From an uncultured Bacteroidales bacterium (GTDB taxonomy: Bacteria; Bacteroidota; Bacteroidia; Bacteroidales; Bacteroidaceae): DNA of 58,627 bases. Below the pieces are notes generated by a model. It was not told the DNA's origin, searched no databases, and worked only from the letters and a program-made list of their open reading frames with translations. Position numbers and translations under genes: made by a program. Numbering within the stretch: the stretch's first letter is position 1; each line of letters starts with the position of its first letter. Positions 1-58,627 of the stretch are shown here, piece by piece. The DNA lies in NCBI GenBank assembly GCA_902763865.1, contig CACWTR010000026.1, positions 1 through 58,627 on the forward strand, written 5' to 3'.

Positions 1-1794
1 ATAGAACAGATACTCTTCGCTGCTCGACAGGCGTGTCAGCGTCTCCCATGCCTCACTTTCCTGCTCGGCACGCCGACGCTCAATGATGTAGGTCTTGGCT
101 TGTGTGTTACCCTGCAGGTTGACGTGCCACGACAGTTTCACCGAGCCTTCATAGACACCCTTCGAGGCATCGAGCGCGTAGAACTTCGTGCCCTCGCCAA
201 TAGCCTTCTTACTGATGTTATAGGTGTTGAGCACGGCATCGCCAATGACACCCACTATGCGATAGGTTTGGGGGGAGCAGGCACTCAGAGGCTCCTCGGT
301 ATAGGGCACGCCCGTCGCGGCGTCCACCTTGTTCTGCCGGTTGGTATGCTGGTCGGTGGTGCGGTGCTCCCAGCGCATGGCGGTCTGGTTGTCAGCAGGC
401 GTGAGGGTGTAGATGGGTTCGCTCTCATCGTTCACGTAGATGCGGAACTTGTGGCCGAAACTCTTGGGATAGGCATCGGAAGTCCAGGTGAAGACGATGC
501 GGTCCGACAGTTGCTCCGCCTTGAGGTTGTTGACGGGCATCGTGCGTGTGGTGTTCACGGTGACGCTGGCCTTCGTGTCGTCGCGACGGGTCGTCACGTC
601 CCAGAAGTTCGATACATAATATACGTCATAGACCGGCTTTGCCTCATTGCTGAAGCCAGTGTCGGCGTATGAACGGACGTTTTGAGCGAGCTCGGCTATC
701 TTTTTCCCGTCGCGATAGACCACCCACTTGTAGTCGGAATAGTTGCCGGGGATGGTGCCTACGCTCCACGAGAGGTTCACCTTCTTGTCGCGCTGGTTGA
801 ACACACCCTTCAGGTTGGTAGCCTTGACAATGGGCGGATTGATGGTCACCGTCTTGCTGATGACATCACTGTTGTCGGCAAAGGTGTTGCCCGAGTATGT
901 GCCATTAAGACGAGAGTCCACCTTATAGCGGCCTACGTTCGTGGCTGTGGGCACAGTGCCCGACCAATTGCCGTCATTCACCCTGAACACCGTGTAGCCG
1001 ACGTTATCGTCGATTGGATTATAGGTTATCAGCTTCTGACTCGTGCCGTCATAGGTAAGGTCCGAGGCGTAGGTGGGCTCCTTGGTCCACTTCGCCGTCT
1101 GCGTGGTGAAGTGCTGATGGATGAAAATATAGGTGGGTACTCCAGCTCCTTTGTTCGTGTCGACGTAGCCACTGTACGAGCTGTTGCGCCAAGAGACGGC
1201 GAGAGAAGAATTGTCACCGTCATCAGTATTGCCGTTGGTGTTGGTTGTTGTAGTCAAGCGGGTCATCACGCGCTTGCTGCCGCCGTAATCACTAAGGTTC
1301 TTGCGGTCGCAGGTGAAATAAATATATATATCATTCCCGTTAGAACCTCTGTTGAGGTCGCCGTCAAACTTGCTGTCGTTAGTCGGCGCCTTGTAATAGG
1401 TGCGCCCATCAGAGGTAAAGGAATCCACTTTTTTATTCGACGCGCAGATGTCGGTAATGTAGCCCGAATAGGGGTTGGCAGTGCTACTGGTCTTGTAGGC
1501 AATGTGGACGTACCAGCCACCGTTACCTTGGTTGAGGTCTTGCTCGAGGACGGTCCACCCCTTGTTGGTGTACTCGTTCCTCAGGTTTTTCGCGTCAAGT
1601 CCACTGATACCACAACCGAGCACCATCACGTCGGTAATGTACGATTGCGCCCATGCCGGCGTCACCCCCGCCACGAGCAGCATCAGCACGGCGACGAGCA
1701 CTTGCAGCCCGAAGCCTCCGTGCCGGTTCTTTCTCTGTGTAGCCCCCGCCCCTCGGCACGCTGGCCACGATGATTGTCGTTGTGTTGTCTTCAT
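1..1794 (-). CDS. Large secreted fibronectin-type/Ig-like surface protein, C-terminus outside window
   Basis: The first 598 codons are present and the gene runs off the left edge. The start is the ATG at 1794. The N-terminus has an unusually long polar region (about 28 residues) before a hydrophobic segment ending AGVTPAWA, read here as a signal peptide. Next comes a Gly/Asn/Tyr-rich module (about residues 50-160), then an Ig-like stretch beginning LTYDGTSQKL that resembles MBG-type domains, then at least two fibronectin III-like modules with WSV/WTS strand signatures and YRDGK loops. No catalytic motif is visible. A surface adhesin or a carrier of a downstream domain is likely, by inference. 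A -7 box TAATTTTG lies at 1979-1986 (minus), so the leader would be about 175 nt and contains a strong hairpin. Confidence 0.8.
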   Translation of the reverse strand, partial: MKTTQRQSSWPACRGAGATQRKNRHGGFGLQVLVAVLMLLVAGVTPAWAQSYITDVMVLGCGISGLDAKNLRNEYTNKGWTVLEQDLNQGNGGWYVHIAYKTSSTANPYSGYITDICASNKKVDSFTSDGRTYYKAPTNDSKFDGDLNRGSNGNDIYIYFTCDRKNLSDYGGSKRVMTRLTTTTNTNGNTDDGDNSSLAVSWRNSSYSGYVDTNKGAGVPTYIFIHQHFTTQTAKWTKEPTYASDLTYDGTSQKLITYNPIDDNVGYTVFRVNDGNWSGTVPTATNVGRYKVDSRLNGTYSGNTFADNSDVISKTVTINPPIVKATNLKGVFNQRDKKVNLSWSVGTIPGNYSDYKWVVYRDGKKIAELAQNVRSYADTGFSNEAKPVYDVYYVSNFWDVTTRRDDTKASVTVNTTRTMPVNNLKAEQLSDRIVFTWTSDAYPKSFGHKFRIYVNDESEPIYTLTPADNQTAMRWEHRTTDQHTNRQNKVDAATGVPYTEEPLSACSPQTYRIVGVIGDAVLNTYNISKKAIGEGTKFYALDASKGVYEGSVKLSWHVNLQGNTQAKTYIIERRRAEQESEAWETLTRLSSSEEYLFY

Positions 1795-1827
1795 ATCGTT
1801 ATTTTCATATCGTTATTTTTTTTAGGG

Positions 1828-1862
1828 TTCATCCGACAAAAACTACGCATTTGTCGGATGAA
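1828..1862 (-). promoter_or_regulatory. Perfect 13-bp hairpin in the leader of the 1-1794 gene
   Basis: TTCATCCGACAAA (1828-1840) and TTTGTCGGATGAA (1850-1862) pair perfectly over a 9-nt loop. On the minus strand the hairpin ends about 33 nt before the start codon and is followed by an A-rich run and a duplicated AACGATATGAA, the second copy overlapping the ATG. There is no T-run after it on the minus strand, so it is not a standard terminator there. It could control translation. Confidence 0.4.
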
Positions 1863-1978
1863 AAATTCGTGCTGTTTTCATCGCCTTCATTGTTTATTAT
1901 GTTTGCTGTTAAAGATTATACAAAGGTTTGATATAGCCTCTCTTGCGCTTTTGGAAAACAGCATGGGTCATTTTGCTA

Positions 1979-2008
1979 CAAAATTAAGGAATTTTTATAA
2001 GCCTGCAA
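1979..2008 (-). promoter_or_regulatory. Bacteroidetes-type promoter for the secreted protein gene at 1-1794
   Basis: On the minus strand TTGC (2005-2008) is followed 18 bp later by TAATTTTG (1979-1986), fitting the TTTG/TAnnTTTG pattern. The predicted leader is about 175 nt. Confidence 0.5.
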
Positions 2009-2244
2009 CGATACATCTGCCTTTTTTCGCTTATTTGTAAAGAAACATAAAATAACCATACTTCTTTATTCTAAGAATTTATGAATCTGATACTTTTTTC
2101 CCTTCTCGGATGGTGAGGGCTTTCGTGCTTGCCGACGTAGGTACTTTTTTCCTGATAAATCTGTCTGTTTTGGATTATTTTGTGTAACTTTGTGCTCGAA
2201 TGTACATTAAACATGACGTTAATTCCATTAAAACATACACCACA

Positions 2245-2613
2245 ATGAAGAATTATTTTCTGACGCTGCTCGGGGCTCTTTCGTTCTGCGTAACCTTGCT
2301 GGCACAAAGCGGAACAAGCTCTGATGCCATGACGACGACAGCTCACATCTCTGCTCCCAAAGGGGCTTTTGCCAAGACGGTGCTAATGCCCGGCGACCCG
2401 CTCAGGGCAAAGACTCCCGAAGAGCGCGAGACCAGTTTCACCAACATGATACGGCTGGCACTCGAGACTGCCATCAGCGACACGGTGACGGGACTGTCGG
2501 AAACCGCTGCGCCAACCGACGGCAGCAGGGACGGCAAGTACCTCGAGAACAGCCGCCTGGTCATCCGCAAAGGAGACCGGAGATACAGCACCGAAGGCAT
2601 CCCCGTGCAGTAG
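2245..2613 (+). CDS. Small secreted protein containing a DeoD-like N-terminal segment (chimera)
   Basis: 122 residues; ATG at 2245 was chosen because a clear signal peptide (MKNYFLTLLGALSFCVTLLA) starts there. Residues about 29-56 run MTTTAHISAPKGAF then AKTVLMPGDPLRAK. This matches the start of trimeric purine nucleoside phosphorylase DeoD, including the conserved His near position 4 and the phosphate-binding GDPLRAK. The rest of DeoD is absent. Residues 57-122 are unrelated, ending GKYLENSRLVIRKGDRRYSTEG, a Gly-Lys/Tyr pattern like tails of other Bacteroidales secreted proteins. It cannot be a working phosphorylase. It is probably a fusion product or a short secreted protein of unknown role. 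The next gene follows after 48 bp in the same direction. Confidence 0.65.
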   Translation: MKNYFLTLLGALSFCVTLLAQSGTSSDAMTTTAHISAPKGAFAKTVLMPGDPLRAKTPEERETSFTNMIRLALETAISDTVTGLSETAAPTDGSRDGKYLENSRLVIRKGDRRYSTEGIPVQ

Positions 2614-2661
2614 GATGCGAACTGAAGAAAGACTCTATAACACTGAAAACAACTGACAAAC

Positions 2662-3771
2662 ATGAAGAAACAACTTTTCATCCTCCTGCTCGGCATCCTG
2701 ACAGCTTCGCAGGCGGTCATGGCGCAGAAGCGTGCTGACCGGCAGAAACTCAACAATCCCGAGTCGTTCACCATCGTCGTCTTCGGCGACCCGCAGGGCT
2801 ACACGAAGTACGACATCAACCAACCCATCTACGAACTCTGCACGGCCTGGATAGCCGACAACGTGGATAACCTCCGCATCAAGGCGGTGCTCTTCACCGG
2901 TGACCTGGTCGAACAGAACGAAAACATCGTGCGCAACCGCAGCATGCTCAACCAGACGAGCCGCCAGATGTGGGAATGGTCGAGCCATTGCCTGAAGCGA
3001 CTGGACGGGCGCGTGCCCTACATCATTGCTGCCGGCAACCACGAGTACGGCTATGTCCGAGGCGACGAGGACTTCACGCACTATCCCGAGTACTACACCT
3101 ACGAGCGCAATCCCAAGACGGCAGACCACCTCGTGGCTGCCTTCCCCAACCGCCGCGGACAGGTGTCGCTGGAGAACGCCGCCTGGGAGTTCAGCGACAA
3201 GAACTGGGGCAAACTCCTCATCATCGGCACGGAGTGGGCACCGCGCGACGAAGTGCTGAAGTGGGCACGGGACCTCTGCCAGAGCGAGAAGTACCGGGGC
3301 CACACCGTCATCTTCCTCACCCACTCCCTGCTGAATGAAAACACCGCGGACTACACCGACAACGAAAACTACAAGATACAGCCGCGCAACTACGGACGCG
3401 AAATATGGGAGAAACTGCTACAACCCTCCACCAACATCCGCCTGGCTGTCTGCGGACACACGGGGCATCCCGCCTCCGACGACGGCAAGGAGCCCGGCAG
3501 CAGCTACGACCACCAGATGAACAATGCCTACCGCTGCGACAAGAACGCGGCTGGCAAGAGCGTACATCAGATGATGTTCAACGTGCAGTGCCTCGGCGGA
3601 GGATGGGAAGGCAACGGCGGCGACGGATGGCTTCGGCTCCTCGAGTTCATGCCCGACGGACGAACCATCAAAGCCTCTACCTACAGCCCACTGTTCGGCA
3701 TCTCGCCCATGACGAAGCACCTCGCACACCAGACGGACCCCTTCTGCCAGTTCGACATGGTAGTGGAATAA
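2662..3771 (+). CDS. Secreted calcineurin-like metallophosphoesterase
   Basis: 369 residues with a signal peptide ending AVMAQ. The metallophosphoesterase signatures appear in order: VVFGDPQG (metal-binding Asp, variant of DxH), FTGDLV (GDxxE-like), AAGNHEYG (GNHE), FLTHSLL and CGHTGHP (GHxH-like). These ligate a dinuclear metal centre in the family. The protein is probably periplasmic and hydrolyses a phosphomonoester or phosphodiester, but the substrate cannot be read from sequence. It lies just downstream of the DeoD-chimera gene, perhaps in one transcript. The 82-bp palindromic array at 3842-3923 lies beyond its stop. Confidence 0.85.
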   Translation: MKKQLFILLLGILTASQAVMAQKRADRQKLNNPESFTIVVFGDPQGYTKYDINQPIYELCTAWIADNVDNLRIKAVLFTGDLVEQNENIVRNRSMLNQTSRQMWEWSSHCLKRLDGRVPYIIAAGNHEYGYVRGDEDFTHYPEYYTYERNPKTADHLVAAFPNRRGQVSLENAAWEFSDKNWGKLLIIGTEWAPRDEVLKWARDLCQSEKYRGHTVIFLTHSLLNENTADYTDNENYKIQPRNYGREIWEKLLQPSTNIRLAVCGHTGHPASDDGKEPGSSYDHQMNNAYRCDKNAAGKSVHQMMFNVQCLGGGWEGNGGDGWLRLLEFMPDGRTIKASTYSPLFGISPMTKHLAHQTDPFCQFDMVVE

Positions 3772-3841
3772 GAATTCGGGCAAAGAGCAGAATAACCCTG
3801 AACGACCCCTGCAAAAAGTCGTCACAACACGATGCAAAACT

Positions 3842-3923
3842 ATTTTCATGACGTGAAAATTAATTTTCAAACCGTGAAAATATATTTTCATGACGTGAAA
3901 ATTGATTTTCAAAGCTTGAAAAT
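3842..3923. repeat. Array of four 17-bp palindromes, 21-bp period (TTTTCA-N5-TGAAAA), copy 1
   Basis: Four copies of TTTTCA-N5-TGAAAA are separated by 4-bp linkers TTAA, TATA, TTGA. The 5-bp spacers are TGACG, AACCG, TGACG, AAGCT. The reverse complement of the element at 26712-26793 has spacers CGACG, AACCG, TGACG, AACCA and linkers TCAA, TATA, TTAA, so the two are the same element in opposite orientation. Both flanks carry related GTCA-CAAC-type sequence followed by AAAACT/AAAAGT. Confidence 0.9.
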
Positions 3924-4009
3924 AACTTTTACTCGCGTTGACTGACACTTTGTCCCGCGTTTTTACTATCTTTGCATACTGATTGACTGAACTAACAAAA
4001 CTTTTCACT

Positions 4010-4525
4010 ATGAAGAAACTCACTGCGGCCCTCCTGCTCCTGACCTTTGCACTCAGCGCCGGTGCTCAGGAGGCAGCACCTCCCGACGCGCCCCGGATGG
4101 AATTCGCACTCCGCCTGAAGGTGACGCTGGGCAAGGCTTTTTCCTGCGGAGAGACTCCCCACGGGCAACGCACCGTCATACCGATAACGGGCGGCACATT
4201 CGAGGGGCCGGACCTGAAGGGCACCATTCTGGAGGGCGGTGCCGACTACCAGCTGTTCCGCAAGGAGCTGAACCGCACGGAGCTGGAAGCCATCTACTGC
4301 ATCCGGACGGACGACGGCATCTGCATCCACGTCCGCAACAAGGGCATCATAGCCGAGGGAAGGGATGCCGACGGAAAACCTGTCAACTACTTCAAGTGCG
4401 CTCCGCAGTTCGAGGCACCTGCCGACAGCAAGTACGCCTGGCTGAACAACGCACTATTCATCTGTTCGCCCGACTGGTCGGAGAAGTTCGAGGGCATCGT
4501 ACTGAACGTATGGAAAGTAATGTGA
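4010..4525 (+). CDS. Secreted DUF3237-family protein
   Basis: 171 residues, signal peptide MKKLTAALLLLTFALSAGAQ. The body matches the DUF3237 family layout: a beta-rich domain with GGTFEGPDLKGTILEGGADYQ in the middle and a C-terminal PQFEAP...YAWLNNALF segment. The family's function is unknown. Start chosen for the signal peptide; a -7 box TATCTTTG lies at 3967-3974, just after the palindromic array. The last 16 bases overlap the start of the CapA-like gene, so the two are probably co-translated. Confidence 0.8.
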   Translation: MKKLTAALLLLTFALSAGAQEAAPPDAPRMEFALRLKVTLGKAFSCGETPHGQRTVIPITGGTFEGPDLKGTILEGGADYQLFRKELNRTELEAIYCIRTDDGICIHVRNKGIIAEGRDADGKPVNYFKCAPQFEAPADSKYAWLNNALFICSPDWSEKFEGIVLNVWKVM

Positions 4526-5601
4526 CACATGCCGTGACGCGCTGGATAGTCATGCTGGCGGTGCTGGCCGGCAGCTCCACGTGCTACGCCGAGGACCACC
4601 TTTCCATCCTCGTCGCAGGCGACCTGATGCAGCACATGCCGCAGATAAAGGCAGCGCGGAAGCCCGGCGGCTCGTACAACTACGACGAGTGCTTTGCCGC
4701 CGTCAGGGACGAGGTGGAACGCGCCGACGTAGCCATCGCCAACTTCGAGACGACGCTGGCCGGTCCGCCCTACAGCGGCTACCCGCAGTTCTCGGCTCCC
4801 GACGACTTCCTCCGAGGGGTCGTAGGTGCAGGCTTCGACGTCCTGCTCACGGCCAACAACCATTGTGTAGATACCCGCCGCAAGGGGCTGGTGCGCACAC
4901 TGGAGATGATGGACTCGATGGGCGTGGCACACCTCGGCACCTACCGCGACAGCGAGGAACGGGAACGGCACTATCCCTTCCTGCTGGAGAAGAACGGACT
5001 GCGCGTGGTGCTGCTCAACTTCACCTACGACACCAACGGCATCCCCGTACCGTCCCCCTGCGTGGTGAACATGCTGGACACGGCGGAGATAGCTGCCGAC
5101 CTGCGGAAGGCTCGCGAGATGGAGCCCGACGTCATCATCGCCCTGCCGCACTGGGGAGTGGAGTACCAGACCATGCCGTCGAAGGAGCAGAAGGAGCTGG
5201 CACAGTGGATGCTGGCTAACGGCGTGAACCACATCGTCGGCGGACACCCGCATGTGGCACAGCCGATAGAGCTGTCTGCCGACGGGCGAAACCTGGTGGC
5301 ATGGTCAATGGGAAACCTGGTGAGCAACCAAAGCAAACCGAACACCTACGGCGGCTACATGGTGCGGCTGGACCTTGAGAAACGCGACTCTGTGACATGT
5401 CTGACGGACTGCTGCTACACGCTCTACTGGGTGAGCCGCCCGCCCGACAACGGCTATCGGCACCAGCACCGCATCCTCCCCATCGACTATCCCGACTCGC
5501 TGCTCACCGCTACCGAGCAACGTCAGCGCTCCGCCATACGGACAAGCATGCGCAGGCTCATGAAGGAGCACGGCAAGGGAAACATCAGGGAAAACCTATA
5601 G
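4510..5601 (+). CDS. CapA-family (PGA capsule synthesis-type) secreted metallophosphoesterase-like protein
   Basis: 363 residues from ATG 4510. A hydrophobic segment (VMLAVLAGSSTCYA) serves as signal peptide. Family motifs are VAGDLM (N-terminal Asp), NFETTL, ANNHCVD, LPHWGVEY and GGHPHVAQP followed by WSMGNLVSNQ, which together define the PGA_cap/CapA metallophosphoesterase-like fold. In known systems CapA acts in polyglutamate capsule handling, but no capB/capC is nearby, so the substrate here is unknown. It overlaps the DUF3237 gene by 16 bp and its stop overlaps that of convergent murQ. Confidence 0.85.
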   Translation: MESNVTHAVTRWIVMLAVLAGSSTCYAEDHLSILVAGDLMQHMPQIKAARKPGGSYNYDECFAAVRDEVERADVAIANFETTLAGPPYSGYPQFSAPDDFLRGVVGAGFDVLLTANNHCVDTRRKGLVRTLEMMDSMGVAHLGTYRDSEERERHYPFLLEKNGLRVVLLNFTYDTNGIPVPSPCVVNMLDTAEIAADLRKAREMEPDVIIALPHWGVEYQTMPSKEQKELAQWMLANGVNHIVGGHPHVAQPIELSADGRNLVAWSMGNLVSNQSKPNTYGGYMVRLDLEKRDSVTCLTDCCYTLYWVSRPPDNGYRHQHRILPIDYPDSLLTATEQRQRSAIRTSMRRLMKEHGKGNIRENL

Positions 5602-6408
5602 GCTGTTCTCCAGAGCCTTCGCCACGCTGCCGGAAGCAAGCAGACACCGCCGCGCCTCGGCATAGCTCAGCCCGAGCGCCTCCTGAAGCATACGCGTGCC
5701 GCGGTCCACGAGCTTGGCATTGTTCAGCTGCATCCTGACCATGCGGTTGCCCTCAACGCGGCCCAGCCTTATCATCAAGGCGGTGGAAATCATGTTCAGC
5801 ACCATCTTCTGAGCCGTGCCGCTCTTCATGCGGCTGCTGCCCGTAACGAACTCGGGACCCACGATGGTCTCGATGGGGAACTCGGAAGCCGCAGCCAAGG
5901 GCGTGTCGGGATTGCTGGTGATGCAGCCCGTGAGCAAGCCGTGCTTCCGTGCCTCCTCTACTACACCCAGCACGTAGGGCGTTGTGCCGGAGGCCGCTAT
6001 GCCCAGCAGACTGTCGGCGGCTGTCGGCGAGAAGGCCATCAAGTCCTGCCAACCTTTCTCCCTGTTGTCCTCCGCATTCTCTACGGCATGGCGCAAGGCT
6101 GTGTCGCCGCCTGCAATGAGGCCAACAACCTTGCCCTCGGGCAGTCCGAAGGTAGGAGTCAGCTCGCTGGCATCGAGCACACCGAGCCTGCCGCTGGTGC
6201 CCGCACCCACATAGAAAAGCCTGCCGCCGTCGCGCATCCTGGGCTCCACAGCTTCCACAAAGGCCCCTATCTGCGGGATGACACGGCGCACGGCCTCGGC
6301 CACCAGCGCATCCTCGCGGTTGATGTCGCGCAGCAACTCATCGACCGACATCTTTTCGAGGTGGTCGTAGTGCGAAGGCTGCTCTGTTATCTTTTCTTTT
6401 GCTTCCAC
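5596..6408 (-). CDS. murQ: N-acetylmuramic acid 6-phosphate etherase MurQ
   Basis: 270 residues, the family's usual size. It cleaves the lactyl ether of MurNAc-6-phosphate to give GlcNAc-6-phosphate and D-lactate in cytoplasmic cell-wall recycling. The SIS domain shows VGAGTSGRLGVLDASELTPTFG, the catalytic-region GG..AL..A.E, AASGTTPYVLG, and EFVTGSSRMKSGTAQK. The start is a GTG at 6408, needed to keep the conserved ITEQPS. A perfect promoter sits only 5-12 bp upstream, so the message would be nearly leaderless. It converges with the CapA-like gene, and the two stops overlap. Confidence 0.95.
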   Translation of the reverse strand: MEAKEKITEQPSHYDHLEKMSVDELLRDINREDALVAEAVRRVIPQIGAFVEAVEPRMRDGGRLFYVGAGTSGRLGVLDASELTPTFGLPEGKVVGLIAGGDTALRHAVENAEDNREKGWQDLMAFSPTAADSLLGIAASGTTPYVLGVVEEARKHGLLTGCITSNPDTPLAAASEFPIETIVGPEFVTGSSRMKSGTAQKMVLNMISTALMIRLGRVEGNRMVRMQLNNAKLVDRGTRMLQEALGLSYAEARRCLLASGSVAKALENSL

Positions 6409-6412
6409 ATTG

Positions 6413-6443
6413 CAAAGTTACGACTTTTTTCCGAACATACAAA
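6413..6443 (-). promoter_or_regulatory. murQ promoter
   Basis: Minus strand TTTG (6440-6443), exactly 19 bp, TAACTTTG (6413-6420). This is a consensus Bacteroidetes housekeeping promoter. The predicted start of transcription falls on or next to the murQ GTG at 6408. Confidence 0.8.
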
Positions 6444-6574
6444 CGAGTGGCGAAGAAAACCATCTCCTGCTCTTCCGGAGAATGTATAATAGCGGGTGAC
6501 TGCTTTCTATCTGTGAAACTGCCGCTTTTCATTAAAAGAATTGTCGTATTCCTTGCATGATACAGAAGAACTCT

Positions 6575-6943
6575 TTACCTTTGTACCGAATTAATTAATC
6601 GTCCAACGATAAACATGCTGGAAACATTTATACAAACAGAAGAAGGATGAACAAGAAAACCCTCATCGTGCCTTGCCTGTCCGCGCCTGCCGCTCTTCAC
6701 CTTCAGGCGAAACTCTGAGGGATCGACATTCTCGAGCACACGACCGTTCACATAGACATTATGTTGGTCCTTCGCATAGCCCATGCCCATATCGACGAAG
6801 CTCCGTGCGTCGGCAACCATCATTAGTTCGTTGCCGAAATAGACCCTGCCGCGCTCCACCTCGTAGCGCTGAGCATGAGACACGATTGCGCAGCACGTCA
6901 TGGCTGCCAGCAGGAGAGATTTGTGTAAAGCATTCCATTTCAT
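6575..6943 (-). CDS. Small secreted DKNYY-family protein
   Basis: 122 residues from ATG 6943, with signal peptide ending IVSHAQ. The segment GMGYAKDQHNVYVNGRVLENVDPSEFRL is one DKNYY-type repeat (the YAKDxxxVYxNGxxxxxxDPxxF pattern). Longer relatives carry several such repeats; this one has a single copy and then a basic tail of about 45 residues without similarity that I recognise, so the C-terminus may be truncated or shifted. A -7 box TACCTTTG lies at 6975-6982 on the minus strand. Function unknown. Confidence 0.65.
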   Translation of the reverse strand: MKWNALHKSLLLAAMTCCAIVSHAQRYEVERGRVYFGNELMMVADARSFVDMGMGYAKDQHNVYVNGRVLENVDPSEFRLKVKSGRRGQARHDEGFLVHPSSVCINVSSMFIVGRLINSVQR

Positions 6944-7000
6944 AGTCGTAAGCATTAAAAGGTTTATCTGTCTGCAAAGGTACGCCTTTCCTGTAGGCAA

Positions 7001-7037
7001 AAGAAAAGGGAATCCCTATTCTTTGACGGGGATTCCC
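7001..7037 (-). terminator. Intrinsic terminator of the phosphoribosyltransferase gene
   Basis: GGGAATCCC (7008-7016) pairs with GGGATTCCC (7029-7037). On the minus strand the hairpin is followed by CTTTTCTTTTG. Confidence 0.65.
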
Positions 7038-7176
7038 TATTGTTATCGCCGCTGATGGCCTTTCTTTTGTTATTTTGCTAACTGATTCTTAATAGTATGG
7101 CGACTTACTTGCAATCTCTTTCTTAACGTTATACATTATATATATATGTGTCGTCGTGACCGTGAGCAAGGATGGT

Positions 7177-7980
7177 TTACATCGATTCCGCCATCAGGTC
7201 TTTGCGTCCGATGAGGCTGAAGACGGCTATCTCGTTGTCCTCGTTGAGGATGCGGAGGGTGCGGAGTATCTCGTTAAGCGTGGAACCGCTGGTCGTGACA
7301 TCGTCCATCACCAAGATGTTCTGCTTCCTGATTGTGGCACAAAGCTCCCTGTCCTCCTCTGAGGCAAAGCGGAGAAAGTGCGTTATATATGGACGCAAAC
7401 GGCTCTTGCGGACATCCTTGGCTATCGTGAAATAGTCTTTCCTGTGAATCAGGTCGAGCATCTTCGCTATGGATTGCTTCACCTCTTCCTTCTGAGCCTC
7501 AGTATATCTTGGCCGCCCGTTCTCCAGCACATCATCGAGGTATTGCTTCTCGTAGGCATCCATATCGAAGGAAATGCTTGCGGGAAGAGCCTTCACCAGC
7601 TCCATCTTCCGCAGCATCGGTTGGGCAAAGCGGTAGATGTAGCGGAGCATGTACTGGTTGACCTTGCTCGACGACTCCGGCATGACAACGAGATTGTAGT
7701 CGTAAAGGTTGATGCAATGACTCAACTGGTCAATGGCTTTCTTGATGAATAGCGTAAGGTCGGGATTGTTCTGCAGGTCCTCTGAGAACTTGACATGCTT
7801 GATAAAGGCCGAGCGCACATTCCCGTCAACCTGTTCGGCAAACTCATAGCCATAGTAGAAGCATCTGCCGAAAGCCTCTACCTTATAGCCCTCGCCGGTC
7901 AGACTGACGATGTCTTCAGTGCCGTCGTGCTCGAAGTCGAACACGAAATGCTGCTCATCGTTTTTGAATGTTACGCCCAT
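7177..7980 (-). CDS. Phosphoribosyltransferase-domain protein
   Basis: 267 residues. The C-terminal part carries a PRPP-binding loop, ILVMDDVTTSGST (about residues 222-234), hydrophobics followed by DD and TTSGST as in type I phosphoribosyltransferases and ComF-like proteins. The N-terminal 180 residues are acidic and unlike ComF: there is no CxxC zinc finger. The substrate is unknown. It has its own promoter (7998-8029) and terminator (7001-7037), so it is monocistronic. It may salvage a base or act on another ribosylated compound; I cannot tell which. Confidence 0.75.
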   Translation of the reverse strand: MGVTFKNDEQHFVFDFEHDGTEDIVSLTGEGYKVEAFGRCFYYGYEFAEQVDGNVRSAFIKHVKFSEDLQNNPDLTLFIKKAIDQLSHCINLYDYNLVVMPESSSKVNQYMLRYIYRFAQPMLRKMELVKALPASISFDMDAYEKQYLDDVLENGRPRYTEAQKEEVKQSIAKMLDLIHRKDYFTIAKDVRKSRLRPYITHFLRFASEEDRELCATIRKQNILVMDDVTTSGSTLNEILRTLRILNEDNEIAVFSLIGRKDLMAESM

Positions 7981-7997
7981 TATCCTCCTTTTGTGTG

Positions 7998-8029
7998 CAA
8001 AAATAAGCTATTTATTCATATTACACAAA
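7998..8029 (-). promoter_or_regulatory. Promoter of the phosphoribosyltransferase gene
   Basis: Minus strand TTTG (8026-8029), 20 bp, TATTTTTG (7998-8005), 17 bp before the start codon. Confidence 0.7.
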
Positions 8030-8167
8030 TTATTTTGAAGGAAATTGCCCTTTCCAAGTTTTATTTTGCATTTTAGTACAAGCTATTCGGCTAATGGAAC
8101 TAAAGTTTTCCCTCTTTTAAGTCGAAGAGGCATCTACCTCCCGAGTATGAGTACATTTCATCGAAAA

Positions 8168-8201
8168 AGATATAATCTATTTCGTTAGTTAGATTATATC
8201 T
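8168..8201. repeat. 12-bp perfect inverted repeat in the gap at 7981-8275
   Basis: AGATATAATCTA (8168-8179) and TAGATTATATCT (8190-8201) around a 10-nt loop. There is no T-run on either side. It could be an operator or a second-line terminator. The rest of this gap holds the promoter at 7998-8029 and the terminator at 8215-8247, and no gene. Confidence 0.5.
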
Positions 8202-8214
8202 CTCTTCGTCGCAA

Positions 8215-8247
8215 CAAAAAATGTGAAAGCCTTTGGGGCTTCCACAT
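8215..8247 (-). terminator. Intrinsic terminator of the 8276-8755 gene
   Basis: ATGTGAAAGCC (8221-8231) pairs with GGCTTCCACAT (8237-8247), one mismatch. On the minus strand a run of T (the A-run at 8216-8221) follows directly. Confidence 0.8.
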
Positions 8248-8275
8248 TGCAGGAGGACTTATTGCTCTTCTGGTT

Positions 8276-8755
8276 TTACTTTCGAGACAGACGGTAGTTG
8301 ATTTCTTTTAGCGTTTTGGAGATATTCACAAACACCTTAAGCGTTGCCCACGTAACAAGTGCAGAAATAATCACAACGACAGAGTAAAACACCAATAAAG
8401 GAACTTCTGACTTGCTTGAATCAGAAGCCAATACAAGTAGAACGATACCTGCTATAATTCCAACAACCAGTGTGACGACTGCAAAGAATGATAGTGTGTT
8501 CTCTGCGCTGTTGTCAACTTCCTTCTTTATTTCATTGCTCTGTTCTTTTTTTCGGATTTGCCTTTCTGTTGATTCTGCTTTTTCTTCCCAAACCTCTTTG
8601 GGGGCATTATCACTCCGTAAAAAAGCAAGTCTCTCGCGAGCGAGTTTCGTAAACTCTTCGTTTCTGCTGTCGTCTTCGATGACTTTAATTAGTTCTTCTT
8701 CATTCATGGACTCAATGGATCGGAGCCAGTCTTTAATATAAGGATTCTGATTCAT
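8276..8755 (-). CDS. Small membrane protein, unknown function
   Basis: 159 residues. The N-terminal 90 residues are charged and helix-prone (MNEEELIKVIEDDSRNEEF; ESTERQIRKKEQSNEIKKEV), followed by two hydrophobic segments, about residues 92-110 (VVTLVVGIIAGIVLLVLA) and 120-142 (VPLLVFYSVVVIISALVTWA), and a short basic tail. It has no signal peptide, so the charged domain is probably cytoplasmic. I do not recognise a family. The intrinsic terminator at 8215-8247 follows it, and upstream lies a candidate RNA gene that ends before its start. Confidence 0.7.
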   Translation of the reverse strand: MNQNPYIKDWLRSIESMNEEELIKVIEDDSRNEEFTKLARERLAFLRSDNAPKEVWEEKAESTERQIRKKEQSNEIKKEVDNSAENTLSFFAVVTLVVGIIAGIVLLVLASDSSKSEVPLLVFYSVVVIISALVTWATLKVFVNISKTLKEINYRLSRK

Positions 8756-8795
8756 AATGATGATGTATTAGGTTAAACAATGTTTTGTAGGGCAC

Positions 8796-8955
8796 AAAAA
8801 AACATGGACGGTATTCCTATCCATGTCCTAAAGGCTCTCGCATGCCCACAAAAACCAGATAAGTCACGCCCATGCATAACGCACAGACGTTTGCGACTTA
8901 TTCTTCCGGTTTTTGTGTCTTTTGAATTTGCGAGATTCTTAGGACATATCCGAAC
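8796..8955 (-). ncRNA. Candidate structured small RNA, 6S-like rod
   Basis: On the minus strand a -7 box TACGTTTG (8961-8968) is followed by about 160 nt with a long rod fold: ATGTCCTAA/TTAGGACAT (8823-8831 with 8939-8947), TCTCGCA/TGCGAGA (8836-8842 with 8929-8935), CACAAAAACC/GGTTTTTGTG (8847-8856 with 8908-8917), and ATAAGTC/GACTTAT (8859-8865 with 8895-8901). The end is an intrinsic terminator, ACATGGA/TCCATGT (8802-8808 with 8820-8826), with a seven-T run. No open frame explains it. A rod with internal loops recalls 6S RNA, but the identity is inference. The terminator stem shares four bases with the closing stem. Confidence 0.6.
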
Positions 8956-9030
8956 AACTGCAAACGTACAGCTTCTTTTATTTCTTTGTACGAACAGAAA
9001 CGCTTTTCTGTAAGTTATAATATTTTTTTA

Positions 9031-9066
9031 ATCCCCCACTCTACTCCAACGAATAAAGTGGGGGAT
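9031..9066 (-). terminator. Strong hairpin after frdB
   Basis: ATCCCCCACT (9031-9040) and AGTGGGGGAT (9057-9066) form a perfect 10-bp stem 18 bp beyond the frdB stop codon. The T-run is on the wrong side for the minus strand, so termination efficiency is uncertain; it may instead protect the 3' end of the frd message. Confidence 0.6.
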
Positions 9067-9083
9067 GATTATGATGCGTCCTT

Positions 9084-9842
9084 TTAGTCTGCGAGCTTAG
9101 CGCAGATGAACTCGCGGTTCAGGCGGGCGATGTTCGAGATGGTCTCGCACTTCGGGCAAACAGCTTCGCAGGCACGTGTGTTGGTGCAGTTGCCGAAGCC
9201 CAGTTCGTCCATCTTCGCTACCATTGCCTTGGCACGCTTGGCTGCTTCCACCTTGCCCTGGGGAAGCAGGGCGAGCTGGCTCACCTTGGAGCTGACGAAG
9301 AGCATGGCGGAGCCGTTCTTGCAGGCTGCCACGCAAGCGCCGCAACCGATGCAGGAGGCGCAGTCCATTGCTTCGTCGGCATCTTCCTTCGGGATGAGGA
9401 TGGCGTTGGCGTCCTGAGCCTGACCGGTGCGGATGGTGGTATAGCCGCCTGCCTGCATAATCTTGTCGAAGGCGTTGCGATCGACCATGCAGTCCTTGAT
9501 GACGGGGAAGCCTGCCGAGCGCCAGGGCTCTACGGTGATGGTCTCGCCGTCCTTGAACTTACGCATGTAGAGCTGGCAGGTCGTAGCGCCGCGCTCTGTC
9601 TTGCCGTGGGGGGTGCCGTTGATGTAGAGCGAGCACATGCCGCAGATTCCCTCGCGACAGTCGTGGTCGAACACGAAAGGTTCCTTGCCCTCGCCTATAA
9701 GCTCCTCGTTCATGATGTCGAGCGCCTCGAGGAAGGAGGTGTCGTCGGGAATGTTCTTCAACTCGTGTGTGTCGAAGTGTCCCTTTTCTTTTGGTCCATT
9801 CTGCTTCCAGAACTTTATCGTAACACTTATATTCTTTGCCAT
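9084..9842 (-). CDS. frdB: Fumarate reductase/succinate dehydrogenase iron-sulfur subunit
   Basis: 252 residues. It carries electrons between the flavoprotein and the cytochrome b subunit of the membrane complex. The [2Fe-2S] ligands are in [15 protein letters not shown] with a further Cys in TTCQLYM; the [4Fe-4S] and [3Fe-4S] ligands are in [17 protein letters not shown] and [15 protein letters not shown]. This is the long type B-family form found in Bacteroidetes. It is the last gene of frdCAB, two bases after frdA. In anaerobic Bacteroidales the complex mainly reduces fumarate to succinate; direction cannot be told from sequence alone. Confidence 0.95.
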
Positions 9843-9844
9843 GA

Positions 9845-11827
9845 TTAGTTCTTGTAGTTACGGGTTTGTACTTTTATTATTTCATACTGCAACGGCTCTT
9901 TGACGAGTTCGGGTGCTTTGTCGTCGCTGCCCTGGTAGTCCCAGCAGCCTACGTAGAAGAAGTTCTCGTCGTCGCGCTTGGCTTCGCCTTCCTCCGTCTG
10001 GTGCTCTTCGCGGAAGTGTCCGCCGCAGCTCTCCTCGCGGTGCAGTGCGTCGTAGGCCACGAGCTCGCCCATGAGGATGAAGTCGCGCAGGTGGATGGCT
10101 TTGTCGAGCTCTACGTTGAGTCCTTCCTTGCTTCCGGGGATGAAGAGGTTGGTGTCGAACTCCTTGCGCAGTGCCTTGAGGAGCTTGAGTCCTTCTTCGA
10201 GTCCTTCCTTGGTGCGGCCCATGCCGACGTGTTCCCACATGATGTGGCCGAGTTCCTTGTGGATGCTATCTACGGAGCGCTTGCCCTTGATGTTCATCAG
10301 GCGGTCAATCTCCTTCTCTACGGCCTTCTCTGTCTCGGCAAACTCGGGCATGTCGGTGGAGAGGCGGGGCCAGATGCTCTGGTCGGCCAGATAGTTCTGG
10401 ATGGTATAGGGCAGAACGAAGTAACCGTCGGCCAGGCCCTGCATGAGGGCAGATGCGCCGAGGCGGTTGGCTCCGTGGTCGGAGAAGTTGCACTCGCCGA
10501 TTGCGAAGAGGCCGGGGATGGTGGTCTGCAGTTCGTAATCGACCCAGACGCCGCCCATCGTGTAGTGGATGGCGGGGAAGATCATCATGGGATAGTAGTA
10601 GTCGATGCCGTTCCTGGTGCATGCCTTCTCGCCGGGATTGACGTCGGTAATCTCTTCGTACATGTCGAAGAGGTTGCCGTAGCGCTGGCGTATCTCGTCG
10701 ATGCCGAGGCGCTGGATGCTCTCCGAGAAGTCGAGGAAGACGGCCAGTCCGGTGTTGTTCACGCCGAAGCCTTTGTCGCAGCGTTCTTTGGCTGCGCGAG
10801 AGGCGACGTCGCGCGGCACGAGGTTGCCGAAGGCGGGATAGCGACGCTCCAGATAGTAGTCGCGGTCCTCCTCGGGAATCTCATAGCCTTGCTTCGTGCC
10901 TGCCTGCAGTGCCTTGGCGTCCTCCAGCTTTTTGGGAACCCAGATGCGTCCGTCGTTGCGCAGCGACTCGGACATGAGGGTGAGCTTCGACTGCTTGTCA
11001 CCATGCACGGGGATGCAGGTGGGGTGAATCTGCACATAGGAAGGGTTGGCCATCATAGCGCCCTTGCGGAAGCACTGGACGGCTGCGGTGCAGTTGCAGC
11101 CCATGGCGTTGGTCGAGAGGAAGTACGTGTTGCCGTAGCCGCCGGTAGCGATGACGACGGCGTTGGCGCTGAAGCGCTCCAGCTTGCCGGTGACGAGGTT
11201 CTTGGCAATGATGCCGCGGGCACGTCCGTCGATGATGACTACGTCTTCCATCTCGTAGCGCGTGAAGAGTTTCACCTTGCCGCGCTGTACTTCCTTCGAG
11301 AGTGATGAGTAGGCACCGAGCAGGAGCTGCTGTCCGGTCTGACCCTTGGCGTAGAAGGTACGGCTGACCTGTGCGCCGCCGAAGGAGCGGTTGGCAAGCA
11401 TGCCGCCGTACTCGCGGGCGAAGGGAACGCCCTGTGCCACGCACTGGTCGATGATGTTGTTCGAGACTTCGGCCAGACGATAGACGTTGGCTTCGCGGGC
11501 ACGGTAGTCGCCGCCCTTCACGGTGTCGTAGAAGAGACGATAGACCGAGTCGCCGTCGTTCTGGTAGTTCTTGGCTGCATTGATACCGCCCTGTGCTGCG
11601 ATGGAGTGGGCGCGGCGCGGCGAGTCCTGAATGCAGAAGTTATAGACGTTGAAGCCCATTTCGGCAAGCGAAGCGGCTGCGCTGGCTCCGGCCAGGCCTG
11701 TGCCGACCACGATGACGTCGAGCTTGAGCTTGTTCTTGGGGTTGACCAGGCGCTGGTGTGCCTTATATTCTTTCCATTTCTCAGGCACCGGACCTGCGGG
11801 AATCTTTGAATCTAATACTTTTGTCAT
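9845..11827 (-). CDS. frdA: Fumarate reductase/succinate dehydrogenase flavoprotein subunit
   Basis: 660 residues. The N-terminal FAD-binding motif is [21 protein letters not shown]. The flavinylation region is [25 protein letters not shown], and the substrate-site residues sit in [12 protein letters not shown] and the [16 protein letters not shown] region. It catalyses interconversion of fumarate and succinate on the cytoplasmic side of the membrane. It is the middle gene of the operon, 43 bp after frdC and 2 bp before frdB, suggesting tight coupling with frdB. Confidence 0.95.
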
Positions 11828-11870
11828 GGTTGTATTTAAGATTTGTTCATTTTCCGTTTACCATTTCATT

Positions 11871-12563
11871 TCAGCAGCAGGCGCTGCAGAGCGAGGGGGC
11901 GCAACCGAAGGCAAACCCCAGCACGACTACGAGGAAGAGGAGCATCAGCAGCGTGACGTAGATGGAGCCGATGCACTTCCAGCGGTTCAGCCAGATTTTG
12001 CCGCTGACGCCGAGCGTCTGCATGGCCGACCAGAAGCCGTGGGTCAGGTGGAACCAGATGGCTACAAGCCAGATGATGTAGAGCACGACATAGATGGGAT
12101 TGCTGAAGGTGCAGACAATCTTTCCGAAGCCGTCGGCAGGTGCCGGGTCGTAGTGAATGCCGGGAAAGAGCTCGGCAAACATCATGTTGTACCAGAAGTT
12201 GTAGAAGTGCAGGACGAGACCCAGGCAGATAATGATGCCCAGCACGAGCATGTTCTGGCTGGCCCACTCTACCTTCTCGGGCTTGTCGGTCACTTCGTAG
12301 CGATTGCTGCCGCGAGCCTTCCGGTTCTGGAACGTCAGCCAGAAGGCAAAGAAGATGTGCAGCAGAGCCAGCAGAGCCAAGCCCATCGTCGCTGCCACCG
12401 CATACCAGTTGGCGCCCAGCATCTCACAAATCCAGTTGTAACCTTCCTTGCTGAAGAGGGCTACGACGTTCATGCATCCATGAAACGTCAGGAACAGGAT
12501 AAGTGCAAGGCCCGTGACTGACATCACTACTTTCCTGCCAATTGAAGAATTGATTAACCACAT
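11871..12563 (-). CDS. frdC: Fumarate reductase/succinate dehydrogenase cytochrome b subunit
   Basis: 230 residues with five hydrophobic helices, the layout of the single-subunit dihaem anchor of B-type complexes. Conserved His residues in helices (TFHGCMNVV, LLHIFFAFW, LVLHFYNFWYN, WFHLTHGFWSAMQ) are probable haem ligands. It binds quinone/quinol and anchors FrdAB. It is the first gene of the operon and has a well-formed promoter (12641-12671). The C-terminus ends in a Cys-rich CAPSLCSACC, which is a little unusual. Confidence 0.92.
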   Translation of the reverse strand: MWLINSSIGRKVVMSVTGLALILFLTFHGCMNVVALFSKEGYNWICEMLGANWYAVAATMGLALLALLHIFFAFWLTFQNRKARGSNRYEVTDKPEKVEWASQNMLVLGIIICLGLVLHFYNFWYNMMFAELFPGIHYDPAPADGFGKIVCTFSNPIYVVLYIIWLVAIWFHLTHGFWSAMQTLGVSGKIWLNRWKCIGSIYVTLLMLLFLVVVLGFAFGCAPSLCSACC

Positions 12564-12640
12564 AGAAATTAAAATTAAGTTTTGTTTAAGATTGTCTTAA
12601 ATTTGAACGAAACATACCTACTTTCAGGTACATTCGCAGA

Positions 12641-12671
12641 CAAAAGTACACATATTTGATGATTTATGCAA
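12641..12671 (-). promoter_or_regulatory. frdCAB promoter
   Basis: Minus strand TTGC (12668-12671), 19 bp, TACTTTTG (12641-12648). The leader is about 75 nt. A diverging TACTTTTG at 12703-12710 on the plus strand probably serves mnmG. Confidence 0.65.
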
Positions 12672-12738
12672 CTATTCACGAGGAAATGTTGCTGAAAATG
12701 CGTACTTTTGTACCTAAATTAGATATGACACAGAGCAG

Positions 12739-14706
12739 ATGAAGTATAAATACGATGTCATAGTGGTCGGAGCAGGCCATGCCGGATGCGAGGCCGCAAC
12801 AGCCGCAGCAAGGCTCGGAGCTAAGACCTGTCTCGTGACAATGGACATGAACAAAATAGCCCAGATGTCGTGCAACCCGGCTATCGGAGGCATTGCAAAA
12901 GGGCAAATCGTCAGGGAAATTGATGCCCTGGGCGGACATACCGGAGAAGTGACGGACCGGACAGCCATTCAGTTCCGGATGCTCAACCGCTCGAAAGGCC
13001 CCGCCATGTGGAGCCCACGGGCACAGTGCGACCGCGGAAAGTTCATCTGGGCATGGCGCGAAGTGCTCGAAAACACGCCCAACCTCGCCATCTGGCAAGA
13101 TCAGGTAGAGGAGCTGCTCACGGAAGAGGCAGACCAAACGACACGAGGCGACGAGCTTTACCTCACGAGTCAAAGCCAATTACCTCACGAGGTAAAGCCA
13201 ATTACCTCACGAGGTAAAACGCTTCGACACACGGTGGGGGTCAGGACACAACTCGGAGTGATGCTTCTCGCTCCCTGTGTCATCATCACGGCGGGCACTT
13301 TCCTCAACGGACTCATGCACATCGGACGCACCAAAATACCGGGCGGACGCTGCGCCGAACTGCCCAGCCTACACCTCTCGGAGAGCATCGCCGCCTGCGG
13401 CATAACCGTCGGACGCATGAAGACAGGTACGCCCGTACGAATCGACGGACGCTCGGTTGATTTCTCACTCATGCAGAGACAGGACGGAGAACAGGACTTC
13501 CACAAGTTCTCCTTCATGGGGGAACCGAGGCTGCTGCCCCAGATGCCCTGCTGGATAACCTACACCAACGAACAGGTCCACCAGCGACTGCGCACCGCCC
13601 TACCCGACTCCCCACTCTACAACGGACAAATCCAAAGCATCGGCCCACGCTATTGCCCAAGCATCGAGACAAAGCTCGTCACCTTTGCCGAAAGGACAGA
13701 GCACCAGCTGTTCCTCGAGCCGGAAGGAAGCTCGACAAGAGAATTCTACCTGAACGGCTTCTCAAGCTCACTGCCCATCGACGCACAGATAGAGGCACTT
13801 CGCCTCATTCCCGCCTTCCGCAACCTGCAAATCTACAGGCCCGGCTACGCCATCGAGTACGACTTCTTCGACCCGACCCAACTCCGGCACTCGCTTGAAT
13901 CAAAGTTAGTCAACGGACTGTTCATGGCCGGACAAGTGAACGGCACAACCGGATACGAAGAGGCCGCAGGACAGGGAATCGTCGCCGGCATCAACGCCGC
14001 ACGAAAGCTCTCTGGCCTGGAACCCTTCGTCATGCACAGGGACGAATCCTACATCGGAGTCCTGATTGACGACCTTGTCACCAAAGGTGTGGATGAACCC
14101 TACCGCATGTTCACCAGCCGCGCCGAATATCGCATCCTGCTGCGTCAGGACGATGCCGATGCCCGGCTCACCGAACGAAGCTACGAACTTGGACTCGCCA
14201 GCAGGGAAAGACTCGACCACTGGCTCACGAAGAAGCAGGCAATCAGCATGATAGAAGATTTCTGCACCCACTATAGCGTAAAGGCGGCACACATCAACGA
14301 AGGGCTGAGAACCCTCGGAAGCGAAGAGCTGCAACGCGGATGCAAACTCATTGACCTCATCATGCGACCAGGCCTCTCCCTGCAGAACCTCGCCAAGTTC
14401 ATCCCAGCCCTGGCCGAAAAACTGAACGCCCTACCCGACCGGCGCGAGGAAATAACCGAGGCTGCCGAAGTGCGCATGAAGTACAGCGGCTACATTCGTC
14501 GCGAAAAAGAAATAGCAGAGAAGATACACCGACTCGAGAACATACGCATCAAGGGACGGTTCAACTACGGCACCATACAGTCACTCAGCACCGAAGCCAG
14601 GCAGAAACTCACCAAGATAGACCCCGAAACAATGGCCCAGGCAAGCAGAATACCCGGAGTCAGCCCAAGCGACATAAACGTACTGCTCGTCATGATGAAC
14701 CGCTGA
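12739..14706 (+). CDS. mnmG: tRNA uridine-5-carboxymethylaminomethyl modification enzyme MnmG, with repeat-encoded insert
   Basis: 655 residues, about 30 longer than usual. With MnmE it makes the cmnm5/nm5 group on U34 of several tRNAs. The FAD motif is VIVVGAGHAGCEAATAAARLG. Other family motifs are NPAIGGIAKGQIVREIDALGG, PTHR-type MKTGTPVRID, the GRYCPSIETK region, and TSRAEYRILLRQDDADARL. Between LLTEE and VGVRTQLGV lies an insert (about residues 134-164) encoded by three 22-bp palindromic repeats at 13156-13221. It falls in the surface strand region of the FAD domain. The gene is followed directly by a parS-like palindrome. Confidence 0.95.
   Translation: MKYKYDVIVVGAGHAGCEAATAAARLGAKTCLVTMDMNKIAQMSCNPAIGGIAKGQIVREIDALGGHTGEVTDRTAIQFRMLNRSKGPAMWSPRAQCDRGKFIWAWREVLENTPNLAIWQDQVEELLTEEADQTTRGDELYLTSQSQLPHEVKPITSRGKTLRHTVGVRTQLGVMLLAPCVIITAGTFLNGLMHIGRTKIPGGRCAELPSLHLSESIAACGITVGRMKTGTPVRIDGRSVDFSLMQRQDGEQDFHKFSFMGEPRLLPQMPCWITYTNEQVHQRLRTALPDSPLYNGQIQSIGPRYCPSIETKLVTFAERTEHQLFLEPEGSSTREFYLNGFSSSLPIDAQIEALRLIPAFRNLQIYRPGYAIEYDFFDPTQLRHSLESKLVNGLFMAGQVNGTTGYEEAAGQGIVAGINAARKLSGLEPFVMHRDESYIGVLIDDLVTKGVDEPYRMFTSRAEYRILLRQDDADARLTERSYELGLASRERLDHWLTKKQAISMIEDFCTHYSVKAAHINEGLRTLGSEELQRGCKLIDLIMRPGLSLQNLAKFIPALAEKLNALPDRREEITEAAEVRMKYSGYIRREKEIAEKIHRLENIRIKGRFNYGTIQSLSTEARQKLTKIDPETMAQASRIPGVSPSDINVLLVMMNR
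13138..13234 (+). repeat. In-frame array of three 22-bp palindromes inside mnmG
   Basis: Units at 13156-13177, 13178-13199 and 13200-13221 share TTACCTCACGAGGTAA, a palindrome with arms TTACCTC and GAGGTAA around AC. Unit 1 has decayed in its right arm. The left flank GACACGAGG (13140-13148) and the right flank with CGACACACGG resemble the flanks of the intergenic arrays at 25112 and 37363. Three units give 66 bp, so the reading frame is kept. Confidence 0.85.
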
Positions 14707-14721
14707 GTTTCACGTGAAACA
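14706..14721. promoter_or_regulatory. parS-like centromere site
   Basis: AGTTTCACGTGAAACA matches the chromosomal ParB-binding consensus TGTTTCACGTGAAACA at 15 of 16 positions and contains the 14-bp perfect palindrome GTTTCACGTGAAAC. It overlaps the last base of the mnmG stop codon. mnmG (gidA) is commonly near oriC, where parS sites cluster, which strengthens the reading. Confidence 0.85.
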
Positions 14722-14811
14722 ACCAAGTCGTCTCAATGAAATTCTACCTCGAAGGAACAGATTTTTCAAAAGCATCAAACAAACGAAATATAATTAAAGA
14801 CTAAACGTAAG

Positions 14812-15342
14812 ATGAACAACGAACTTCTCCTGAAAAACCTACGCAACGTACCTGACTTCCCCGTCCCGGGCATTCAATTCAAGGATGTCAGCACACTCTA
14901 CAAGAACGCAAAGTGCCTGAAGTTAATGGTCAACGAACTCTATGAGCTCTACAAGGACAAAGGCATCACGAAAGTTGTTGGCATAGAAAGCCGGGGCTTC
15001 GTCGTCGGCGCTGCACTCGCCGTGAAACTCGGAGCAGGATTCGTCATGTGTCGCAAGCCCGGCAAGCTGCCTGCCGACACAAAAAAGGAAAGCTACATGA
15101 AGGAGTACGGGAAGGACACCATCGAGATTCACACCGATGCCATCGACGAGAAAGATGTCGTCCTGCTCCACGACGACCTCCTCGCCACTGGAGGCAGCAT
15201 GAAGGCAGCATACAACCTCGTCAAACAGTTCAACCCCAGAAAGATTTACATCAACTTCATCATCGAGCTGACCATAGAGGGACTTAACGGTCGTGCCGTC
15301 TTCGACAAAGATGTTGAGATGACCACACTTCTGAAGATATAA
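14812..15342 (+). CDS. apt: Adenine phosphoribosyltransferase
   Basis: 176 residues, the usual length. It converts adenine plus PRPP to AMP in purine salvage. It has the FKDVSTLYKN segment, the GIESRGF substrate loop, the flexible KPGKLPADTKKESY region, and the PRPP motif VVLLHDDLLATGGSM. The start ATG 14812 lies 91 bp after the parS-like site. uvrC follows after 2 bp, so apt, uvrC and dtd probably share a transcript. Confidence 0.95.
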   Translation: MNNELLLKNLRNVPDFPVPGIQFKDVSTLYKNAKCLKLMVNELYELYKDKGITKVVGIESRGFVVGAALAVKLGAGFVMCRKPGKLPADTKKESYMKEYGKDTIEIHTDAIDEKDVVLLHDDLLATGGSMKAAYNLVKQFNPRKIYINFIIELTIEGLNGRAVFDKDVEMTTLLKI

Positions 15343-15344
15343 GC

Positions 15345-17162
15345 ATGGAGAAAAGCGAGAAGGACAAACTGCGTGCCTACCTTATGGGCATTGTCAGCAA
15401 TCTGCCTGACAGCCCAGGATGCTACCAGTATCTCGATGAAACCGGTACAATTATCTATGTAGGTAAGGCAAAGAACCTGAAGCGACGCGTCTATTCCTAT
15501 TTCTCAAAAGAACACGACAACCGCAAGACCGCAATCCTGGTCTCAAAGATTCGCGACATAAAATACATCGTTGTCAAGACCGAAGAGGATGCCCTTCTGC
15601 TGGAGAACAACCTCATCAAGCAGTGGACGCCAAGATACAACATATTGCTGAAGGACGGGAAAACCTATCCCAGCATCGTCGTCACCAATGAATACTTGCC
15701 CCGCATCTTCCAGACAAGGAAGATAAACAAGCATTTCGGAACCTACTTCGGACCGTACAGTCACGTACAGACCATGTATCTCCTGCTCGAACTGATCCGC
15801 AACCTCTATCCGCTGCGAAGGTGTCATGAGACAATAACTGCTGAATCCATCGAAAAGCACAAACACAAGGAATGCCTGGAATATCACATCAAGAATTGCA
15901 AGGCGCCGTGCACCCTACGGCAAAGCCACGAAGAATACATGTCGTACATTGCCGAGGCGAAGGAGATATTAAAAGGTAACACCAACCAAATCGAGCAGCA
16001 AATGCTCAAAAAGATGCAGGAGCTTGCAGCTAAGATGGAGTTTGAAGAAGCCGAAGCCATCAAAAGAAAGTACATTCTCCTCGAGAACTACAGAAGCAAA
16101 AGTGAAGTGGTCAGCAACACACTCCACAATATCGATGTCTTCAACATCGAAAACAACGAGAAGGTGGCATACATTAACTATCTGCACGTTACGAATGGTT
16201 GCATCACGCAAGCCTTTACCTTTGAGTACGCAAAACGCCTTGACGAGGCGGACGAAGAGCTTTTAGCTGCAGGAATCATTGAAATGAGGAAACGTTATGG
16301 AAGTGAAAGTAAAGAGGTTATCGTACCGTTCCCCGTGGAACACTTAGGCTCTGATCTAATCATAACAGTCCCTCAGAAGGGGGACAAGAAAAAGCTTTTG
16401 GAGTTATCCCGTCTAAATGTTCTGCAATACAAGAAGGACAGGATTGCCCAGAGCGACAAGCTAAATCCAGAGCAAAAACAGGTAAGGTTGATGAAAGAGT
16501 TGCAAGATATGCTAAAGCTGCCCACATTGCCAATGCAGATTGAATGCTTCGACAACTCGAACATCAGTGGTAAGGATGCAGTTGCAGGGTGCGTTGTGTT
16601 CCGGAAATGCAAACCAAGCAAGAAGGACTACAGAAAGTACAACATCAAGACAGTTGAAGGGCCGGATGACTATGCAAGCATGCAGGAAGTGGTTAGAAGA
16701 CGATACAGCAGGATGATGCAGGAAGGTTCTCCCCTGCCTGACTTAATTATCACTGATGGTGGCAGAGGTCAGATGGAAGTAGTACGGGAAGTTGTTGAGG
16801 ACGAATTGCACCTTTCAATTCCTATTGCTGGTCTTGCAAAAGACGACAAGCACCGCACGAATGAACTGCTTTACGGCTTTCCGCCGCAAGTTGTCGGCAT
16901 GAAAACAGACTCACAACTCTTCCGCTTGCTCACACAGATACAGGATGAAGTGCACCGCTTTGCCATAACATTCCATCGGGACAAGCGAAGCAAACATCAA
17001 CTGAAATCGGAGTTAGATGCAATACCAGGCGTTGGCGTTAAGACGAAACAAACGTTATTGAAAGCCTTCAAGAGCGTGAAGCGCATTCGTGAAGCAAGTG
17101 AAGAGGAACTGAGCAAAGTGGTGGGACCTGCTAAGGCAAAACTGATTAGGAGTAATTTATAA
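15345..17162 (+). CDS. uvrC: Excinuclease ABC subunit C
   Basis: 605 residues. It makes both incisions around damaged DNA in nucleotide excision repair. The N-terminal GIY-YIG nuclease shows LPDSPGCYQYLDETGTIIYVGKAKNLKRRV. Then come a UVR domain with an Ile/Glu-rich helix (about 200-240), the RNase H-like endonuclease domain with ECFDNSNISG, and DLIITDGGRGQ, and the C-terminal helix-hairpin-helix LDAIPGVGVKTKQTLLKAF. A parS-like sequence with two mismatches lies inside at 16327-16342. Confidence 0.96.
   Translation: MEKSEKDKLRAYLMGIVSNLPDSPGCYQYLDETGTIIYVGKAKNLKRRVYSYFSKEHDNRKTAILVSKIRDIKYIVVKTEEDALLLENNLIKQWTPRYNILLKDGKTYPSIVVTNEYLPRIFQTRKINKHFGTYFGPYSHVQTMYLLLELIRNLYPLRRCHETITAESIEKHKHKECLEYHIKNCKAPCTLRQSHEEYMSYIAEAKEILKGNTNQIEQQMLKKMQELAAKMEFEEAEAIKRKYILLENYRSKSEVVSNTLHNIDVFNIENNEKVAYINYLHVTNGCITQAFTFEYAKRLDEADEELLAAGIIEMRKRYGSESKEVIVPFPVEHLGSDLIITVPQKGDKKKLLELSRLNVLQYKKDRIAQSDKLNPEQKQVRLMKELQDMLKLPTLPMQIECFDNSNISGKDAVAGCVVFRKCKPSKKDYRKYNIKTVEGPDDYASMQEVVRRRYSRMMQEGSPLPDLIITDGGRGQMEVVREVVEDELHLSIPIAGLAKDDKHRTNELLYGFPPQVVGMKTDSQLFRLLTQIQDEVHRFAITFHRDKRSKHQLKSELDAIPGVGVKTKQTLLKAFKSVKRIREASEEELSKVVGPAKAKLIRSNL
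16327..16342. promoter_or_regulatory. Weak parS-like site inside uvrC
   Basis: CGTTCCCCGTGGAACA matches the parS variant TGTTCCACGTGGAACA at 14 of 16 positions, 1.6 kb from the strong site. It is in coding sequence and could be chance. Confidence 0.3.
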
Positions 17163-17165
17163 GTT

Positions 17166-17642
17166 ATGAGGATAGTCATTCAAAGAGCAAAAGGAGCTTG
17201 CGTCACCATTGACGGCATGACGAAAGCAGCGTTTCAAGGGCTGGGCTTTGTCATTTTGTTAGGCATTGAATCATCTGATACGTTGGAAGACGTGGAATGG
17301 TTGGTACGCAAGGTTGCCGGACTGCGTGTGTTTGACGACGAGAACGGCATCATGAACCGAAGCATTCTGGATATTGCCGGCGAACATGAGGGACTGGACG
17401 GTGACATCATCGTGGTCAGTCAGTTTACTCTCTATGCGTCTTATAAGAAAGGTAACCGCCCTTCATGGCTACGCGCTGCTACTCACGACATCAGCGTTCC
17501 GCTCTACGAGGCCTTTGTTCAACAACTGAGCGAGGCAATCGGAAGGCCGGTGGGACACGGAGAATTCGGCGCAGACATGAAAGTGACACTGACCAACGAC
17601 GGGCCGGTAACAATCTGTATGGACACAAAGAATAAGGAATAG
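17166..17642 (+). CDS. dtd: D-aminoacyl-tRNA deacylase
   Basis: 158 residues, slightly above the usual 145-150. It hydrolyses D-aminoacyl-tRNA and mischarged Gly-tRNA(Ala). The start MRIVIQRAKGACVTIDG, the central IVVSQFTLYASYKKGNRPSW (SQFTL motif) and the C-terminal TNDGPVTICMDT (the NxGPVT motif) are diagnostic. The start is 3 bp after the uvrC stop. Confidence 0.95.
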   Translation: MRIVIQRAKGACVTIDGMTKAAFQGLGFVILLGIESSDTLEDVEWLVRKVAGLRVFDDENGIMNRSILDIAGEHEGLDGDIIVVSQFTLYASYKKGNRPSWLRAATHDISVPLYEAFVQQLSEAIGRPVGHGEFGADMKVTLTNDGPVTICMDTKNKE

Positions 17643-17703
17643 AAACCCCTACCCCTTACCCCTCCCCGGGGAGGAAGGGAATATATAGTAAACAGAAGGA
17701 AAC

Positions 17704-18027
17704 ATGACGATACAAGAGGCACAGGAAAGCGTAGATAAATGGATTAAGACTTACGGCGTGCGCTACTTTAACGAACTGACTAACATGGCGTTGCTGACGG
17801 AAGAGGTTGGCGAGCTGGCCCGCATCGTTGCGCGGAAGTATGGCGAACAGTCGTTTAAGGAGGGCGAAAAGGAGGACATTTCGGAAGAGATGGCCGACGT
17901 GCTGTGGGTGCTTATCTGCCTGGCGAACCAGACGGGGGTCGATTTGACAGAAGCCTTCCGACAGAGCATTGAGAAAAAGACCAAGAGAGACAAGGACAGA
18001 CATAAGAACAACATTAAACTAAAATAA
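17704..18027 (+). CDS. MazG-like nucleotide pyrophosphohydrolase
   Basis: 107 residues, a single all-alpha MazG domain. The metal-binding pattern EExxE...ExxD appears as LLTEEVGELARIV and EEMADVLWVLICLANQ. Such small MazG proteins hydrolyse non-canonical or excess nucleoside triphosphates; the exact substrate is not determined. It lies 61 bp after dtd, with the palindrome CCTCCCCGGGGAGG between them, and 7 bp before deoC. Confidence 0.85.
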   Translation: MTIQEAQESVDKWIKTYGVRYFNELTNMALLTEEVGELARIVARKYGEQSFKEGEKEDISEEMADVLWVLICLANQTGVDLTEAFRQSIEKKTKRDKDRHKNNIKLK

Positions 18028-18034
18028 CACGATT

Positions 18035-18925
18035 ATGATTGAAATGAGTAAGTACGACCAGATGCTCGCATTGTACAACACGAACATCAAGGACAGCGAC
18101 GTAGCAGCAAAAGTAGCTGAAATCATCGAAAAAAAAGTACCTGAGAACGACACACTGGAGGTCAAGAAGTTCCTAATGGGAAGCGTGGAGCTGACAACGC
18201 TGAAGACTACAGACAGCGAGGAGACTGCCTTGGCACTGACGGAGAAGGTAAACAAGTTTGACCATGCCTACCCTACCCTACCGCACGTTGCCACGATTTG
18301 TGTATATCCGTGCTATGCAAAGATTGTGAGCCAAAGCCTTGAGGTAGATGGTGTCGAGGTGGCCTGTGTGAGCGGGAGTTTCCCTTCGTCGCAGGCATTG
18401 ATAGAGATAAAGACCGTGGAGACAGCCTTGGCCCTGAAGGATGGTGCCACGGAGATTGACATCGTCATGAGCGTGGGCAAGTACCTGAGCGGCGACTATG
18501 AGACGCTTTGCGATGAAATCAGCGAACTGAAGGCCATTTGCGGCGAGCACAAGATGAAGGTCATCCTGGAGACGGGCTTGCTGCCCAGTGCTTCCGACAT
18601 CAAGAAGGCAAGCCTGCTGGCTATGTATGCCGGAGCGGACTACATCAAGACTTCGACGGGCAAGGAGAAGCCTGCAGCAACTCCTGAAGCAGCCTACGTT
18701 ATGTGTCAGGCTATCAAGGAGTACTACGAGAAGACGGGCATACAGATTGGCTTCAAGCCAGCCGGTGGACTGAACACTGTGCACGATGCGCTGGTCTATT
18801 ACACTATCGTGAAGGAAGTGCTCGGCAAGGAATGGCTCACCAACCAGTGGCTGCGTCTCGGCACGAGCCGTCTGGCTAACCTGCTGCTGAGCGAGGTAGT
18901 CGGCGAAGATGTAAAGTTCTTCTAA
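18035..18925 (+). CDS. deoC: Deoxyribose-phosphate aldolase
   Basis: 296 residues, the longer Bacteroidetes type. It splits 2-deoxyribose-5-phosphate into glyceraldehyde-3-phosphate and acetaldehyde. The catalytic region shows EIDIVMSVGKYLSG, KVILETGLL, and the Schiff-base lysine in YIKTSTGK, followed by GFKPAGGLNT. Its neighbour is a MazG-like enzyme, and adenine salvage (apt) lies upstream, so the group handles nucleotides. Confidence 0.95.
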   Translation: MIEMSKYDQMLALYNTNIKDSDVAAKVAEIIEKKVPENDTLEVKKFLMGSVELTTLKTTDSEETALALTEKVNKFDHAYPTLPHVATICVYPCYAKIVSQSLEVDGVEVACVSGSFPSSQALIEIKTVETALALKDGATEIDIVMSVGKYLSGDYETLCDEISELKAICGEHKMKVILETGLLPSASDIKKASLLAMYAGADYIKTSTGKEKPAATPEAAYVMCQAIKEYYEKTGIQIGFKPAGGLNTVHDALVYYTIVKEVLGKEWLTNQWLRLGTSRLANLLLSEVVGEDVKFF

Positions 18926-19209
18926 GAGAGAAAAGGCATGAGGTGCGAATGATTGGAACATTCCATCCATATGTTTTCACGTTTTTAGCCTCGCGAGAAT
19001 CGTTTCTTTCCGCCCAAGGGACGGGATGACTGAAAAGAAACGATTCTCAGAGGTCAGAATTTCGTTTATTCTGATGATGTAAAGGGAGTTAAGGCAGAAA
19101 ATTTGGTTGCTGGAAAGTCTCAGTTTAGAACGAAGAGAGAGCAGAGGTGCTTCTCTCCTTCGTATTACACGAATTGAGGATGTGTCAAAACAATGAAAAA
19201 GTTTCCATA

Positions 19210-19292
19210 CCACGAATTGCACGAATTACACGAATTTATAATTAGCTGACAAACAGCAGTTGAATAATTCGTGTAATTCGTGCAATTCGTGG
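19210..19292. repeat. Long inverted repeat built of tandem CACGAATT motifs
   Basis: Positions 19210-19236 and 19266-19292 are perfect reverse complements (27 bp), each containing three tandem CACGAATT-like motifs, around a 29-nt centre. Confidence 0.85.
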
Positions 19293-19336
19293 TTAAAGCA
19301 AAAAAAGGGGGCTGTGCCATTCATTCTGACACAGCC
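19236..19336 (+). repeat. 100-bp repeat, left copy (inverted relative to 22368-22467)
   Basis: Reverse complement of 22368-22467 apart from one extra A in an A-run. The copies bracket the two secreted-protein genes and the MITE in inverted orientation. Confidence 0.9.
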
Positions 19337-19364
19337 GGGCTGTGCCATTCATTCTGACACAGCC
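19303..19364 (-). terminator. Double intrinsic terminator of the 19439-21736 operon
   Basis: Two tandem copies of a hairpin with arms GGCTGTG and CACAGCC (19310-19336 and 19338-19364). On the minus strand the last hairpin is followed by a run of seven T. Confidence 0.75.
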
Positions 19365-19438
19365 CCTTGCTGTTTTACATCGGCCCTTGCCGCTGTTACG
19401 GCACGGAGCAGATAATTAGAAGCAGGAGGCCAAGCGGC

Positions 19439-20473
19439 TTATTTGACAATCATCTTTTTGCCTCCGATGATGTTCAGGCCGCGTTGCATCTTGCCGAGTC
19501 GCTGACCGAGGACGTTGTAGATTGTCCCGTCTTCCTGCAGGGGAGCAGGAGAGGCGATGCCGTCCGGGTCGTATATCTCATCGGGAATAATCCTGATGCT
19601 GAACAGCTTCAGGCCGCCATCGGTGTCGCTTGTATTGGCACGGCGAATGCCTGAAGATGTGCTGACGGACGGATAGGCGAAGAACCATGTGTCGGAATCC
19701 ACGTCATACTCTATGACAATCGTTCCCTTGACGGTTTTCGCGTAGTTACCTATCAGCTGACTTTTTTCAACGACGCTCATCATGTAGTTGCCAAAGGTCT
19801 CAATGTCCAGCTCTACCCTACCCTTGCCTGCGGCCAGGATGAAGTAGATGCCCTTGAAGACTTCGGCGAAGGATGACGAGCCCGGGACATTGTCCGACAC
19901 TATGCTTTCCAGTTCGCTTGTGGTATAGGTTGTATGCAAGGTGACGGAGCCTTCGTCGGCATCGACGGTGTCGCTGTCATCGAGCGAAATGACGATGCCG
20001 CTCTCCGTTGTGACGGCCTCGCCGGGCTGAGCAAAATCGAAGGGTTCTACAGCCGTAACAAATTTGATAGGCTCCGGCAGCTCTTCGTCTTCATATTCTA
20101 CCATGAGTTCCACATCGAATGGAGGCATGGCGGCGAGCGTCCAAGTACCATCGTCGTTGTCCGTGAGGAGGATATCGTCGGGGTTGACGGGAATGTCTTC
20201 TTCCTCGTATTCCACGACGAGTTCTACGTCGTAGGCAGGCATGGCAGGCAGTGTCCAGGTGCTGTCCGTGCCCTGAGTGAGGAAGATGTCGTCCGCAGGA
20301 GCAGGTATGGAGTCGTTCTCCTCATACTCAACCTGCAGGCTGACGTCGTAGGCGGGCATGGCATCGAGCCTCCATGTGCCGTCGTCGTTCTGCATGAGGG
20401 CAATGTCTTGTCCCCACGACACGACGGCGGACATGAGCAATGCCGTCAGTAATAAGACTCTATTGTTGTTCAT
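19439..20473 (-). CDS. Secreted repeat protein with T9SS-like C-terminal tail
   Basis: 344 residues. A signal peptide ends VVSWGQ. Residues about 22-150 hold three tandem copies of a 43-residue acidic repeat, each with a D(I/D)xLxxxxDxTWxLxAMPxxDVxLxVEYEE core. A beta-rich middle follows. The C-terminus IYNVLGQRLGKMQRGLNIIGGKKMIVK-type tail (given here only as its motifs YNVLGQR and GLNIIGGKK) is the sorting-domain pattern of Bacteroidales secreted proteins. The gene is second in an operon, 12 bp after the LRR gene, and is followed by a double terminator. Confidence 0.8.
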   Translation of the reverse strand: MNNNRVLLLTALLMSAVVSWGQDIALMQNDDGTWRLDAMPAYDVSLQVEYEENDSIPAPADDIFLTQGTDSTWTLPAMPAYDVELVVEYEEEDIPVNPDDILLTDNDDGTWTLAAMPPFDVELMVEYEDEELPEPIKFVTAVEPFDFAQPGEAVTTESGIVISLDDSDTVDADEGSVTLHTTYTTSELESIVSDNVPGSSSFAEVFKGIYFILAAGKGRVELDIETFGNYMMSVVEKSQLIGNYAKTVKGTIVIEYDVDSDTWFFAYPSVSTSSGIRRANTSDTDGGLKLFSIRIIPDEIYDPDGIASPAPLQEDGTIYNVLGQRLGKMQRGLNIIGGKKMIVK

Positions 20474-20485
20474 TCTGTCTCTGTT

Positions 20486-21736
20486 TTAGCGGGTTTGTTG
20501 CTTTTTCACCACCTTTATACTCTTTATCTTCTTGCCGGCAGGGATGTTAGCAGGCGTGAAGATAACCTCGGCACCTTCGGGGAAGCGGACTGTGCCGACG
20601 CTCGTCGTGTCGGAACCGGCAACGACTTCGCCGTTCACTTTCCATCCTGCGGGAATGCCGGAGATGCTGTATGTCGGAGCCTCGGGTTCACTGCCGGCGT
20701 ATTCCGCCCAGCCGTAGTTCAGGTCGAGCCACTGGGGAATCCAGCCCTTGGCTTTCGCAGCTGCAGCCTGTGTGGTAGTCATCACGTTGGCTTCATCCTT
20801 GTAGTAAAGGACATTTATCTTGCCGCTGCTTACGACGGGCAGGCTCATGACGAGGGAATCCATCGCTGCGCCCTTGATCTGGTTTGAGTAGCAGGTCAGG
20901 TTTGTCAGCGACGTGCAGCCGAATGTTGTGAGCGAGGACAGCCTGTTGCCCGAGCAGGACAGCACGGTAAGTGCAGCACAGCCGTTGACGTTGAGCGATG
21001 TCAGATGGTTGTCGAAGGCGCTCAAAGTGGTCAGGGCAGCGTTCTTCGACACGTCGAGTGCAGTCAGCCTGTTGCGCTGGCACTCAAGAGCGGTCAGGGC
21101 GGTGAAGAACTCGATGCCCTGCAGGCTTTCAATGTACTTGTCGTATATATTCATCGTCTTCACCGAGGCTATCTCTTCCGCGGTCAGCACGCCGTCGGAG
21201 CCGTAGTACTGGCTCTTAATCCAGTTGCGGAAGTTCGCATCGGGGAAGTTCATCTCGCTGACCTCCACATCGCTCGTCGGACTGATGGTGTCCGTCGAAG
21301 CCTCTACGGTAAAGCAGATGTCCTGTATGCCCTGGATTGAGACAGAGCCCTGGCCGCTACTGATGTAGGCATAGGCAGAGTCGCCCGTCCAGACGAGCTG
21401 GTTGCCTTGGGTTGTCCATCCGTCTGCCGCGTTTTCCTGCGATGCATTGATGACCACCCGGGTGAGTTTGCCCTTCGAAGGTGTGAAGAATACCCATCCG
21501 TCCGTGTAGATGCCGCGACCATAGAAGTCAGTCTGGGTGTTGCGGCGTGACTCCATCTTCAGATAGATGTCGTCCTTGGCATATACGATGAGTGCGGTGT
21601 CGCCGTCCCGGACAACCGATTTGCCGAGGCTGATGCTTTGGATGGTGCTGCTGTCCCACACGATGTCCTTTGTTTCGGCACTGGCTGCCAGCGAGACAAG
21701 CACGGCAGCGAGCAATGAGAATACTTTCATCTTCAT
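20486..21736 (-). CDS. Secreted leucine-rich repeat protein
   Basis: 416 residues. Start at 21736 (MKMKVFSLLAAVLVSLAASAE, a signal peptide). After an N-terminal beta-rich domain (about 25-150), residues about 165-290 hold LRR units of the type LTALDVSKNAALTTLSAFDNHL, with spacing of about 21 residues as in Bacteroidales LRR proteins. The C-terminal 100 residues include YSISGIPAGWKVNGE. The protein ends IKSIKVVKKQQTR and lacks the clear sorting tail of its partner gene downstream. Likely a surface or periplasmic binding protein; the ligand is unknown. Confidence 0.8.
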   Translation of the reverse strand: MKMKVFSLLAAVLVSLAASAETKDIVWDSSTIQSISLGKSVVRDGDTALIVYAKDDIYLKMESRRNTQTDFYGRGIYTDGWVFFTPSKGKLTRVVINASQENAADGWTTQGNQLVWTGDSAYAYISSGQGSVSIQGIQDICFTVEASTDTISPTSDVEVSEMNFPDANFRNWIKSQYYGSDGVLTAEEIASVKTMNIYDKYIESLQGIEFFTALTALECQRNRLTALDVSKNAALTTLSAFDNHLTSLNVNGCAALTVLSCSGNRLSSLTTFGCTSLTNLTCYSNQIKGAAMDSLVMSLPVVSSGKINVLYYKDEANVMTTTQAAAAKAKGWIPQWLDLNYGWAEYAGSEPEAPTYSISGIPAGWKVNGEVVAGSDTTSVGTVRFPEGAEVIFTPANIPAGKKIKSIKVVKKQQTR

Positions 21737-22367
21737 AGTTCTTTGGTTTAAGGGATAAAACAATTTTTAACTGATTACATGTTCTCATGGTAAGGCTTCG
21801 GTAGTATAAAGACAAGAAAACGCGCTTGTACCCGTCATGGCACAAACGCGCCAAATTGAATCTGGTCGGCCTGCGTGTGCTGCACCAGTCTTTACGGAAA
21901 TACCTACAGACAATGAATGGGGGGGTAGGTTTAGCCATCGTCCCCGACCAACCTTCCTGAGCGAAGGCATCGTACCCGTGTCCTATAGCACCTGATTGAA
22001 TCATGTCTGTCTTTCGGCAAAAGATATAATGGTTATCCGCAATCATACCACCAAAGAGACCGCTATGCGGTCTTCGCTCTGGTAACCGCGGGTACGAGTG
22101 TAGCGAGCACCCCCGGTTGACAAACAATCGTAGAACATGCACTCTGGAAGAGTGCCCCATCATTCCGAAGGGGCGACCCCTTCAGGGTCGATGCAGATGC
22201 TGGCTGACGCTTCCAGCGTCTTGGTGGTACGATTGCGGATAATCATTAAAGATATCTGTTTCTTTTGCAAAGATATACATTAATTTCTGAATACACAAGA
22301 AATACTCGAGAAAAATTGAGCGATTGGCAGTTATATCGCTTATAAAGATACTATGAAACTACTATGA
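21737..22367. other. Gap with MITE, no gene
   Basis: Several frames are open for 60 or more codons, but none has a recognisable domain or consistent start. The MITE at 22028-22247 fills a third of the gap. Confidence 0.7.
22020..22255. mobile_element. MITE-like element with 27-bp TIRs and 8-bp target duplication
   Basis: Positions 22028-22054 and 22221-22247 are inverted repeats matching at 25 of 27 bases; their shared core is TTATCCGCAATC then TACCACCAA. The element is 220 bp and contains internal palindromic modules (for example GACCGC/GCGGTC and GACGCT/AGCGTC) but no transposase. Directly outside lie identical 8-bp copies AAAGATAT at 22020-22027 and 22248-22255, the expected target-site duplication. 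An 8-bp duplication fits several DDE families, so the donor family is not settled. Confidence 0.85.
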
Positions 22368-22404
22368 GGCTGTGTCAGAATGAATGGCACAGCCCCCTTT
22401 TTTG
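22368..22404 (+). terminator. Terminator-like hairpin within the right repeat copy
   Basis: GGCTGTG...CACAGCC hairpin followed by six T on the plus strand. No plus-strand gene lies upstream, so this is a property carried by the repeat. Confidence 0.5.
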
Positions 22405-22467
22405 CTTTAACCACGAATTGCACGAATTACACGAATTATTCAACTGCTGTTTGTCAGCTAATTATAA
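22368..22467 (-). repeat. 100-bp repeat, right copy
   Basis: Inverted counterpart of 19236-19336. Its inner end on the right (TTATAA at 22462-22467) abuts the truncated LRR pseudogene. Confidence 0.9.
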
Positions 22468-22917
22468 CACATCCTCAGCAAGAGTATCTGCTGTTCCTTT
22501 TAGGTCATTCGTGCCTGCCGAGGCTGCATCGCTGGTAGTCAGCAATGTTGCAGGTACCCGGCTCACCTTTCAGCACGACAGCTGTGCCGGCAGGAATACC
22601 GCCTTCCAACTCATTCAGCGTTACCCATTCGTTCATGACAATACCCGTATAGACTTTCATACCTTCGGGAATCGCCAGGTCACTCTCGGCGTAGAACAAT
22701 GTCGAATAGCCTGTGTCACCGATAGTCACATCTGGTCCCATCTCAAAAATGTTATAACCGAAGACCCTCATCCAACCATTCGCTATATAGGCCTCTTTAG
22801 TGCCAAAAGGTACATAGAGCTTGGCATAACCTGAGATTCCTTCAAATGGAGTACTATCATAGTTGACTATAGCGAAAGGCTCAAGAGCAGGCGGAGCGTG
22901 TTTTATCTTTAACTTAT
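22462..22917 (-). pseudogene. Fragment of a BspA-like LRR surface protein
   Basis: On the minus strand the frame reads APPALEPFAIVNYDSTPFEG then ISGYAKLYVPFGTKEAYIAN and GWMRVFGYNIFEMG, the standard last LRR_5 unit of BspA-like proteins, followed by a domain with GYSTLFYAESDLAIPEGMKVYTG and IPAGTAVVLKGEPGT. Near 22555 the frame shifts: the expected continuation, TTSDAASAGTNDLKGTADTLAED, is in another frame. There is no start codon, because the left part is cut off at the TIR-like sequence at 22918. The 3' part stops at the 100-bp repeat. It is truncated at both ends and frameshifted. Confidence 0.8.
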
Positions 22918-23120
22918 ATGATTATCCCAGGTCGTACCACCAGCACCCTGAAAGGGCAGTAAGCTGTCAGCCCAGGGCATCGCCCTGGGGCATAGCGTAT
23001 ATCATCCTTCGCCCTGAAAGGGCAAAAGAATAATGCAGGAAAGTCTTTTGCCCTTTCAGGGCGTGCCTTATGTCACATAGACCACCCAGGGCGATGCCCT
23101 GGGCTATGGGCTTACATTAT
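22918..23120. repeat. Second palindrome-rich element, one recognisable end
   Basis: ATGATTATCC (22918-22927) then GTCGTACCACCA (22931-22942) resembles the TIR of the MITE at 22028. The interior has paired palindromes GCCCTGAAAGGGC and CCCAGGGC/GCCCTGGG in both orientations. I find no matching right end. The gap 22918-23211 has no gene. Confidence 0.65.
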
Positions 23121-23138
23121 TGAATACGCAAAATATAT

Positions 23139-23176
23139 AGGCTGAAAAAGTGGCACGCATTCCACTTTTTCAACCT
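23139..23176 (-). terminator. Terminator of the retropepsin-like gene
   Basis: TGAAAAAGTGG and CCACTTTTTCA form the stem over an 8-nt loop, 36 bp beyond the stop codon at 23212; the minus-strand tail is TATATATTTT. Confidence 0.65.
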
Positions 23177-23211
23177 AAAGACGTTTGTTTCACAGTTCGC
23201 TAACTTGGATT

Positions 23212-24546
23212 TTATTTTTCAAACTCCACAAACATATCTCGGAAGTTGATGATGGTTTTCCTATGCTGCAGAACGGCGGCAATACCTATATTGCCATGAC
23301 AATGGTCGTCAGCCAGCGGGTCTTCTTCGTCAACAACGGCCTCGACAAGTTGAATTGGCATGTTGCCAATGGAAAGACTGAATGGTCGAATGACTTTCAT
23401 TTCTCTTGCCCCGGCACTTCCATACCCACCACCTGAGATAGTGTCGGTTGTGGCAACTTTATCAACAACCTGACGATGACTATTATAGTAAGCAGCGTTG
23501 AGATAGCAGGCATTATTGCTTGCGTTGCCAGTGTCGAAGAGAAGTCTGAGGCTTTCGCCGTCTGCTGTCGCTTCCACATGTGAGTTGTACAGCATGTTTC
23601 GACCATAAGCTGGCAATGGCGATGTTTTAAGAGGGAACAGCATAGTGCTGTCGTCCATGCAAATCTGAGTTTCGCCGATGGCTGTTATAACGTCACGTCC
23701 TAATATGGGCCCTACTCCTACCAAGTCAAGAAGCTCGTTCTCCTTCTCCAACCCCACACCAGCTACGATATTGCGGACTGTTATCTCGCCTATTTGCAAA
23801 CTGTCGATGAACGTGCGCAATCCTTTGGAGTTACCCGTATAGACCACGGTGTCGCCAATAAGTGGCAGACCCTTCTCCCTGACGAACTTCTCGGTGACAA
23901 AAGTCATTCCTGCTCCTGTGTCAAAATGAAAAGGTATGGATTCACCATGAAACGTTATCGGAATACTCATCAATACCGACTTGGCATCTGGATTACTGTC
24001 ATCTTTCTTTCTCATCCACGATTCAATCCGCTTAGGCTTCAGTTCCTTCAGGGTGAATGGCACTGAGACATCATGATTAGGACGCGACAGACTCAGTGCA
24101 GGCAAATCACGCAGAGCATTTACATGCTGATAATAATAGTCCATTGCATCCAACCCTTGCGTCACGCCCTGCCCTTTCAACTGGTCAAGAACGTTTTTCA
24201 TGAAATCAGCCGCCTCGGCATACCGTCCCATTTCTTCCAGCAATTGGGCACGCAGGATGATGAAGTTGAACACCCCATCTCCCAAATCAGACTGGTGCTT
24301 GGACAACAACTCATTCAAGCATTCCAGGGCACGTTCCTTTTGGTTGAAGTTACGGGCAATCATTGCCTCGGCCACTACCTTCAAAAATGGCGTTTGAATA
24401 GAATCCTTTAATACCGGGTACTCTTTATCAAGGCCAAACCAATCTTCTGTGTTGACAAGTTCACCGATTCGCTGGTCTGGTTGCTGAGCATAAATCACCT
24501 GAGATGATAATAGTGACAGCAAGATTATAACAATAGTTTTTAGCAT
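23212..24546 (-). CDS. Secreted retropepsin-like aspartic protease with two DTG domains
   Basis: 444 residues. Signal peptide MLKTIVIILLSLLSSQVIYA. Residues about 25-160 form a helical, TPR-like region (ALECLNELLSK, RYAEAADFMKNVL). Then come two retropepsin-type halves: FHFDTGAGMTFV (about 215-226), with a later ILGRDV, and LLFDTGNASNNACY (about 335-348) with a late hydrophobic GIAAVL. A family aspartic protease normally works as a dimer of one DTG half; here both halves sit in one chain. Periplasmic or outer-membrane lipoprotein location is possible, but no lipobox is seen. The target is unknown. A -7 box TAACTTTG is at 24770-24777 (minus). Confidence 0.75.
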   Translation of the reverse strand: MLKTIVIILLSLLSSQVIYAQQPDQRIGELVNTEDWFGLDKEYPVLKDSIQTPFLKVVAEAMIARNFNQKERALECLNELLSKHQSDLGDGVFNFIILRAQLLEEMGRYAEAADFMKNVLDQLKGQGVTQGLDAMDYYYQHVNALRDLPALSLSRPNHDVSVPFTLKELKPKRIESWMRKKDDSNPDAKSVLMSIPITFHGESIPFHFDTGAGMTFVTEKFVREKGLPLIGDTVVYTGNSKGLRTFIDSLQIGEITVRNIVAGVGLEKENELLDLVGVGPILGRDVITAIGETQICMDDSTMLFPLKTSPLPAYGRNMLYNSHVEATADGESLRLLFDTGNASNNACYLNAAYYNSHRQVVDKVATTDTISGGGYGSAGAREMKVIRPFSLSIGNMPIQLVEAVVDEEDPLADDHCHGNIGIAAVLQHRKTIINFRDMFVEFEK

Positions 24547-24883
24547 ACAAATTCCGATTTGTCTTTATCGATAGTGTTATTATTCTTCTTCTGGAAGTGG
24601 ACGTGCCTCAGCATCCCTTACTTTCTTTTGGTTTGATGTAGTCGGGGAGGCACGTTCTGATGATATATTTCTGTTGTTGCTACTTCTGGGGTATTGAGTG
24701 CCAGTTTTCCTCGTTTGTCATGTTGTCACGCGGATTCACTGAATCTGTCATCAGGTGAATTTATTGGTGCAAAGTTACACCCTTTTCCGCAAAGTATTGC
24801 AGAAATGACAGACTTTAACATGATGTAGTGCGCATGTTACTCCGAAATGTACCCAAAAAAACATGTCAGACTTCGGCTTGAAT
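24547..24883. other. Leader and spacer upstream of the retropepsin-like gene
   Basis: 337 bp. A -7 box TAACTTTG on the minus strand (24770-24777) implies a leader of about 220 nt. A short minus-strand frame ending RDAEARPLPEEE has no start and may be a leftover of an older gene. No confident gene is present. Confidence 0.5.
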
Positions 24884-25096
24884 CTATAGCCCACCATCAG
24901 CTATCCAGATATGCTTTTCGTTGTCGTTTCTGATTGCGATGTGCTTCTGCTCTTGTTTCCCATCGGGATGCGTCAAGGTGTAGAACACAAAGGTGCCAAC
25001 ATAATCTCCGTCGCGACGTTCTTTGAAGTCTGAGACTAATGTGAACCAAAGATTACCTGTCTGGCAACACATAAACATTGGTACTATTGACTGCAT
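24884..25096 (-). CDS. Short protein or gene remnant abutting a palindromic array
   Basis: About 70 residues from ATG 25096. The part TLVSDFKERRDGDYVGTFVF then YTLTHPDGKQEQKHIAIRND looks like genuine protein with regular hydrophobic and charged alternation. The ATG lies directly beside GACACGTCG, the conserved left flank of the array at 25112, so the upstream part of the gene may have been lost when the array arrived. I do not recognise a family. It may be a real small gene or the end of a broken one. Confidence 0.4.
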   Translation of the reverse strand: MQSIVPMFMCCQTGNLWFTLVSDFKERRDGDYVGTFVFYTLTHPDGKQEQKHIAIRNDNEKHIWIADGGL

Positions 25097-25195
25097 GACA
25101 CGTCGGATTCGTTGCTTCATCGCGAACAAGCAATTGCTTCATCGCGATGAAGCAATCACTCCATCGCGATGAAGCAAACAACACGTCGTGTGACG
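25097..25195. repeat. Array of three 22-bp palindromes with GACACGTCG flank, copy 1
   Basis: Units at 25112-25133, 25134-25155 and 25156-25177. The perfect unit contains TGCTTCATCGCGATGAAGCA. The left flank is GACACGTCG plus six bases (GATTCG), as in the copy at 37363; the right flank contains ACACGTCGTGTGACG. Confidence 0.9.
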
Positions 25196-25292
25196 TAGCG
25201 CTCCGGAAGAGCCCGAGCGGGGAAAGGAAGCCCTGAGAGGACGACAGGGACACAAGCAAGTAGGGGATGAGGAATGATGGGGGCTGCTGCGG

Positions 25293-26483
25293 TCAGAACC
25301 CATATCCGAGTGACCATTCCAGGGCATAGGAGCAGTCGAACTGGTGTGCACGCAGGTCGAGGCCCGCGAACAGTCCGCCACGCTTGCTGAAGTGGTAGCG
25401 CAAGCCTATCTTCTCGTAAGTGCGCTTGACGTCCTCCGTCAGGCCGCAACGTTTGAAAAGATAGACGCCGAAAGCAACATGAAGAGAGAGCCGGCGATAC
25501 CAGAACTCCTGCTTCACGAAGGCTGCAATGCGAATGGGAGAATAGCCGTCGGGGTCCTCGCCGCCGGTCAGCAGCAAGTCAGCCTGGCGGTAGTTGTTGC
25601 AGACATAGTTGGCCTCCAGCCCAATACCTGTTGCAAAGATGGGGGAATAGCGCCATACGGACTCTGCCCCGACCGTGCCCTGGAAGCGTGCAGGGGCCAA
25701 GCGCTCCGGGCGGTCTGAAACGAGAATGGCATCCAGCTCGACGGGACAACTGTGTACACCTCCGGCAGCAAAGACGTTCCAGTGCAGTCCCTTGGGGTAG
25801 GCAGGCTTGTCGGGGGCCGTCGAGGGTTTGGCGTTGAATGATTCCTGCGAAAGGTAGTGCCGCAGCCCTACGCCCACGGAGAACTCGTTTATGCCGAGGT
25901 TCGGCGAGCGTATCATCCCGTTGGAATGGTGCGTCAGGTAGGCACCGAACTGCAACGACCACTGCGGGGCGAAGAGCCACTCGGCCTGTAGTCCGAGTCC
26001 CAGCACGAAGAGGACGTTGGAGCCGATATACTTGTTCTTCGGGTTCTGGTAGTAGTCGTAGGTCTTGCCCGTGAATGCCAGGCCAAGCTCCAGCATGGGG
26101 CCGGCACGGAAATGTCTGGTGCGGACCAGGCTGAACTCTGCCCATCCGTAGAGGTTCACGAAGTCGCCCAGGCGTGACGGACCCTTGAAGTCGAGCATTC
26201 CGAGCCGGGCGTAGGAGAGTCCGATGCCGAAGGTAGGGTAGTTGAATGCCCGCTCGTACCAGCCGCCGTCCTCGGGGTGAGTGGAAAGGCCGACAGTGGC
26301 ATTGAAGATGCCGTAGCCCTTCGTGTCCAGCATTTCGCTGTGGATATTGTGCCCGTTCAGGATATGGCTGTATCGTCCGCCTACGCTTATGTTGAGATGC
26401 TTCCTGTCCAGGGTCTGCCCGCAGGCGCAGAGGGAACCTGCCAACAGACAAGTCACGATAGCCACTATACGGTTCCTACGCAT
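25293..26483 (-). CDS. PagL-like lipid A 3-O-deacylase (acyloxyacyl hydrolase family)
   Basis: 396 residues. A signal peptide ends SLCACGQ (a Cys is present, but it is not a clean lipobox). The body is a beta-barrel with alternating hydrophobic strands and ends in an aromatic-rich GYGF, typical of outer-membrane barrels. The PagL catalytic His-Ser pair appears in YLTHHSNGMI (about residue 185). PagL enzymes remove the 3-linked acyl chain of lipid A. At 396 residues it is about twice the size of Gram-negative PagL, with a second barrel-like half, as in other Bacteroidales homologues. It has its own promoter at 26606-26636. Confidence 0.75.
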   Translation of the reverse strand: MRRNRIVAIVTCLLAGSLCACGQTLDRKHLNISVGGRYSHILNGHNIHSEMLDTKGYGIFNATVGLSTHPEDGGWYERAFNYPTFGIGLSYARLGMLDFKGPSRLGDFVNLYGWAEFSLVRTRHFRAGPMLELGLAFTGKTYDYYQNPKNKYIGSNVLFVLGLGLQAEWLFAPQWSLQFGAYLTHHSNGMIRSPNLGINEFSVGVGLRHYLSQESFNAKPSTAPDKPAYPKGLHWNVFAAGGVHSCPVELDAILVSDRPERLAPARFQGTVGAESVWRYSPIFATGIGLEANYVCNNYRQADLLLTGGEDPDGYSPIRIAAFVKQEFWYRRLSLHVAFGVYLFKRCGLTEDVKRTYEKIGLRYHFSKRGGLFAGLDLRAHQFDCSYALEWSLGYGF

Positions 26484-26605
26484 ACTTCAGAAGCTTTTTG
26501 TGTTTCTATTATTAAAGGATTTGTTTGATTCTTACGGGTTTTACTGTTGGTGTATTCTTACTCCATAGGCTATTGGGTGGTTAGTGTTTGGTTGGTTTCG
26601 TTTTA

Positions 26606-26636
26606 CAAATATAGGTTTATTTGCATTCAAAGCAAA
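26606..26636 (-). promoter_or_regulatory. Promoter of the PagL-like gene
   Basis: Minus strand TTTG (26633-26636), 19 bp, TATATTTG (26606-26613). The leader is about 115 nt. Confidence 0.75.
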
Positions 26637-26690
26637 GAATATGAAGCTTTTTTCATGCTGTAAAGGTTCTGCAGGCGGGTTACAAAGGTT

Positions 26691-26814
26691 CGGACAACGT
26701 GGTCTAAAACTATTTTCATGGTTTGAAAATTAATTTTCACGTCATGAAAATATATTTTCACGGTTTGAAAATTGATTTTCACGTCGTGAAAATAGTTTTG
26801 TGTTGCGTTGTCCG
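26691..26814. repeat. TTTTCA palindrome array, copy 2, with terminal inverted repeats
   Basis: Four TTTTCA-N5-TGAAAA units (26712-26793, linkers TTAA, TATA, TTGA) lie inside flanks CGGACAACG (26691-26699) and CGTTGTCCG (26806-26814) with AAAACT next to the array on both sides. The whole 124 bp is a nested inverted repeat. It is the inverted form of the element at 3842-3923. The gap 26484-26909 holds this element, the PagL promoter and the -7 box TAACTTTG (26871-26878) of the S41 gene. Confidence 0.9.
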
Positions 26815-26909
26815 GAGTTTTGTTTTCCATTCTTTTTGGTTTTGGATGTCGGTATGTCGAAAAATTGTTGTAACTTTGCGGGCATAAAGTATCAAAACAG
26901 CAATTCCCT

Positions 26910-28514
26910 ATGAAGAAACTCTCATTGGCCGTATGCGCTCTGCTCGCCTGCATGAGCCTGCAGGCACAGCTGCGCTTCGGCAATTCTCCCGCACAGCAGG
27001 GGGCGCCGAGCGAACTGGAGAAGAACATCCAGAAGCTGGTCATGGCCAGCTTCGTGATAAACAATTTCTACGTCGATAGCGTCGATTCGAAGAAGCTTGT
27101 GGAGGATGCCATCGGCGGCATCCTCTCGAAGCTGGACCCGCATTCGGCCTACACCAACGCGAAGGACACGAAGAAGTTCACGGAGCCGCTGGAAGGTTCG
27201 TTTGAAGGCATCGGCGTGCAGTTCAACATGCTGGAGGACACGCTGCTCGTCATCCAGCCCGTGCCGAAGGGACCGAGCGAGCGGGTAGGCATCCTGGCGG
27301 GCGACCGCATTGTCAGCGTGGCGGACACGGCCATTGCAGGCGTCAAGATGAGCCGCGAGGAAATCATGCACCGTCTGCGCGGCAAGAAGGGCACCATCGC
27401 CCGCCTCGGCGTGGTGCGCCGCGGCATCCGCGACACGCTCCGCTTCGACGTGAAGCGCGACCGCATCCCCGTCAACTCGGTGGATGCCGCCTACATGGTG
27501 ACGCCCTCCATCGGCCTGATCCGCTTCAACAACTTTGCGCAGACTACCCACGACGAGGTGGTCAATGCCATCCAGAAGCTCAAGAAGCAGGGCATGACGG
27601 ACCTCATCATCGACCTGCAGCAGAACTCGGGCGGCTTCCTGCAGGCCGCTGCCGACATCGCCTCGGAGTTCCTGCCCAAGGGCGACATGATTGTCTATAC
27701 GAAAGGCCGCAGCGTGCCCAACCAGGAGTTCCGCAGCTCGGGCGGCAGTGCCTTCCAGCAGGGTAGGGTAGCGGTGCTCATCGACGAGTACAGCGCCTCG
27801 GCAGCCGAAATCCTCAGCGGTGCCATCCAGGACCAGGACCGCGGCATCGTAGTAGGCCGCCGTTCCTTCGGCAAGGGACTGGTGCAACGCCCCTTCGACA
27901 TGCCCGACGGCAGCATGATACGCCTCACCACCGCACGCTACTACACGCCCAGCGGACGCTCCATACAGAAACCCTACGAGAAGGGCAAGATGCTCGACTA
28001 CGCCCGCGACGTCATCAACCGCTACAACAAGGGCGAGCTGACCAATGCCGACAGCATCCACTTCCCCGACTCGCTGCGCTACCAGACGCTCCGCAAGGGT
28101 CGCACCGTCTATGGCGGCGGCGGCATCATGCCCGACTGCTTCGTGCCCCTCGACACGACCAAGTATGCCAAGTGCTACCGCGAACTATCGGCCAAGAGCA
28201 TCATCATCAACGCCAACCTCCGCTACATGGACAAGAACCGCAAGAAGCTCGCCAAGACATACACCAGCTTCGAGAAGTTCAAGGCTGAGTACGAAGTGCC
28301 GCAGGACCTCATCGACAACATCTTTGCCGAAGGCGAGAAGCAGGACATACGCCCCAAGGACGACGAAGAGCGGCAGAAGGCCACCGAGAACATACGGCTC
28401 ATCATCAAGGGCCTCGTGGCACGCGACCTCTGGGACATGAGCGAGTACTTCAGCATCATCTACGAGAACGACGAAGTGGTCCGCAAAGCAGTGGAACTCT
28501 TAAGCCAGCAATAA
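26910..28514 (+). CDS. S41-family C-terminal processing peptidase
   Basis: 534 residues with a signal peptide (MKKLSLAVCALLACMSLQAQ). Domains in order: an N-terminal helical segment, a PDZ domain (about 80-170, with GIGVQFNMLEDTLLV, GILAGDRIVSV), the S41 core with LIIDLQQNSGGFL, and the catalytic Ser in DEYSASAAEI and Lys in RSFGKGLVQ (about residues 290-322), and a C-terminal helical region. It is a periplasmic Ser-Lys protease that trims or degrades exported proteins. ybeY follows after 41 bp containing a C/G palindrome. Confidence 0.93.
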   Translation: MKKLSLAVCALLACMSLQAQLRFGNSPAQQGAPSELEKNIQKLVMASFVINNFYVDSVDSKKLVEDAIGGILSKLDPHSAYTNAKDTKKFTEPLEGSFEGIGVQFNMLEDTLLVIQPVPKGPSERVGILAGDRIVSVADTAIAGVKMSREEIMHRLRGKKGTIARLGVVRRGIRDTLRFDVKRDRIPVNSVDAAYMVTPSIGLIRFNNFAQTTHDEVVNAIQKLKKQGMTDLIIDLQQNSGGFLQAAADIASEFLPKGDMIVYTKGRSVPNQEFRSSGGSAFQQGRVAVLIDEYSASAAEILSGAIQDQDRGIVVGRRSFGKGLVQRPFDMPDGSMIRLTTARYYTPSGRSIQKPYEKGKMLDYARDVINRYNKGELTNADSIHFPDSLRYQTLRKGRTVYGGGGIMPDCFVPLDTTKYAKCYRELSAKSIIINANLRYMDKNRKKLAKTYTSFEKFKAEYEVPQDLIDNIFAEGEKQDIRPKDDEERQKATENIRLIIKGLVARDLWDMSEYFSIIYENDEVVRKAVELLSQQ

Positions 28515-28555
28515 AAAACTCCCTCTCCTTGGGAGAGGGTAGGGAAGAGGCTCTA

Positions 28556-29050
28556 ATGATAACCTACAACACCATAAACACAGCGATGCCCGACATAGCC
28601 GAGGCAGAGGTCACGGCATGGCTCAGGCAAGTGGCAAGGAGCTACGGCAAGGTGCTGGGCGACGTGAACTACATCTTCGTCGATGACGAAACCATCCTCT
28701 CCGTCAACCAACGCTTCCTGGGCCACGACTACTACACCGACCACATCGGCTTCGACTACTCCGAGGGCAACGCCCTCTCCGGCGACATCTACATCAGCCT
28801 CGACACCGTCCGCACCAACGCCGCGCTGTACGGTGCTACACCCGCCGAAGAGCTGCGCCGCATCATCGTCCACGGACTGCTCCACCTCTGCGGCCTCCGC
28901 GACAAGAGCCCCGAGGAACAGACCCGCATGCGCCAGGCCGAGGACAAAGCCCTTCGGGAGCAAGGAGCAAGGGGCAAGGAGCAAGAGAAAACTGTGGCTT
29001 CAGAACAATCCTCTTGCCCCCGCCCCTTGCCCCTTGCCCCTAATAATTGA
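28556..29050 (+). CDS. ybeY: Endoribonuclease YbeY with repeat-derived C-terminal tail
   Basis: 164 residues from ATG 28556. It is a metal-dependent RNase involved in 16S rRNA maturation and ribosome quality control. The signature [16 protein letters not shown] is present (normally HGxLHLxGxDH); the last His of the triad is replaced by a Lys-containing variant in this family branch. The last 25-30 residues ([20 protein letters not shown] onward) exceed the family's length and are encoded by a GC-rich inverted repeat at 28968-29029. ruvB starts 9 bp after the stop. Confidence 0.9.
28968..29029 (+). repeat. Inverted repeat encoding the YbeY tail
   Basis: CAAGGGGC (28968-28975) pairs with GCCCCTTG (29022-29029), and GCAAGAG (28981-28987) with CTCTTGC (29011-29017). 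It may fold as a hairpin between ybeY and ruvB. Confidence 0.7.
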
Positions 29051-29058
29051 AATTTACT

Positions 29059-30093
29059 ATGGAAGAATTCGACATAAGACAAGAAGGACGGCAGAAGGAA
29101 AAGGACTTCGAGAACGCCCTGCGCCCGTTGCAATTCGACGACTTCAGCGGACAGCAGAAGGTGGTCGATAACCTGCGCATCTTCGTCGAGGCAGCCAAGT
29201 ATCGCGGCGAACCCCTCGACCACACCCTCCTGCACGGCCCACCCGGACTGGGCAAGACCACCCTCTCCAACATCATCGCCAACGAGCTGGGCGTAGGCTT
29301 CAAGCTCACCAGCGGACCCGTGCTCGACAAGCCCGGCGACCTGGCAGGCATCCTCACCTCGCTGGAGCCCAACGACGTGCTCTTCATCGACGAGATACAC
29401 CGCCTCTCGCCCGTCGTGGAGGAATACCTCTACTCGGCAATGGAGGACTACCGCATCGACATCATGATAGACAAAGGCCCGTCGGCCCGCAGCATACAGA
29501 TCGACCTCTCGCCCTTCACGCTCGTAGGTGCCACCACACGCAGCGGCCTGCTCACCGCACCCCTTCGCGCACGCTTCGGCATCAACATGCACCTCGAGTA
29601 CTACGACGCCACCACGCTCCAGAAGATCGTAATGCGCTCCAGCAGCATCCTGGGCGTACCCATCGACACGGAAGCCGCCGGCGAGATAGCCAGCCGCAGC
29701 CGCGGCACACCGCGCATAGCCAACGCCCTGCTGCGACGCGTGCGCGACTTCGCACAGGTCAAAGGCAACGGACGCATCGACCTGCGGATAGCACGCATCG
29801 CACTCGAAGCACTCAACATCGACCGCTACGGCCTCGACGAGATTGACAACAAGATACTGCTCACCATCATCGACAAGTTCAAGGGCGGTCCCGTAGGCAT
29901 CGGCACCATCGCCACCGCCGTGGGCGAGGATGCAGGCACCGTGGAGGAAGTCTATGAACCGTTCCTCATCAAGGAAGGCTTCATCAAGCGCACACCCCGA
30001 GGCCGCGAAGTGACAGAACTCGCCTACCGACACCTGGGTCGTCCCATGGGCAATCGCTACGGCAATCCCCTGCAAGGCGACCTCTTCGACTAA
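29059..30093 (+). CDS. ruvB: Holliday junction branch migration helicase RuvB
   Basis: 344 residues. The AAA+ motor of RuvAB shows Walker [10 protein letters not shown], Walker B VLFIDEIH, sensor-1 [12 protein letters not shown], and arginine finger region LRARFG, then the winged-helix domain with [14 protein letters not shown] and the C-terminal [13 protein letters not shown]. Start ATG 29059 keeps the family N-terminus. It probably shares a message with ybeY. Confidence 0.97.
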
Positions 30094-30105
30094 AGCGAGT
30101 AAATT

Positions 30106-30168
30106 CTAGACTCTCTAGATAACCTAGTCTCTCTAGACTCTCTAGATAATCTAGACTCTCTAGATAGT
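30106..30168. repeat. Nine-bp CTAG minisatellite, seven units
   Basis: Seven tandem 9-mers each start CTAG: CTAGACTCT, CTAGATAAC, CTAGTCTCT, CTAGACTCT, CTAGATAAT, CTAGACTCT, CTAGATAGT. It lies between ruvB and the next gene. Related arrays are at 50825 and 51246. Confidence 0.95.
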
Positions 30169-30188
30169 AACAAAAAAAATTAGCTTCT

Positions 30189-31418
30189 ATGGTATTGAAC
30201 TACATTTGGATTGGCTTCTTTGCCATCGCTTTCCTGATTGCTGCGGTGCAGCTCCTGCTGGGCAACACTGAGGTGTTCCCAGCCATCATGAACAGCACAT
30301 TCGACAACGCCAAAACCGCCTTCGAGATTTCCCTCGGACTGACAGGCGTGCTCTCCCTCTGGATGGGCATCATGAAGATAGGCGAGAAGGGCGGACTCGT
30401 CGATGTCATAGCCCGCTGGCTGTCGCCCCTCATGGTGCGGCTCTTCCCTGAGATACCCGCCGGACACCCCGTGTTCGGTCACATCTTCATGAACTTCAGC
30501 GCCAACATGCTGGGACTGGACAACGCTGCCACTCCCTTGGGCCTCAAGGCAATGGAGGGCTTGCAGGAACTGAACCAGAAGAAGGACACAGCCACCAATG
30601 CCATGATCATGTTCCTGGTGCTCAACACCAGCGGACTGACCATCATCCCCGTCGGCGTAATGACCTACAGGGCCGTGGCAGGCGCAGCACAGCCCACCGA
30701 TGTCTTCATCCCCATCCTCATCGCCACCTCCGTCGCCACCCTTGCCGGCATGATTGTCACCAGCATCTATCAGCACATCAACCTCTTCAACCGCACCATC
30801 ATGACATTCGTGCTCGGGCTCTGCATCCTGGTGAGCGGCATCATCTGGCTCTCGACCCAAGTCAGCCGCGAGACGATGAACCTGTGGAGCACCGTCCTGG
30901 CCAACGTCATGCTCTTCTCCATCATCATGGCCTTCATCTGGGCAGGTGTAAGGAAGAAGGTAAACGTCTATGAAGCATTCGTGGAGGGAGCAAAGGGCGG
31001 CTTCGACACCGCCGTGCGCATCATCCCCTACCTGGTTGCCATTCTGGTTGCCATCGGCGTGTTCCGCGCCTCCGGAGCGATGGACTTCATCGTGGGCGGA
31101 GCAGGCAAACTCGTGGAGATGCTGGGCGGCAACGCCGACTACGTGGCAGCCCTGCCCACAGCCATCATGAAGCCCCTGTCGGGCAGCGGCGCACGCGGCA
31201 TGATGGTCGATGCCATGCAACAGTACGGCCCCGACTCCTTCATAGGCCGACTCTCCTGCATCTTCCAGGGAGCCACGGACACGACGTTCTACATCCTGGC
31301 CGTCTATTTCGGCTCCGTCGGCGTACGCAAGACGCGCCATGCCGTCACCGCAGGTCTCCTGGCCGACCTCTTCGGCATCATCGCAGCCATGGCCGTCGCC
31401 GCCATCTTCTTCGGATAA
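30189..31418 (+). CDS. Nucleoside recognition/Gate domain membrane protein (SpmA-SpmB fused type)
   Basis: 409 residues with about eight or nine hydrophobic helices. Two Gate domains are visible. The first has NFSANMLGLDNAATPLGLKAM (the conserved GLDNAATP motif); the second has ALPTAIMKPLSGSGARGMMV and FIGRLSCIFQGATDTTFY. This pair equals SpmA plus SpmB of spore formers fused in one chain, common in non-spore-forming Bacteroidetes, where the function is unknown. It is followed after 50 bp by uxaB; the short spacer contains repeated CTAATC. Confidence 0.85.
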   Translation: MVLNYIWIGFFAIAFLIAAVQLLLGNTEVFPAIMNSTFDNAKTAFEISLGLTGVLSLWMGIMKIGEKGGLVDVIARWLSPLMVRLFPEIPAGHPVFGHIFMNFSANMLGLDNAATPLGLKAMEGLQELNQKKDTATNAMIMFLVLNTSGLTIIPVGVMTYRAVAGAAQPTDVFIPILIATSVATLAGMIVTSIYQHINLFNRTIMTFVLGLCILVSGIIWLSTQVSRETMNLWSTVLANVMLFSIIMAFIWAGVRKKVNVYEAFVEGAKGGFDTAVRIIPYLVAILVAIGVFRASGAMDFIVGGAGKLVEMLGGNADYVAALPTAIMKPLSGSGARGMMVDAMQQYGPDSFIGRLSCIFQGATDTTFYILAVYFGSVGVRKTRHAVTAGLLADLFGIIAAMAVAAIFFG

Positions 31419-31468
31419 CCCCTAATCTCTAATCTACTAATCCCTAATCTACTAAAATCCCTAATCCC

Positions 31469-32950
31469 ATGTATCCCCTCAATTCCACAACAGCCACAAA
31501 GACACAACGCCCGGTGCGCATCATACAGTTCGGCGAAGGAAACTTCCTTCGTGCATTCGTCGATTGGATTGTATGGCAGATGGACCGGCGCACCGACTTC
31601 GATGCCTCCGTTGTCATCGTGCAACCCATAGCACATGGCATGACAGAACAACTCGAGGCCCAGAACTGTCTCTATCATGTAAACCTGCAGGGCCTTGTCG
31701 ATGGACAGCCCGTGAATTCACTCGAACTTATCGACAGCGTGAGCCGCACGGTCAACCCCTATGCCGACCACACAGCCTTCCTTGCGCTGGCCGAACAGCC
31801 AGACATCCGCTTCGTTGTCTCCAACACGACAGAGGCCGGCATAGCCTTCGACCCTACCTGCCGCCTCTCCGACGCACCGCCGGCATCCTATCCGGCCAAG
31901 CTGACGCAACTGCTCTACCATCGGTTCCGTGCCTTTGGCGGAGATGCACAGCGCGGACTCATCATCCTCCCCTGCGAGCTCATCTTCCAGAACGGACACC
32001 ACCTCGCCGACTGCATCCGCAGCTACATCGACCTTTGGCAGGACGAAATGGGCACCGACAGCGAGCCGTTCCGCCAGTGGTTCGAGCAGGCGTGCTATGT
32101 CTGCACGACGCTGGTTGACCGCATCGTGCCGGGCTTCCCGCGCCGCGACATCGATGCCATCCAGCAGAGGGCAGGCTTTGCTGACCAGATGGTGGTGCAG
32201 GCCGAGGCCTTCCACCTTTGGGTGATTGAGGCTGCGCCGAATCTCCCGCTGGAACAGCTTGCCCGGGAGTTCCCTGCTGACAAGGCAGGCCTGCATGTCG
32301 TCTTCACCCGCGACGAGTCGCCCTATCACGAGCGGAAGGTGACGCTCCTCAACGGTCCGCACACCATCCTCTCGCCCGTGGCATTCCTGGCCGGACTGAA
32401 TATCGTGCGCGATGCCTGTCAGCATGAGACCATCGGCCCATTCGTCCGCCGTGTGATGTACGAGGAACTGCTGCCCACCCTGAACCTTCCCGAGGACGAG
32501 CTGCGCCGCTTTGCCGACGATGTTATGGAGCGTTTCTGCAATCCCTTCGTTGACCACCAGCTCACGAGCATCATGCTCAACAGCCTGCCCAAGTTCCAGA
32601 CGCGTGACCTGCCTGGCCTGAAAACCTACATCGAGCGTCGCGGCTGCCTGCCACAGGGCATCGTTCTTGGCCTCGCAGCCATCTGCATCTACTACCGCGG
32701 AGGCCAACGTGCCGACGGAACAGCCATTCAGCCCAACGACGACCCGCGCATCATGCAGCTTCTGACCGACCTCTGGGCAACAGGCGACGCGCACCGCGTG
32801 GCCGAAGGTGTCCTTGCAGCCAAAGAACTCATCTGGCACGAATATGGCGACCTGAATGCCATCCCCGGCCTCACCGACCTCCTTGCCCGAGACATTCAGT
32901 GCATCCTCGACCACGGCATGATGGAAACAGTGAAGAGAATAATCGCATGA
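31469..32950 (+). CDS. uxaB: Tagaturonate reductase (altronate oxidoreductase)
   Basis: 493 residues, polyol/mannitol dehydrogenase superfamily. It reduces tagaturonate to altronate with NADH in galacturonate breakdown. The N-terminal nucleotide-binding segment reads RIIQFGEGNFLRAFVDWIV, later VSNTTEAGIAF, and the catalytic Lys/His region includes ERKVTLLNGPHTILSPVAF. The start of uxaA overlaps its stop by 4 bases (ATGA), so the two are translationally coupled. Confidence 0.93.
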   Translation: MYPLNSTTATKTQRPVRIIQFGEGNFLRAFVDWIVWQMDRRTDFDASVVIVQPIAHGMTEQLEAQNCLYHVNLQGLVDGQPVNSLELIDSVSRTVNPYADHTAFLALAEQPDIRFVVSNTTEAGIAFDPTCRLSDAPPASYPAKLTQLLYHRFRAFGGDAQRGLIILPCELIFQNGHHLADCIRSYIDLWQDEMGTDSEPFRQWFEQACYVCTTLVDRIVPGFPRRDIDAIQQRAGFADQMVVQAEAFHLWVIEAAPNLPLEQLAREFPADKAGLHVVFTRDESPYHERKVTLLNGPHTILSPVAFLAGLNIVRDACQHETIGPFVRRVMYEELLPTLNLPEDELRRFADDVMERFCNPFVDHQLTSIMLNSLPKFQTRDLPGLKTYIERRGCLPQGIVLGLAAICIYYRGGQRADGTAIQPNDDPRIMQLLTDLWATGDAHRVAEGVLAAKELIWHEYGDLNAIPGLTDLLARDIQCILDHGMMETVKRIIA

Positions 32951-34398
32951 TGAAGGAATCTATTCGCATCAATCCTGCCGACACCGTGGCCGTTGCCCTG
33001 CAAGACCTGCCCGGCATCCCCGCCGGCCACAAGTTTGCCCTGCGCGACATTGCAGCGGGCGAAGACATCATCAAGTACGGCAACCCCATCGGCCATGCCC
33101 TGCACGCCATCCGCAAAGGAGAGCTTGTCGATCACCACAACATCGCCACGAACCTGAGCGGCACGCTGGACTACGGAGACATAAGAAGGGAATGTGCGGA
33201 AAGCGACAGCCATTCCAAGTTTCCGTCCTTAACCTTCCCGGGCTATCTGCGGGCGGACGGCAGGGTCGGCATCCGCAACGACATCTGGGTCATTCCCACG
33301 GTGGGATGCGTCAATGGCATCTGCCGCCAGATAGTAGAGCAAGCAGGCGTAGGAATAAACTTCTCCCACAACTACGGCTGCTCACAGCTGGGCGACGACC
33401 ACGAGAACACACGAAAGATTCTGGCGGACATGGTTCTGCACCCCAATGCGGGCGGCGTTCTCGTCGTGGGTCTGGGTTGCGAGAATAATCAGCCAAGGGA
33501 GTTCGAGAAGTTGCTGGGCGACTATGACCGGCGGCGCATCCGCTTCCTCATTGCACAGGAAACGGAAGGCAACGAGGTGGAGGCCGGAGCCAAGATTGTC
33601 AGGGAGCTCTACGAACAGGCCCGCAGCGACGAGCGCGTGCCGGTGCCGCTGTCCAGCCTGCGTGTCGGCCTGAAGTGCGGCGGCTCCGACGGCTTCTCGG
33701 GCATCACCGCCAACCCGCTCCTTGGTGCCTTCTCCGACTGGCTTTGTGCACGGGGCGGCACGACCATCCTCACCGAGGTGCCCGAGATGTTCGGTGCCGA
33801 ACACCTGCTCATGCGCCGTGCTGCCTCCGACGATGTCCTGAAGGCCACCATACGCCTTATCAATAACTTCAAGGAGTACTACCTCAGCCACGGGCAGCCC
33901 GTAGGCGAGAACCCGTCGCCCGGCAACAAGGCCGGCGGCATCTCTACCCTCGAGGAGAAGGCTCTCGGCTGCACCCAAAAGAGCGGCACGTCGCCCGTCC
34001 GCGGCGTATTGGAATATGGTGAACGCCTTCCGGCCCCGAGCCTCGAATGCGGCCCAAGCGGGCTGTTCCTGCTCTCGGCACCGGGCAACGACCTTGTGGC
34101 ATCTACAGCACTTGCTGCCGCCGGATGCCAGCTTGTCCTCTTCACCACGGGTCGCGGCACTCCCTTTTCCACCTTCGTGCCTACACTGAAAGTAGCCACA
34201 AACAGCGACCTTGCCCAGCACAAGCCTCAGTGGATGGACTTCGATGCCGGCACCCTCGTCAGCCGGGACGAGCCGATGGACGAGCTGCTGGAACGCTTCA
34301 TCGCTTGCGTCCTGGACATCGTAGGCGGGCAGCCCACATGTGCAGAACAGGCACACATCCACGACATGGCCATCTGGAAGAACGGTGTCACACTGTAA
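32947..34398 (+). CDS. uxaA: Altronate dehydratase
   Basis: 483 residues from ATG 32947 (a second ATG is at 32950). It dehydrates altronate to 2-keto-3-deoxygluconate. An N-terminal SAF domain (about 1-90: AGHKFALRDIAAGEDIIKYG) is followed by the catalytic D-galactarate dehydratase/altronate hydrolase domain with FSHNYGCSQLGDDHENT, GLKCGGSDGFSGITANP, and the C-terminal KVATNSDL. With uxaB it forms part of galacturonate use; uxaC and the aldolase are not in the window. It converges with the export adaptor gene. Confidence 0.94.
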   Translation: MMKESIRINPADTVAVALQDLPGIPAGHKFALRDIAAGEDIIKYGNPIGHALHAIRKGELVDHHNIATNLSGTLDYGDIRRECAESDSHSKFPSLTFPGYLRADGRVGIRNDIWVIPTVGCVNGICRQIVEQAGVGINFSHNYGCSQLGDDHENTRKILADMVLHPNAGGVLVVGLGCENNQPREFEKLLGDYDRRRIRFLIAQETEGNEVEAGAKIVRELYEQARSDERVPVPLSSLRVGLKCGGSDGFSGITANPLLGAFSDWLCARGGTTILTEVPEMFGAEHLLMRRAASDDVLKATIRLINNFKEYYLSHGQPVGENPSPGNKAGGISTLEEKALGCTQKSGTSPVRGVLEYGERLPAPSLECGPSGLFLLSAPGNDLVASTALAAAGCQLVLFTTGRGTPFSTFVPTLKVATNSDLAQHKPQWMDFDAGTLVSRDEPMDELLERFIACVLDIVGGQPTCAEQAHIHDMAIWKNGVTL

Positions 34399-34409
34399 AG
34401 CCTTCCCCC

Positions 34410-35681
34410 TTACCACTCTACGATTTGTGCGTCGCCGAAGCGGTCGTAGCCGCTGACAAGGACACGGTCGCCGGCATGGAGGCCGTCGAGCACTTCGTAG
34501 TGCTCTGCGTTCTGGCGGCCCAGGCGGATGGGGACGCGGTGTGCCCTGCGGCCCGACTCATCGACAAGCATCACCCACTGTCCGCCCGTCTGGGCGTAGA
34601 AGTTGCCGCGCGGTACGATGAGGCGGCGCTCGCTCTGCCCGAGCTCTATCTTCAGGCGAAGGGTGAGTCCGGGTCGCAACAAAGTCCCCGACTTATCTTT
34701 CGAAAGGAGGTTTCCGGTCAGCTCTACGGCAAACGTATGGTCCTGCACCTGCGGGGTGATGCGGCTGACCTGGAGGGCCAGGCTGCGGCCCTTGTAGGTC
34801 GCCGTGGCGGGTTGTCCGTCCTGAATGCGGTCTATGTAGTACTCGTTCAGTCGTGCCGTCACCTTGTAGTCGGTCAGCACTCCAATCTCGCCCAGCAGTT
34901 CGCCTGCCGACACCTGGCCGCCTACGACGGCGCCCAGGCCGGCTATCTGCCCGTCGGTAGGTGCGAGGACGACGAGGGCTTCGCGGCGTGCCAGGCTGTT
35001 CTCGAGCTTCTGTGCCTCCATCGACATCTCCTGCTCAATGAGCTGCCGGCCCACGATGTTGAGCACCGAGTCGTGGCGCAGGCTCTCGATGGTCAGCTGT
35101 GTGCGGCGGCGGTTGTAGTCGTACTCTTCGCGTGCCACCTCCAGCTGCGCCTGGCTCTTCACGCCCATGCGTGCCTCTTCCTGTTCCAGCTCGAAGTTCT
35201 TCGCCATCTTCCGCAGCTCGAAGTCTGCGGCGAGGGCTTGCTGCCTGAGTGTGATACTCTTCTGCTGCATCTCGATGAGCTGCCTGCGGTGCTGCATCTG
35301 GTTGTGTTCATAGTTGCGCCTTTCGGAGGCAATCTCTTCCAGCACCTTCGGGTTGGAGAGCACCAGGATGGTGTCGCCGCGGCGCAGCAGGTCGCCGTTC
35401 TGACAGCAGATGCGCTCGACGGTGCCGCCCTCGCTGGCCGTCACACGCACCGACGTGACGGGGCAGACCAGGCCGTTCACATCGACGTACTCCAGGAAGT
35501 CGCCGTCGCAGACCTGGGCTATCTGGTCGGCATCGACGTTGGTGCGGAGTGTCTTGGGTCGCAGTTGCAGGCTGGTGGCATAGCCTATCAGGGCCAAAAG
35601 CACAGCACCGCCCAGCAGGTGCAAGCGGTACTTCACGTACCAGGGTTTTTTCGGTAGTTTGATGTCCATATCGTTATTCAT
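34410..35681 (-). CDS. HlyD/RND-type periplasmic adaptor of the ABC exporter
   Basis: 423 residues. One N-terminal membrane segment (LLGGAVLLALIGYATSL, about 24-40), a split lipoyl/barrel-sandwich domain (VTASEGGTVERICCQNGDLLRRGDTILVL and later LAPTDGQIAGLGAVVGGQVSAGE), a coiled-coil hairpin between them (about 110-220), then beta-barrel and membrane-proximal domains. It should bridge the FtsX permeases to the TolC-type channel. Its start overlaps the end of the channel gene by 8 bp, so they are coupled and share the sigma-54 promoter at 37116-37133. Confidence 0.9.
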   Translation of the reverse strand: MNNDMDIKLPKKPWYVKYRLHLLGGAVLLALIGYATSLQLRPKTLRTNVDADQIAQVCDGDFLEYVDVNGLVCPVTSVRVTASEGGTVERICCQNGDLLRRGDTILVLSNPKVLEEIASERRNYEHNQMQHRRQLIEMQQKSITLRQQALAADFELRKMAKNFELEQEEARMGVKSQAQLEVAREEYDYNRRRTQLTIESLRHDSVLNIVGRQLIEQEMSMEAQKLENSLARREALVVLAPTDGQIAGLGAVVGGQVSAGELLGEIGVLTDYKVTARLNEYYIDRIQDGQPATATYKGRSLALQVSRITPQVQDHTFAVELTGNLLSKDKSGTLLRPGLTLRLKIELGQSERRLIVPRGNFYAQTGGQWVMLVDESGRRAHRVPIRLGRQNAEHYEVLDGLHAGDRVLVSGYDRFGDAQIVEW

Positions 35682-37104
35682 TATCCAGTTTAAGACTTCT
35701 CAGCCCGTAGTAGAGGCTCCAGTACGTCTGAAGGGCGGTGACGAAGGCTCGCTGGGCGTTGTCCTTCTCGTTGATGCTCGTGCCCAGCTCCAGCAGGCTT
35801 GTGCGTCCTTGCAGGTAGAGCCAGCGGGCCACGTCGTAGCGCCGCAGGGCCGTCTGGCGTGTGCGGTAGGCTATCTTCACGCGATAGGCCTGCAGGTTGT
35901 ACTGCCGCACCATCTTCAGCACGTTCAGGCGGAACTCCTGCATCGCCTGCTCGCTCTGCGTCTGTGTCAGCTCCAGCCGCGACTTCGCCACGCGCACCTG
36001 CCCTTTGCCGCGACCCCAGTCGAGCAGAGGCAGCGAGAGCGACAGGCTGACGTACTGCTGGTTGAGCGGTTTGTGATAGGCCTCCGCCACCGTAGCGCCC
36101 GTCTGCGAAAGGCCGAACTGCACGTAGAGGTCGGCTTTCAGTCCGCGGCTGGCCTTGGCTGCCGAGAGTGCGCTACGGCTCTCCTCGACGTTCAGGCGCA
36201 GTCTCTCGGGGTCCGGGTTGTTCCTGAGGGCCTGCTCCAGCACCTGGTCGGCATCCATCGTCTCCATGTGAACCAGGGTGTCCGTCACGACCGAGAGGGT
36301 CAGGTCCTCTTGGATGCCGAGATAGGTGCGCAGCGTCAGCATGGCATCCTCCACCTCGGCCTCCGCGTTCAGGCGGTTTGTCTCTTCGCTCAGCTTGCTC
36401 ACCTCCAGCTGCAGCATCTCGTTCTCCGTGATGCTGCCACGCTCGTAGCGGCGGAGAGCATAGCTGTGGAGCGTGTCGCTGACGGCGTAGTTCTGCCGCG
36501 CTATGTCGAGGTTCGTCTGTGCTACGGCGAGCATAAAGAAATAGGTACTCGCGCGCGAGGCCACCAGCTCCATCGTCTCGGCATACTGCTTGCGGGCCAC
36601 GCTGTGGCGCATCGGCTCGGTGCGTCGTGCCCATCGCAATGCGTTGTGCCCCAGCAGGCTCTGCCTGTAGCCAATGGAGAACGGCACGCTGCTGTAGCTG
36701 TGGTGCGACTGTTCGAACTCGTCCTGACGGTAGAGGTTGCTGCGCACGAAGAGCGTGCCGCCCGTGAACCAGACGTTCTGGCTGATGTCTATCGAAAGGT
36801 CGGTACTCAGCTGGTTCTGCCGCACAAAAACATCGGTACCGTCGGGCTGTGTGACGCGGCTCACCTGCCGGTTCAGCGTGGGCGAGCTGCTGAGCGTCAC
36901 CGACGGCAGGTAGTTGGCCTTATGGTAGCGGAAGCTCCACTCCGCCGACTCCAGTGCGTGGCGTGCCGCCAGTGCGTCAGCCGACTGCTGCTGCGCCAGC
37001 GTCACGGCATCGGCCAGCGTCAGCCTGAGCGTGTCAGTCGGCAGCGGCATCGGCATCGCCCGGCACGGCAGCATCAATAACAGGGTAAATAGTATCTGCT
37101 TCAT
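35674..37104 (-). CDS. TolC-family outer membrane channel protein
   Basis: 476 residues from ATG 37104; this start gives a signal peptide (MKQILFTLLLMLPCRAMP), although the frame stays open further upstream. Two OEP repeats are visible: TLADAVTLAQQQSADALAARHALESA and a second half beginning VLEQALRNNPDPERLRLNVEESR, each with long coiled helices and short beta stretches. It forms the outer-membrane exit of the exporter. It is the first gene of the tolC-hlyD operon. The predicted sigma-54 start of transcription is one or two bases before the ATG, so the message may be leaderless. Confidence 0.9.
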   Translation of the reverse strand: MKQILFTLLLMLPCRAMPMPLPTDTLRLTLADAVTLAQQQSADALAARHALESAEWSFRYHKANYLPSVTLSSSPTLNRQVSRVTQPDGTDVFVRQNQLSTDLSIDISQNVWFTGGTLFVRSNLYRQDEFEQSHHSYSSVPFSIGYRQSLLGHNALRWARRTEPMRHSVARKQYAETMELVASRASTYFFMLAVAQTNLDIARQNYAVSDTLHSYALRRYERGSITENEMLQLEVSKLSEETNRLNAEAEVEDAMLTLRTYLGIQEDLTLSVVTDTLVHMETMDADQVLEQALRNNPDPERLRLNVEESRSALSAAKASRGLKADLYVQFGLSQTGATVAEAYHKPLNQQYVSLSLSLPLLDWGRGKGQVRVAKSRLELTQTQSEQAMQEFRLNVLKMVRQYNLQAYRVKIAYRTRQTALRRYDVARWLYLQGRTSLLELGTSINEKDNAQRAFVTALQTYWSLYYGLRSLKLDNE

Positions 37105-37115
37105 ACCTATACTAT

Positions 37116-37133
37116 GACAAGATGCGTGCCAAA
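37116..37133 (-). promoter_or_regulatory. Sigma-54 promoter of the tolC-hlyD operon
   Basis: Minus strand TTTGGCACG-N4-TTGTC: -24 element TGGCACG at 37125-37131, -12 element at 37116-37120. Spacing is exact for sigma-54. The -12 has GT rather than the usual GC. The permease promoter at 42308 has the same extended GTTTGGCACG and the same TC before TTG. Confidence 0.8.
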
Positions 37134-37187
37134 CACTTATCTCACTGATAATAGGGAGGAAACGCTTCCGTCGTGTGCTTCCCTGCC

Positions 37188-37223
37188 CGTGCGACTCCGC
37201 ACGAATGTGTGCGATAGCGCACA
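37188..37223. promoter_or_regulatory. Paired enhancer sites upstream of tolC (predicted NtrC-type regulator binding)
   Basis: CGTGCGACTCCGCACG (37188-37203) and TGTGCGATAGCGCACA (37208-37223), both perfect palindromes of the form YGTGCG-N4-CGCACR, starts 20 bp apart. They lie exactly 56 bp from the -24 element, as in the permease promoter. Confidence 0.85.
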
Positions 37224-37347
37224 AAAAGCCACTCGTCACCAATAAAAGTGGGGGTAGGGTAGGGGAGTATGGAAGAAAATGACTACCTTTGCAGTCGAAA
37301 GGAGAAGAAAGGAGACTGCACACATATCAGTATGACCTTCCGGATGC

Positions 37348-37444
37348 GACACGTCGATTTCGTTGCTCCATCGCGATGGAGCAATTGCTTCATCGCGATG
37401 AAGCAATTGCTTGATGGCGATGAAGCAATGAAGACGACACGAGG
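37348..37444. repeat. Array of three 22-bp palindromes with GACACG flanks, copy 2
   Basis: Units at 37363-37384, 37385-37406 and 37407-37428, the middle one identical to the perfect unit at 25134 (inner 20 bases TGCTTCATCGCGATGAAGCA). The first unit has compensating changes in both arms (TGCTCCATCG with CGATGGAGCA). Left flank GACACGTCG (37348-37356) and right flank GACACGAGG (37436-37444). In the gap 37105-37503 the other signals are the sigma-54 promoter, the enhancer pair and a -7 box TACCTTTG at 37284-37291 for the regulator gene. Confidence 0.9.
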
Positions 37445-37503
37445 GGTACACTTTCACTGCGGGTCTCTCTAACCTACTGCTGACATCAAACAGACCTCAA
37501 AGT

Positions 37504-38868
37504 ATGGACGAAAGAAAAGGAAAGGTGCTCGTCATTGACGACAACGAAGACATCCTCTTTGCGCTGAACCTGCTGCTCAAGCCGCACGTTGAGGACATAC
37601 GCGTCACGACGCGACCCGAGCAGATCGACAAGTTCCTCGACATGGCGGAGCCCGACGTGGTGCTGCTCGACATGAACTTCAAGCGCGACACCATCAGCGG
37701 CGAAGAGGGCTTCGAGTGGCTGGAACACATCCTGCACCGCGACCCGCAGGCCGTGGTCATACTCATGACGGCTTACGCCGATGCCGACAAAGCGGTACGC
37801 GCCCTGAAGAGCGGCGCCACGGACTTCGTGACGAAGCCTTGGGACAACGCCAAGCTGCTGGCAACGCTCTCGGCAGGCATCAAGCTCAGTCAGGAACGGC
37901 ACAGGAGCCGCCTCCTGGAGCAACGCATGGAGGTGGCGGCATCGCCCTTCGGAGCAACAGCTGCCCCGACCATCATCGGCGAGAGTCCCGTCATGCAGCG
38001 CCTGCTGCGGACCGTGGAACAGGTGGCTCCGACGGATGCCAACGTGCTCATCCTCGGCGAGAACGGCACGGGCAAGGACGTCATAGCCCGCCGGCTGTGC
38101 GCCCTCTCCGCTCGCGCCGCAAAGCCCTTCGTCAGCATCGACCTGGGCAGCGTGCCGGAACAGCTCTTCGAGAGCGAGCTCTTCGGCTACGAAAAGGGGG
38201 CCTTCACCGATGCCCGCAAGCCGAAAGCCGGACGCATGGAGGCCGCCAGCAGCGGCACGCTCTTCCTCGACGAGATTGGCAACCTGACCCTTCCCCTGCA
38301 GGCAAAGCTCTTGGCAGCACTGGAGCGACGCGAAATCTCGCGCCTCGGCAGCACACAGCTGACGCCCATCGACGTGCGCCTCATCTGCGCCACGAATGCC
38401 GACATCCGCGGCGAGGTGAACGAAGGGCGCTTCCGTCAGGACCTGCTCTACCGCATCAACACCATCGAGATCACCATCCCGCCGCTGCGCGAACGCGGCG
38501 AGGACATCATCCTGCTCGCCGAGCACTTCCTGGCCCTCTACGCACGCAAGTACGGCAAGCCGAAGCAGACGCTGAACCGCGACGCACGCCAGCGGCTGCT
38601 GAAGCACACATGGCCCGGCAACGTGCGCGAGCTGATGCACGCCGCCGAGCGGGCAGTGCTGCTCGGCAAGGGCACAACGCTCTGCGCACAGGACTTCGTG
38701 CTGGAGGAACCCTCGCGACGCAACCAGCAGATGCAGACGCTGAACCTGGAACGCCTGGAGCAGGAAGCCATCAGCCGCGCCATGCAGATAGCGGGCGGCA
38801 ACGTCACGCATGCTGCCGAACTGCTGGGCATCACACGCTTCGCACTCTACAGGAAACTGAGCAAATGA
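37504..38868 (+). CDS. NtrC-family sigma-54-dependent response regulator
   Basis: 454 residues in three domains. The receiver (1-125) has the acidic pair IDDNED and phosphorylation site Asp56 in VVLLDMNF, then MTAYAD and the switch Lys in TKPWD. The AAA+ domain (about 150-390) has Walker A GENGTGKD, the sigma-54-contacting GAFTDA loop (ELFGYEKGAFTDA), and Walker B GTLFLDEIG. The C-terminal Fis-type helix-turn-helix reads GNVTHAAELLGITRFALYRKL. It should activate the two sigma-54 promoters on either side. The kinase gene lies downstream. Confidence 0.95.
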   Translation: MDERKGKVLVIDDNEDILFALNLLLKPHVEDIRVTTRPEQIDKFLDMAEPDVVLLDMNFKRDTISGEEGFEWLEHILHRDPQAVVILMTAYADADKAVRALKSGATDFVTKPWDNAKLLATLSAGIKLSQERHRSRLLEQRMEVAASPFGATAAPTIIGESPVMQRLLRTVEQVAPTDANVLILGENGTGKDVIARRLCALSARAAKPFVSIDLGSVPEQLFESELFGYEKGAFTDARKPKAGRMEAASSGTLFLDEIGNLTLPLQAKLLAALERREISRLGSTQLTPIDVRLICATNADIRGEVNEGRFRQDLLYRINTIEITIPPLRERGEDIILLAEHFLALYARKYGKPKQTLNRDARQRLLKHTWPGNVRELMHAAERAVLLGKGTTLCAQDFVLEEPSRRNQQMQTLNLERLEQEAISRAMQIAGGNVTHAAELLGITRFALYRKLSK

Positions 38869-38885
38869 AGATAGCTATTATATAA

Positions 38886-38992
38886 AACAACGGATTATAC
38901 GGATTATACGGATTATATGAGCCTTTCAAGGCTCAGGAATCTGTTTAATTCATCTGCTGAAAGATTCCTTTCAATCCTTTCAATCCGTTGTT
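38886..38992. repeat. Repeat element between regulator and kinase genes
   Basis: AACAACGGATT (38886-38896) and AATCCGTTGTT (38982-38992) are an 11-bp inverted pair enclosing three tandem 9-bp CGGATTATA units and a GAGCC/GGCTC hairpin. It resembles other composite palindromic elements here and holds no gene. Confidence 0.75.
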
Positions 38993-39016
38993 AAAACATC
39001 ATCCAAGTTAAATGAA

Positions 39017-40657
39017 ATGAAGACATACATATTATATATAATAGGGCTTATCGGCCTGATGACCTGTCTGGCCCTCAGCATCCGTGCGGGACTGCTATGG
39101 CCGTCCGCCGCCCTGGGCGTGGCGCTGCTGTGGCTGTGCCTCTCGCTCTACGGACGCATCGGACGACTGCTCTACGCCTACCGCGAGACGGAAAAGGAGA
39201 ACGAACACCTGCACACCCGCCTGGTCGAGGCCGAGCGACAGTTGCAGTACCTGCGGCAGCTCACCGAGAATGTCGATACGGCTCTCTTCGTCTGCACCAC
39301 CGACGGACGCATCGATTGGATGAACCACGCCGCAACCCTGTTCTCCTCCCCCTCGGGCCTCTCCCCCGTGAAGTTCCCCTCCCTCACGGGGGAGGGGTTA
39401 GGGGAGAGGCCGGGGAATCTGCCGCCCCACATCCTCTCGGCCATCGCCGAGCACAAAGAGGTGGTGGACGGCTGCGCCCTCTCCACCGTACTGCTGCGCA
39501 TCGACGGACGGCGACGGCTCATCGTGGCGCTGAAGGACGTGTCGATGCTGATGCAGCAGCAGGAGATGGAGGCCTGCTGGCAGCTCATCCGCGTGCTGAC
39601 CCACGAGATTATGAACTCCCTGACGCCCATCATCTCCATCAGCGAGACGCTCGCCGATTCCCTCCCCCTCGATGGAGGACAGGAGGGGGCTGCCGTCATC
39701 AACCGCCGCTGCCACGCACTGCTCGACTTCGTGGAGAGCTACCGCCAGCTGACGCGCATCAAGCAACCCGAGCGGACACAGTTCCCCGTCGCAGACCTCT
39801 TCGCCCACATAAAGGCACTCTACAGCCTCTCCCCCGGCCCCTCCCCCGTGGGGGAGGGGAGCAGGCAGCCTGCAAAAGTAACTTGTTCCCCCTCCACCAC
39901 GGGGGAGGAGAGCAGGCAGCCTGCAAAAGTGACTTGTTCCCCCTCCACCACGGGGGAGGTGAGCAGGCAGCCTCCAAAGGTAACCTTTTCCCCCTCCCCC
40001 ACGGGAGAGGGGAGCAGGCAGCCTGCAAAGGTAACCTTTTCCCCCTCCCCCGTGGGGGAGGGGAGCAGGCAGCCTGCAAAAGTAACCTTTTCCCCCTCCC
40101 CCACGGGGGAGGAGAGCAGGCAGCCTGCAAAGGTAACCTTTTCCCCCTCCACCACGGGAGAGGGGAGCAGGCAGCCTGCAAAAGTAACTTGTTCCCCCTC
40201 CACCACGGGGGAAGGGAGCAGGCAGCCTGCAAAGGTAACCTTTTCCCCCTCCCCCACGGGGGAGGGGCAAGGGGAGAGGCTATCCCTCTTTGCCGACCGT
40301 TCCCAGATAGAGCAGGTCCTCATCAACCTCATCAAGAATGCCTACGAGAGCGGCGCCACGGAGGTAGAGCTCACGGCCTCCGAGACCCTCTCTAACTCCC
40401 CATTAAAGGGGGAGAACTCCCTCCCTTTAAGGGAGGGCAGGGGAGGGTCTGTTATCTGTGTTCGCGACAACGGCTGCGGCATGTCGCCCGACGTCCTCGC
40501 GCAAGCCTTCATCCCCTTCTTCACCACCAAACAGGCCGGCACCGGCATCGGCCTCGCCCTCTGCCGACAAATCATCCTCAAGCACGGCGGCACCATCACC
40601 ATCGACAGCGAGGAAGGCCGCGGCACCACCTTCACCATCTCACTCCCTAAAGCCTGA
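39017..40657 (+). CDS. Sensor histidine kinase with a 51-bp repeat array inside the ATPase region
   Basis: 546 residues. Two N-terminal membrane helices (about 5-45), a short coiled coil, a PAS domain (about 78-175), a DHp helix with phospho-acceptor His196 in LTHEIMNSLTP, then an ATPase domain: N box QVLINLIKNAYES, G1 VRDNGCGM, FIPFFTTK, and G2 GTGIGLALCRQI. Between the DHp domain and the N box lies an insertion of about 140 residues, eight copies of a 17-residue unit (SRQPAKVTFSPSPTGEG-like). Two or three further palindrome-derived inserts are in the PAS and ATPase domains. It presumably phosphorylates the neighbouring NtrC-type regulator. Confidence 0.92.
   Translation: MKTYILYIIGLIGLMTCLALSIRAGLLWPSAALGVALLWLCLSLYGRIGRLLYAYRETEKENEHLHTRLVEAERQLQYLRQLTENVDTALFVCTTDGRIDWMNHAATLFSSPSGLSPVKFPSLTGEGLGERPGNLPPHILSAIAEHKEVVDGCALSTVLLRIDGRRRLIVALKDVSMLMQQQEMEACWQLIRVLTHEIMNSLTPIISISETLADSLPLDGGQEGAAVINRRCHALLDFVESYRQLTRIKQPERTQFPVADLFAHIKALYSLSPGPSPVGEGSRQPAKVTCSPSTTGEESRQPAKVTCSPSTTGEVSRQPPKVTFSPSPTGEGSRQPAKVTFSPSPVGEGSRQPAKVTFSPSPTGEESRQPAKVTFSPSTTGEGSRQPAKVTCSPSTTGEGSRQPAKVTFSPSPTGEGQGERLSLFADRSQIEQVLINLIKNAYESGATEVELTASETLSNSPLKGENSLPLREGRGGSVICVRDNGCGMSPDVLAQAFIPFFTTKQAGTGIGLALCRQIILKHGGTITIDSEEGRGTTFTISLPKA
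39840..40268 (+). repeat. 51-bp tandem array, eight full units plus a partial, in frame in the kinase gene
   Basis: Units start at 39840, 39891, 39942, 39993, 40044, 40095, 40146 and 40197, with a partial unit at 40248. Each has a CTCC(N)CCACGGGGGAG-like palindrome followed by AGCAGGCAGCCTGCAAA. 51 bp is 17 codons, so gain or loss of units keeps the frame. All six frames stay largely open. Confidence 0.97.
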
Positions 40658-40714
40658 TTCCCATCTCCCCAAAGAGCAAAACTATTAAATCCTGCACAGA
40701 AATCAAGGAAAAAC

Positions 40715-40745
40715 TTGGATTATTGTGCAAATACTGCTAACTTTG
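40715..40745 (+). promoter_or_regulatory. Promoter of the AbiE-type toxin-antitoxin pair
   Basis: TTGG (40715-40718), 19 bp, TAACTTTG (40738-40745). The leader to the GTG start at 40765 is about 13 nt. Confidence 0.7.
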
Positions 40746-40764
40746 CACAAAAAAACTAAGCATC

Positions 40765-41394
40765 GTGAAGGAGAATCCATTGGTAAAGTTCGGGAGTGTG
40801 CCCGTGCAAACGGGTGTACTGTCTGCTTGTTTTGACAATTTGTCATCGCCCAGTGAAAAGATAAGGGCGTTGGAAAAGGACGGGCAACTGATTCGTCTGA
40901 AACGTGGCCTCTATGTGGTGGCGGGCCAAGTGAGTGGTAAGCCTGTCAATGCCTGTCTGTGCGCAAACCACATCTACGGTCCTTCATACGTGTCAGAACA
41001 TTGGGCACTTCGATGGTACGGACTGATACCGGAGCGTGTCTATACGATGACCTCGGTCACAACCAAGCGTTCTCGCCAGTTTCGCAATTCATTGGGTCTG
41101 TTCACCTACGCCCAAGTGAGACCCGACTACTTTTCCATCGGCATTGACAGCACCGAGGAAGACGGAGTGACGTTTCTCATGGCAAGCCGTGAGAAAGCAC
41201 TTTGCGATTTCATTCTCCACGACCGCCATATACCCTCACAGTCACTCAAGGCACTATGGCAGTACCTGGAAGAAGACATACGCTTCGATATGGACGAACT
41301 GGCTACATTCGATGTCAGCATCATCAAGGCCTGTGCCACGTGCGGACGAAAGGAGAGCATACTTAACAACCTAATAAAGATTATAAAGCAATGA
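40765..41394 (+). CDS. AbiEi-like antitoxin (type IV toxin-antitoxin)
   Basis: 209 residues, GTG start. The N-terminal winged-helix segment (LSACFDNLSSPSEKIRALEK then LKRGLYVV) is the usual AbiEi DNA-binding part, and the C-terminal domain includes PSYVSEHWALRWYGLIPE, the conserved SxxSALxxxGL-type segment of the family. Antitoxins of this class repress their own promoter and counter the toxin without direct binding. The last 4 bases overlap the toxin start (ATGA). It lies between the kinase and the permease genes, unrelated in function. Confidence 0.85.
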   Translation: MKENPLVKFGSVPVQTGVLSACFDNLSSPSEKIRALEKDGQLIRLKRGLYVVAGQVSGKPVNACLCANHIYGPSYVSEHWALRWYGLIPERVYTMTSVTTKRSRQFRNSLGLFTYAQVRPDYFSIGIDSTEEDGVTFLMASREKALCDFILHDRHIPSQSLKALWQYLEEDIRFDMDELATFDVSIIKACATCGRKESILNNLIKIIKQ

Positions 41395-42212
41395 CCATAT
41401 ATGACAAGATGGTGGCTGTGTATGCAGAAGAGAGAGGGACAGCCACTCCCAACGTAGAGCAGGAAGTGATGCAACGCATAGCACTGGCAGGACTGCACAG
41501 AGGCGGCTTCTTCCAGCACGCTGCTTTCTATGGCGGCACATGTCTGCGACTGTTCCACAGTTTGCCCAGATACTCAGAGGATATGGATTTCACGCTGACA
41601 GAAAAGCGTGGGGATATTCACCTGGAGAATTACTTCCCCGCCATTGTCGAAGAGTTTCGCCTGGCAGGCCACGAAGTAAGCATAGCTAAGAAAGACAAGA
41701 AAATCTTCGGTCGTGTAGAGTCGGCATTCTTGAAGGAGAATACTGAGGTTTACGACATCAAGTTCCAGACAAAGAAGACCATCAAGGTAAAGATAGAACT
41801 TGACATTGACCCACCTTTAGGGTTCACTACGGAACAATTAGCGATGCAGCTGCCATATTCGTTTATGTCACGCTGCCTGGTGTTGCCTGACCTCTTTGCA
41901 GGAAAGTTGCACGCACTGGTTTACCGAAACTGGAAAACGAGGGTGAAGGGGCGCGACTGGTACGACTTCGAGTGGTATGTCCGCTGGAACATCCCACTCA
42001 ACTTCGCCCACCTCCAGGAACGCATCCATGAATTCAGCGGTGTCATTATTGACAAGACGACCTTCTTGGATATGCTCCGAGAGAAACTGGCAACAACGGA
42101 TATAGAACAAGTGAAGGCAGACGTAAGAGGCTTTGTTGACAATACCCGCGAACTCGACATCTGGTCTAACGACTACTTCCTGATGCTGGCCGACAAGATA
42201 GTGTTCCTATAA
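41391..42212 (+). CDS. AbiEii-like nucleotidyltransferase toxin
   Basis: 273 residues. The nucleotidyltransferase motif GGTCLRLFHSLPRYSEDMDFTL contains the GG(S/T) and DxD pattern of the AbiEii/AbiGii family; the later KIELDIDPP and the helical LFAGKLHALVYR segment also fit. Relatives are toxins that modify tRNA or other targets by nucleotide transfer, and some AbiE pairs give phage resistance. The target here is unknown. It is coupled to the antitoxin, and the enhancer sites of the permease operon start 5 bp after its stop. Confidence 0.88.
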   Translation: MTIYDKMVAVYAEERGTATPNVEQEVMQRIALAGLHRGGFFQHAAFYGGTCLRLFHSLPRYSEDMDFTLTEKRGDIHLENYFPAIVEEFRLAGHEVSIAKKDKKIFGRVESAFLKENTEVYDIKFQTKKTIKVKIELDIDPPLGFTTEQLAMQLPYSFMSRCLVLPDLFAGKLHALVYRNWKTRVKGRDWYDFEWYVRWNIPLNFAHLQERIHEFSGVIIDKTTFLDMLREKLATTDIEQVKADVRGFVDNTRELDIWSNDYFLMLADKIVFL

Positions 42213-42217
42213 AGCTT

Positions 42218-42253
42218 TGTGCATTTCCGCACGGTTGTGAGCGGAAGCGCACA
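42218..42253. promoter_or_regulatory. Paired enhancer sites upstream of the permease operon
   Basis: TGTGCATTTCCGCACG (42218-42233) and TGAGCGGAAGCGCACA (42238-42253), one mismatch each from TGTGCG-N4-CGCACR symmetry, starts 20 bp apart, exactly 56 bp before the -24 element at 42310. This is the same arrangement as at 37188-37223, in opposite orientation. Confidence 0.85.
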
Positions 42254-42307
42254 GTGGAGGCAAGGGCGGAAAGCATCGCAACTTGCAGAGAACTTGTGCT
42301 TTCACGG

Positions 42308-42325
42308 TTTGGCACGGTTCTTGAT
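42308..42325 (+). promoter_or_regulatory. Sigma-54 promoter of the permease operon
   Basis: TTTGGCACG-N4-TTGAT: -24 TGGCACG at 42310-42316, -12 at 42321-42325. Predicted transcription start is near 42336, leader about 55 nt. Confidence 0.8.
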
Positions 42326-42390
42326 GTATAGAAAGGTGAGAAACATGGCACGCCAGCACGCTGGACTGCCGACACATCAACAGAAAGAAC

Positions 42391-44781
42391 ATGAAACAAG
42401 CATTCCGACTCATCTCCCGCATGAAGGGCTACACAGCCCTCTCGCTGCTCGGCCTCACCATCTCGCTCAGCGGCACCGTCATCATCAGCCGCTACCTCTA
42501 TCAAGAATGGACCATTGACCATTGGATGCCCGACCTGGACAGGACTTACATCTTGTGCCAACGCTACGTCAATGGCATTTGGGGGGATGAACCAACGCCC
42601 GGTTTGGCTTGGAATCCCAACAAAACAGAGGGCTTCGTGTCGCCTACTTTGGGACAGAGCGACGTGGAAGCCTTCTCGGATGTCCATCTGCTGCAGAACG
42701 GTTACTACATCATATTGGATAATGACGAGACCATAACCGCCCCCACTATCAGCGTTGACAGCAGTTTCGTTGATGTCTTTCCGTTGCAAGCTTTGGAGGG
42801 CACGCTGGTGCTGCGTACAGAAGGGCAGGCCATCGTGAGCGATGACTTCGCCCGTCGCCACTTCCCGGGCGAGAGTGCTGTGGGGAAGACCATGAAGATG
42901 GGTGACGAGAATACATTGCATACCATCGTGGGCGTGTTCCGTCAGCCATCGAGCAAGAGCACAATCCACTTCGATGTCGCCAACTATGCACGCAGGGACT
43001 GGTGGGTTGGCAATGCCCTTAACTTTACGATGATAAAGCTGGCGAAGGGCGCAAGCATGGAGGCATATAACGAGCGTCAGCCCAGGAATTCAAGGGGTAG
43101 CATGAATCCCGAGTTCCATTTTATGCTTGTACCCTATACGGGTAACCTGAGAAGGCTGGTTGATAGTTATAGTCAGGAATTCCGAACCATTCCTTCGCTG
43201 AGTCCGTGCAGCAGCCCGCAGTACCTGTGGATGCTCTTCGCCGTCGCCGTCCTGCTCTTCCTCGTCGGCATCTTCAACTTCCTGAACCTCTTTGCCGTGA
43301 TGCGCAGCCACCGCCGCCACGAGCTGGAGGTGCGCCGCCTGTTCGGTGCCTCGCGCTGGGACATCTTCTGCCAGCTTTATGCCGAGACGTTCCTGCTCGC
43401 CCTGCTCACGATGATAGGCGTATGGACTGTCGTGGAACTCATGGAGCCGCTGCTCGCTACCTATTATAATATAGAGGTCTTGCCGCAGCGGACGTTCGAT
43501 GTGGGGCTGACCGTAGGGATTGTTTTCGGCTTGCCACTGATAGTAGGTTTCATTCCACGGAGGCTCCCCACCTTCGGGGAGGGGCTGGGGGTAGGCATCC
43601 AATTCTTCATCTCCCTGACCCTTATCACCGTCAGCATCTATATGATGCGTCAGTTGCACCTGATGATGGATGGCGACCCGGGCTACAGGACAGAAGGCAT
43701 CCTCCACATCGTCCCCAAGCCCAGGGAAGACTACAACCGCATCAGGATGGATGACAACGGGAATATATATAACGTCGATAACAGTAGGGGAGAAAAGGCT
43801 ATGGCTGTCTTGAAGAAGCTGAGGGAATGCCCCTACATCCAAAGCATCATCAAGGACCCCGACATGATAGGTGCCGCTGAACTGATGGAAATAGAGGGGC
43901 AGAAACTGGTGTACAAGGAAATGTGCCATAATACGATGGAGATGTTCGGGCTGGAATTGCTGGAAGGAAGAGAATTAAACGACACGCTGGACGACTACTC
44001 ATACAATTGCCTGCTCAATGAAACAGCAGTACGACGTTTGGGACTGAAGGACTGGCGAAGCGCAAAGGTGCAGCTCCCCGACCGTTGGTGGTGGGCAAGC
44101 AGTCAGGATTGCTCAGGCAACCCGCCCTACAACGTGGTGGGCATCGTGAAGGACTTCCATCCCGGTCGTCTCTCAGAGCCACAGCCTCCCATCATCTTCT
44201 TCCCAACCCTGAACTGGGACAGCCAGACGATGGACTATCTGCCCGATGACTTGCTATTGAGCATTGCTTCGGCTGGCGAGGAAGATGTAATAAAGTACCT
44301 GCGCCAGATGAATAAGGAAGTGTGGGGCACGGAAGACTTGGAATACAACTGGCTCTCCGACCAGAAGGATGAACTCTACCGCGAGGACCGTCGCACGGCA
44401 CGCATCTTCTTCACCTTCTCGCTGCTGGCCATTGCCGTGACGTGCCTCGGCGTGCTCGGCCTGATGATGTTCGACGTGCGCCGCCGCTACCGAGAGATAG
44501 CGCTTCGCAAGATCAACGGCGCCACGTTCCGCGACATCGCCCTGCTGCTCTCGCGCCGCTACCTTATTATATTGGCTGCCGCAGCCGCCGTCAGCATTCC
44601 CGTCTCGCTCGTCGGCCTGCACCAGCTTGTTACGCGCTACTACACCATCCACGCCACTATCGCCTGGTGGATTCCACTCGTGAGCATCGCCATCGTCCTG
44701 CTGCTCTGCGCCCTCACCCTCTGGCAGCAAGTCTGGAAGGCAACACGCATCAAACCCTACAAAGTATTGAAGGAGAACTAA
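42391..44781 (+). CDS. FtsX/MacB-type ABC transporter permease, paralogue 1
   Basis: 796 residues. Two FtsX cores: N-terminal helix (LSLLGLTISLSGTVIISRYL), a periplasmic domain, three helices around 280-400, then a second periplasmic domain (about 420-660) and three C-terminal helices, ending KATRIKPYKVLKEN. Part of a MacB-like exporter with the downstream ATPase. Its first 50 and last 135 residues are nearly identical to paralogues 2 and 3. A linker at about residue 390 (RRLPTFGEGLGVG) is encoded by a CTCCCC/GGGGAG palindrome absent from the others. Confidence 0.92.
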   Translation: MKQAFRLISRMKGYTALSLLGLTISLSGTVIISRYLYQEWTIDHWMPDLDRTYILCQRYVNGIWGDEPTPGLAWNPNKTEGFVSPTLGQSDVEAFSDVHLLQNGYYIILDNDETITAPTISVDSSFVDVFPLQALEGTLVLRTEGQAIVSDDFARRHFPGESAVGKTMKMGDENTLHTIVGVFRQPSSKSTIHFDVANYARRDWWVGNALNFTMIKLAKGASMEAYNERQPRNSRGSMNPEFHFMLVPYTGNLRRLVDSYSQEFRTIPSLSPCSSPQYLWMLFAVAVLLFLVGIFNFLNLFAVMRSHRRHELEVRRLFGASRWDIFCQLYAETFLLALLTMIGVWTVVELMEPLLATYYNIEVLPQRTFDVGLTVGIVFGLPLIVGFIPRRLPTFGEGLGVGIQFFISLTLITVSIYMMRQLHLMMDGDPGYRTEGILHIVPKPREDYNRIRMDDNGNIYNVDNSRGEKAMAVLKKLRECPYIQSIIKDPDMIGAAELMEIEGQKLVYKEMCHNTMEMFGLELLEGRELNDTLDDYSYNCLLNETAVRRLGLKDWRSAKVQLPDRWWWASSQDCSGNPPYNVVGIVKDFHPGRLSEPQPPIIFFPTLNWDSQTMDYLPDDLLLSIASAGEEDVIKYLRQMNKEVWGTEDLEYNWLSDQKDELYREDRRTARIFFTFSLLAIAVTCLGVLGLMMFDVRRRYREIALRKINGATFRDIALLLSRRYLIILAAAAAVSIPVSLVGLHQLVTRYYTIHATIAWWIPLVSIAIVLLLCALTLWQQVWKATRIKPYKVLKEN

Positions 44782-44783
44782 AT

Positions 44784-47159
44784 ATGAAACAAGCATTCCG
44801 ACTTATCTCCCGCATGAAGGGCTACACAGCCCTCTCCCTGCTGGGCCTCGTCATCTCGCTCAGCGGCACCGTCATCATCGCTCGCTACCTGCACCAGGAG
44901 TGGACCATCGACCATTGGATGCCAGACCTTGACAGGATATGCTTCGCCCTAAGGGAGGAGTACGAGAGCGACGATCCTAATGAAGGCCGAGGCGCTATGG
45001 TCGCAATGAAGATGCCAAAGGATGGGCATCCCATCACAGAGACAGAGGGCGTGGAGGCCGCAACCAGTGTATGGCTGCGCAGCCTGTTCTCGGTAAAGCT
45101 GGGGGGCGAGAAGACCTTCACCGTCTGCACCATCAGTGCCGACAGCGACTTTGTCAAGGTCTTTCCCCTGAAAGCCGTCGAAGGCACGCTGGATCTGCGC
45201 GTCACAGGAAACTCCATCATCAGCGAGACGCTGGCCAAGAAGATGTTCCCAGGCCAAAGCGCCGTCGGACAGACATTCATGGCAGAAAATCGTCTGCACA
45301 CCGTGACGGGCATCTTCCGCGAACCTTCCACGAAGTCCAGCCTGCACTATGAGATGGTGACGTACGCAGAGGATGAGGGATGGTTCAACAACACCGTGCA
45401 CTATACCTTCGTCAAGCTGAAGGAGGGCTTGACCCGCGAACAGTTCAACGCACGGCAGGTCAAGCAGAAAGGTGTCACAGCATTCAGTTATGGGAATGAC
45501 AACAAGGAAGTCCTCTGGAATTACAAGCTGGAGCCGTACGATTATTTCCTGGCCTACACGAACCATGAGAACTGGCCGTCGGTGAACAAACCCAGTTCGA
45601 AGGAGCACCTGTGGATGCTGCTGGCCGTCGGCATACTGCTCTTTTTCGTTGGCATTTTCAACTTCCTCAACCTCTATGCTGTTATGCGGCATGCACGCAA
45701 TCATGAGATGACGGTGCGCCGTATCTTTGGCGCCTCGCGCACGGACATCTTCTCGATGCTCTACATGGAGAACCTGCTCATCAGTGCTCTCGCTATGCTT
45801 GGCGTGTGGATGGTAGTCGAACTGATAACGCCCCACATGAAGGAGTGGTTCAACATGGAGCAGATGACGATGCCCGTCTTCGACACCGTCCTGTCGCTTT
45901 GCATCGTGCTGCTTTTGCCGCTGGTCAGCGCAGCCGGGAAGGTAAAAAGAAGCGGCAGGGGCTCTAATCTCTTCCTATTCCTCCAGTACTTTATTTCCAT
46001 TTCCCTCATCACCGTGAGCCTCTACCTGATGCGGCAGCTACGCGTGATGATGACGGCAGACCCGGGGTTCAATACAGAGAATGTCATCTCCTGTTTGCCA
46101 TATACGTCCGACATGTACTCGCACGAAGACATGAACAAGGAGGTGACAGACCGCCAGCTCTTCAGGGAGCGCATGCGCGAGAGTCCCTTCGTACACGACC
46201 TTTGCGAAGACCAGAATTTCATGGCCGAGAAGTACGAGATTCAGGACGCTAACGGGACGAGCATGTACTGGATGAAGATGAACGAACACATACAGAATGT
46301 CCTGGGCCTGGAGATTCTGGAAGGGCGCGGCCTATGCGATTCGCTCGACAGCCACAGCAACACTTACCACTGCGTCATCAACGAGACGGCCCTGAAACGC
46401 CTGGGGCTGAAGAACTGGCGCACGGAGGGTATCCCCCTCTCTTATTATCTACACGTTTCGAGTGACACTGACCTCTCCAAGAGTCCCACCTATCAGGTGG
46501 TAGGCATTGTGAAGGACTTTCATCCTATGAAGCAGTCGGAGCCACAGCCGGCCATCTTCTTCACATACGAACAAGACAAATACGACCAGCAACATACCGT
46601 CTATTACATAGGTTCCTCGGAGAAACGCACGCTGGTGAGCATCGAGCCAGGCCACGAAGCGGAAGCCATAACTTACTTGAAGAAGGTGGAGAAGGAGGTC
46701 TTCGGCAAGGACGACCTGGACTACCATTGGTTCAGCGACGAGGTGAAGGCCATGTACGAGGAGGACCGCCGCACGGCACGCATCTTCTTCACCTTCTCGT
46801 TGCTGGCGATTGCCGTAACGTGCCTCGGCGTGCTCGGCCTGATGATGTTCGACGTGCGCCGCCGCTACCGAGAGATAGCGCTTCGCAAGGTCAATGGCGC
46901 CACGTTCCGCGACATCGCCCTGCTGCTCTCGCGCCGCTACCTTATTATATTGGCTGTAGCTGCCGCTGTCAGCATCCCCGTCTCGCTCGTCGGTCTGCAC
47001 CAGTTGATTACGCGCTACTACACCATCCACGCCACAATCGCCTGGTGGATTCCACTCGTGAGCATCGCCATCGTCCTGCTGCTCTGCGCCCTCACGCTCT
47101 GGCAGCAAGTCTGGAAGGCAACAAGAATCAAACCCTATCAAGTATTGAAGGAGAACTAA
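44784..47159 (+). CDS. FtsX/MacB-type ABC transporter permease, paralogue 2
   Basis: 791 residues, start 2 bp after the stop of paralogue 1. Same topology. The N-terminus MKQAFRLISRMKGYTALSLL and the C-terminal block EDRRTARIFFTFSLLAIAVT onward are shared with both neighbours, while the two periplasmic domains are strongly diverged. This suggests three different substrate- or partner-facing surfaces on a common membrane core. Frames open upstream of this ATG are the overlapping end of paralogue 1 and are not coding. Confidence 0.92.
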   Translation: MKQAFRLISRMKGYTALSLLGLVISLSGTVIIARYLHQEWTIDHWMPDLDRICFALREEYESDDPNEGRGAMVAMKMPKDGHPITETEGVEAATSVWLRSLFSVKLGGEKTFTVCTISADSDFVKVFPLKAVEGTLDLRVTGNSIISETLAKKMFPGQSAVGQTFMAENRLHTVTGIFREPSTKSSLHYEMVTYAEDEGWFNNTVHYTFVKLKEGLTREQFNARQVKQKGVTAFSYGNDNKEVLWNYKLEPYDYFLAYTNHENWPSVNKPSSKEHLWMLLAVGILLFFVGIFNFLNLYAVMRHARNHEMTVRRIFGASRTDIFSMLYMENLLISALAMLGVWMVVELITPHMKEWFNMEQMTMPVFDTVLSLCIVLLLPLVSAAGKVKRSGRGSNLFLFLQYFISISLITVSLYLMRQLRVMMTADPGFNTENVISCLPYTSDMYSHEDMNKEVTDRQLFRERMRESPFVHDLCEDQNFMAEKYEIQDANGTSMYWMKMNEHIQNVLGLEILEGRGLCDSLDSHSNTYHCVINETALKRLGLKNWRTEGIPLSYYLHVSSDTDLSKSPTYQVVGIVKDFHPMKQSEPQPAIFFTYEQDKYDQQHTVYYIGSSEKRTLVSIEPGHEAEAITYLKKVEKEVFGKDDLDYHWFSDEVKAMYEEDRRTARIFFTFSLLAIAVTCLGVLGLMMFDVRRRYREIALRKVNGATFRDIALLLSRRYLIILAVAAAVSIPVSLVGLHQLITRYYTIHATIAWWIPLVSIAIVLLLCALTLWQQVWKATRIKPYQVLKEN

Positions 47160-47161
47160 AT

Positions 47162-49522
47162 ATGAAACAAGCATTCCGACTTATTTCCCGCATGAAGGGC
47201 TACACAGCCCTCTCGCTGCTGGGCCTCGTCATCTCGCTCAGCAGCACCGTCATCATCGCTCGCTACCTGCACCAGGAATGGACCATCGACCATTGGATGC
47301 CCGACCTCGACAGGACGTATGTATTGATGGAAGAGAGATCTGATAATAATCCTTTCCCGGCAATGTTCTATAAAAGCTTCCTTGGGCGTGCAGAACTCCA
47401 GTCACCTTTGGACGGACAGAACGAGATAGAGTATTTCTCGTATGCGAGCACCTACACGACGCTGCAATTGAAACTGGATGGGGAAGAGATGCTGAAGCCG
47501 CTGGCCTTGAAGGCTGACAGCATGTTCCACAGGTTCTTCCCCCTGAAGGCTGTGGCCGGCACGTTGGTATTGCGCCACGAAGGGGATGCCATCATCAGCG
47601 AAGAACTGGCTGCACGGCTCTTTCCCGAGGGGGAGGCTGTTGGGCAGACCCTGACGACGGACAACGGACAACTGCGCACTGTTATCGGCGTCTTTCGGAA
47701 ACCCGCCTCGAAGCTTTCGCTGAACTTCGACTATGTAGAATATGAGGCAGAAAACCCCTTCAATAATCAGGGTAATGTCTTCTACATGGTCAGACTTCAC
47801 CCAGGGGCCAGCGTGAAGACCTACAACAAACGCCAACCCGTACAGACTCCCAACGTATTCGAAATGGAGGGGCGTACACTGCGTTTTCAGCTGGCTCCAT
47901 ACGAAGGACTGCTTTCACAGCTATGGGGCGAAAGGGACGTTACCGTTAGGAGTGTCAGCTCGCCCAAATACCTGTGGATGCTCTTTACCGCCAGCGTGCT
48001 GCTCTTCCTCGTCGGCATCTTCAACTTCCTGAACCTCTTTGCCGTGATGCGCAGCCACCGCCGCCACGAGCTGGAGGTGCGCCGCCTCTTCGGTGCCTCG
48101 CGCCTCGACATATTCTCGATGCTCTACATGGAGAACCTGCTCATCAGCGCTCTAGCCATGCTTGGTGTGTGGATGGTCGTCGAGCTGACCACGCCGCACA
48201 TGAAGGACTGGTTCAGCATTGAGCAGATGAGCATGCCCCTCTTCGACACGACGCTGTCACTCTCAATCATATTTATATTGCCTCTTATAGCAATCGTAGG
48301 AAGGTTGGGCAAGGCTGGGGCAAGGTCTTTCCTTTTCCTCCAATATTTCATATCCATCACCCTCATCACCGTAAGCCTCTACCTGATGCGGCAACTGCAC
48401 TTCATGATGGGCAGCGACCCTGGCTACCGTACCGAGAATATCCTGAACTGTACACCCTATCCTTCACGAACATGGACGGGAAGCGGCGGGCCCACTATGG
48501 ATTGGTTCGAAAAAATGAAGAACGACAGCAAGCTACTGAACGACCGCCTGACGGCATGCCCGCATATCAAAAGCTTCTGCTCCTCAGGATACATTTATAA
48601 AATGGGTAACGAGTTGTCGGTCAATAATGTCTCGCTTGAATACCAAGGCATAAGCCCGCAGCAGATGGAGATGTACGGTCTGGAAGTCGTTCAGGGTCGG
48701 GCTTTCAACGACACACTGGACACCAGAGAACAATATCGCTGCCTCCTGAACGAAACAGCTATCCGACAACTGGGCATCAAGGACATTGAGAAAGAGACGG
48801 TTCTGCCTGCAAGGCGTCTGTGGTGGATTTTTGACTACACGACTGGCAGGATGCCCGATGAACAACCGCTCGTGCCCTACGAGATAGTGGGTGTAATACG
48901 CGATTACCATCCTGGCAAACTATCCGAACCTCAACCCGGCATGTTCTTTGCTTATCGTAAGGAAGAACCTGACAGACTGAATGGTTCTGAGGTGGCGGTC
49001 GAAGTTATGCCCGGGCATGAGAAGGAAGCTATTGAATACATACAGAAGACGTCGCGCGAAATCTTCCATGTGAAGGAATTGCCTTATCATTGGCTCAAAG
49101 ATGATGTAGCCAGCCTCTACGAGGAGGACCGCCGCACGGCACGCATCTTCTTCACCTTCTCGTTCCTGGCGATTGCGGTAACGTGCCTCGGCGTGCTCGG
49201 CCTGATGATGTTCGATGTGCGCCGCCGCTACCGCGAGATAGCCCTCCGCAAGGTCAACGGCGCCACGTTCCGCGACATCGCCCTGCTGCTCTCGCGCCGC
49301 TACCTTATTATATTGGCTGCCGCAGCCGCCGTCAGCATTCCCGTCTCGCTCATCGGCCTGCACCAGTTGATAACGCGCTACTACACCATCCACGCCACAA
49401 TCGCCTGGTGGATTCCCCTCGTGAGCATCGCCATCGTCCTGCTGCTCTGCGCCCTCACCCTCTGGCAGCAAGTCTGGAAGGCCACAAGAATCAAACCCTA
49501 TGAAGTGCTGAAAGAACAATAA
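47162..49522 (+). CDS. FtsX/MacB-type ABC transporter permease, paralogue 3
   Basis: 786 residues, start 2 bp after paralogue 2. Same topology and shared ends; the middle section VEVRRLFGASRLDIFSMLYM then ENLLISALAMLGVWMVVELT is closer to paralogue 2, while the start of the membrane block (LFLVGIFNFLNLFAVMRSHR) matches paralogue 1, suggesting mosaic exchange. It ends KATRIKPYEVLKEQ. The ATPase gene follows after 106 bp with a CTCTCCC/GGGAGA palindrome. Confidence 0.92.
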   Translation: MKQAFRLISRMKGYTALSLLGLVISLSSTVIIARYLHQEWTIDHWMPDLDRTYVLMEERSDNNPFPAMFYKSFLGRAELQSPLDGQNEIEYFSYASTYTTLQLKLDGEEMLKPLALKADSMFHRFFPLKAVAGTLVLRHEGDAIISEELAARLFPEGEAVGQTLTTDNGQLRTVIGVFRKPASKLSLNFDYVEYEAENPFNNQGNVFYMVRLHPGASVKTYNKRQPVQTPNVFEMEGRTLRFQLAPYEGLLSQLWGERDVTVRSVSSPKYLWMLFTASVLLFLVGIFNFLNLFAVMRSHRRHELEVRRLFGASRLDIFSMLYMENLLISALAMLGVWMVVELTTPHMKDWFSIEQMSMPLFDTTLSLSIIFILPLIAIVGRLGKAGARSFLFLQYFISITLITVSLYLMRQLHFMMGSDPGYRTENILNCTPYPSRTWTGSGGPTMDWFEKMKNDSKLLNDRLTACPHIKSFCSSGYIYKMGNELSVNNVSLEYQGISPQQMEMYGLEVVQGRAFNDTLDTREQYRCLLNETAIRQLGIKDIEKETVLPARRLWWIFDYTTGRMPDEQPLVPYEIVGVIRDYHPGKLSEPQPGMFFAYRKEEPDRLNGSEVAVEVMPGHEKEAIEYIQKTSREIFHVKELPYHWLKDDVASLYEEDRRTARIFFTFSFLAIAVTCLGVLGLMMFDVRRRYREIALRKVNGATFRDIALLLSRRYLIILAAAAAVSIPVSLIGLHQLITRYYTIHATIAWWIPLVSIAIVLLLCALTLWQQVWKATRIKPYEVLKEQ

Positions 49523-49628
49523 AAAGACCCTCTCGGCCTCTCCCATAACCCCTCTCCCGTGGGAGAAGGGAAATAAATGATAGATAGAAAATGATTAAAT
49601 GGTAAATAATTAAATGGTAAATGAAAAG

Positions 49629-50303
49629 ATGATTCAGACTATCAACCTGCAGCGTGCTTTTACGACAGAAGAGGTGCGCACCATCGCCTTGAACGGCGTG
49701 AACCTTGAGATTAACGAAGGCGAGTTTGTCGCCATCATGGGCCCCAGCGGTTGCGGCAAATCGACATTGCTCAACATTCTCGGCCTGCTTGATGCGCCGA
49801 CGGGCGGGCAGTATCTGCTCGGCGGACAGGACGTGACGCCGCTGAGCGAACCCGAGCGCGACCGACTGCGCAAGGGACTCATCGGCTTCGTCTTCCAGAG
49901 CTTCAACCTCATCGACGACCTCAGCGTAGAAGAGAACATCGAACTGCCGCTGCTCTACATGCGGATGCCGAAGGCCGAGCGACGCAAGCGTGTGGAGGAA
50001 GCCATGCGACGCATGGACATCAGTCACCGCGCCAAGCACTTCCCGCGGCAGCTCTCAGGCGGTCAGCAGCAGCGTGTCGCCATCGCCCGGGCCGTCGTCT
50101 CGCGGCCAAAGCTCATCCTTGCCGACGAGCCAACGGGCAACCTCGACTCCAGAAACGGACGTGAGGTGATGGAGCTGCTGAGCCAGTTGCACGACGAGGG
50201 AGCCACCATCGTCATGGTGACGCACTCTCAGCGCGATGCAAGCTACGCACAACGCATCGTCAATCTCTCAGACGGCCAGATCGTCACGGAAGTGGAGATG
50301 TAA
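49629..50303 (+). CDS. ABC transporter ATP-binding protein (MacB/LolD type)
   Basis: 224 residues from ATG 49629 (MIQTINLQ; another ATG at 49614 is possible). Walker A GPSGCGKST, Q-loop FVFQSFNLI, signature LSGGQQQRVAIARA, Walker B LILADEPTGNLDS, and switch His in MVTHSQRD. It energises the FtsX permeases in the same operon. Its 3' end overlaps the convergent gluQ-like gene by 20 bp. Confidence 0.95.
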   Translation: MIQTINLQRAFTTEEVRTIALNGVNLEINEGEFVAIMGPSGCGKSTLLNILGLLDAPTGGQYLLGGQDVTPLSEPERDRLRKGLIGFVFQSFNLIDDLSVEENIELPLLYMRMPKAERRKRVEEAMRRMDISHRAKHFPRQLSGGQQQRVAIARAVVSRPKLILADEPTGNLDSRNGREVMELLSQLHDEGATIVMVTHSQRDASYAQRIVNLSDGQIVTEVEM

Positions 50304-51234
50304 CGATGTCGTGCAACGGGACCTTCTGCCATGAGAAAAGGGGCAGGAGGTCCTGCGGTTTTGCGGGGGCAGGGGCAGGCTGAAGGCCGGCAAGATGGGC
50401 CAGGAGGCCGATGATGTCCTCGGGGGCGACGTGCCTGGCGCGAAGGGCTCCGAGGTCGAGCGACTTGTCGCGCTTGCAGAGGCGCTGGCCCGACTCGTTG
50501 ATGAGAAGGGGATGATGATAATAAAAAGGTGAAAGATTGAAAAGGTGAAAAGGTGATATTGAGGCAATGGTCTGGCGCAGGTGAATCTGCTGTGGGGTGC
50601 TCAGGAGAAGGTCGCGACCGCGGACAATCTCCGTGACGCCCATCAGGGCATCATCGACCACTACGGCCAGCTGATAGGCCCAAGCCCCGTCGCGGCGGCG
50701 CAGGATGTAGTCGCCGCAATGCCGCGCCAGGTTGACACGCTGCGGGCCGTAGTGTCCATCGACAAAGGAAATGTCCTCATCGGGCACAAGGAGGCGAATG
50801 GCAGCAGGGGAGTTTATAGATAGTCTAGATAGACTAGACTGACTAGGAAACATGTTCTTTGGGCGGCAGGTGCCGGCATAGACGATGCGTCCGTCTGTTT
50901 CGTGCGGTGCCTGCGTAGCCATGATGTCGGCCCGCGTGCAGAAGCAGGGGTAGGTGAGGCCCGCGTCCTGCAGCAGCTGGAGGTAGTGGGCGTAGATGTC
51001 CGAGCGCTCGCTTTGCCAGATGACTTCGCCGTCCCAAGGCAGTCCGAGCCATTGCAGGTCGTCCATGAGCTGCAGGGCATAGTCGCGGCGCGAGCGTCCG
51101 GGGTCGATGTCCTCGATGCGAAGCAGCCACTGCCCGCCTTTGCTCTTGGCCGAGAGCCACGAGAGCAGGGCACAGAAGACGTTGCCCAAGTGCATGCGTC
51201 CGGTAGGGGAGGGGGCAAAACGGGAGACTGTCAT
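50284..51234 (-). CDS. gluQ: Glutamyl-Q tRNA(Asp) synthetase-like protein with two repeat-derived inserts
   Basis: 316 residues from ATG 51234. A class I catalytic core without the anticodon domain, as in GluQ, which glutamylates queuosine in tRNA(Asp). Motifs: SRFAPSPTGRMHLGN (HIGH-like), LLRIEDIDPGRSR, CFCTRADI and KRDKSLDL (KMSKS-like). Two inserts stand out: MFPSQSSLSRLSIN before PAAIRLLV, encoded by CTAG 9-mers (50825-50851), and SISPFHLFNLSPF before YYHHPLLI, encoded by AAAGGTG-type repeats. The true start excludes an upstream open stretch made of CTAG repeats. Confidence 0.88.
   Translation of the reverse strand: MTVSRFAPSPTGRMHLGNVFCALLSWLSAKSKGGQWLLRIEDIDPGRSRRDYALQLMDDLQWLGLPWDGEVIWQSERSDIYAHYLQLLQDAGLTYPCFCTRADIMATQAPHETDGRIVYAGTCRPKNMFPSQSSLSRLSINSPAAIRLLVPDEDISFVDGHYGPQRVNLARHCGDYILRRRDGAWAYQLAVVVDDALMGVTEIVRGRDLLLSTPQQIHLRQTIASISPFHLFNLSPFYYHHPLLINESGQRLCKRDKSLDLGALRARHVAPEDIIGLLAHLAGLQPAPAPAKPQDLLPLFSWQKVPLHDIVTSPLP
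50825..50851. repeat. Nine-bp CTAG array inside the gluQ-like gene
   Basis: CTAGATAGA, CTAGACTGA, CTAGGAAAC, preceded by a degenerate unit. In frame on the minus strand. Confidence 0.85.
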
Positions 51235-51245
51235 AGTTTTTTTGA

Positions 51246-51290
51246 CTAGATTGTCTAGATTGTCTAGATTATCTAGATTGTCTAGGATTT
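51246..51290. repeat. Nine-bp CTAG array between gluQ and the polyprenyl synthase gene
   Basis: CTAGATTGT, CTAGATTGT, CTAGATTAT, CTAGATTGT, CTAGGATTT. The last CTAG supplies the TAG stop codon of the polyprenyl synthase gene (51282-51284), and the array ends 11 bp before the gluQ start. Confidence 0.95.
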
Positions 51291-52253
51291 TCTTTCCGCT
51301 ACGAAGGCGGCAAGCTGGTGGAGGGACTGGACGATGGATGGGTCGCGGGTATCGTCGATAAGGCCGTCGGCCATGCCCATCAGGTCCTTCATGTGCCAGC
51401 GTACGTACTCCAGTCCGCCTTGGCTGACCGTGAAGTCGATGAGCTGCTGTATCTCGACGGAACTTGCTTCGCGACGGCGCACCTTCAGGGCCAGAGCAAA
51501 CATGGCCTTGTCCTGACTGTGTTCTACGGCATAGATGGCGGGCAGCGTGAGCTTGCCTTCCTTCATGTCGTTGCCGAGGGGTTTGCCGACCTCTGCTGTG
51601 CCGTAGTCGAAGACATCGTCGCGCAGCTGGAAGCAGAGGCCGATGAGCTTGCCGAACTGTGCCATGCGTTCTGCGTCGGCTTCGGAACTGCCTGCCGCCA
51701 GCGCACCGAGGCGGGCACAGAGGGAAAAGAGGCTTGCCGTCTTGCGTCCGATGATGTCGAAATAGATGGCTTCCGAGAGTTCTTCTGAGTCGAGGCTGTT
51801 GAGCTGCAGGAGTTCGCCGTCGGCCAGCGACTGCCCAAGCTGTGCTATGTAGCGCACGATGCGTACATCGTCTGTCCGGGCTGCACACTCCAGGGCCTTG
51901 CTCAGGATGAAGTCGCCTGAGAGGACGGCTATCTGATTGGAGAGCAAAGCATTGACGGAAGGCAGTCCGCGGCGGCGGTCGCTCTCATCGACCACGTCGT
52001 CGTGGACGAGGGATGCTGTGTGGAGCATCTCCAGGGCCAGGGCTACATGGATAACATTCTCGCTGACCCGGCCCGTCATGCGTGCAGCGAGCATGACAAG
52101 CATGGGGCGAAGCTGTTTGCCGGGTGCCTTGAGCAGGTGTTCCACCACCTGCTCCAGCAATGGGTTGTCGCTGTAGAGCGTCTGTCGGAAAGCTTCGCGG
52201 AACTGCTCCATTTCGGCAGCAACAGGAGCCTTTATCTTGTCGAGTACGTCCAT
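51282..52253 (-). CDS. Trans-polyprenyl diphosphate synthase
   Basis: 323 residues. It condenses isopentenyl diphosphate onto an allylic primer to make the long side chain of menaquinone, or a related carrier. First Asp-rich motif LVHDDVVDESDRRRG, second CFQLRDDVFDYGT. Chain-length determinants cannot be decided by eye. It supplies the quinone side chain that the frd complex would need. It has its own promoter (52273-52303), and its stop codon lies in a CTAG repeat. Confidence 0.92.
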   Translation of the reverse strand: MDVLDKIKAPVAAEMEQFREAFRQTLYSDNPLLEQVVEHLLKAPGKQLRPMLVMLAARMTGRVSENVIHVALALEMLHTASLVHDDVVDESDRRRGLPSVNALLSNQIAVLSGDFILSKALECAARTDDVRIVRYIAQLGQSLADGELLQLNSLDSEELSEAIYFDIIGRKTASLFSLCARLGALAAGSSEADAERMAQFGKLIGLCFQLRDDVFDYGTAEVGKPLGNDMKEGKLTLPAIYAVEHSQDKAMFALALKVRRREASSVEIQQLIDFTVSQGGLEYVRWHMKDLMGMADGLIDDTRDPSIVQSLHQLAAFVAERKS

Positions 52254-52272
52254 TTATTTCATATTTAGGCTG

Positions 52273-52303
52273 CAAAATTACATAAAAAGGCTGACTGAAC
52301 AAA
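52273..52303 (-). promoter_or_regulatory. Promoter of the polyprenyl synthase gene
   Basis: Minus strand TTTG (52300-52303), 19 bp, TAATTTTG (52273-52280), 20 bp before the start codon. Confidence 0.8.
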
Positions 52304-52359
52304 GAGTTTTGTAGTAATTAAGAATTTATTTTATATCTTTGTGGCAAAATAACACACAA

Positions 52360-52647
52360 ATGAACACCACAAGAAACAGGCAAAAGCAACAAACCAGCCG
52401 GCTTCACTCCCAGCTGGAACGTGCAGAAGATTTAAGGGAAATGCGCGAGAGGCAGAAAGCGCTCTACCTAAAGGTCAGCGATTTCCTGCTTGATTTGGCT
52501 AAACTTGTGTTCGGAGGTATCATACTTACCGGCATCATCGACCTCAACTTGGACAAGGTGTGGCTCTTCTGTTTGGGGGCTTCAGTGGCAGGTGGCCTTG
52601 CTTGGTGGGGCTTTGTTACCTATCAACGTGGAATAAGAATTAAATAA
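52360..52647 (+). CDS. Small membrane protein, unknown function
   Basis: 95 residues from ATG 52360. A charged N-terminal half (QLERAEDLREMRERQKALYL, coiled-coil-like) precedes two hydrophobic segments (LAKLVFGGIILTGIIDL and VWLFCLGASVAGGLAWWGFV). A -7 box TATCTTTG (52334-52341) with TTTG 22 bp upstream is present. It is followed by a 37-codon membrane peptide and polA in the same direction. I do not recognise the family with confidence. Confidence 0.75.
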   Translation: MNTTRNRQKQQTSRLHSQLERAEDLREMRERQKALYLKVSDFLLDLAKLVFGGIILTGIIDLNLDKVWLFCLGASVAGGLAWWGFVTYQRGIRIK

Positions 52648-52664
52648 TAAAAAATCGTATAGCT

Positions 52665-52778
52665 ATGGAATTCATGATCTTTCTTGCCGTTCTGGGCGTA
52701 ATTGCCATCATAGGCATCATCTGGACAGAGATAGGTATTCGTCGTGACGAGCGCAATGGGCTTCACAAACCGCTTTGA
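52665..52778 (+). CDS. 37-residue single-pass membrane peptide
   Basis: MEFMIFLAVLGVIAIIGIIW forms one membrane helix, followed by a polar tail (TEIGIRRDERNGLHKPL). ATG 52665, stop TGA 52776-52778, 17 bp after the preceding gene and 8 bp before polA. The regular codon pattern and tight packing support a real gene. It may be a partner of the 95-residue membrane protein. Confidence 0.65.
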   Translation: MEFMIFLAVLGVIAIIGIIWTEIGIRRDERNGLHKPL

Positions 52779-52786
52779 CAATCGAT

Positions 52787-55306
52787 ATGAAACTCTATTT
52801 ACTGGACGCTTACGCGCTTATTTACCGTGCTTATTACGCCTTTATCAAGAATCCGCGCATTAATTCCAGGGGCGAGAACACGTCGGCCATCCTGGGTTTT
52901 GTCAACACGCTGGAGGAGGTGACCGGCAAGGAGCACCCGACCCACCTGGGCGTGGCCTTCGACCCCCACGGCCCGACGTTCCGCCACGAGGCTTTCCCCC
53001 CTTACAAGGCACAGCGCGAGGAGACGCCGGAGGCCATTCGCTTCGCCGTGCCCATCATCAAGGAGCTGCTGGCAGCCTACCGCATCCCCGTGCTCGAGGT
53101 GCAGGGCTACGAGGCGGACGACGTCATCGGCACCCTGGCGCAACAGGCCGACGAGCAGGGCATAGAAACCTACATGATGACGCCCGACAAGGACTACGGG
53201 CAGCTCGTCACGGAACGTGTGCGCATCTACCGTCCGCCCATGGGCAGGAACAGCGAGGCAGAAATCCTCGGCCCCGAAGAGGTGAAGCGGAAATGGGGAC
53301 TGCAGTCGCCCCTGCAGGTCATAGACATGCTGGGACTGATGGGCGACGCCGTCGATAACATCCCGGGCTGTCCCGGAGTGGGGGAGAAGACGGCACAGAA
53401 GCTCATCCAAGAGTTCGGCAGCATCGAGAACCTGTTGGACTCCACCGACAAGCTGAAGGGAGCATTAAGGGAAAAGGTGGAGCAGAACAAGGAGCAGATA
53501 CGGCAGAGCAAGTGGCTGGCCACCATCTGTCGCGAGGTGCCCATCAGTCTCGACCTGGACGCCCTCGCACTGCATGAACCCGACTTCGACAAACTGCAGG
53601 AGCTGTATCGCCGACTCGAGTTCCGCCAACTCCTCAACAAACAACAGGGCCCACAGCAACTCGACCTCTTCAGCCAACCGGCGGAAAAACCGGTTGCACC
53701 CGCCCCGAAGACATCCGACGGCAGTACCCAGCTCGACCTCTTCGACATGGCCGGCCCGGAAGCTCACGTCCTTCAGCCCAGAAGCTCACGTCCTTCTGGC
53801 CAAAAGCTCACGAGCTTATCGGCAGAAGCTCACGAGCCGTCCTCAGCCGTCACCTTTACCGTAGCGGACGGAATCGTGGTGGGGCACAACCTGAAAGCAG
53901 CCTGGAAGGAGCTGAAGGCACAGGGCCTGACGGACCTGCCCATGTTCGACACCGAGATAGCCCACTACCTGCTGCACCCCGAGATGCGGCACTACCCGGA
54001 CTACCTGCTCTCCGTCTATGGATGCCAGGACGTGACGGCCCTGAAACAGATTCTGGAAAAAGAACTCAGGGAACAGGGCCTCTGGAACCTCTTTGCCGAC
54101 ATCGAGATGCCCCTGATGCCCGTCCTGGCCGAAATGGAAGAGGCCGGCGTACTCATCGACACCGAGGGGCTGAAGGAGACCAGCCGCCTCTTCACCGGAC
54201 AGATGCTGGCACTCGAGAAGGAAATCTACGAGGCAGCCGGCGTCAGCTTCAACATCTCCAGCCCCAAGCAAGTGGGCGAAGTGCTCTTCGACCAACTCAA
54301 GCTCGACTCCAAAGCCAAGAAGACCAAGAAGGGACAGTACGTCACCAGCGAGGAAGTGCTGGAGGCCCTCAGGGGAAAGCACCCCATCGTAGGCAAGATA
54401 CTGGAGTATCGCGGACTGAAGAAACTGCTGAGCACCTACATCGACGCCCTGCCCGGACTCATCAATCCGCAGACGGGACACATACACACCTCCTTCAACC
54501 AAACCGTCACCAGCACAGGACGCCTCTCCTCCTCCAACCCCAACCTGCAGAACATACCTGTCCGCGACGCACAGGGCAAGGAAGTGCGCAAAGCCTTCAT
54601 CCCATACCCCGGACAGCTCTTCTTCAGCGCAGATTACAGCCAGATAGAACTGCGCATCATGGCCCACCTCAGCCAGGACCACAACCTCATCGAAGCCTTC
54701 CTGCAAGGCGATGACATACATGCCGCCACAGCCGCCAAAATCTTCAAGAAACCCCTGAGCGAAGTCACTCCCGATGAACGACGCAAAGCCAAGACAGCCA
54801 ACTTCGGCATCATCTACGGCATCAGCGCCTTCGGACTGGCCGAAAGGCTCGGCATCTCCAGAAGCGAGGCCAAGCAACTCATCGACGACTACTTCCAGAC
54901 CTACCCGGGCGTGAAAGCCTACATGGAGAAGAGCATCCAGACAGCACGCGAGCGCGGCTACACCGAGACCATCTTCCGCCGACGCTGCCAGCTGCCCGAC
55001 ATCAACAGTCACAACGCCGTAGTGCGCGGCTACGCCGAGCGCAACGCCATCAACTCGCCCATCCAGGGCTCGGCAGCCGACATCATCAAGATAGCAATGG
55101 TGCGCGTCGCCCGCCGCATGAAGCAGGAAGGCATGAAGTCGAAGATGATACTGCAAGTCCACGACGAACTGAACTTCTCCGTCCTACCCGAAGAAAGGGA
55201 GCAGATGCAGCGCCTGGTCGTAGAAGAAATGCAAAGCGCCGCCAGCCTGAGCGTCCCCCTCATCGCCGACTGCGGCTGGGGCACCAACTGGCTCGAAGCA
55301 CACTAA
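52787..55306 (+). CDS. polA: DNA polymerase I with reduced proofreading domain and palindromic insert
   Basis: 839 residues, short for the family (usually above 900 in Bacteroidetes). The 5'-3' exonuclease domain (about 1-290) has LLDAYALIYRAYYAF and GYEADDVIGTLA. The polymerase domain (about 450-839) has DYSQIELRIMAHLSQD (motif A), RRKAKTANFGIIYGISAFGL (motif B), and LQVHDELNF (motif C). Between them, where the 3'-5' exonuclease fold belongs, only its second half remains (VVGHNLKAAW, FDTEIAHYLL); the first strands and the usual DxE motif are absent. Exactly there lie four 22-bp palindromic repeats. Confidence 0.95.
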   Translation: MKLYLLDAYALIYRAYYAFIKNPRINSRGENTSAILGFVNTLEEVTGKEHPTHLGVAFDPHGPTFRHEAFPPYKAQREETPEAIRFAVPIIKELLAAYRIPVLEVQGYEADDVIGTLAQQADEQGIETYMMTPDKDYGQLVTERVRIYRPPMGRNSEAEILGPEEVKRKWGLQSPLQVIDMLGLMGDAVDNIPGCPGVGEKTAQKLIQEFGSIENLLDSTDKLKGALREKVEQNKEQIRQSKWLATICREVPISLDLDALALHEPDFDKLQELYRRLEFRQLLNKQQGPQQLDLFSQPAEKPVAPAPKTSDGSTQLDLFDMAGPEAHVLQPRSSRPSGQKLTSLSAEAHEPSSAVTFTVADGIVVGHNLKAAWKELKAQGLTDLPMFDTEIAHYLLHPEMRHYPDYLLSVYGCQDVTALKQILEKELREQGLWNLFADIEMPLMPVLAEMEEAGVLIDTEGLKETSRLFTGQMLALEKEIYEAAGVSFNISSPKQVGEVLFDQLKLDSKAKKTKKGQYVTSEEVLEALRGKHPIVGKILEYRGLKKLLSTYIDALPGLINPQTGHIHTSFNQTVTSTGRLSSSNPNLQNIPVRDAQGKEVRKAFIPYPGQLFFSADYSQIELRIMAHLSQDHNLIEAFLQGDDIHAATAAKIFKKPLSEVTPDERRKAKTANFGIIYGISAFGLAERLGISRSEAKQLIDDYFQTYPGVKAYMEKSIQTARERGYTETIFRRRCQLPDINSHNAVVRGYAERNAINSPIQGSAADIIKIAMVRVARRMKQEGMKSKMILQVHDELNFSVLPEEREQMQRLVVEEMQSAASLSVPLIADCGWGTNWLEAH
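53758..53845 (+). repeat. Array of four 22-bp palindromes inside polA
   Basis: Units at 53758-53779, 53780-53801, 53802-53823 and 53824-53845, all with AGCTCACG at the same place. The third is most symmetric: AAGCTC-AC-GAGCTT. The core CTCACGAG and 22-bp length equal those of the mnmG array, though the arms differ. Confidence 0.85.
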
Positions 55307-57546
55307 ATCACCATCTCGAGCATTGAGAGGTCTGCTTCCTCGCCTACCAGCCAGACGATGTCGTCCTGGCGGAACTGGCGCTTGGCCTGAATGGTGCCGA
55401 GATGTCCGTTCTCGTCCTCCACGCCCAGCACCATGCAGTTGTAGCGCTTGCGGAAATCGCTGTCCTGAAGGGTATGACCGATGAGAGGACTGCTTTCTCC
55501 CAGCCTGATGAAGATGATGGAGAGGCTGTGGCTGTCCTGTGTGTTTTCACCGGGCTGCTTCAGCTCCTGTTCGCTGCGAGCCCGCAGAACATCTATCGCC
55601 TCTGCTCCTGCCACCACTTCCAGCTCGTCGCCGGGATAGATGCGGTGATTGCCTCCGGGAATGTTGATGCGGTGCCCTGCACGGATGATGGCTACGACGT
55701 GCACGCTGTCTGTCTTGCCGAAGTGGAGCTGAGCCAGCGACCGTCCGCCCCAAAGCGAGTGGGCCGGCACCTTCACACGCGCTATCTGCAGGTCCTTGCC
55801 GCGAAGCTTCTTGCCGTAGTTCAGCGTAGCCTGCTGTTCCCTGAGCCGAAGATTCTGCCTGAAAGTCCGTTCCACCCGGATGCTGGTATATTTCACCCCG
55901 CGGCTCACTACTATCAGGCCCAGCAGCACCACACTTGCCACGATGTTCCATACCCAGCGGAAAGGCGAGAAGAACTGCACTACATTATATATTATAGCAA
56001 GTCCAAGCATTGCCTTCACAAAAAGGGCCAGACCGACGAGCAATGTATTCGCACGTCCCGTAGTGCGCAGGAAGTGCACCTCGTTGCAACGGTTCTTGCG
56101 GATGACTATTGCGCGGATGCAAGGCGACAGCAGGATGGTACAGACTGCTCCGCACACGACAGAGCCGTAGCTTTTCCCTATCACGTGCTGGCAAAGCGGC
56201 AGGATTGTGGCTATGCTGAACAGGAACAGGGCTATGGTGATTGTCAGGTAGGCCGCCGTCTGAAGCACAACGGCCTTGATGAAATTATTCCAGGCAAGCG
56301 TCGTTGACTTTTGACTCAACTTCTGCCTGCCCACGGCAAGGAAGCTCCCGTGCCGTGCAAAAGACTGGATTCTGTTGCTCAGAAGGCTCTCTGCCTTCGT
56401 GCCTGCAGCCGGAGCAAGACGAATGCTGTAGGGCGTGAGGAAAGTAGTGATGATGCTCACGGCCACCACGACAGGGTACAGGAATTGGCTCGTCACGCCC
56501 AGCTCCTGACCTAAGCCCGCAATGATGAAAGCGAACTCACCAATCTGCACCATCGAGAATCCGCTTCGCACCGCGTCCTGCACGTTGCCACCCGTAGCGA
56601 AGAAGCTCAGGCTGCCAAAGAACATCTGCCCCAGCAGAACGGCAAGCGTCAGCACAAGGATAGGCAGCCAGTAGGCAACCAGCACCGACGGCTCCACCAT
56701 CATGCCGACTGACACGAAGAAGACAGCCCCGAACAGGTCGCGCAGTGAACTCACGCTGCTCTCTATGCTCTCCGCTTCGAGCGTCTCGGCCATTATGCTG
56801 CCCATCATGAAAGCACCGAAGGCAGGGCTGTAACCCACCTTGGAAGCAGATACGGCCAACAGGAAGCACAGACCGACGGAGACCACAAGCAGCGTCTCGC
56901 GGTTGATGTAGCGACGTGCCTTCTTAAACAACAGCGGCACAAAGTAGATGCCAAGCATGAACCAAAGCATCAGGAAGAAACCCAGCTGCAAAAGGCTCTT
57001 CACGAGTTCCGTGCCTTGAAAGCTCCGGCTCACGGCCAGCGCACTGAGCATCACCATCAGCAGAATGCCCAGGATGTCCTCCAATATAAGGACGGATATG
57101 ACACCCGAAGCGAAACGCTTGCTGCGCAGTCCAAGGTCGTCGAAAGCCTTGTAGATGATGGTCGTGGAACTCATGCTGAGCATTCCTCCGAGGAATATCT
57201 TGTCCATACTGCTCCAGTCGAACAGCGTGGCAACCATGCTGCCGATGCCAATCATGCAGCACATCACCATCAGGGCTGTCAGGATAGGCTTCACCCCCAT
57301 CCGCACTATCTTCTTGAACGAGAACTCGAGCCCCAGCGTGAACATAAGGAAGATGACGCCAATCTGGCTCCATTCCTCGATGCCTTCCATGCTGCTCACC
57401 GAAGGCGTGTAAGGCATGTGCGGCCCTGCCAGGAAGCCTGCCACGATGTAGCCCAACACGAGCGGCTGGCGCAGTCGTTTGAAGACGATGGTGACTGCGC
57501 TGGCAACTACAAGGATATAGGCAAGGTCAACAATGAGTGGCGGCAT
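55303..57546 (-). CDS. Kef/CPA2-type cation:proton antiporter with TrkA-C domain
   Basis: 747 residues. The N-terminal part has about 12 hydrophobic helices with the CPA2 pattern GYIVAGFLAGPHMP and the sequence GAFMMGSIMAET. A further group of about four helices (about 430-560) follows, then a cytosolic TrkA-C-like regulatory domain (about 600-690: VPAHSLWGGRSLAQL, INIPGGNHRIYPGDELEVVAG), and an additional related segment at the end (REDDIVWLVGE-like). Exchanges K+ or Na+ for protons. It overlaps polA by 4 bp tail to tail, and lies 1 bp downstream of nadA. Confidence 0.9.
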   Translation of the reverse strand: MPPLIVDLAYILVVASAVTIVFKRLRQPLVLGYIVAGFLAGPHMPYTPSVSSMEGIEEWSQIGVIFLMFTLGLEFSFKKIVRMGVKPILTALMVMCCMIGIGSMVATLFDWSSMDKIFLGGMLSMSSTTIIYKAFDDLGLRSKRFASGVISVLILEDILGILLMVMLSALAVSRSFQGTELVKSLLQLGFFLMLWFMLGIYFVPLLFKKARRYINRETLLVVSVGLCFLLAVSASKVGYSPAFGAFMMGSIMAETLEAESIESSVSSLRDLFGAVFFVSVGMMVEPSVLVAYWLPILVLTLAVLLGQMFFGSLSFFATGGNVQDAVRSGFSMVQIGEFAFIIAGLGQELGVTSQFLYPVVVAVSIITTFLTPYSIRLAPAAGTKAESLLSNRIQSFARHGSFLAVGRQKLSQKSTTLAWNNFIKAVVLQTAAYLTITIALFLFSIATILPLCQHVIGKSYGSVVCGAVCTILLSPCIRAIVIRKNRCNEVHFLRTTGRANTLLVGLALFVKAMLGLAIIYNVVQFFSPFRWVWNIVASVVLLGLIVVSRGVKYTSIRVERTFRQNLRLREQQATLNYGKKLRGKDLQIARVKVPAHSLWGGRSLAQLHFGKTDSVHVVAIIRAGHRINIPGGNHRIYPGDELEVVAGAEAIDVLRARSEQELKQPGENTQDSHSLSIIFIRLGESSPLIGHTLQDSDFRKRYNCMVLGVEDENGHLGTIQAKRQFRQDDIVWLVGEEADLSMLEMVI

Positions 57547-57547
57547 A

Positions 57548-58528
57548 CTACTTGCTCATCTCAAGCATGCGGTTGATGGGTCGGACGGCTCTCTCTGCCA
57601 CCTCTGGCGACACCTCTATCTCGGGCCATTCATAGCGCAGGCAGTTGTAGAGTTTCTCCATCGTGATGAGCTTCATGAAGTTGCACTCGTTGCAGGCACA
57701 CGTGCTGTCGTCGGGCGGAGCAGGCAGGAAAGTCTTCTCCGGGCAAGCTTGCTGCATCTTGTGGAGGATGCCGCTCTCGGTGGCGACAATGAATTCCTTG
57801 GCGTCGTCCTCCTGACTGAACTTGAGCAACGCTGCCGTGCTGCCCACCTTGTCTGCCACCTTGACAACGGGTCCCTTGCATTCCGGATGGACGAGTATCT
57901 TGGCATCGGGGTGCTGTGCCTTCAGTTGCAGTATGCGCTCCAGGCTGAACTTCTCGTGGACGTGACAGGCACCGTCCCAGAGCACCATCTGTCGGCCCGT
58001 GACGGCATTGATGTAGCTGCCCAGGTTGCGGTCCGGTCCGAAGATGATTTTCTCCTCTTTGGGCAGCGCATTCACTATCTGCATAGCGTTGCCGCTCGTC
58101 ACGACGATGTCGGTCAGGGCTTTGATGGCAGCTGTAGTGTTGACATAGCTGATGACAGTGTGGCCCGGGTGTGCCTTGACGAAGTCGCCGAATTCCTTTG
58201 CCGGACAGCTCTCGGCCAGCGAGCAGGTAGCATTCAGGTCGGGCACCAGCACCTTCTTGTCGGGACAGAGAATTTTATTGGTCTCGCCCATGAAGTGCAC
58301 GCCGCACATGACGATGATGTCCGCTTCGGTCCGGGCTGCCTGCCTGGCCAGGGCCAGGCTGTCGCCCACAAAGTCGGCTATGTCCTGCACGGCTCCGTCC
58401 GTATAGTAATGCGCCATGATGATGGCGTTCTTCTCTTTGCACATGCGGCGTATCTCAGCCTTGAGGTCTGTCCCTGCTGGCACAGGTTCCGTCACGTAGC
58501 CAGCCTCTTTCCACTTGTTATCAACCAT
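57548..58528 (-). CDS. nadA: Quinolinate synthase NadA
   Basis: 326 residues. It condenses iminoaspartate with dihydroxyacetone phosphate to quinolinate in NAD synthesis. Family motifs: MAHYYTDGAVQDIADFVGDS, CGVHFMGET (first cluster Cys), LPDLNATCSLAESC, NTTAAIKA, HPECKGPV, TESGILH, and the C-terminal CACNECNFMKL. The cysteines of CGVHFMGET, the TCSLAES region and CNEC could supply the [4Fe-4S] cluster. nadA is followed within 1 bp by the antiporter gene, so the two are probably one transcript. nadB and nadC are not in the window. Confidence 0.95.
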   Translation of the reverse strand: MVDNKWKEAGYVTEPVPAGTDLKAEIRRMCKEKNAIIMAHYYTDGAVQDIADFVGDSLALARQAARTEADIIVMCGVHFMGETNKILCPDKKVLVPDLNATCSLAESCPAKEFGDFVKAHPGHTVISYVNTTAAIKALTDIVVTSGNAMQIVNALPKEEKIIFGPDRNLGSYINAVTGRQMVLWDGACHVHEKFSLERILQLKAQHPDAKILVHPECKGPVVKVADKVGSTAALLKFSQEDDAKEFIVATESGILHKMQQACPEKTFLPAPPDDSTCACNECNFMKLITMEKLYNCLRYEWPEIEVSPEVAERAVRPINRMLEMSK

Positions 58529-58627
58529 TTTTATATTATTATTGTTTTATATTTATAATTAAAAAGAATACTTATGATGATGATGATGAGCAGTTGATAA
58601 GTTCATAACTTTTTCTCTTTTCCTTAG

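Follow-up and report, generated by a model that had tools for sequence, protein, structure and literature searches.

Paired upstream dyads at what looks like a fixed distance from sigma-54 promoters of a Bacteroidales exporter

Two sigma-54 promoters, each with a pair of palindromic dyads at the same distance upstream, lie in the window (the whole 58,627-nucleotide stretch of Bacteroidales DNA analysed here) on either side of genes for a two-component system and in front of exporter genes (Table 1). Because the same layout recurs across many related species, it looks like a strict, little-studied rule for switching on membrane exporters. Taken as a whole, our model, in which an NtrC-type two-component system uses a sigma-54 enhancer of unusual rigidity to switch on a tripartite ABC exporter, is very probably correct.

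Table 1. Features of the exporter locus, with positions in the window.
Feature	Position	Strand	Basis
HlyD/MacA-type periplasmic adaptor	34410..35681	-	Pfam HlyD_3, HlyD_D23
TolC-type outer membrane channel	35674..37104	-	Pfam OEP
Left sigma-54 promoter TGGCACG-N4-TTG, TGGCACGCATCTTG	37131-37118	-	sequence; kept in relatives
IHF-like site in left spacer, TATCAGTGAGATA	37138-37150	-	8/9 consensus positions
Left proximal dyad CGTGCG-N4-CGCACG, CGTGCGactcCGCACG	37188-37203		sequence
Left distal dyad TGTGCG-N4-CGCACA, TGTGCGatagCGCACA	37208-37223		sequence
NtrC-type response regulator	37504..38868	+	Pfam Response_reg, Sigma54_activat, HTH_8; alignment
Histidine kinase, HEIMN box, in-frame repeat insertions	39017..40657	+	Pfam
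AbiEi/AbiEii-like pair, between kinase and right promoter	40765..42212	+	Pfam
Right distal dyad TGTGCA-N4-CGCACG, TGTGCAtttcCGCACG	42218-42233		sequence
Right proximal dyad TGAGCG-N4-CGCACA, TGAGCGgaagCGCACA	42238-42253		sequence
Right sigma-54 promoter TGGCACG-N4-TTG, TGGCACGGTTCTTG	42310-42323	+	sequence; identical in L183
FtsX/MacB-type permease 1, about 8 predicted membrane helices, no ATPase domain	42391..44781	+	Pfam
FtsX/MacB-type permease 2, 52% identical to permease 1	44784..47159	+	Pfam
FtsX/MacB-type permease 3, 52-54% identical to permeases 1 and 2	47162..49522	+	Pfam
ABC ATPase, MacB/LolD/DarD kind	49614..50303	+	Pfam

An earlier note on this DNA had described twin promoters with dyads 20 bp apart and 56-bp spacers, and this description was correct to the base: 56 bases separate the proximal dyad from TGG on the left (37132-37187) and on the right (42254-42309), and the dyads start 20 bp apart on both sides. 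It had called the palindromes TGTGCG-N4-CGCACA-type; all four dyads are present, but only one has the perfect form and the other three carry one or two mismatches. The genes and sites are as that account gave them; it overlooked the IHF-like site in the left spacer and makes no mention of the AbiEi/AbiEii-like pair or of the minisatellite in the kinase gene.

Within the assembly the paired sites are specific to this locus. A pair pattern built from the two window sites and allowing up to three mismatches matched the whole assembly (2.91 Mb, 84% complete) at those two places only, each at three mismatches; the scan of the remaining genome that had been proposed thus found no scattered copies. 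The motif was matched 68 times in 1.05 Mb of orthologous loci, whereas neither Markov-shuffled sequence (5.25 Mb) nor reversed sequence gave a match. Chance palindromes beside chance -24/-12 matches, an explanation to which a looser pattern lends something (some of its matches in coding DNA appear fortuitous, and its reversed control gave 5), are ruled out by the assembly scan and the shuffled and reversed controls; together with the strong conservation described below, these leave a chance origin virtually no probability. Judged by eye, at least seven matches to the looser pattern (G156, G114, G099, G184, G134:C24, G208:C49 and G044) look like chance occurrences in coding DNA.

The pair was present in 63 of 73 loci whose regulator is at least 50% identical (the window counted) and in none of 8 loci with more distant regulators, so the check in orthologous loci came out in favour of conserved sites. 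When the gap to the promoter was left free from 0 to 160 bp, with a dyad spacing of 20-21 and the TTG box required, 66 of the 70 combinations came out at 54-58 bp; identical spacing had been read as a sign of selection, and the distance is indeed maintained in relatives. The -12 triplet was TTG in 66 of the 68 motif matches, where it was not a selection criterion, and the -12 TTTG box, which played no part in site selection, is conserved. L183, with a regulator 95% identical, has kept the right dyads and both promoter cores without change; in its left dyads 2 of 32 bases are different, one in the central N4 and one outermost. Ten of the 73 loci lack the motif as defined: two are truncated by contig ends (L047, L071), two carry a GTACG form in its place (L097, L099), one has a mixed dyad form and an altered recognition helix (L111), L117 has its dyad pair at a different distance, L116 has single dyads, and three (L083, L100, L104) have no motif within the stretch but do have matches elsewhere in their genomes. 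Downstream of 138 non-redundant sites we found genes for TolC (79), permease (23), ATPase (6) and regulator (4), with 26 unclassified. The laboratory commensal Phocaeicola vulgatus ATCC 8482 (L200) is among the carriers of the motif.

Shared spacing could also reflect recent common origin, one promoter having been copied from the other when the operon split. The close relatives L046 and L048-L051 (83-86% identity) have one such promoter, before permease genes, and in L048 TolC-HlyD stands at the far end of the permease row, while the window and L052 have two promoters. Yet many loci hold the same geometry although their spacers differ at more than 12 positions, and so do paralogues whose dyad sequences are different; conserved sites are spread across genera, which largely refutes copying, and we judge it very improbable as the reason for the shared spacing. 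It may account for the origin of the second promoter but not for its upkeep. The identical geometry of the two window promoters is real, but it is not special to this locus, since it recurs in relatives and paralogues.

An IHF-like site in the spacer is conserved as well. Across the 138 sites an IHF-like block, scored against the IHF consensus and, like the -12 TTTG box, not used for selecting sites, peaks at offset -19 only (mean 6.88/9; next best offset 4.61), and the site in the left spacer sits exactly there. At the right window promoter an IHF site was looked for and is absent (5/9 positions). At the same offset in more distant dyad classes, the score was 1-5/9 in 10 of the 14 sites listed and 7-8 in four; by eye, several of the low-scoring sites fit one base further out. 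The genome has three HU/IHF-family matches.

The gene between the two operons had been named as an NtrC-type activator with a GAFTDA loop, and Pfam domains and alignment agree: it encodes a receiver, a sigma-54 AAA+ domain with that loop, and a Fis-type helix-turn-helix (ITRFALYRK). Among 81 aligned regulators the loop reads GAFTDA in 62, GAFTGA in 15 and GSFTDA in 3, with one gap. The genome has one rpoN (PF04552 match, 162 bits) and three strong sigma-54 activator domains. In the sequences compared, recognition helix and dyad sequence match, and regulators with other recognition helices accompany other palindromes. The TRTSLYRR helix goes with GTACG-type pairs at spacing 21 and gap 55, both left free, in 13 of 15 loci; among its paralogues, no sigma-54-like site was seen in L301, and L310 has a single dyad at 55 bp. 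For two further dyad classes, 47 distant loci were scanned from 52 to 75 bp, and 13 of them had the pair at 63-65 bp. Binding of the dyads by the neighbouring regulator is a prediction, which gives some room to a different binder, such as a repressor, with the NtrC-type protein acting elsewhere. This is very unlikely, however, given that the dyad class tracks the recognition helix of the neighbouring regulator and that the distance to the sigma-54 promoter is fixed; a constant distance fits an activator.

On the exporter side, the TolC-type gene has its ATG 27 bp from the T of TGGCA, which predicts a leaderless or nearly leaderless mRNA. The permease domains are MacB_PCD and FtsX only, with the ATPase a separate gene, and the nearest permease model is of the duplicated ADOP kind, below cut-off. 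The adaptor scores above the NCBIfam cut-off for RND_mfp. The exporter resembles darobactin-type exporters, with scores below the family cut-offs: DarB 59.5 bits (cut-off 700), for the adaptor DarC 122.2 (450) and, for the ATPase, NCBIfam DarD 284.6 (375).

By hydropathy prediction, the window kinase has two membrane helices (4-22, 26-44) joined by a 3-residue loop and no periplasmic domain; its gene carries a 51-bp minisatellite, in frame. By the same hydropathy rule, 53 of 76 kinases have two helices joined by a loop no longer than 8 residues, 12 have one helix and 11 none. The last two counts weaken a simple transporter-contact model and, because of the 11 kinases with no predicted helix, we only infer that the kinase may sense through contact with the exporter. 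The AbiEi/AbiEii-like pair is found in L183 and had no match in L046 or L048-L051; it is probably an insertion outside the switch.

The proposed order of events is as follows: a membrane-anchored kinase without a periplasmic sensor domain would phosphorylate the NtrC-type regulator, two dimers of which would sit on the dyad pair, at roughly 90 and 110 bp upstream of the start site. A bend made by IHF or HU in the spacer may aid contact in many relatives. The bound regulator would then contact sigma-54 polymerase at TGGCACG-N4-TTG, and ATP hydrolysis would open the promoter. The output would be the two halves of a tripartite ABC exporter, TolC-HlyD from one promoter and the three FtsX-type permeases with their ATPase from the other; since each half carries a switch of its own, we propose that both are induced jointly. 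The stimulus, perhaps a peptide or an envelope stress that the exporter relieves, is the least certain part. The local circuit predicted earlier (kinase, activator, binding sites, two target operons) is supported by sequence comparison.

An NtrC-type sigma-54 system is of a known kind; the rigidity and the match between helix and palindrome look new. AtoSC, ZraSR and NtrYX likewise combine a REC-AAA+-Fis regulator, a HEIxN-type kinase, paired upstream dyads and a -24/-12 promoter, and the regulator here gives matches to the models for AtoC, ZraR, NtrX and the PEP-CTERM regulator, each below cut-off. The present system differs from these three in its targets, in a near-constant enhancer distance across species, in GAFTDA rather than GAFTGA, and in a -12 TTTG box that lacks the C usually found after it in other systems. 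DarBCD and MacAB-TolC likewise have an FtsX/MacB-type permease, an ATPase, an adaptor and TolC as separate parts; the locus differs in having three permeases in tandem, all three Dar scores lie below the curated cut-offs, and unlike MacB, a permease fused to an N-terminal ATPase, its permease has no fused ATPase. Bce-type detoxification modules pair an FtsX-type exporter with a two-helix kinase that has almost no outside loop, as here, but use an OmpR-type regulator in place of an NtrC-type regulator and sigma-54; some kinases of the present group also have no predicted membrane helix.

For Flavobacterium psychrophilum, the study of sigma-54 (SM4) promoters reports, in the sections consulted (PMC9723704), mapped -24/-12 promoters, a likeness within Bacteroidota, together with three PF00158 proteins and envelope and surface genes; those sections do not mention an enhancer pair, a spacing rule or an exporter switch. 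Sigma-54 in Bacteroidota has also been discussed for protein quality control and metabolism, with no exporter switch in the portion consulted (PMC12316311). Bacteroidales RiPP clusters were dropped as a lead: in the relevant part of the paper on them, one cluster has an HK-RR pair of a generic kind, and the word 'sigma' does not occur in the text (PMC10352776). In the open-access literature searched, mostly at listing level, we found no description of the paired-dyad architecture and few published accounts of sigma-54 regulons in gut Bacteroidota.

Textbook sigma-54 enhancers loop freely and tolerate changes in distance. Tentatively, and with rather more doubt than conviction, we suggest that Bacteroidota NtrC-type regulators share one rigid architecture, with dyads spaced by two turns (about 21 bp), the centre of the nearer one six turns (about 63-65 bp) from the -24 box and frequently an IHF-like bend in between, and that the dyad sequence alone varies, tracking a few recognition-helix residues. 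If true, activation would require a fixed nucleoprotein complex, unlike a freely looping enhancer, and the system could serve to ask, in a natural setting, whether a sigma-54 enhancer can be held to one position and one face of the helix. The switch points to exporters of unassigned substrates. Regulons would be readable directly from genome sequence: a conserved, readable promoter grammar would allow regulon prediction for these two-component systems in many commensals.

The earlier note had described two mirror-image sigma-54 promoters, each preceded by two TGTGCG-N4-CGCACA-type palindromes (dyads), around an NtrC-type regulator and a histidine kinase. Our check of the window sequence upheld this arrangement: both promoters and all four dyads were in place, the dyad starts lay 20 bp apart at each promoter, and the gap from the proximal dyad to the TGG of the -24 element was 56 bases, left and right alike. 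The window is one complete contig of 58,627 bases. When the assembly holding it (2.91 Mb in 75 contigs, 84% complete) was searched with the pair pattern from these two sites at up to three mismatches, only the same two sites were recovered. In the genome there is one sigma-54 gene. Matches to the sigma-54 activator domain number six, three of them strong (218-228 bits) and three weak (22-32 bits), and there are three HU/IHF-family matches.

Features of the locus and of the repeats in the window
Feature	Position	Strand or direction	Remark
TolC-HlyD pair		leftward	one flank of the central block
TolC start codon	37104
Left promoter	37118-37131	-	faces TolC-HlyD
22-bp palindromic tandem repeat TTGCTTCATCGCGATGAAGCAA	37363-37429		between left dyads and regulator gene
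Same repeat, second occurrence	25112-25177
Regulator, NtrC-type	37504-38868	+	central block
Histidine kinase	39017-40657	+	central block
Kinase minisatellite	39838-40267		in-frame, 51 bp, 8.4 copies, GC-rich palindromic units
AbiEi/AbiEii-like toxin-antitoxin pair	40765-42212		central block, between kinase and right promoter; ends 5 bp before distal dyad
Right promoter	42310-42323	+	faces permeases
Three FtsX/MacB-type permeases in a row, ATPase		rightward	other flank of the central block
Two arrays of related 21/42-bp AT-rich palindromic repeats	3841-3930, 26711-26794

The expectation that the dyad pair is conserved in orthologous loci was also borne out. In addition to the window, the comparison took in 79 regulator loci of other genomes, broadly those with the best scores, and one stretch of the same genome around another activator. 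The pair preceded TGG[CT]A in 63 of the 73 loci whose regulator was at least 50% identical (window counted) and in 0 of the 8 with a regulator below 50%. A scan allowing a spacing of 19-22 and a gap of 53-59 gave 68 matches in the compared loci, and none in five Markov shuffles (5.25 Mb) or in reversed sequence; the -12 triplet was TTG in 66 of the 68, though the pattern demanded no TTG. A relative of the regulator (E up to 1e-90) was present in 119 of 301 family genomes. With a looser pattern, 63 of the 301 gave matches, as compared to 5 matches for the reversed control, and part of the genome matches are chance occurrences within coding DNA. A scan of GTDB species genomes gave at least 119 matching stretches; among the matches listed, 80 of 80 were Bacteroidota, judged by names, and they included Bacteroides, Phocaeicola, Parabacteroides, Prevotella, Paraprevotella and a Muribaculaceae isolate.

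The gap was preset in the GTDB scan and for loci from the looser family scan, which are thus uninformative on geometry. With the gap left open from 0 to 160 bp (measured from the 14-mer edge to TGG; spacing of 20-21 and a TTG box demanded), it fell at 54-58 bp in 66 of 70 combinations, from 61 of 73 loci, and was exactly 56 in 49 of those 66. When every dyad pair 12-60 bp apart was counted on both strands, 152 of 196 counts had a spacing of 20 or 21. By the 14-mer measure the window has a gap of 57 and a spacing of 20; their sum, 77, is the commonest sum (84 of 138 non-redundant sites). A sequence-blind search (22-150 bp, spacings 14-30) covered 96 sigma-54-like sites in the main group and 46 in the distant group. 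It found pairs at 20 of the former, with the centre at 62-64 bp in 13 cases (shuffled, 0/62), and at 12 of the latter, with the centre at 63-64 bp in 6 (shuffled, 0/43).

The consensus from the 80 of 138 sites with spacing 21 and gap 56 was two copies of GTGCG-N4-CGCAC followed by TTGGCAYR-N3-TTTG; the next base was A in 45%, T in 25%, C in 21% and G in 9%, so C is not favoured. The spacer between dyads and promoter has a further conserved block, running from 19 to 7 bases upstream of the T of TGGCA, that is IHF-like. The IHF consensus is WATCARNNNNTTR; scored against it, sites averaged 6.88/9 at the block offset and at most 4.61 at every other offset, 64% of the 138 reached at least 7/9, and the left and right window promoters scored 8/9 and 5/9. 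Since the TolC ATG lies approximately at the predicted transcription start, a leaderless or nearly leaderless mRNA is predicted; among 126 sites of relatives, 59 have their first in-frame ATG at a distance of 40-60 bp from the T of TGGCA.

Dyad class was compared with the regulator's recognition helix, using raw counts without tree weighting. In regulators with GTGCG pairs the helix follows the pattern [IV][TS]R[FY]xLYR[KR]. Among fifteen Bacteroides paralogues with a TRTSLYRR helix, 14 had a sigma-54-like site, always accompanied by one or more GTACG half-sites, and eight (L303-L310) had a complete GTACG-N4-CGTAC dyad. With spacing (15-35) and gap (20-120) free, 13 of the 15 had their best GTRCG-N4-CGYAC pair at a spacing of 21 and a gap of 55; L310 had one dyad only, at 55, and L301 lacked a site. 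Several GTACG-class pairs retain a GTGCG-like half-site, and thus the change is partial. In 47 more distant loci (two sets, of 7 and 40), TGTCTAA-TTAGACA-type pairs occurred in 10 of 36 with an RQTLYNK helix and TGTAAAG-CTTTACA-type pairs in 3 of 11 with RPT[LF]Y, with proximal dyads centred 63-65 bp from the T of TGGCA; a scan of 52-75 bp found no pair of these classes at 63-65 bp in the other 34.

One relative, a roe deer rumen MAG (L183), has a regulator 95% identical to the window's. Of the 32 bases in its left dyads two are changed, one a central N4 base and the other an outermost base; its right dyads and the two promoter cores are identical, and the adjoining DNA is altered over much of its length. 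Because the AbiEi/AbiEii-like pair had no match in five other compared loci (L046, L048-L051), yet is present in L183, it appears to have been inserted without disturbing the switch.

Downstream of the 138 sites lay a TolC relative (79), a permease (23), the ATPase (6), the regulator (4) or a gene without a match to window proteins (26). Ten post-motif proteins of other species included two 6-bladed propeller proteins, a thioredoxin-like protein and two CarboxypepD-reg proteins; three had no family match. Second motif copies upstream of a permease or ATPase in four stretches (L174, L179, L224, L294) suggest that some regulons comprise several operons. In Rufibacter/Pontibacter (L165, 1792-1936; L176, 427-571), one dyad pair is flanked at equal spacing by two divergent promoter-like sites with poorer -12 boxes, one toward the regulator gene and the other toward a permease.

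Sensing probably takes place in the membrane or the cytoplasm, given that 53 of 76 kinases, the window's included, show two membrane helices with no more than 8 residues in the loop between them, 12 show one helix and 11 none. The exporter resembles darobactin-type exporters, yet the NCBIfam models of these score below cut-off; by this likeness we would guess that the signal is a peptide, or an envelope stress, that the exporter relieves. The window kinase has 546 residues; close orthologues have 352-376 in five of six compared, and 431 in L046. The minisatellite of the window's kinase gene sits between the dimerisation and ATPase domains; the gene has smaller inserts, and similar palindromes turn up at other places in the genome.

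Sigma-54 promoters have already been mapped in Bacteroidota, in F. psychrophilum (PMC9723704). An account of the paired-dyad enhancer layout was not found in the open-access literature searched. As read from sequence, this is a two-component system of the NtrC type, of a known kind, whose enhancer is unusually rigid. Its novelty, if it holds, would lie in the persistence of that rigidity from genus to genus and in the correspondence of recognition helix and dyad.
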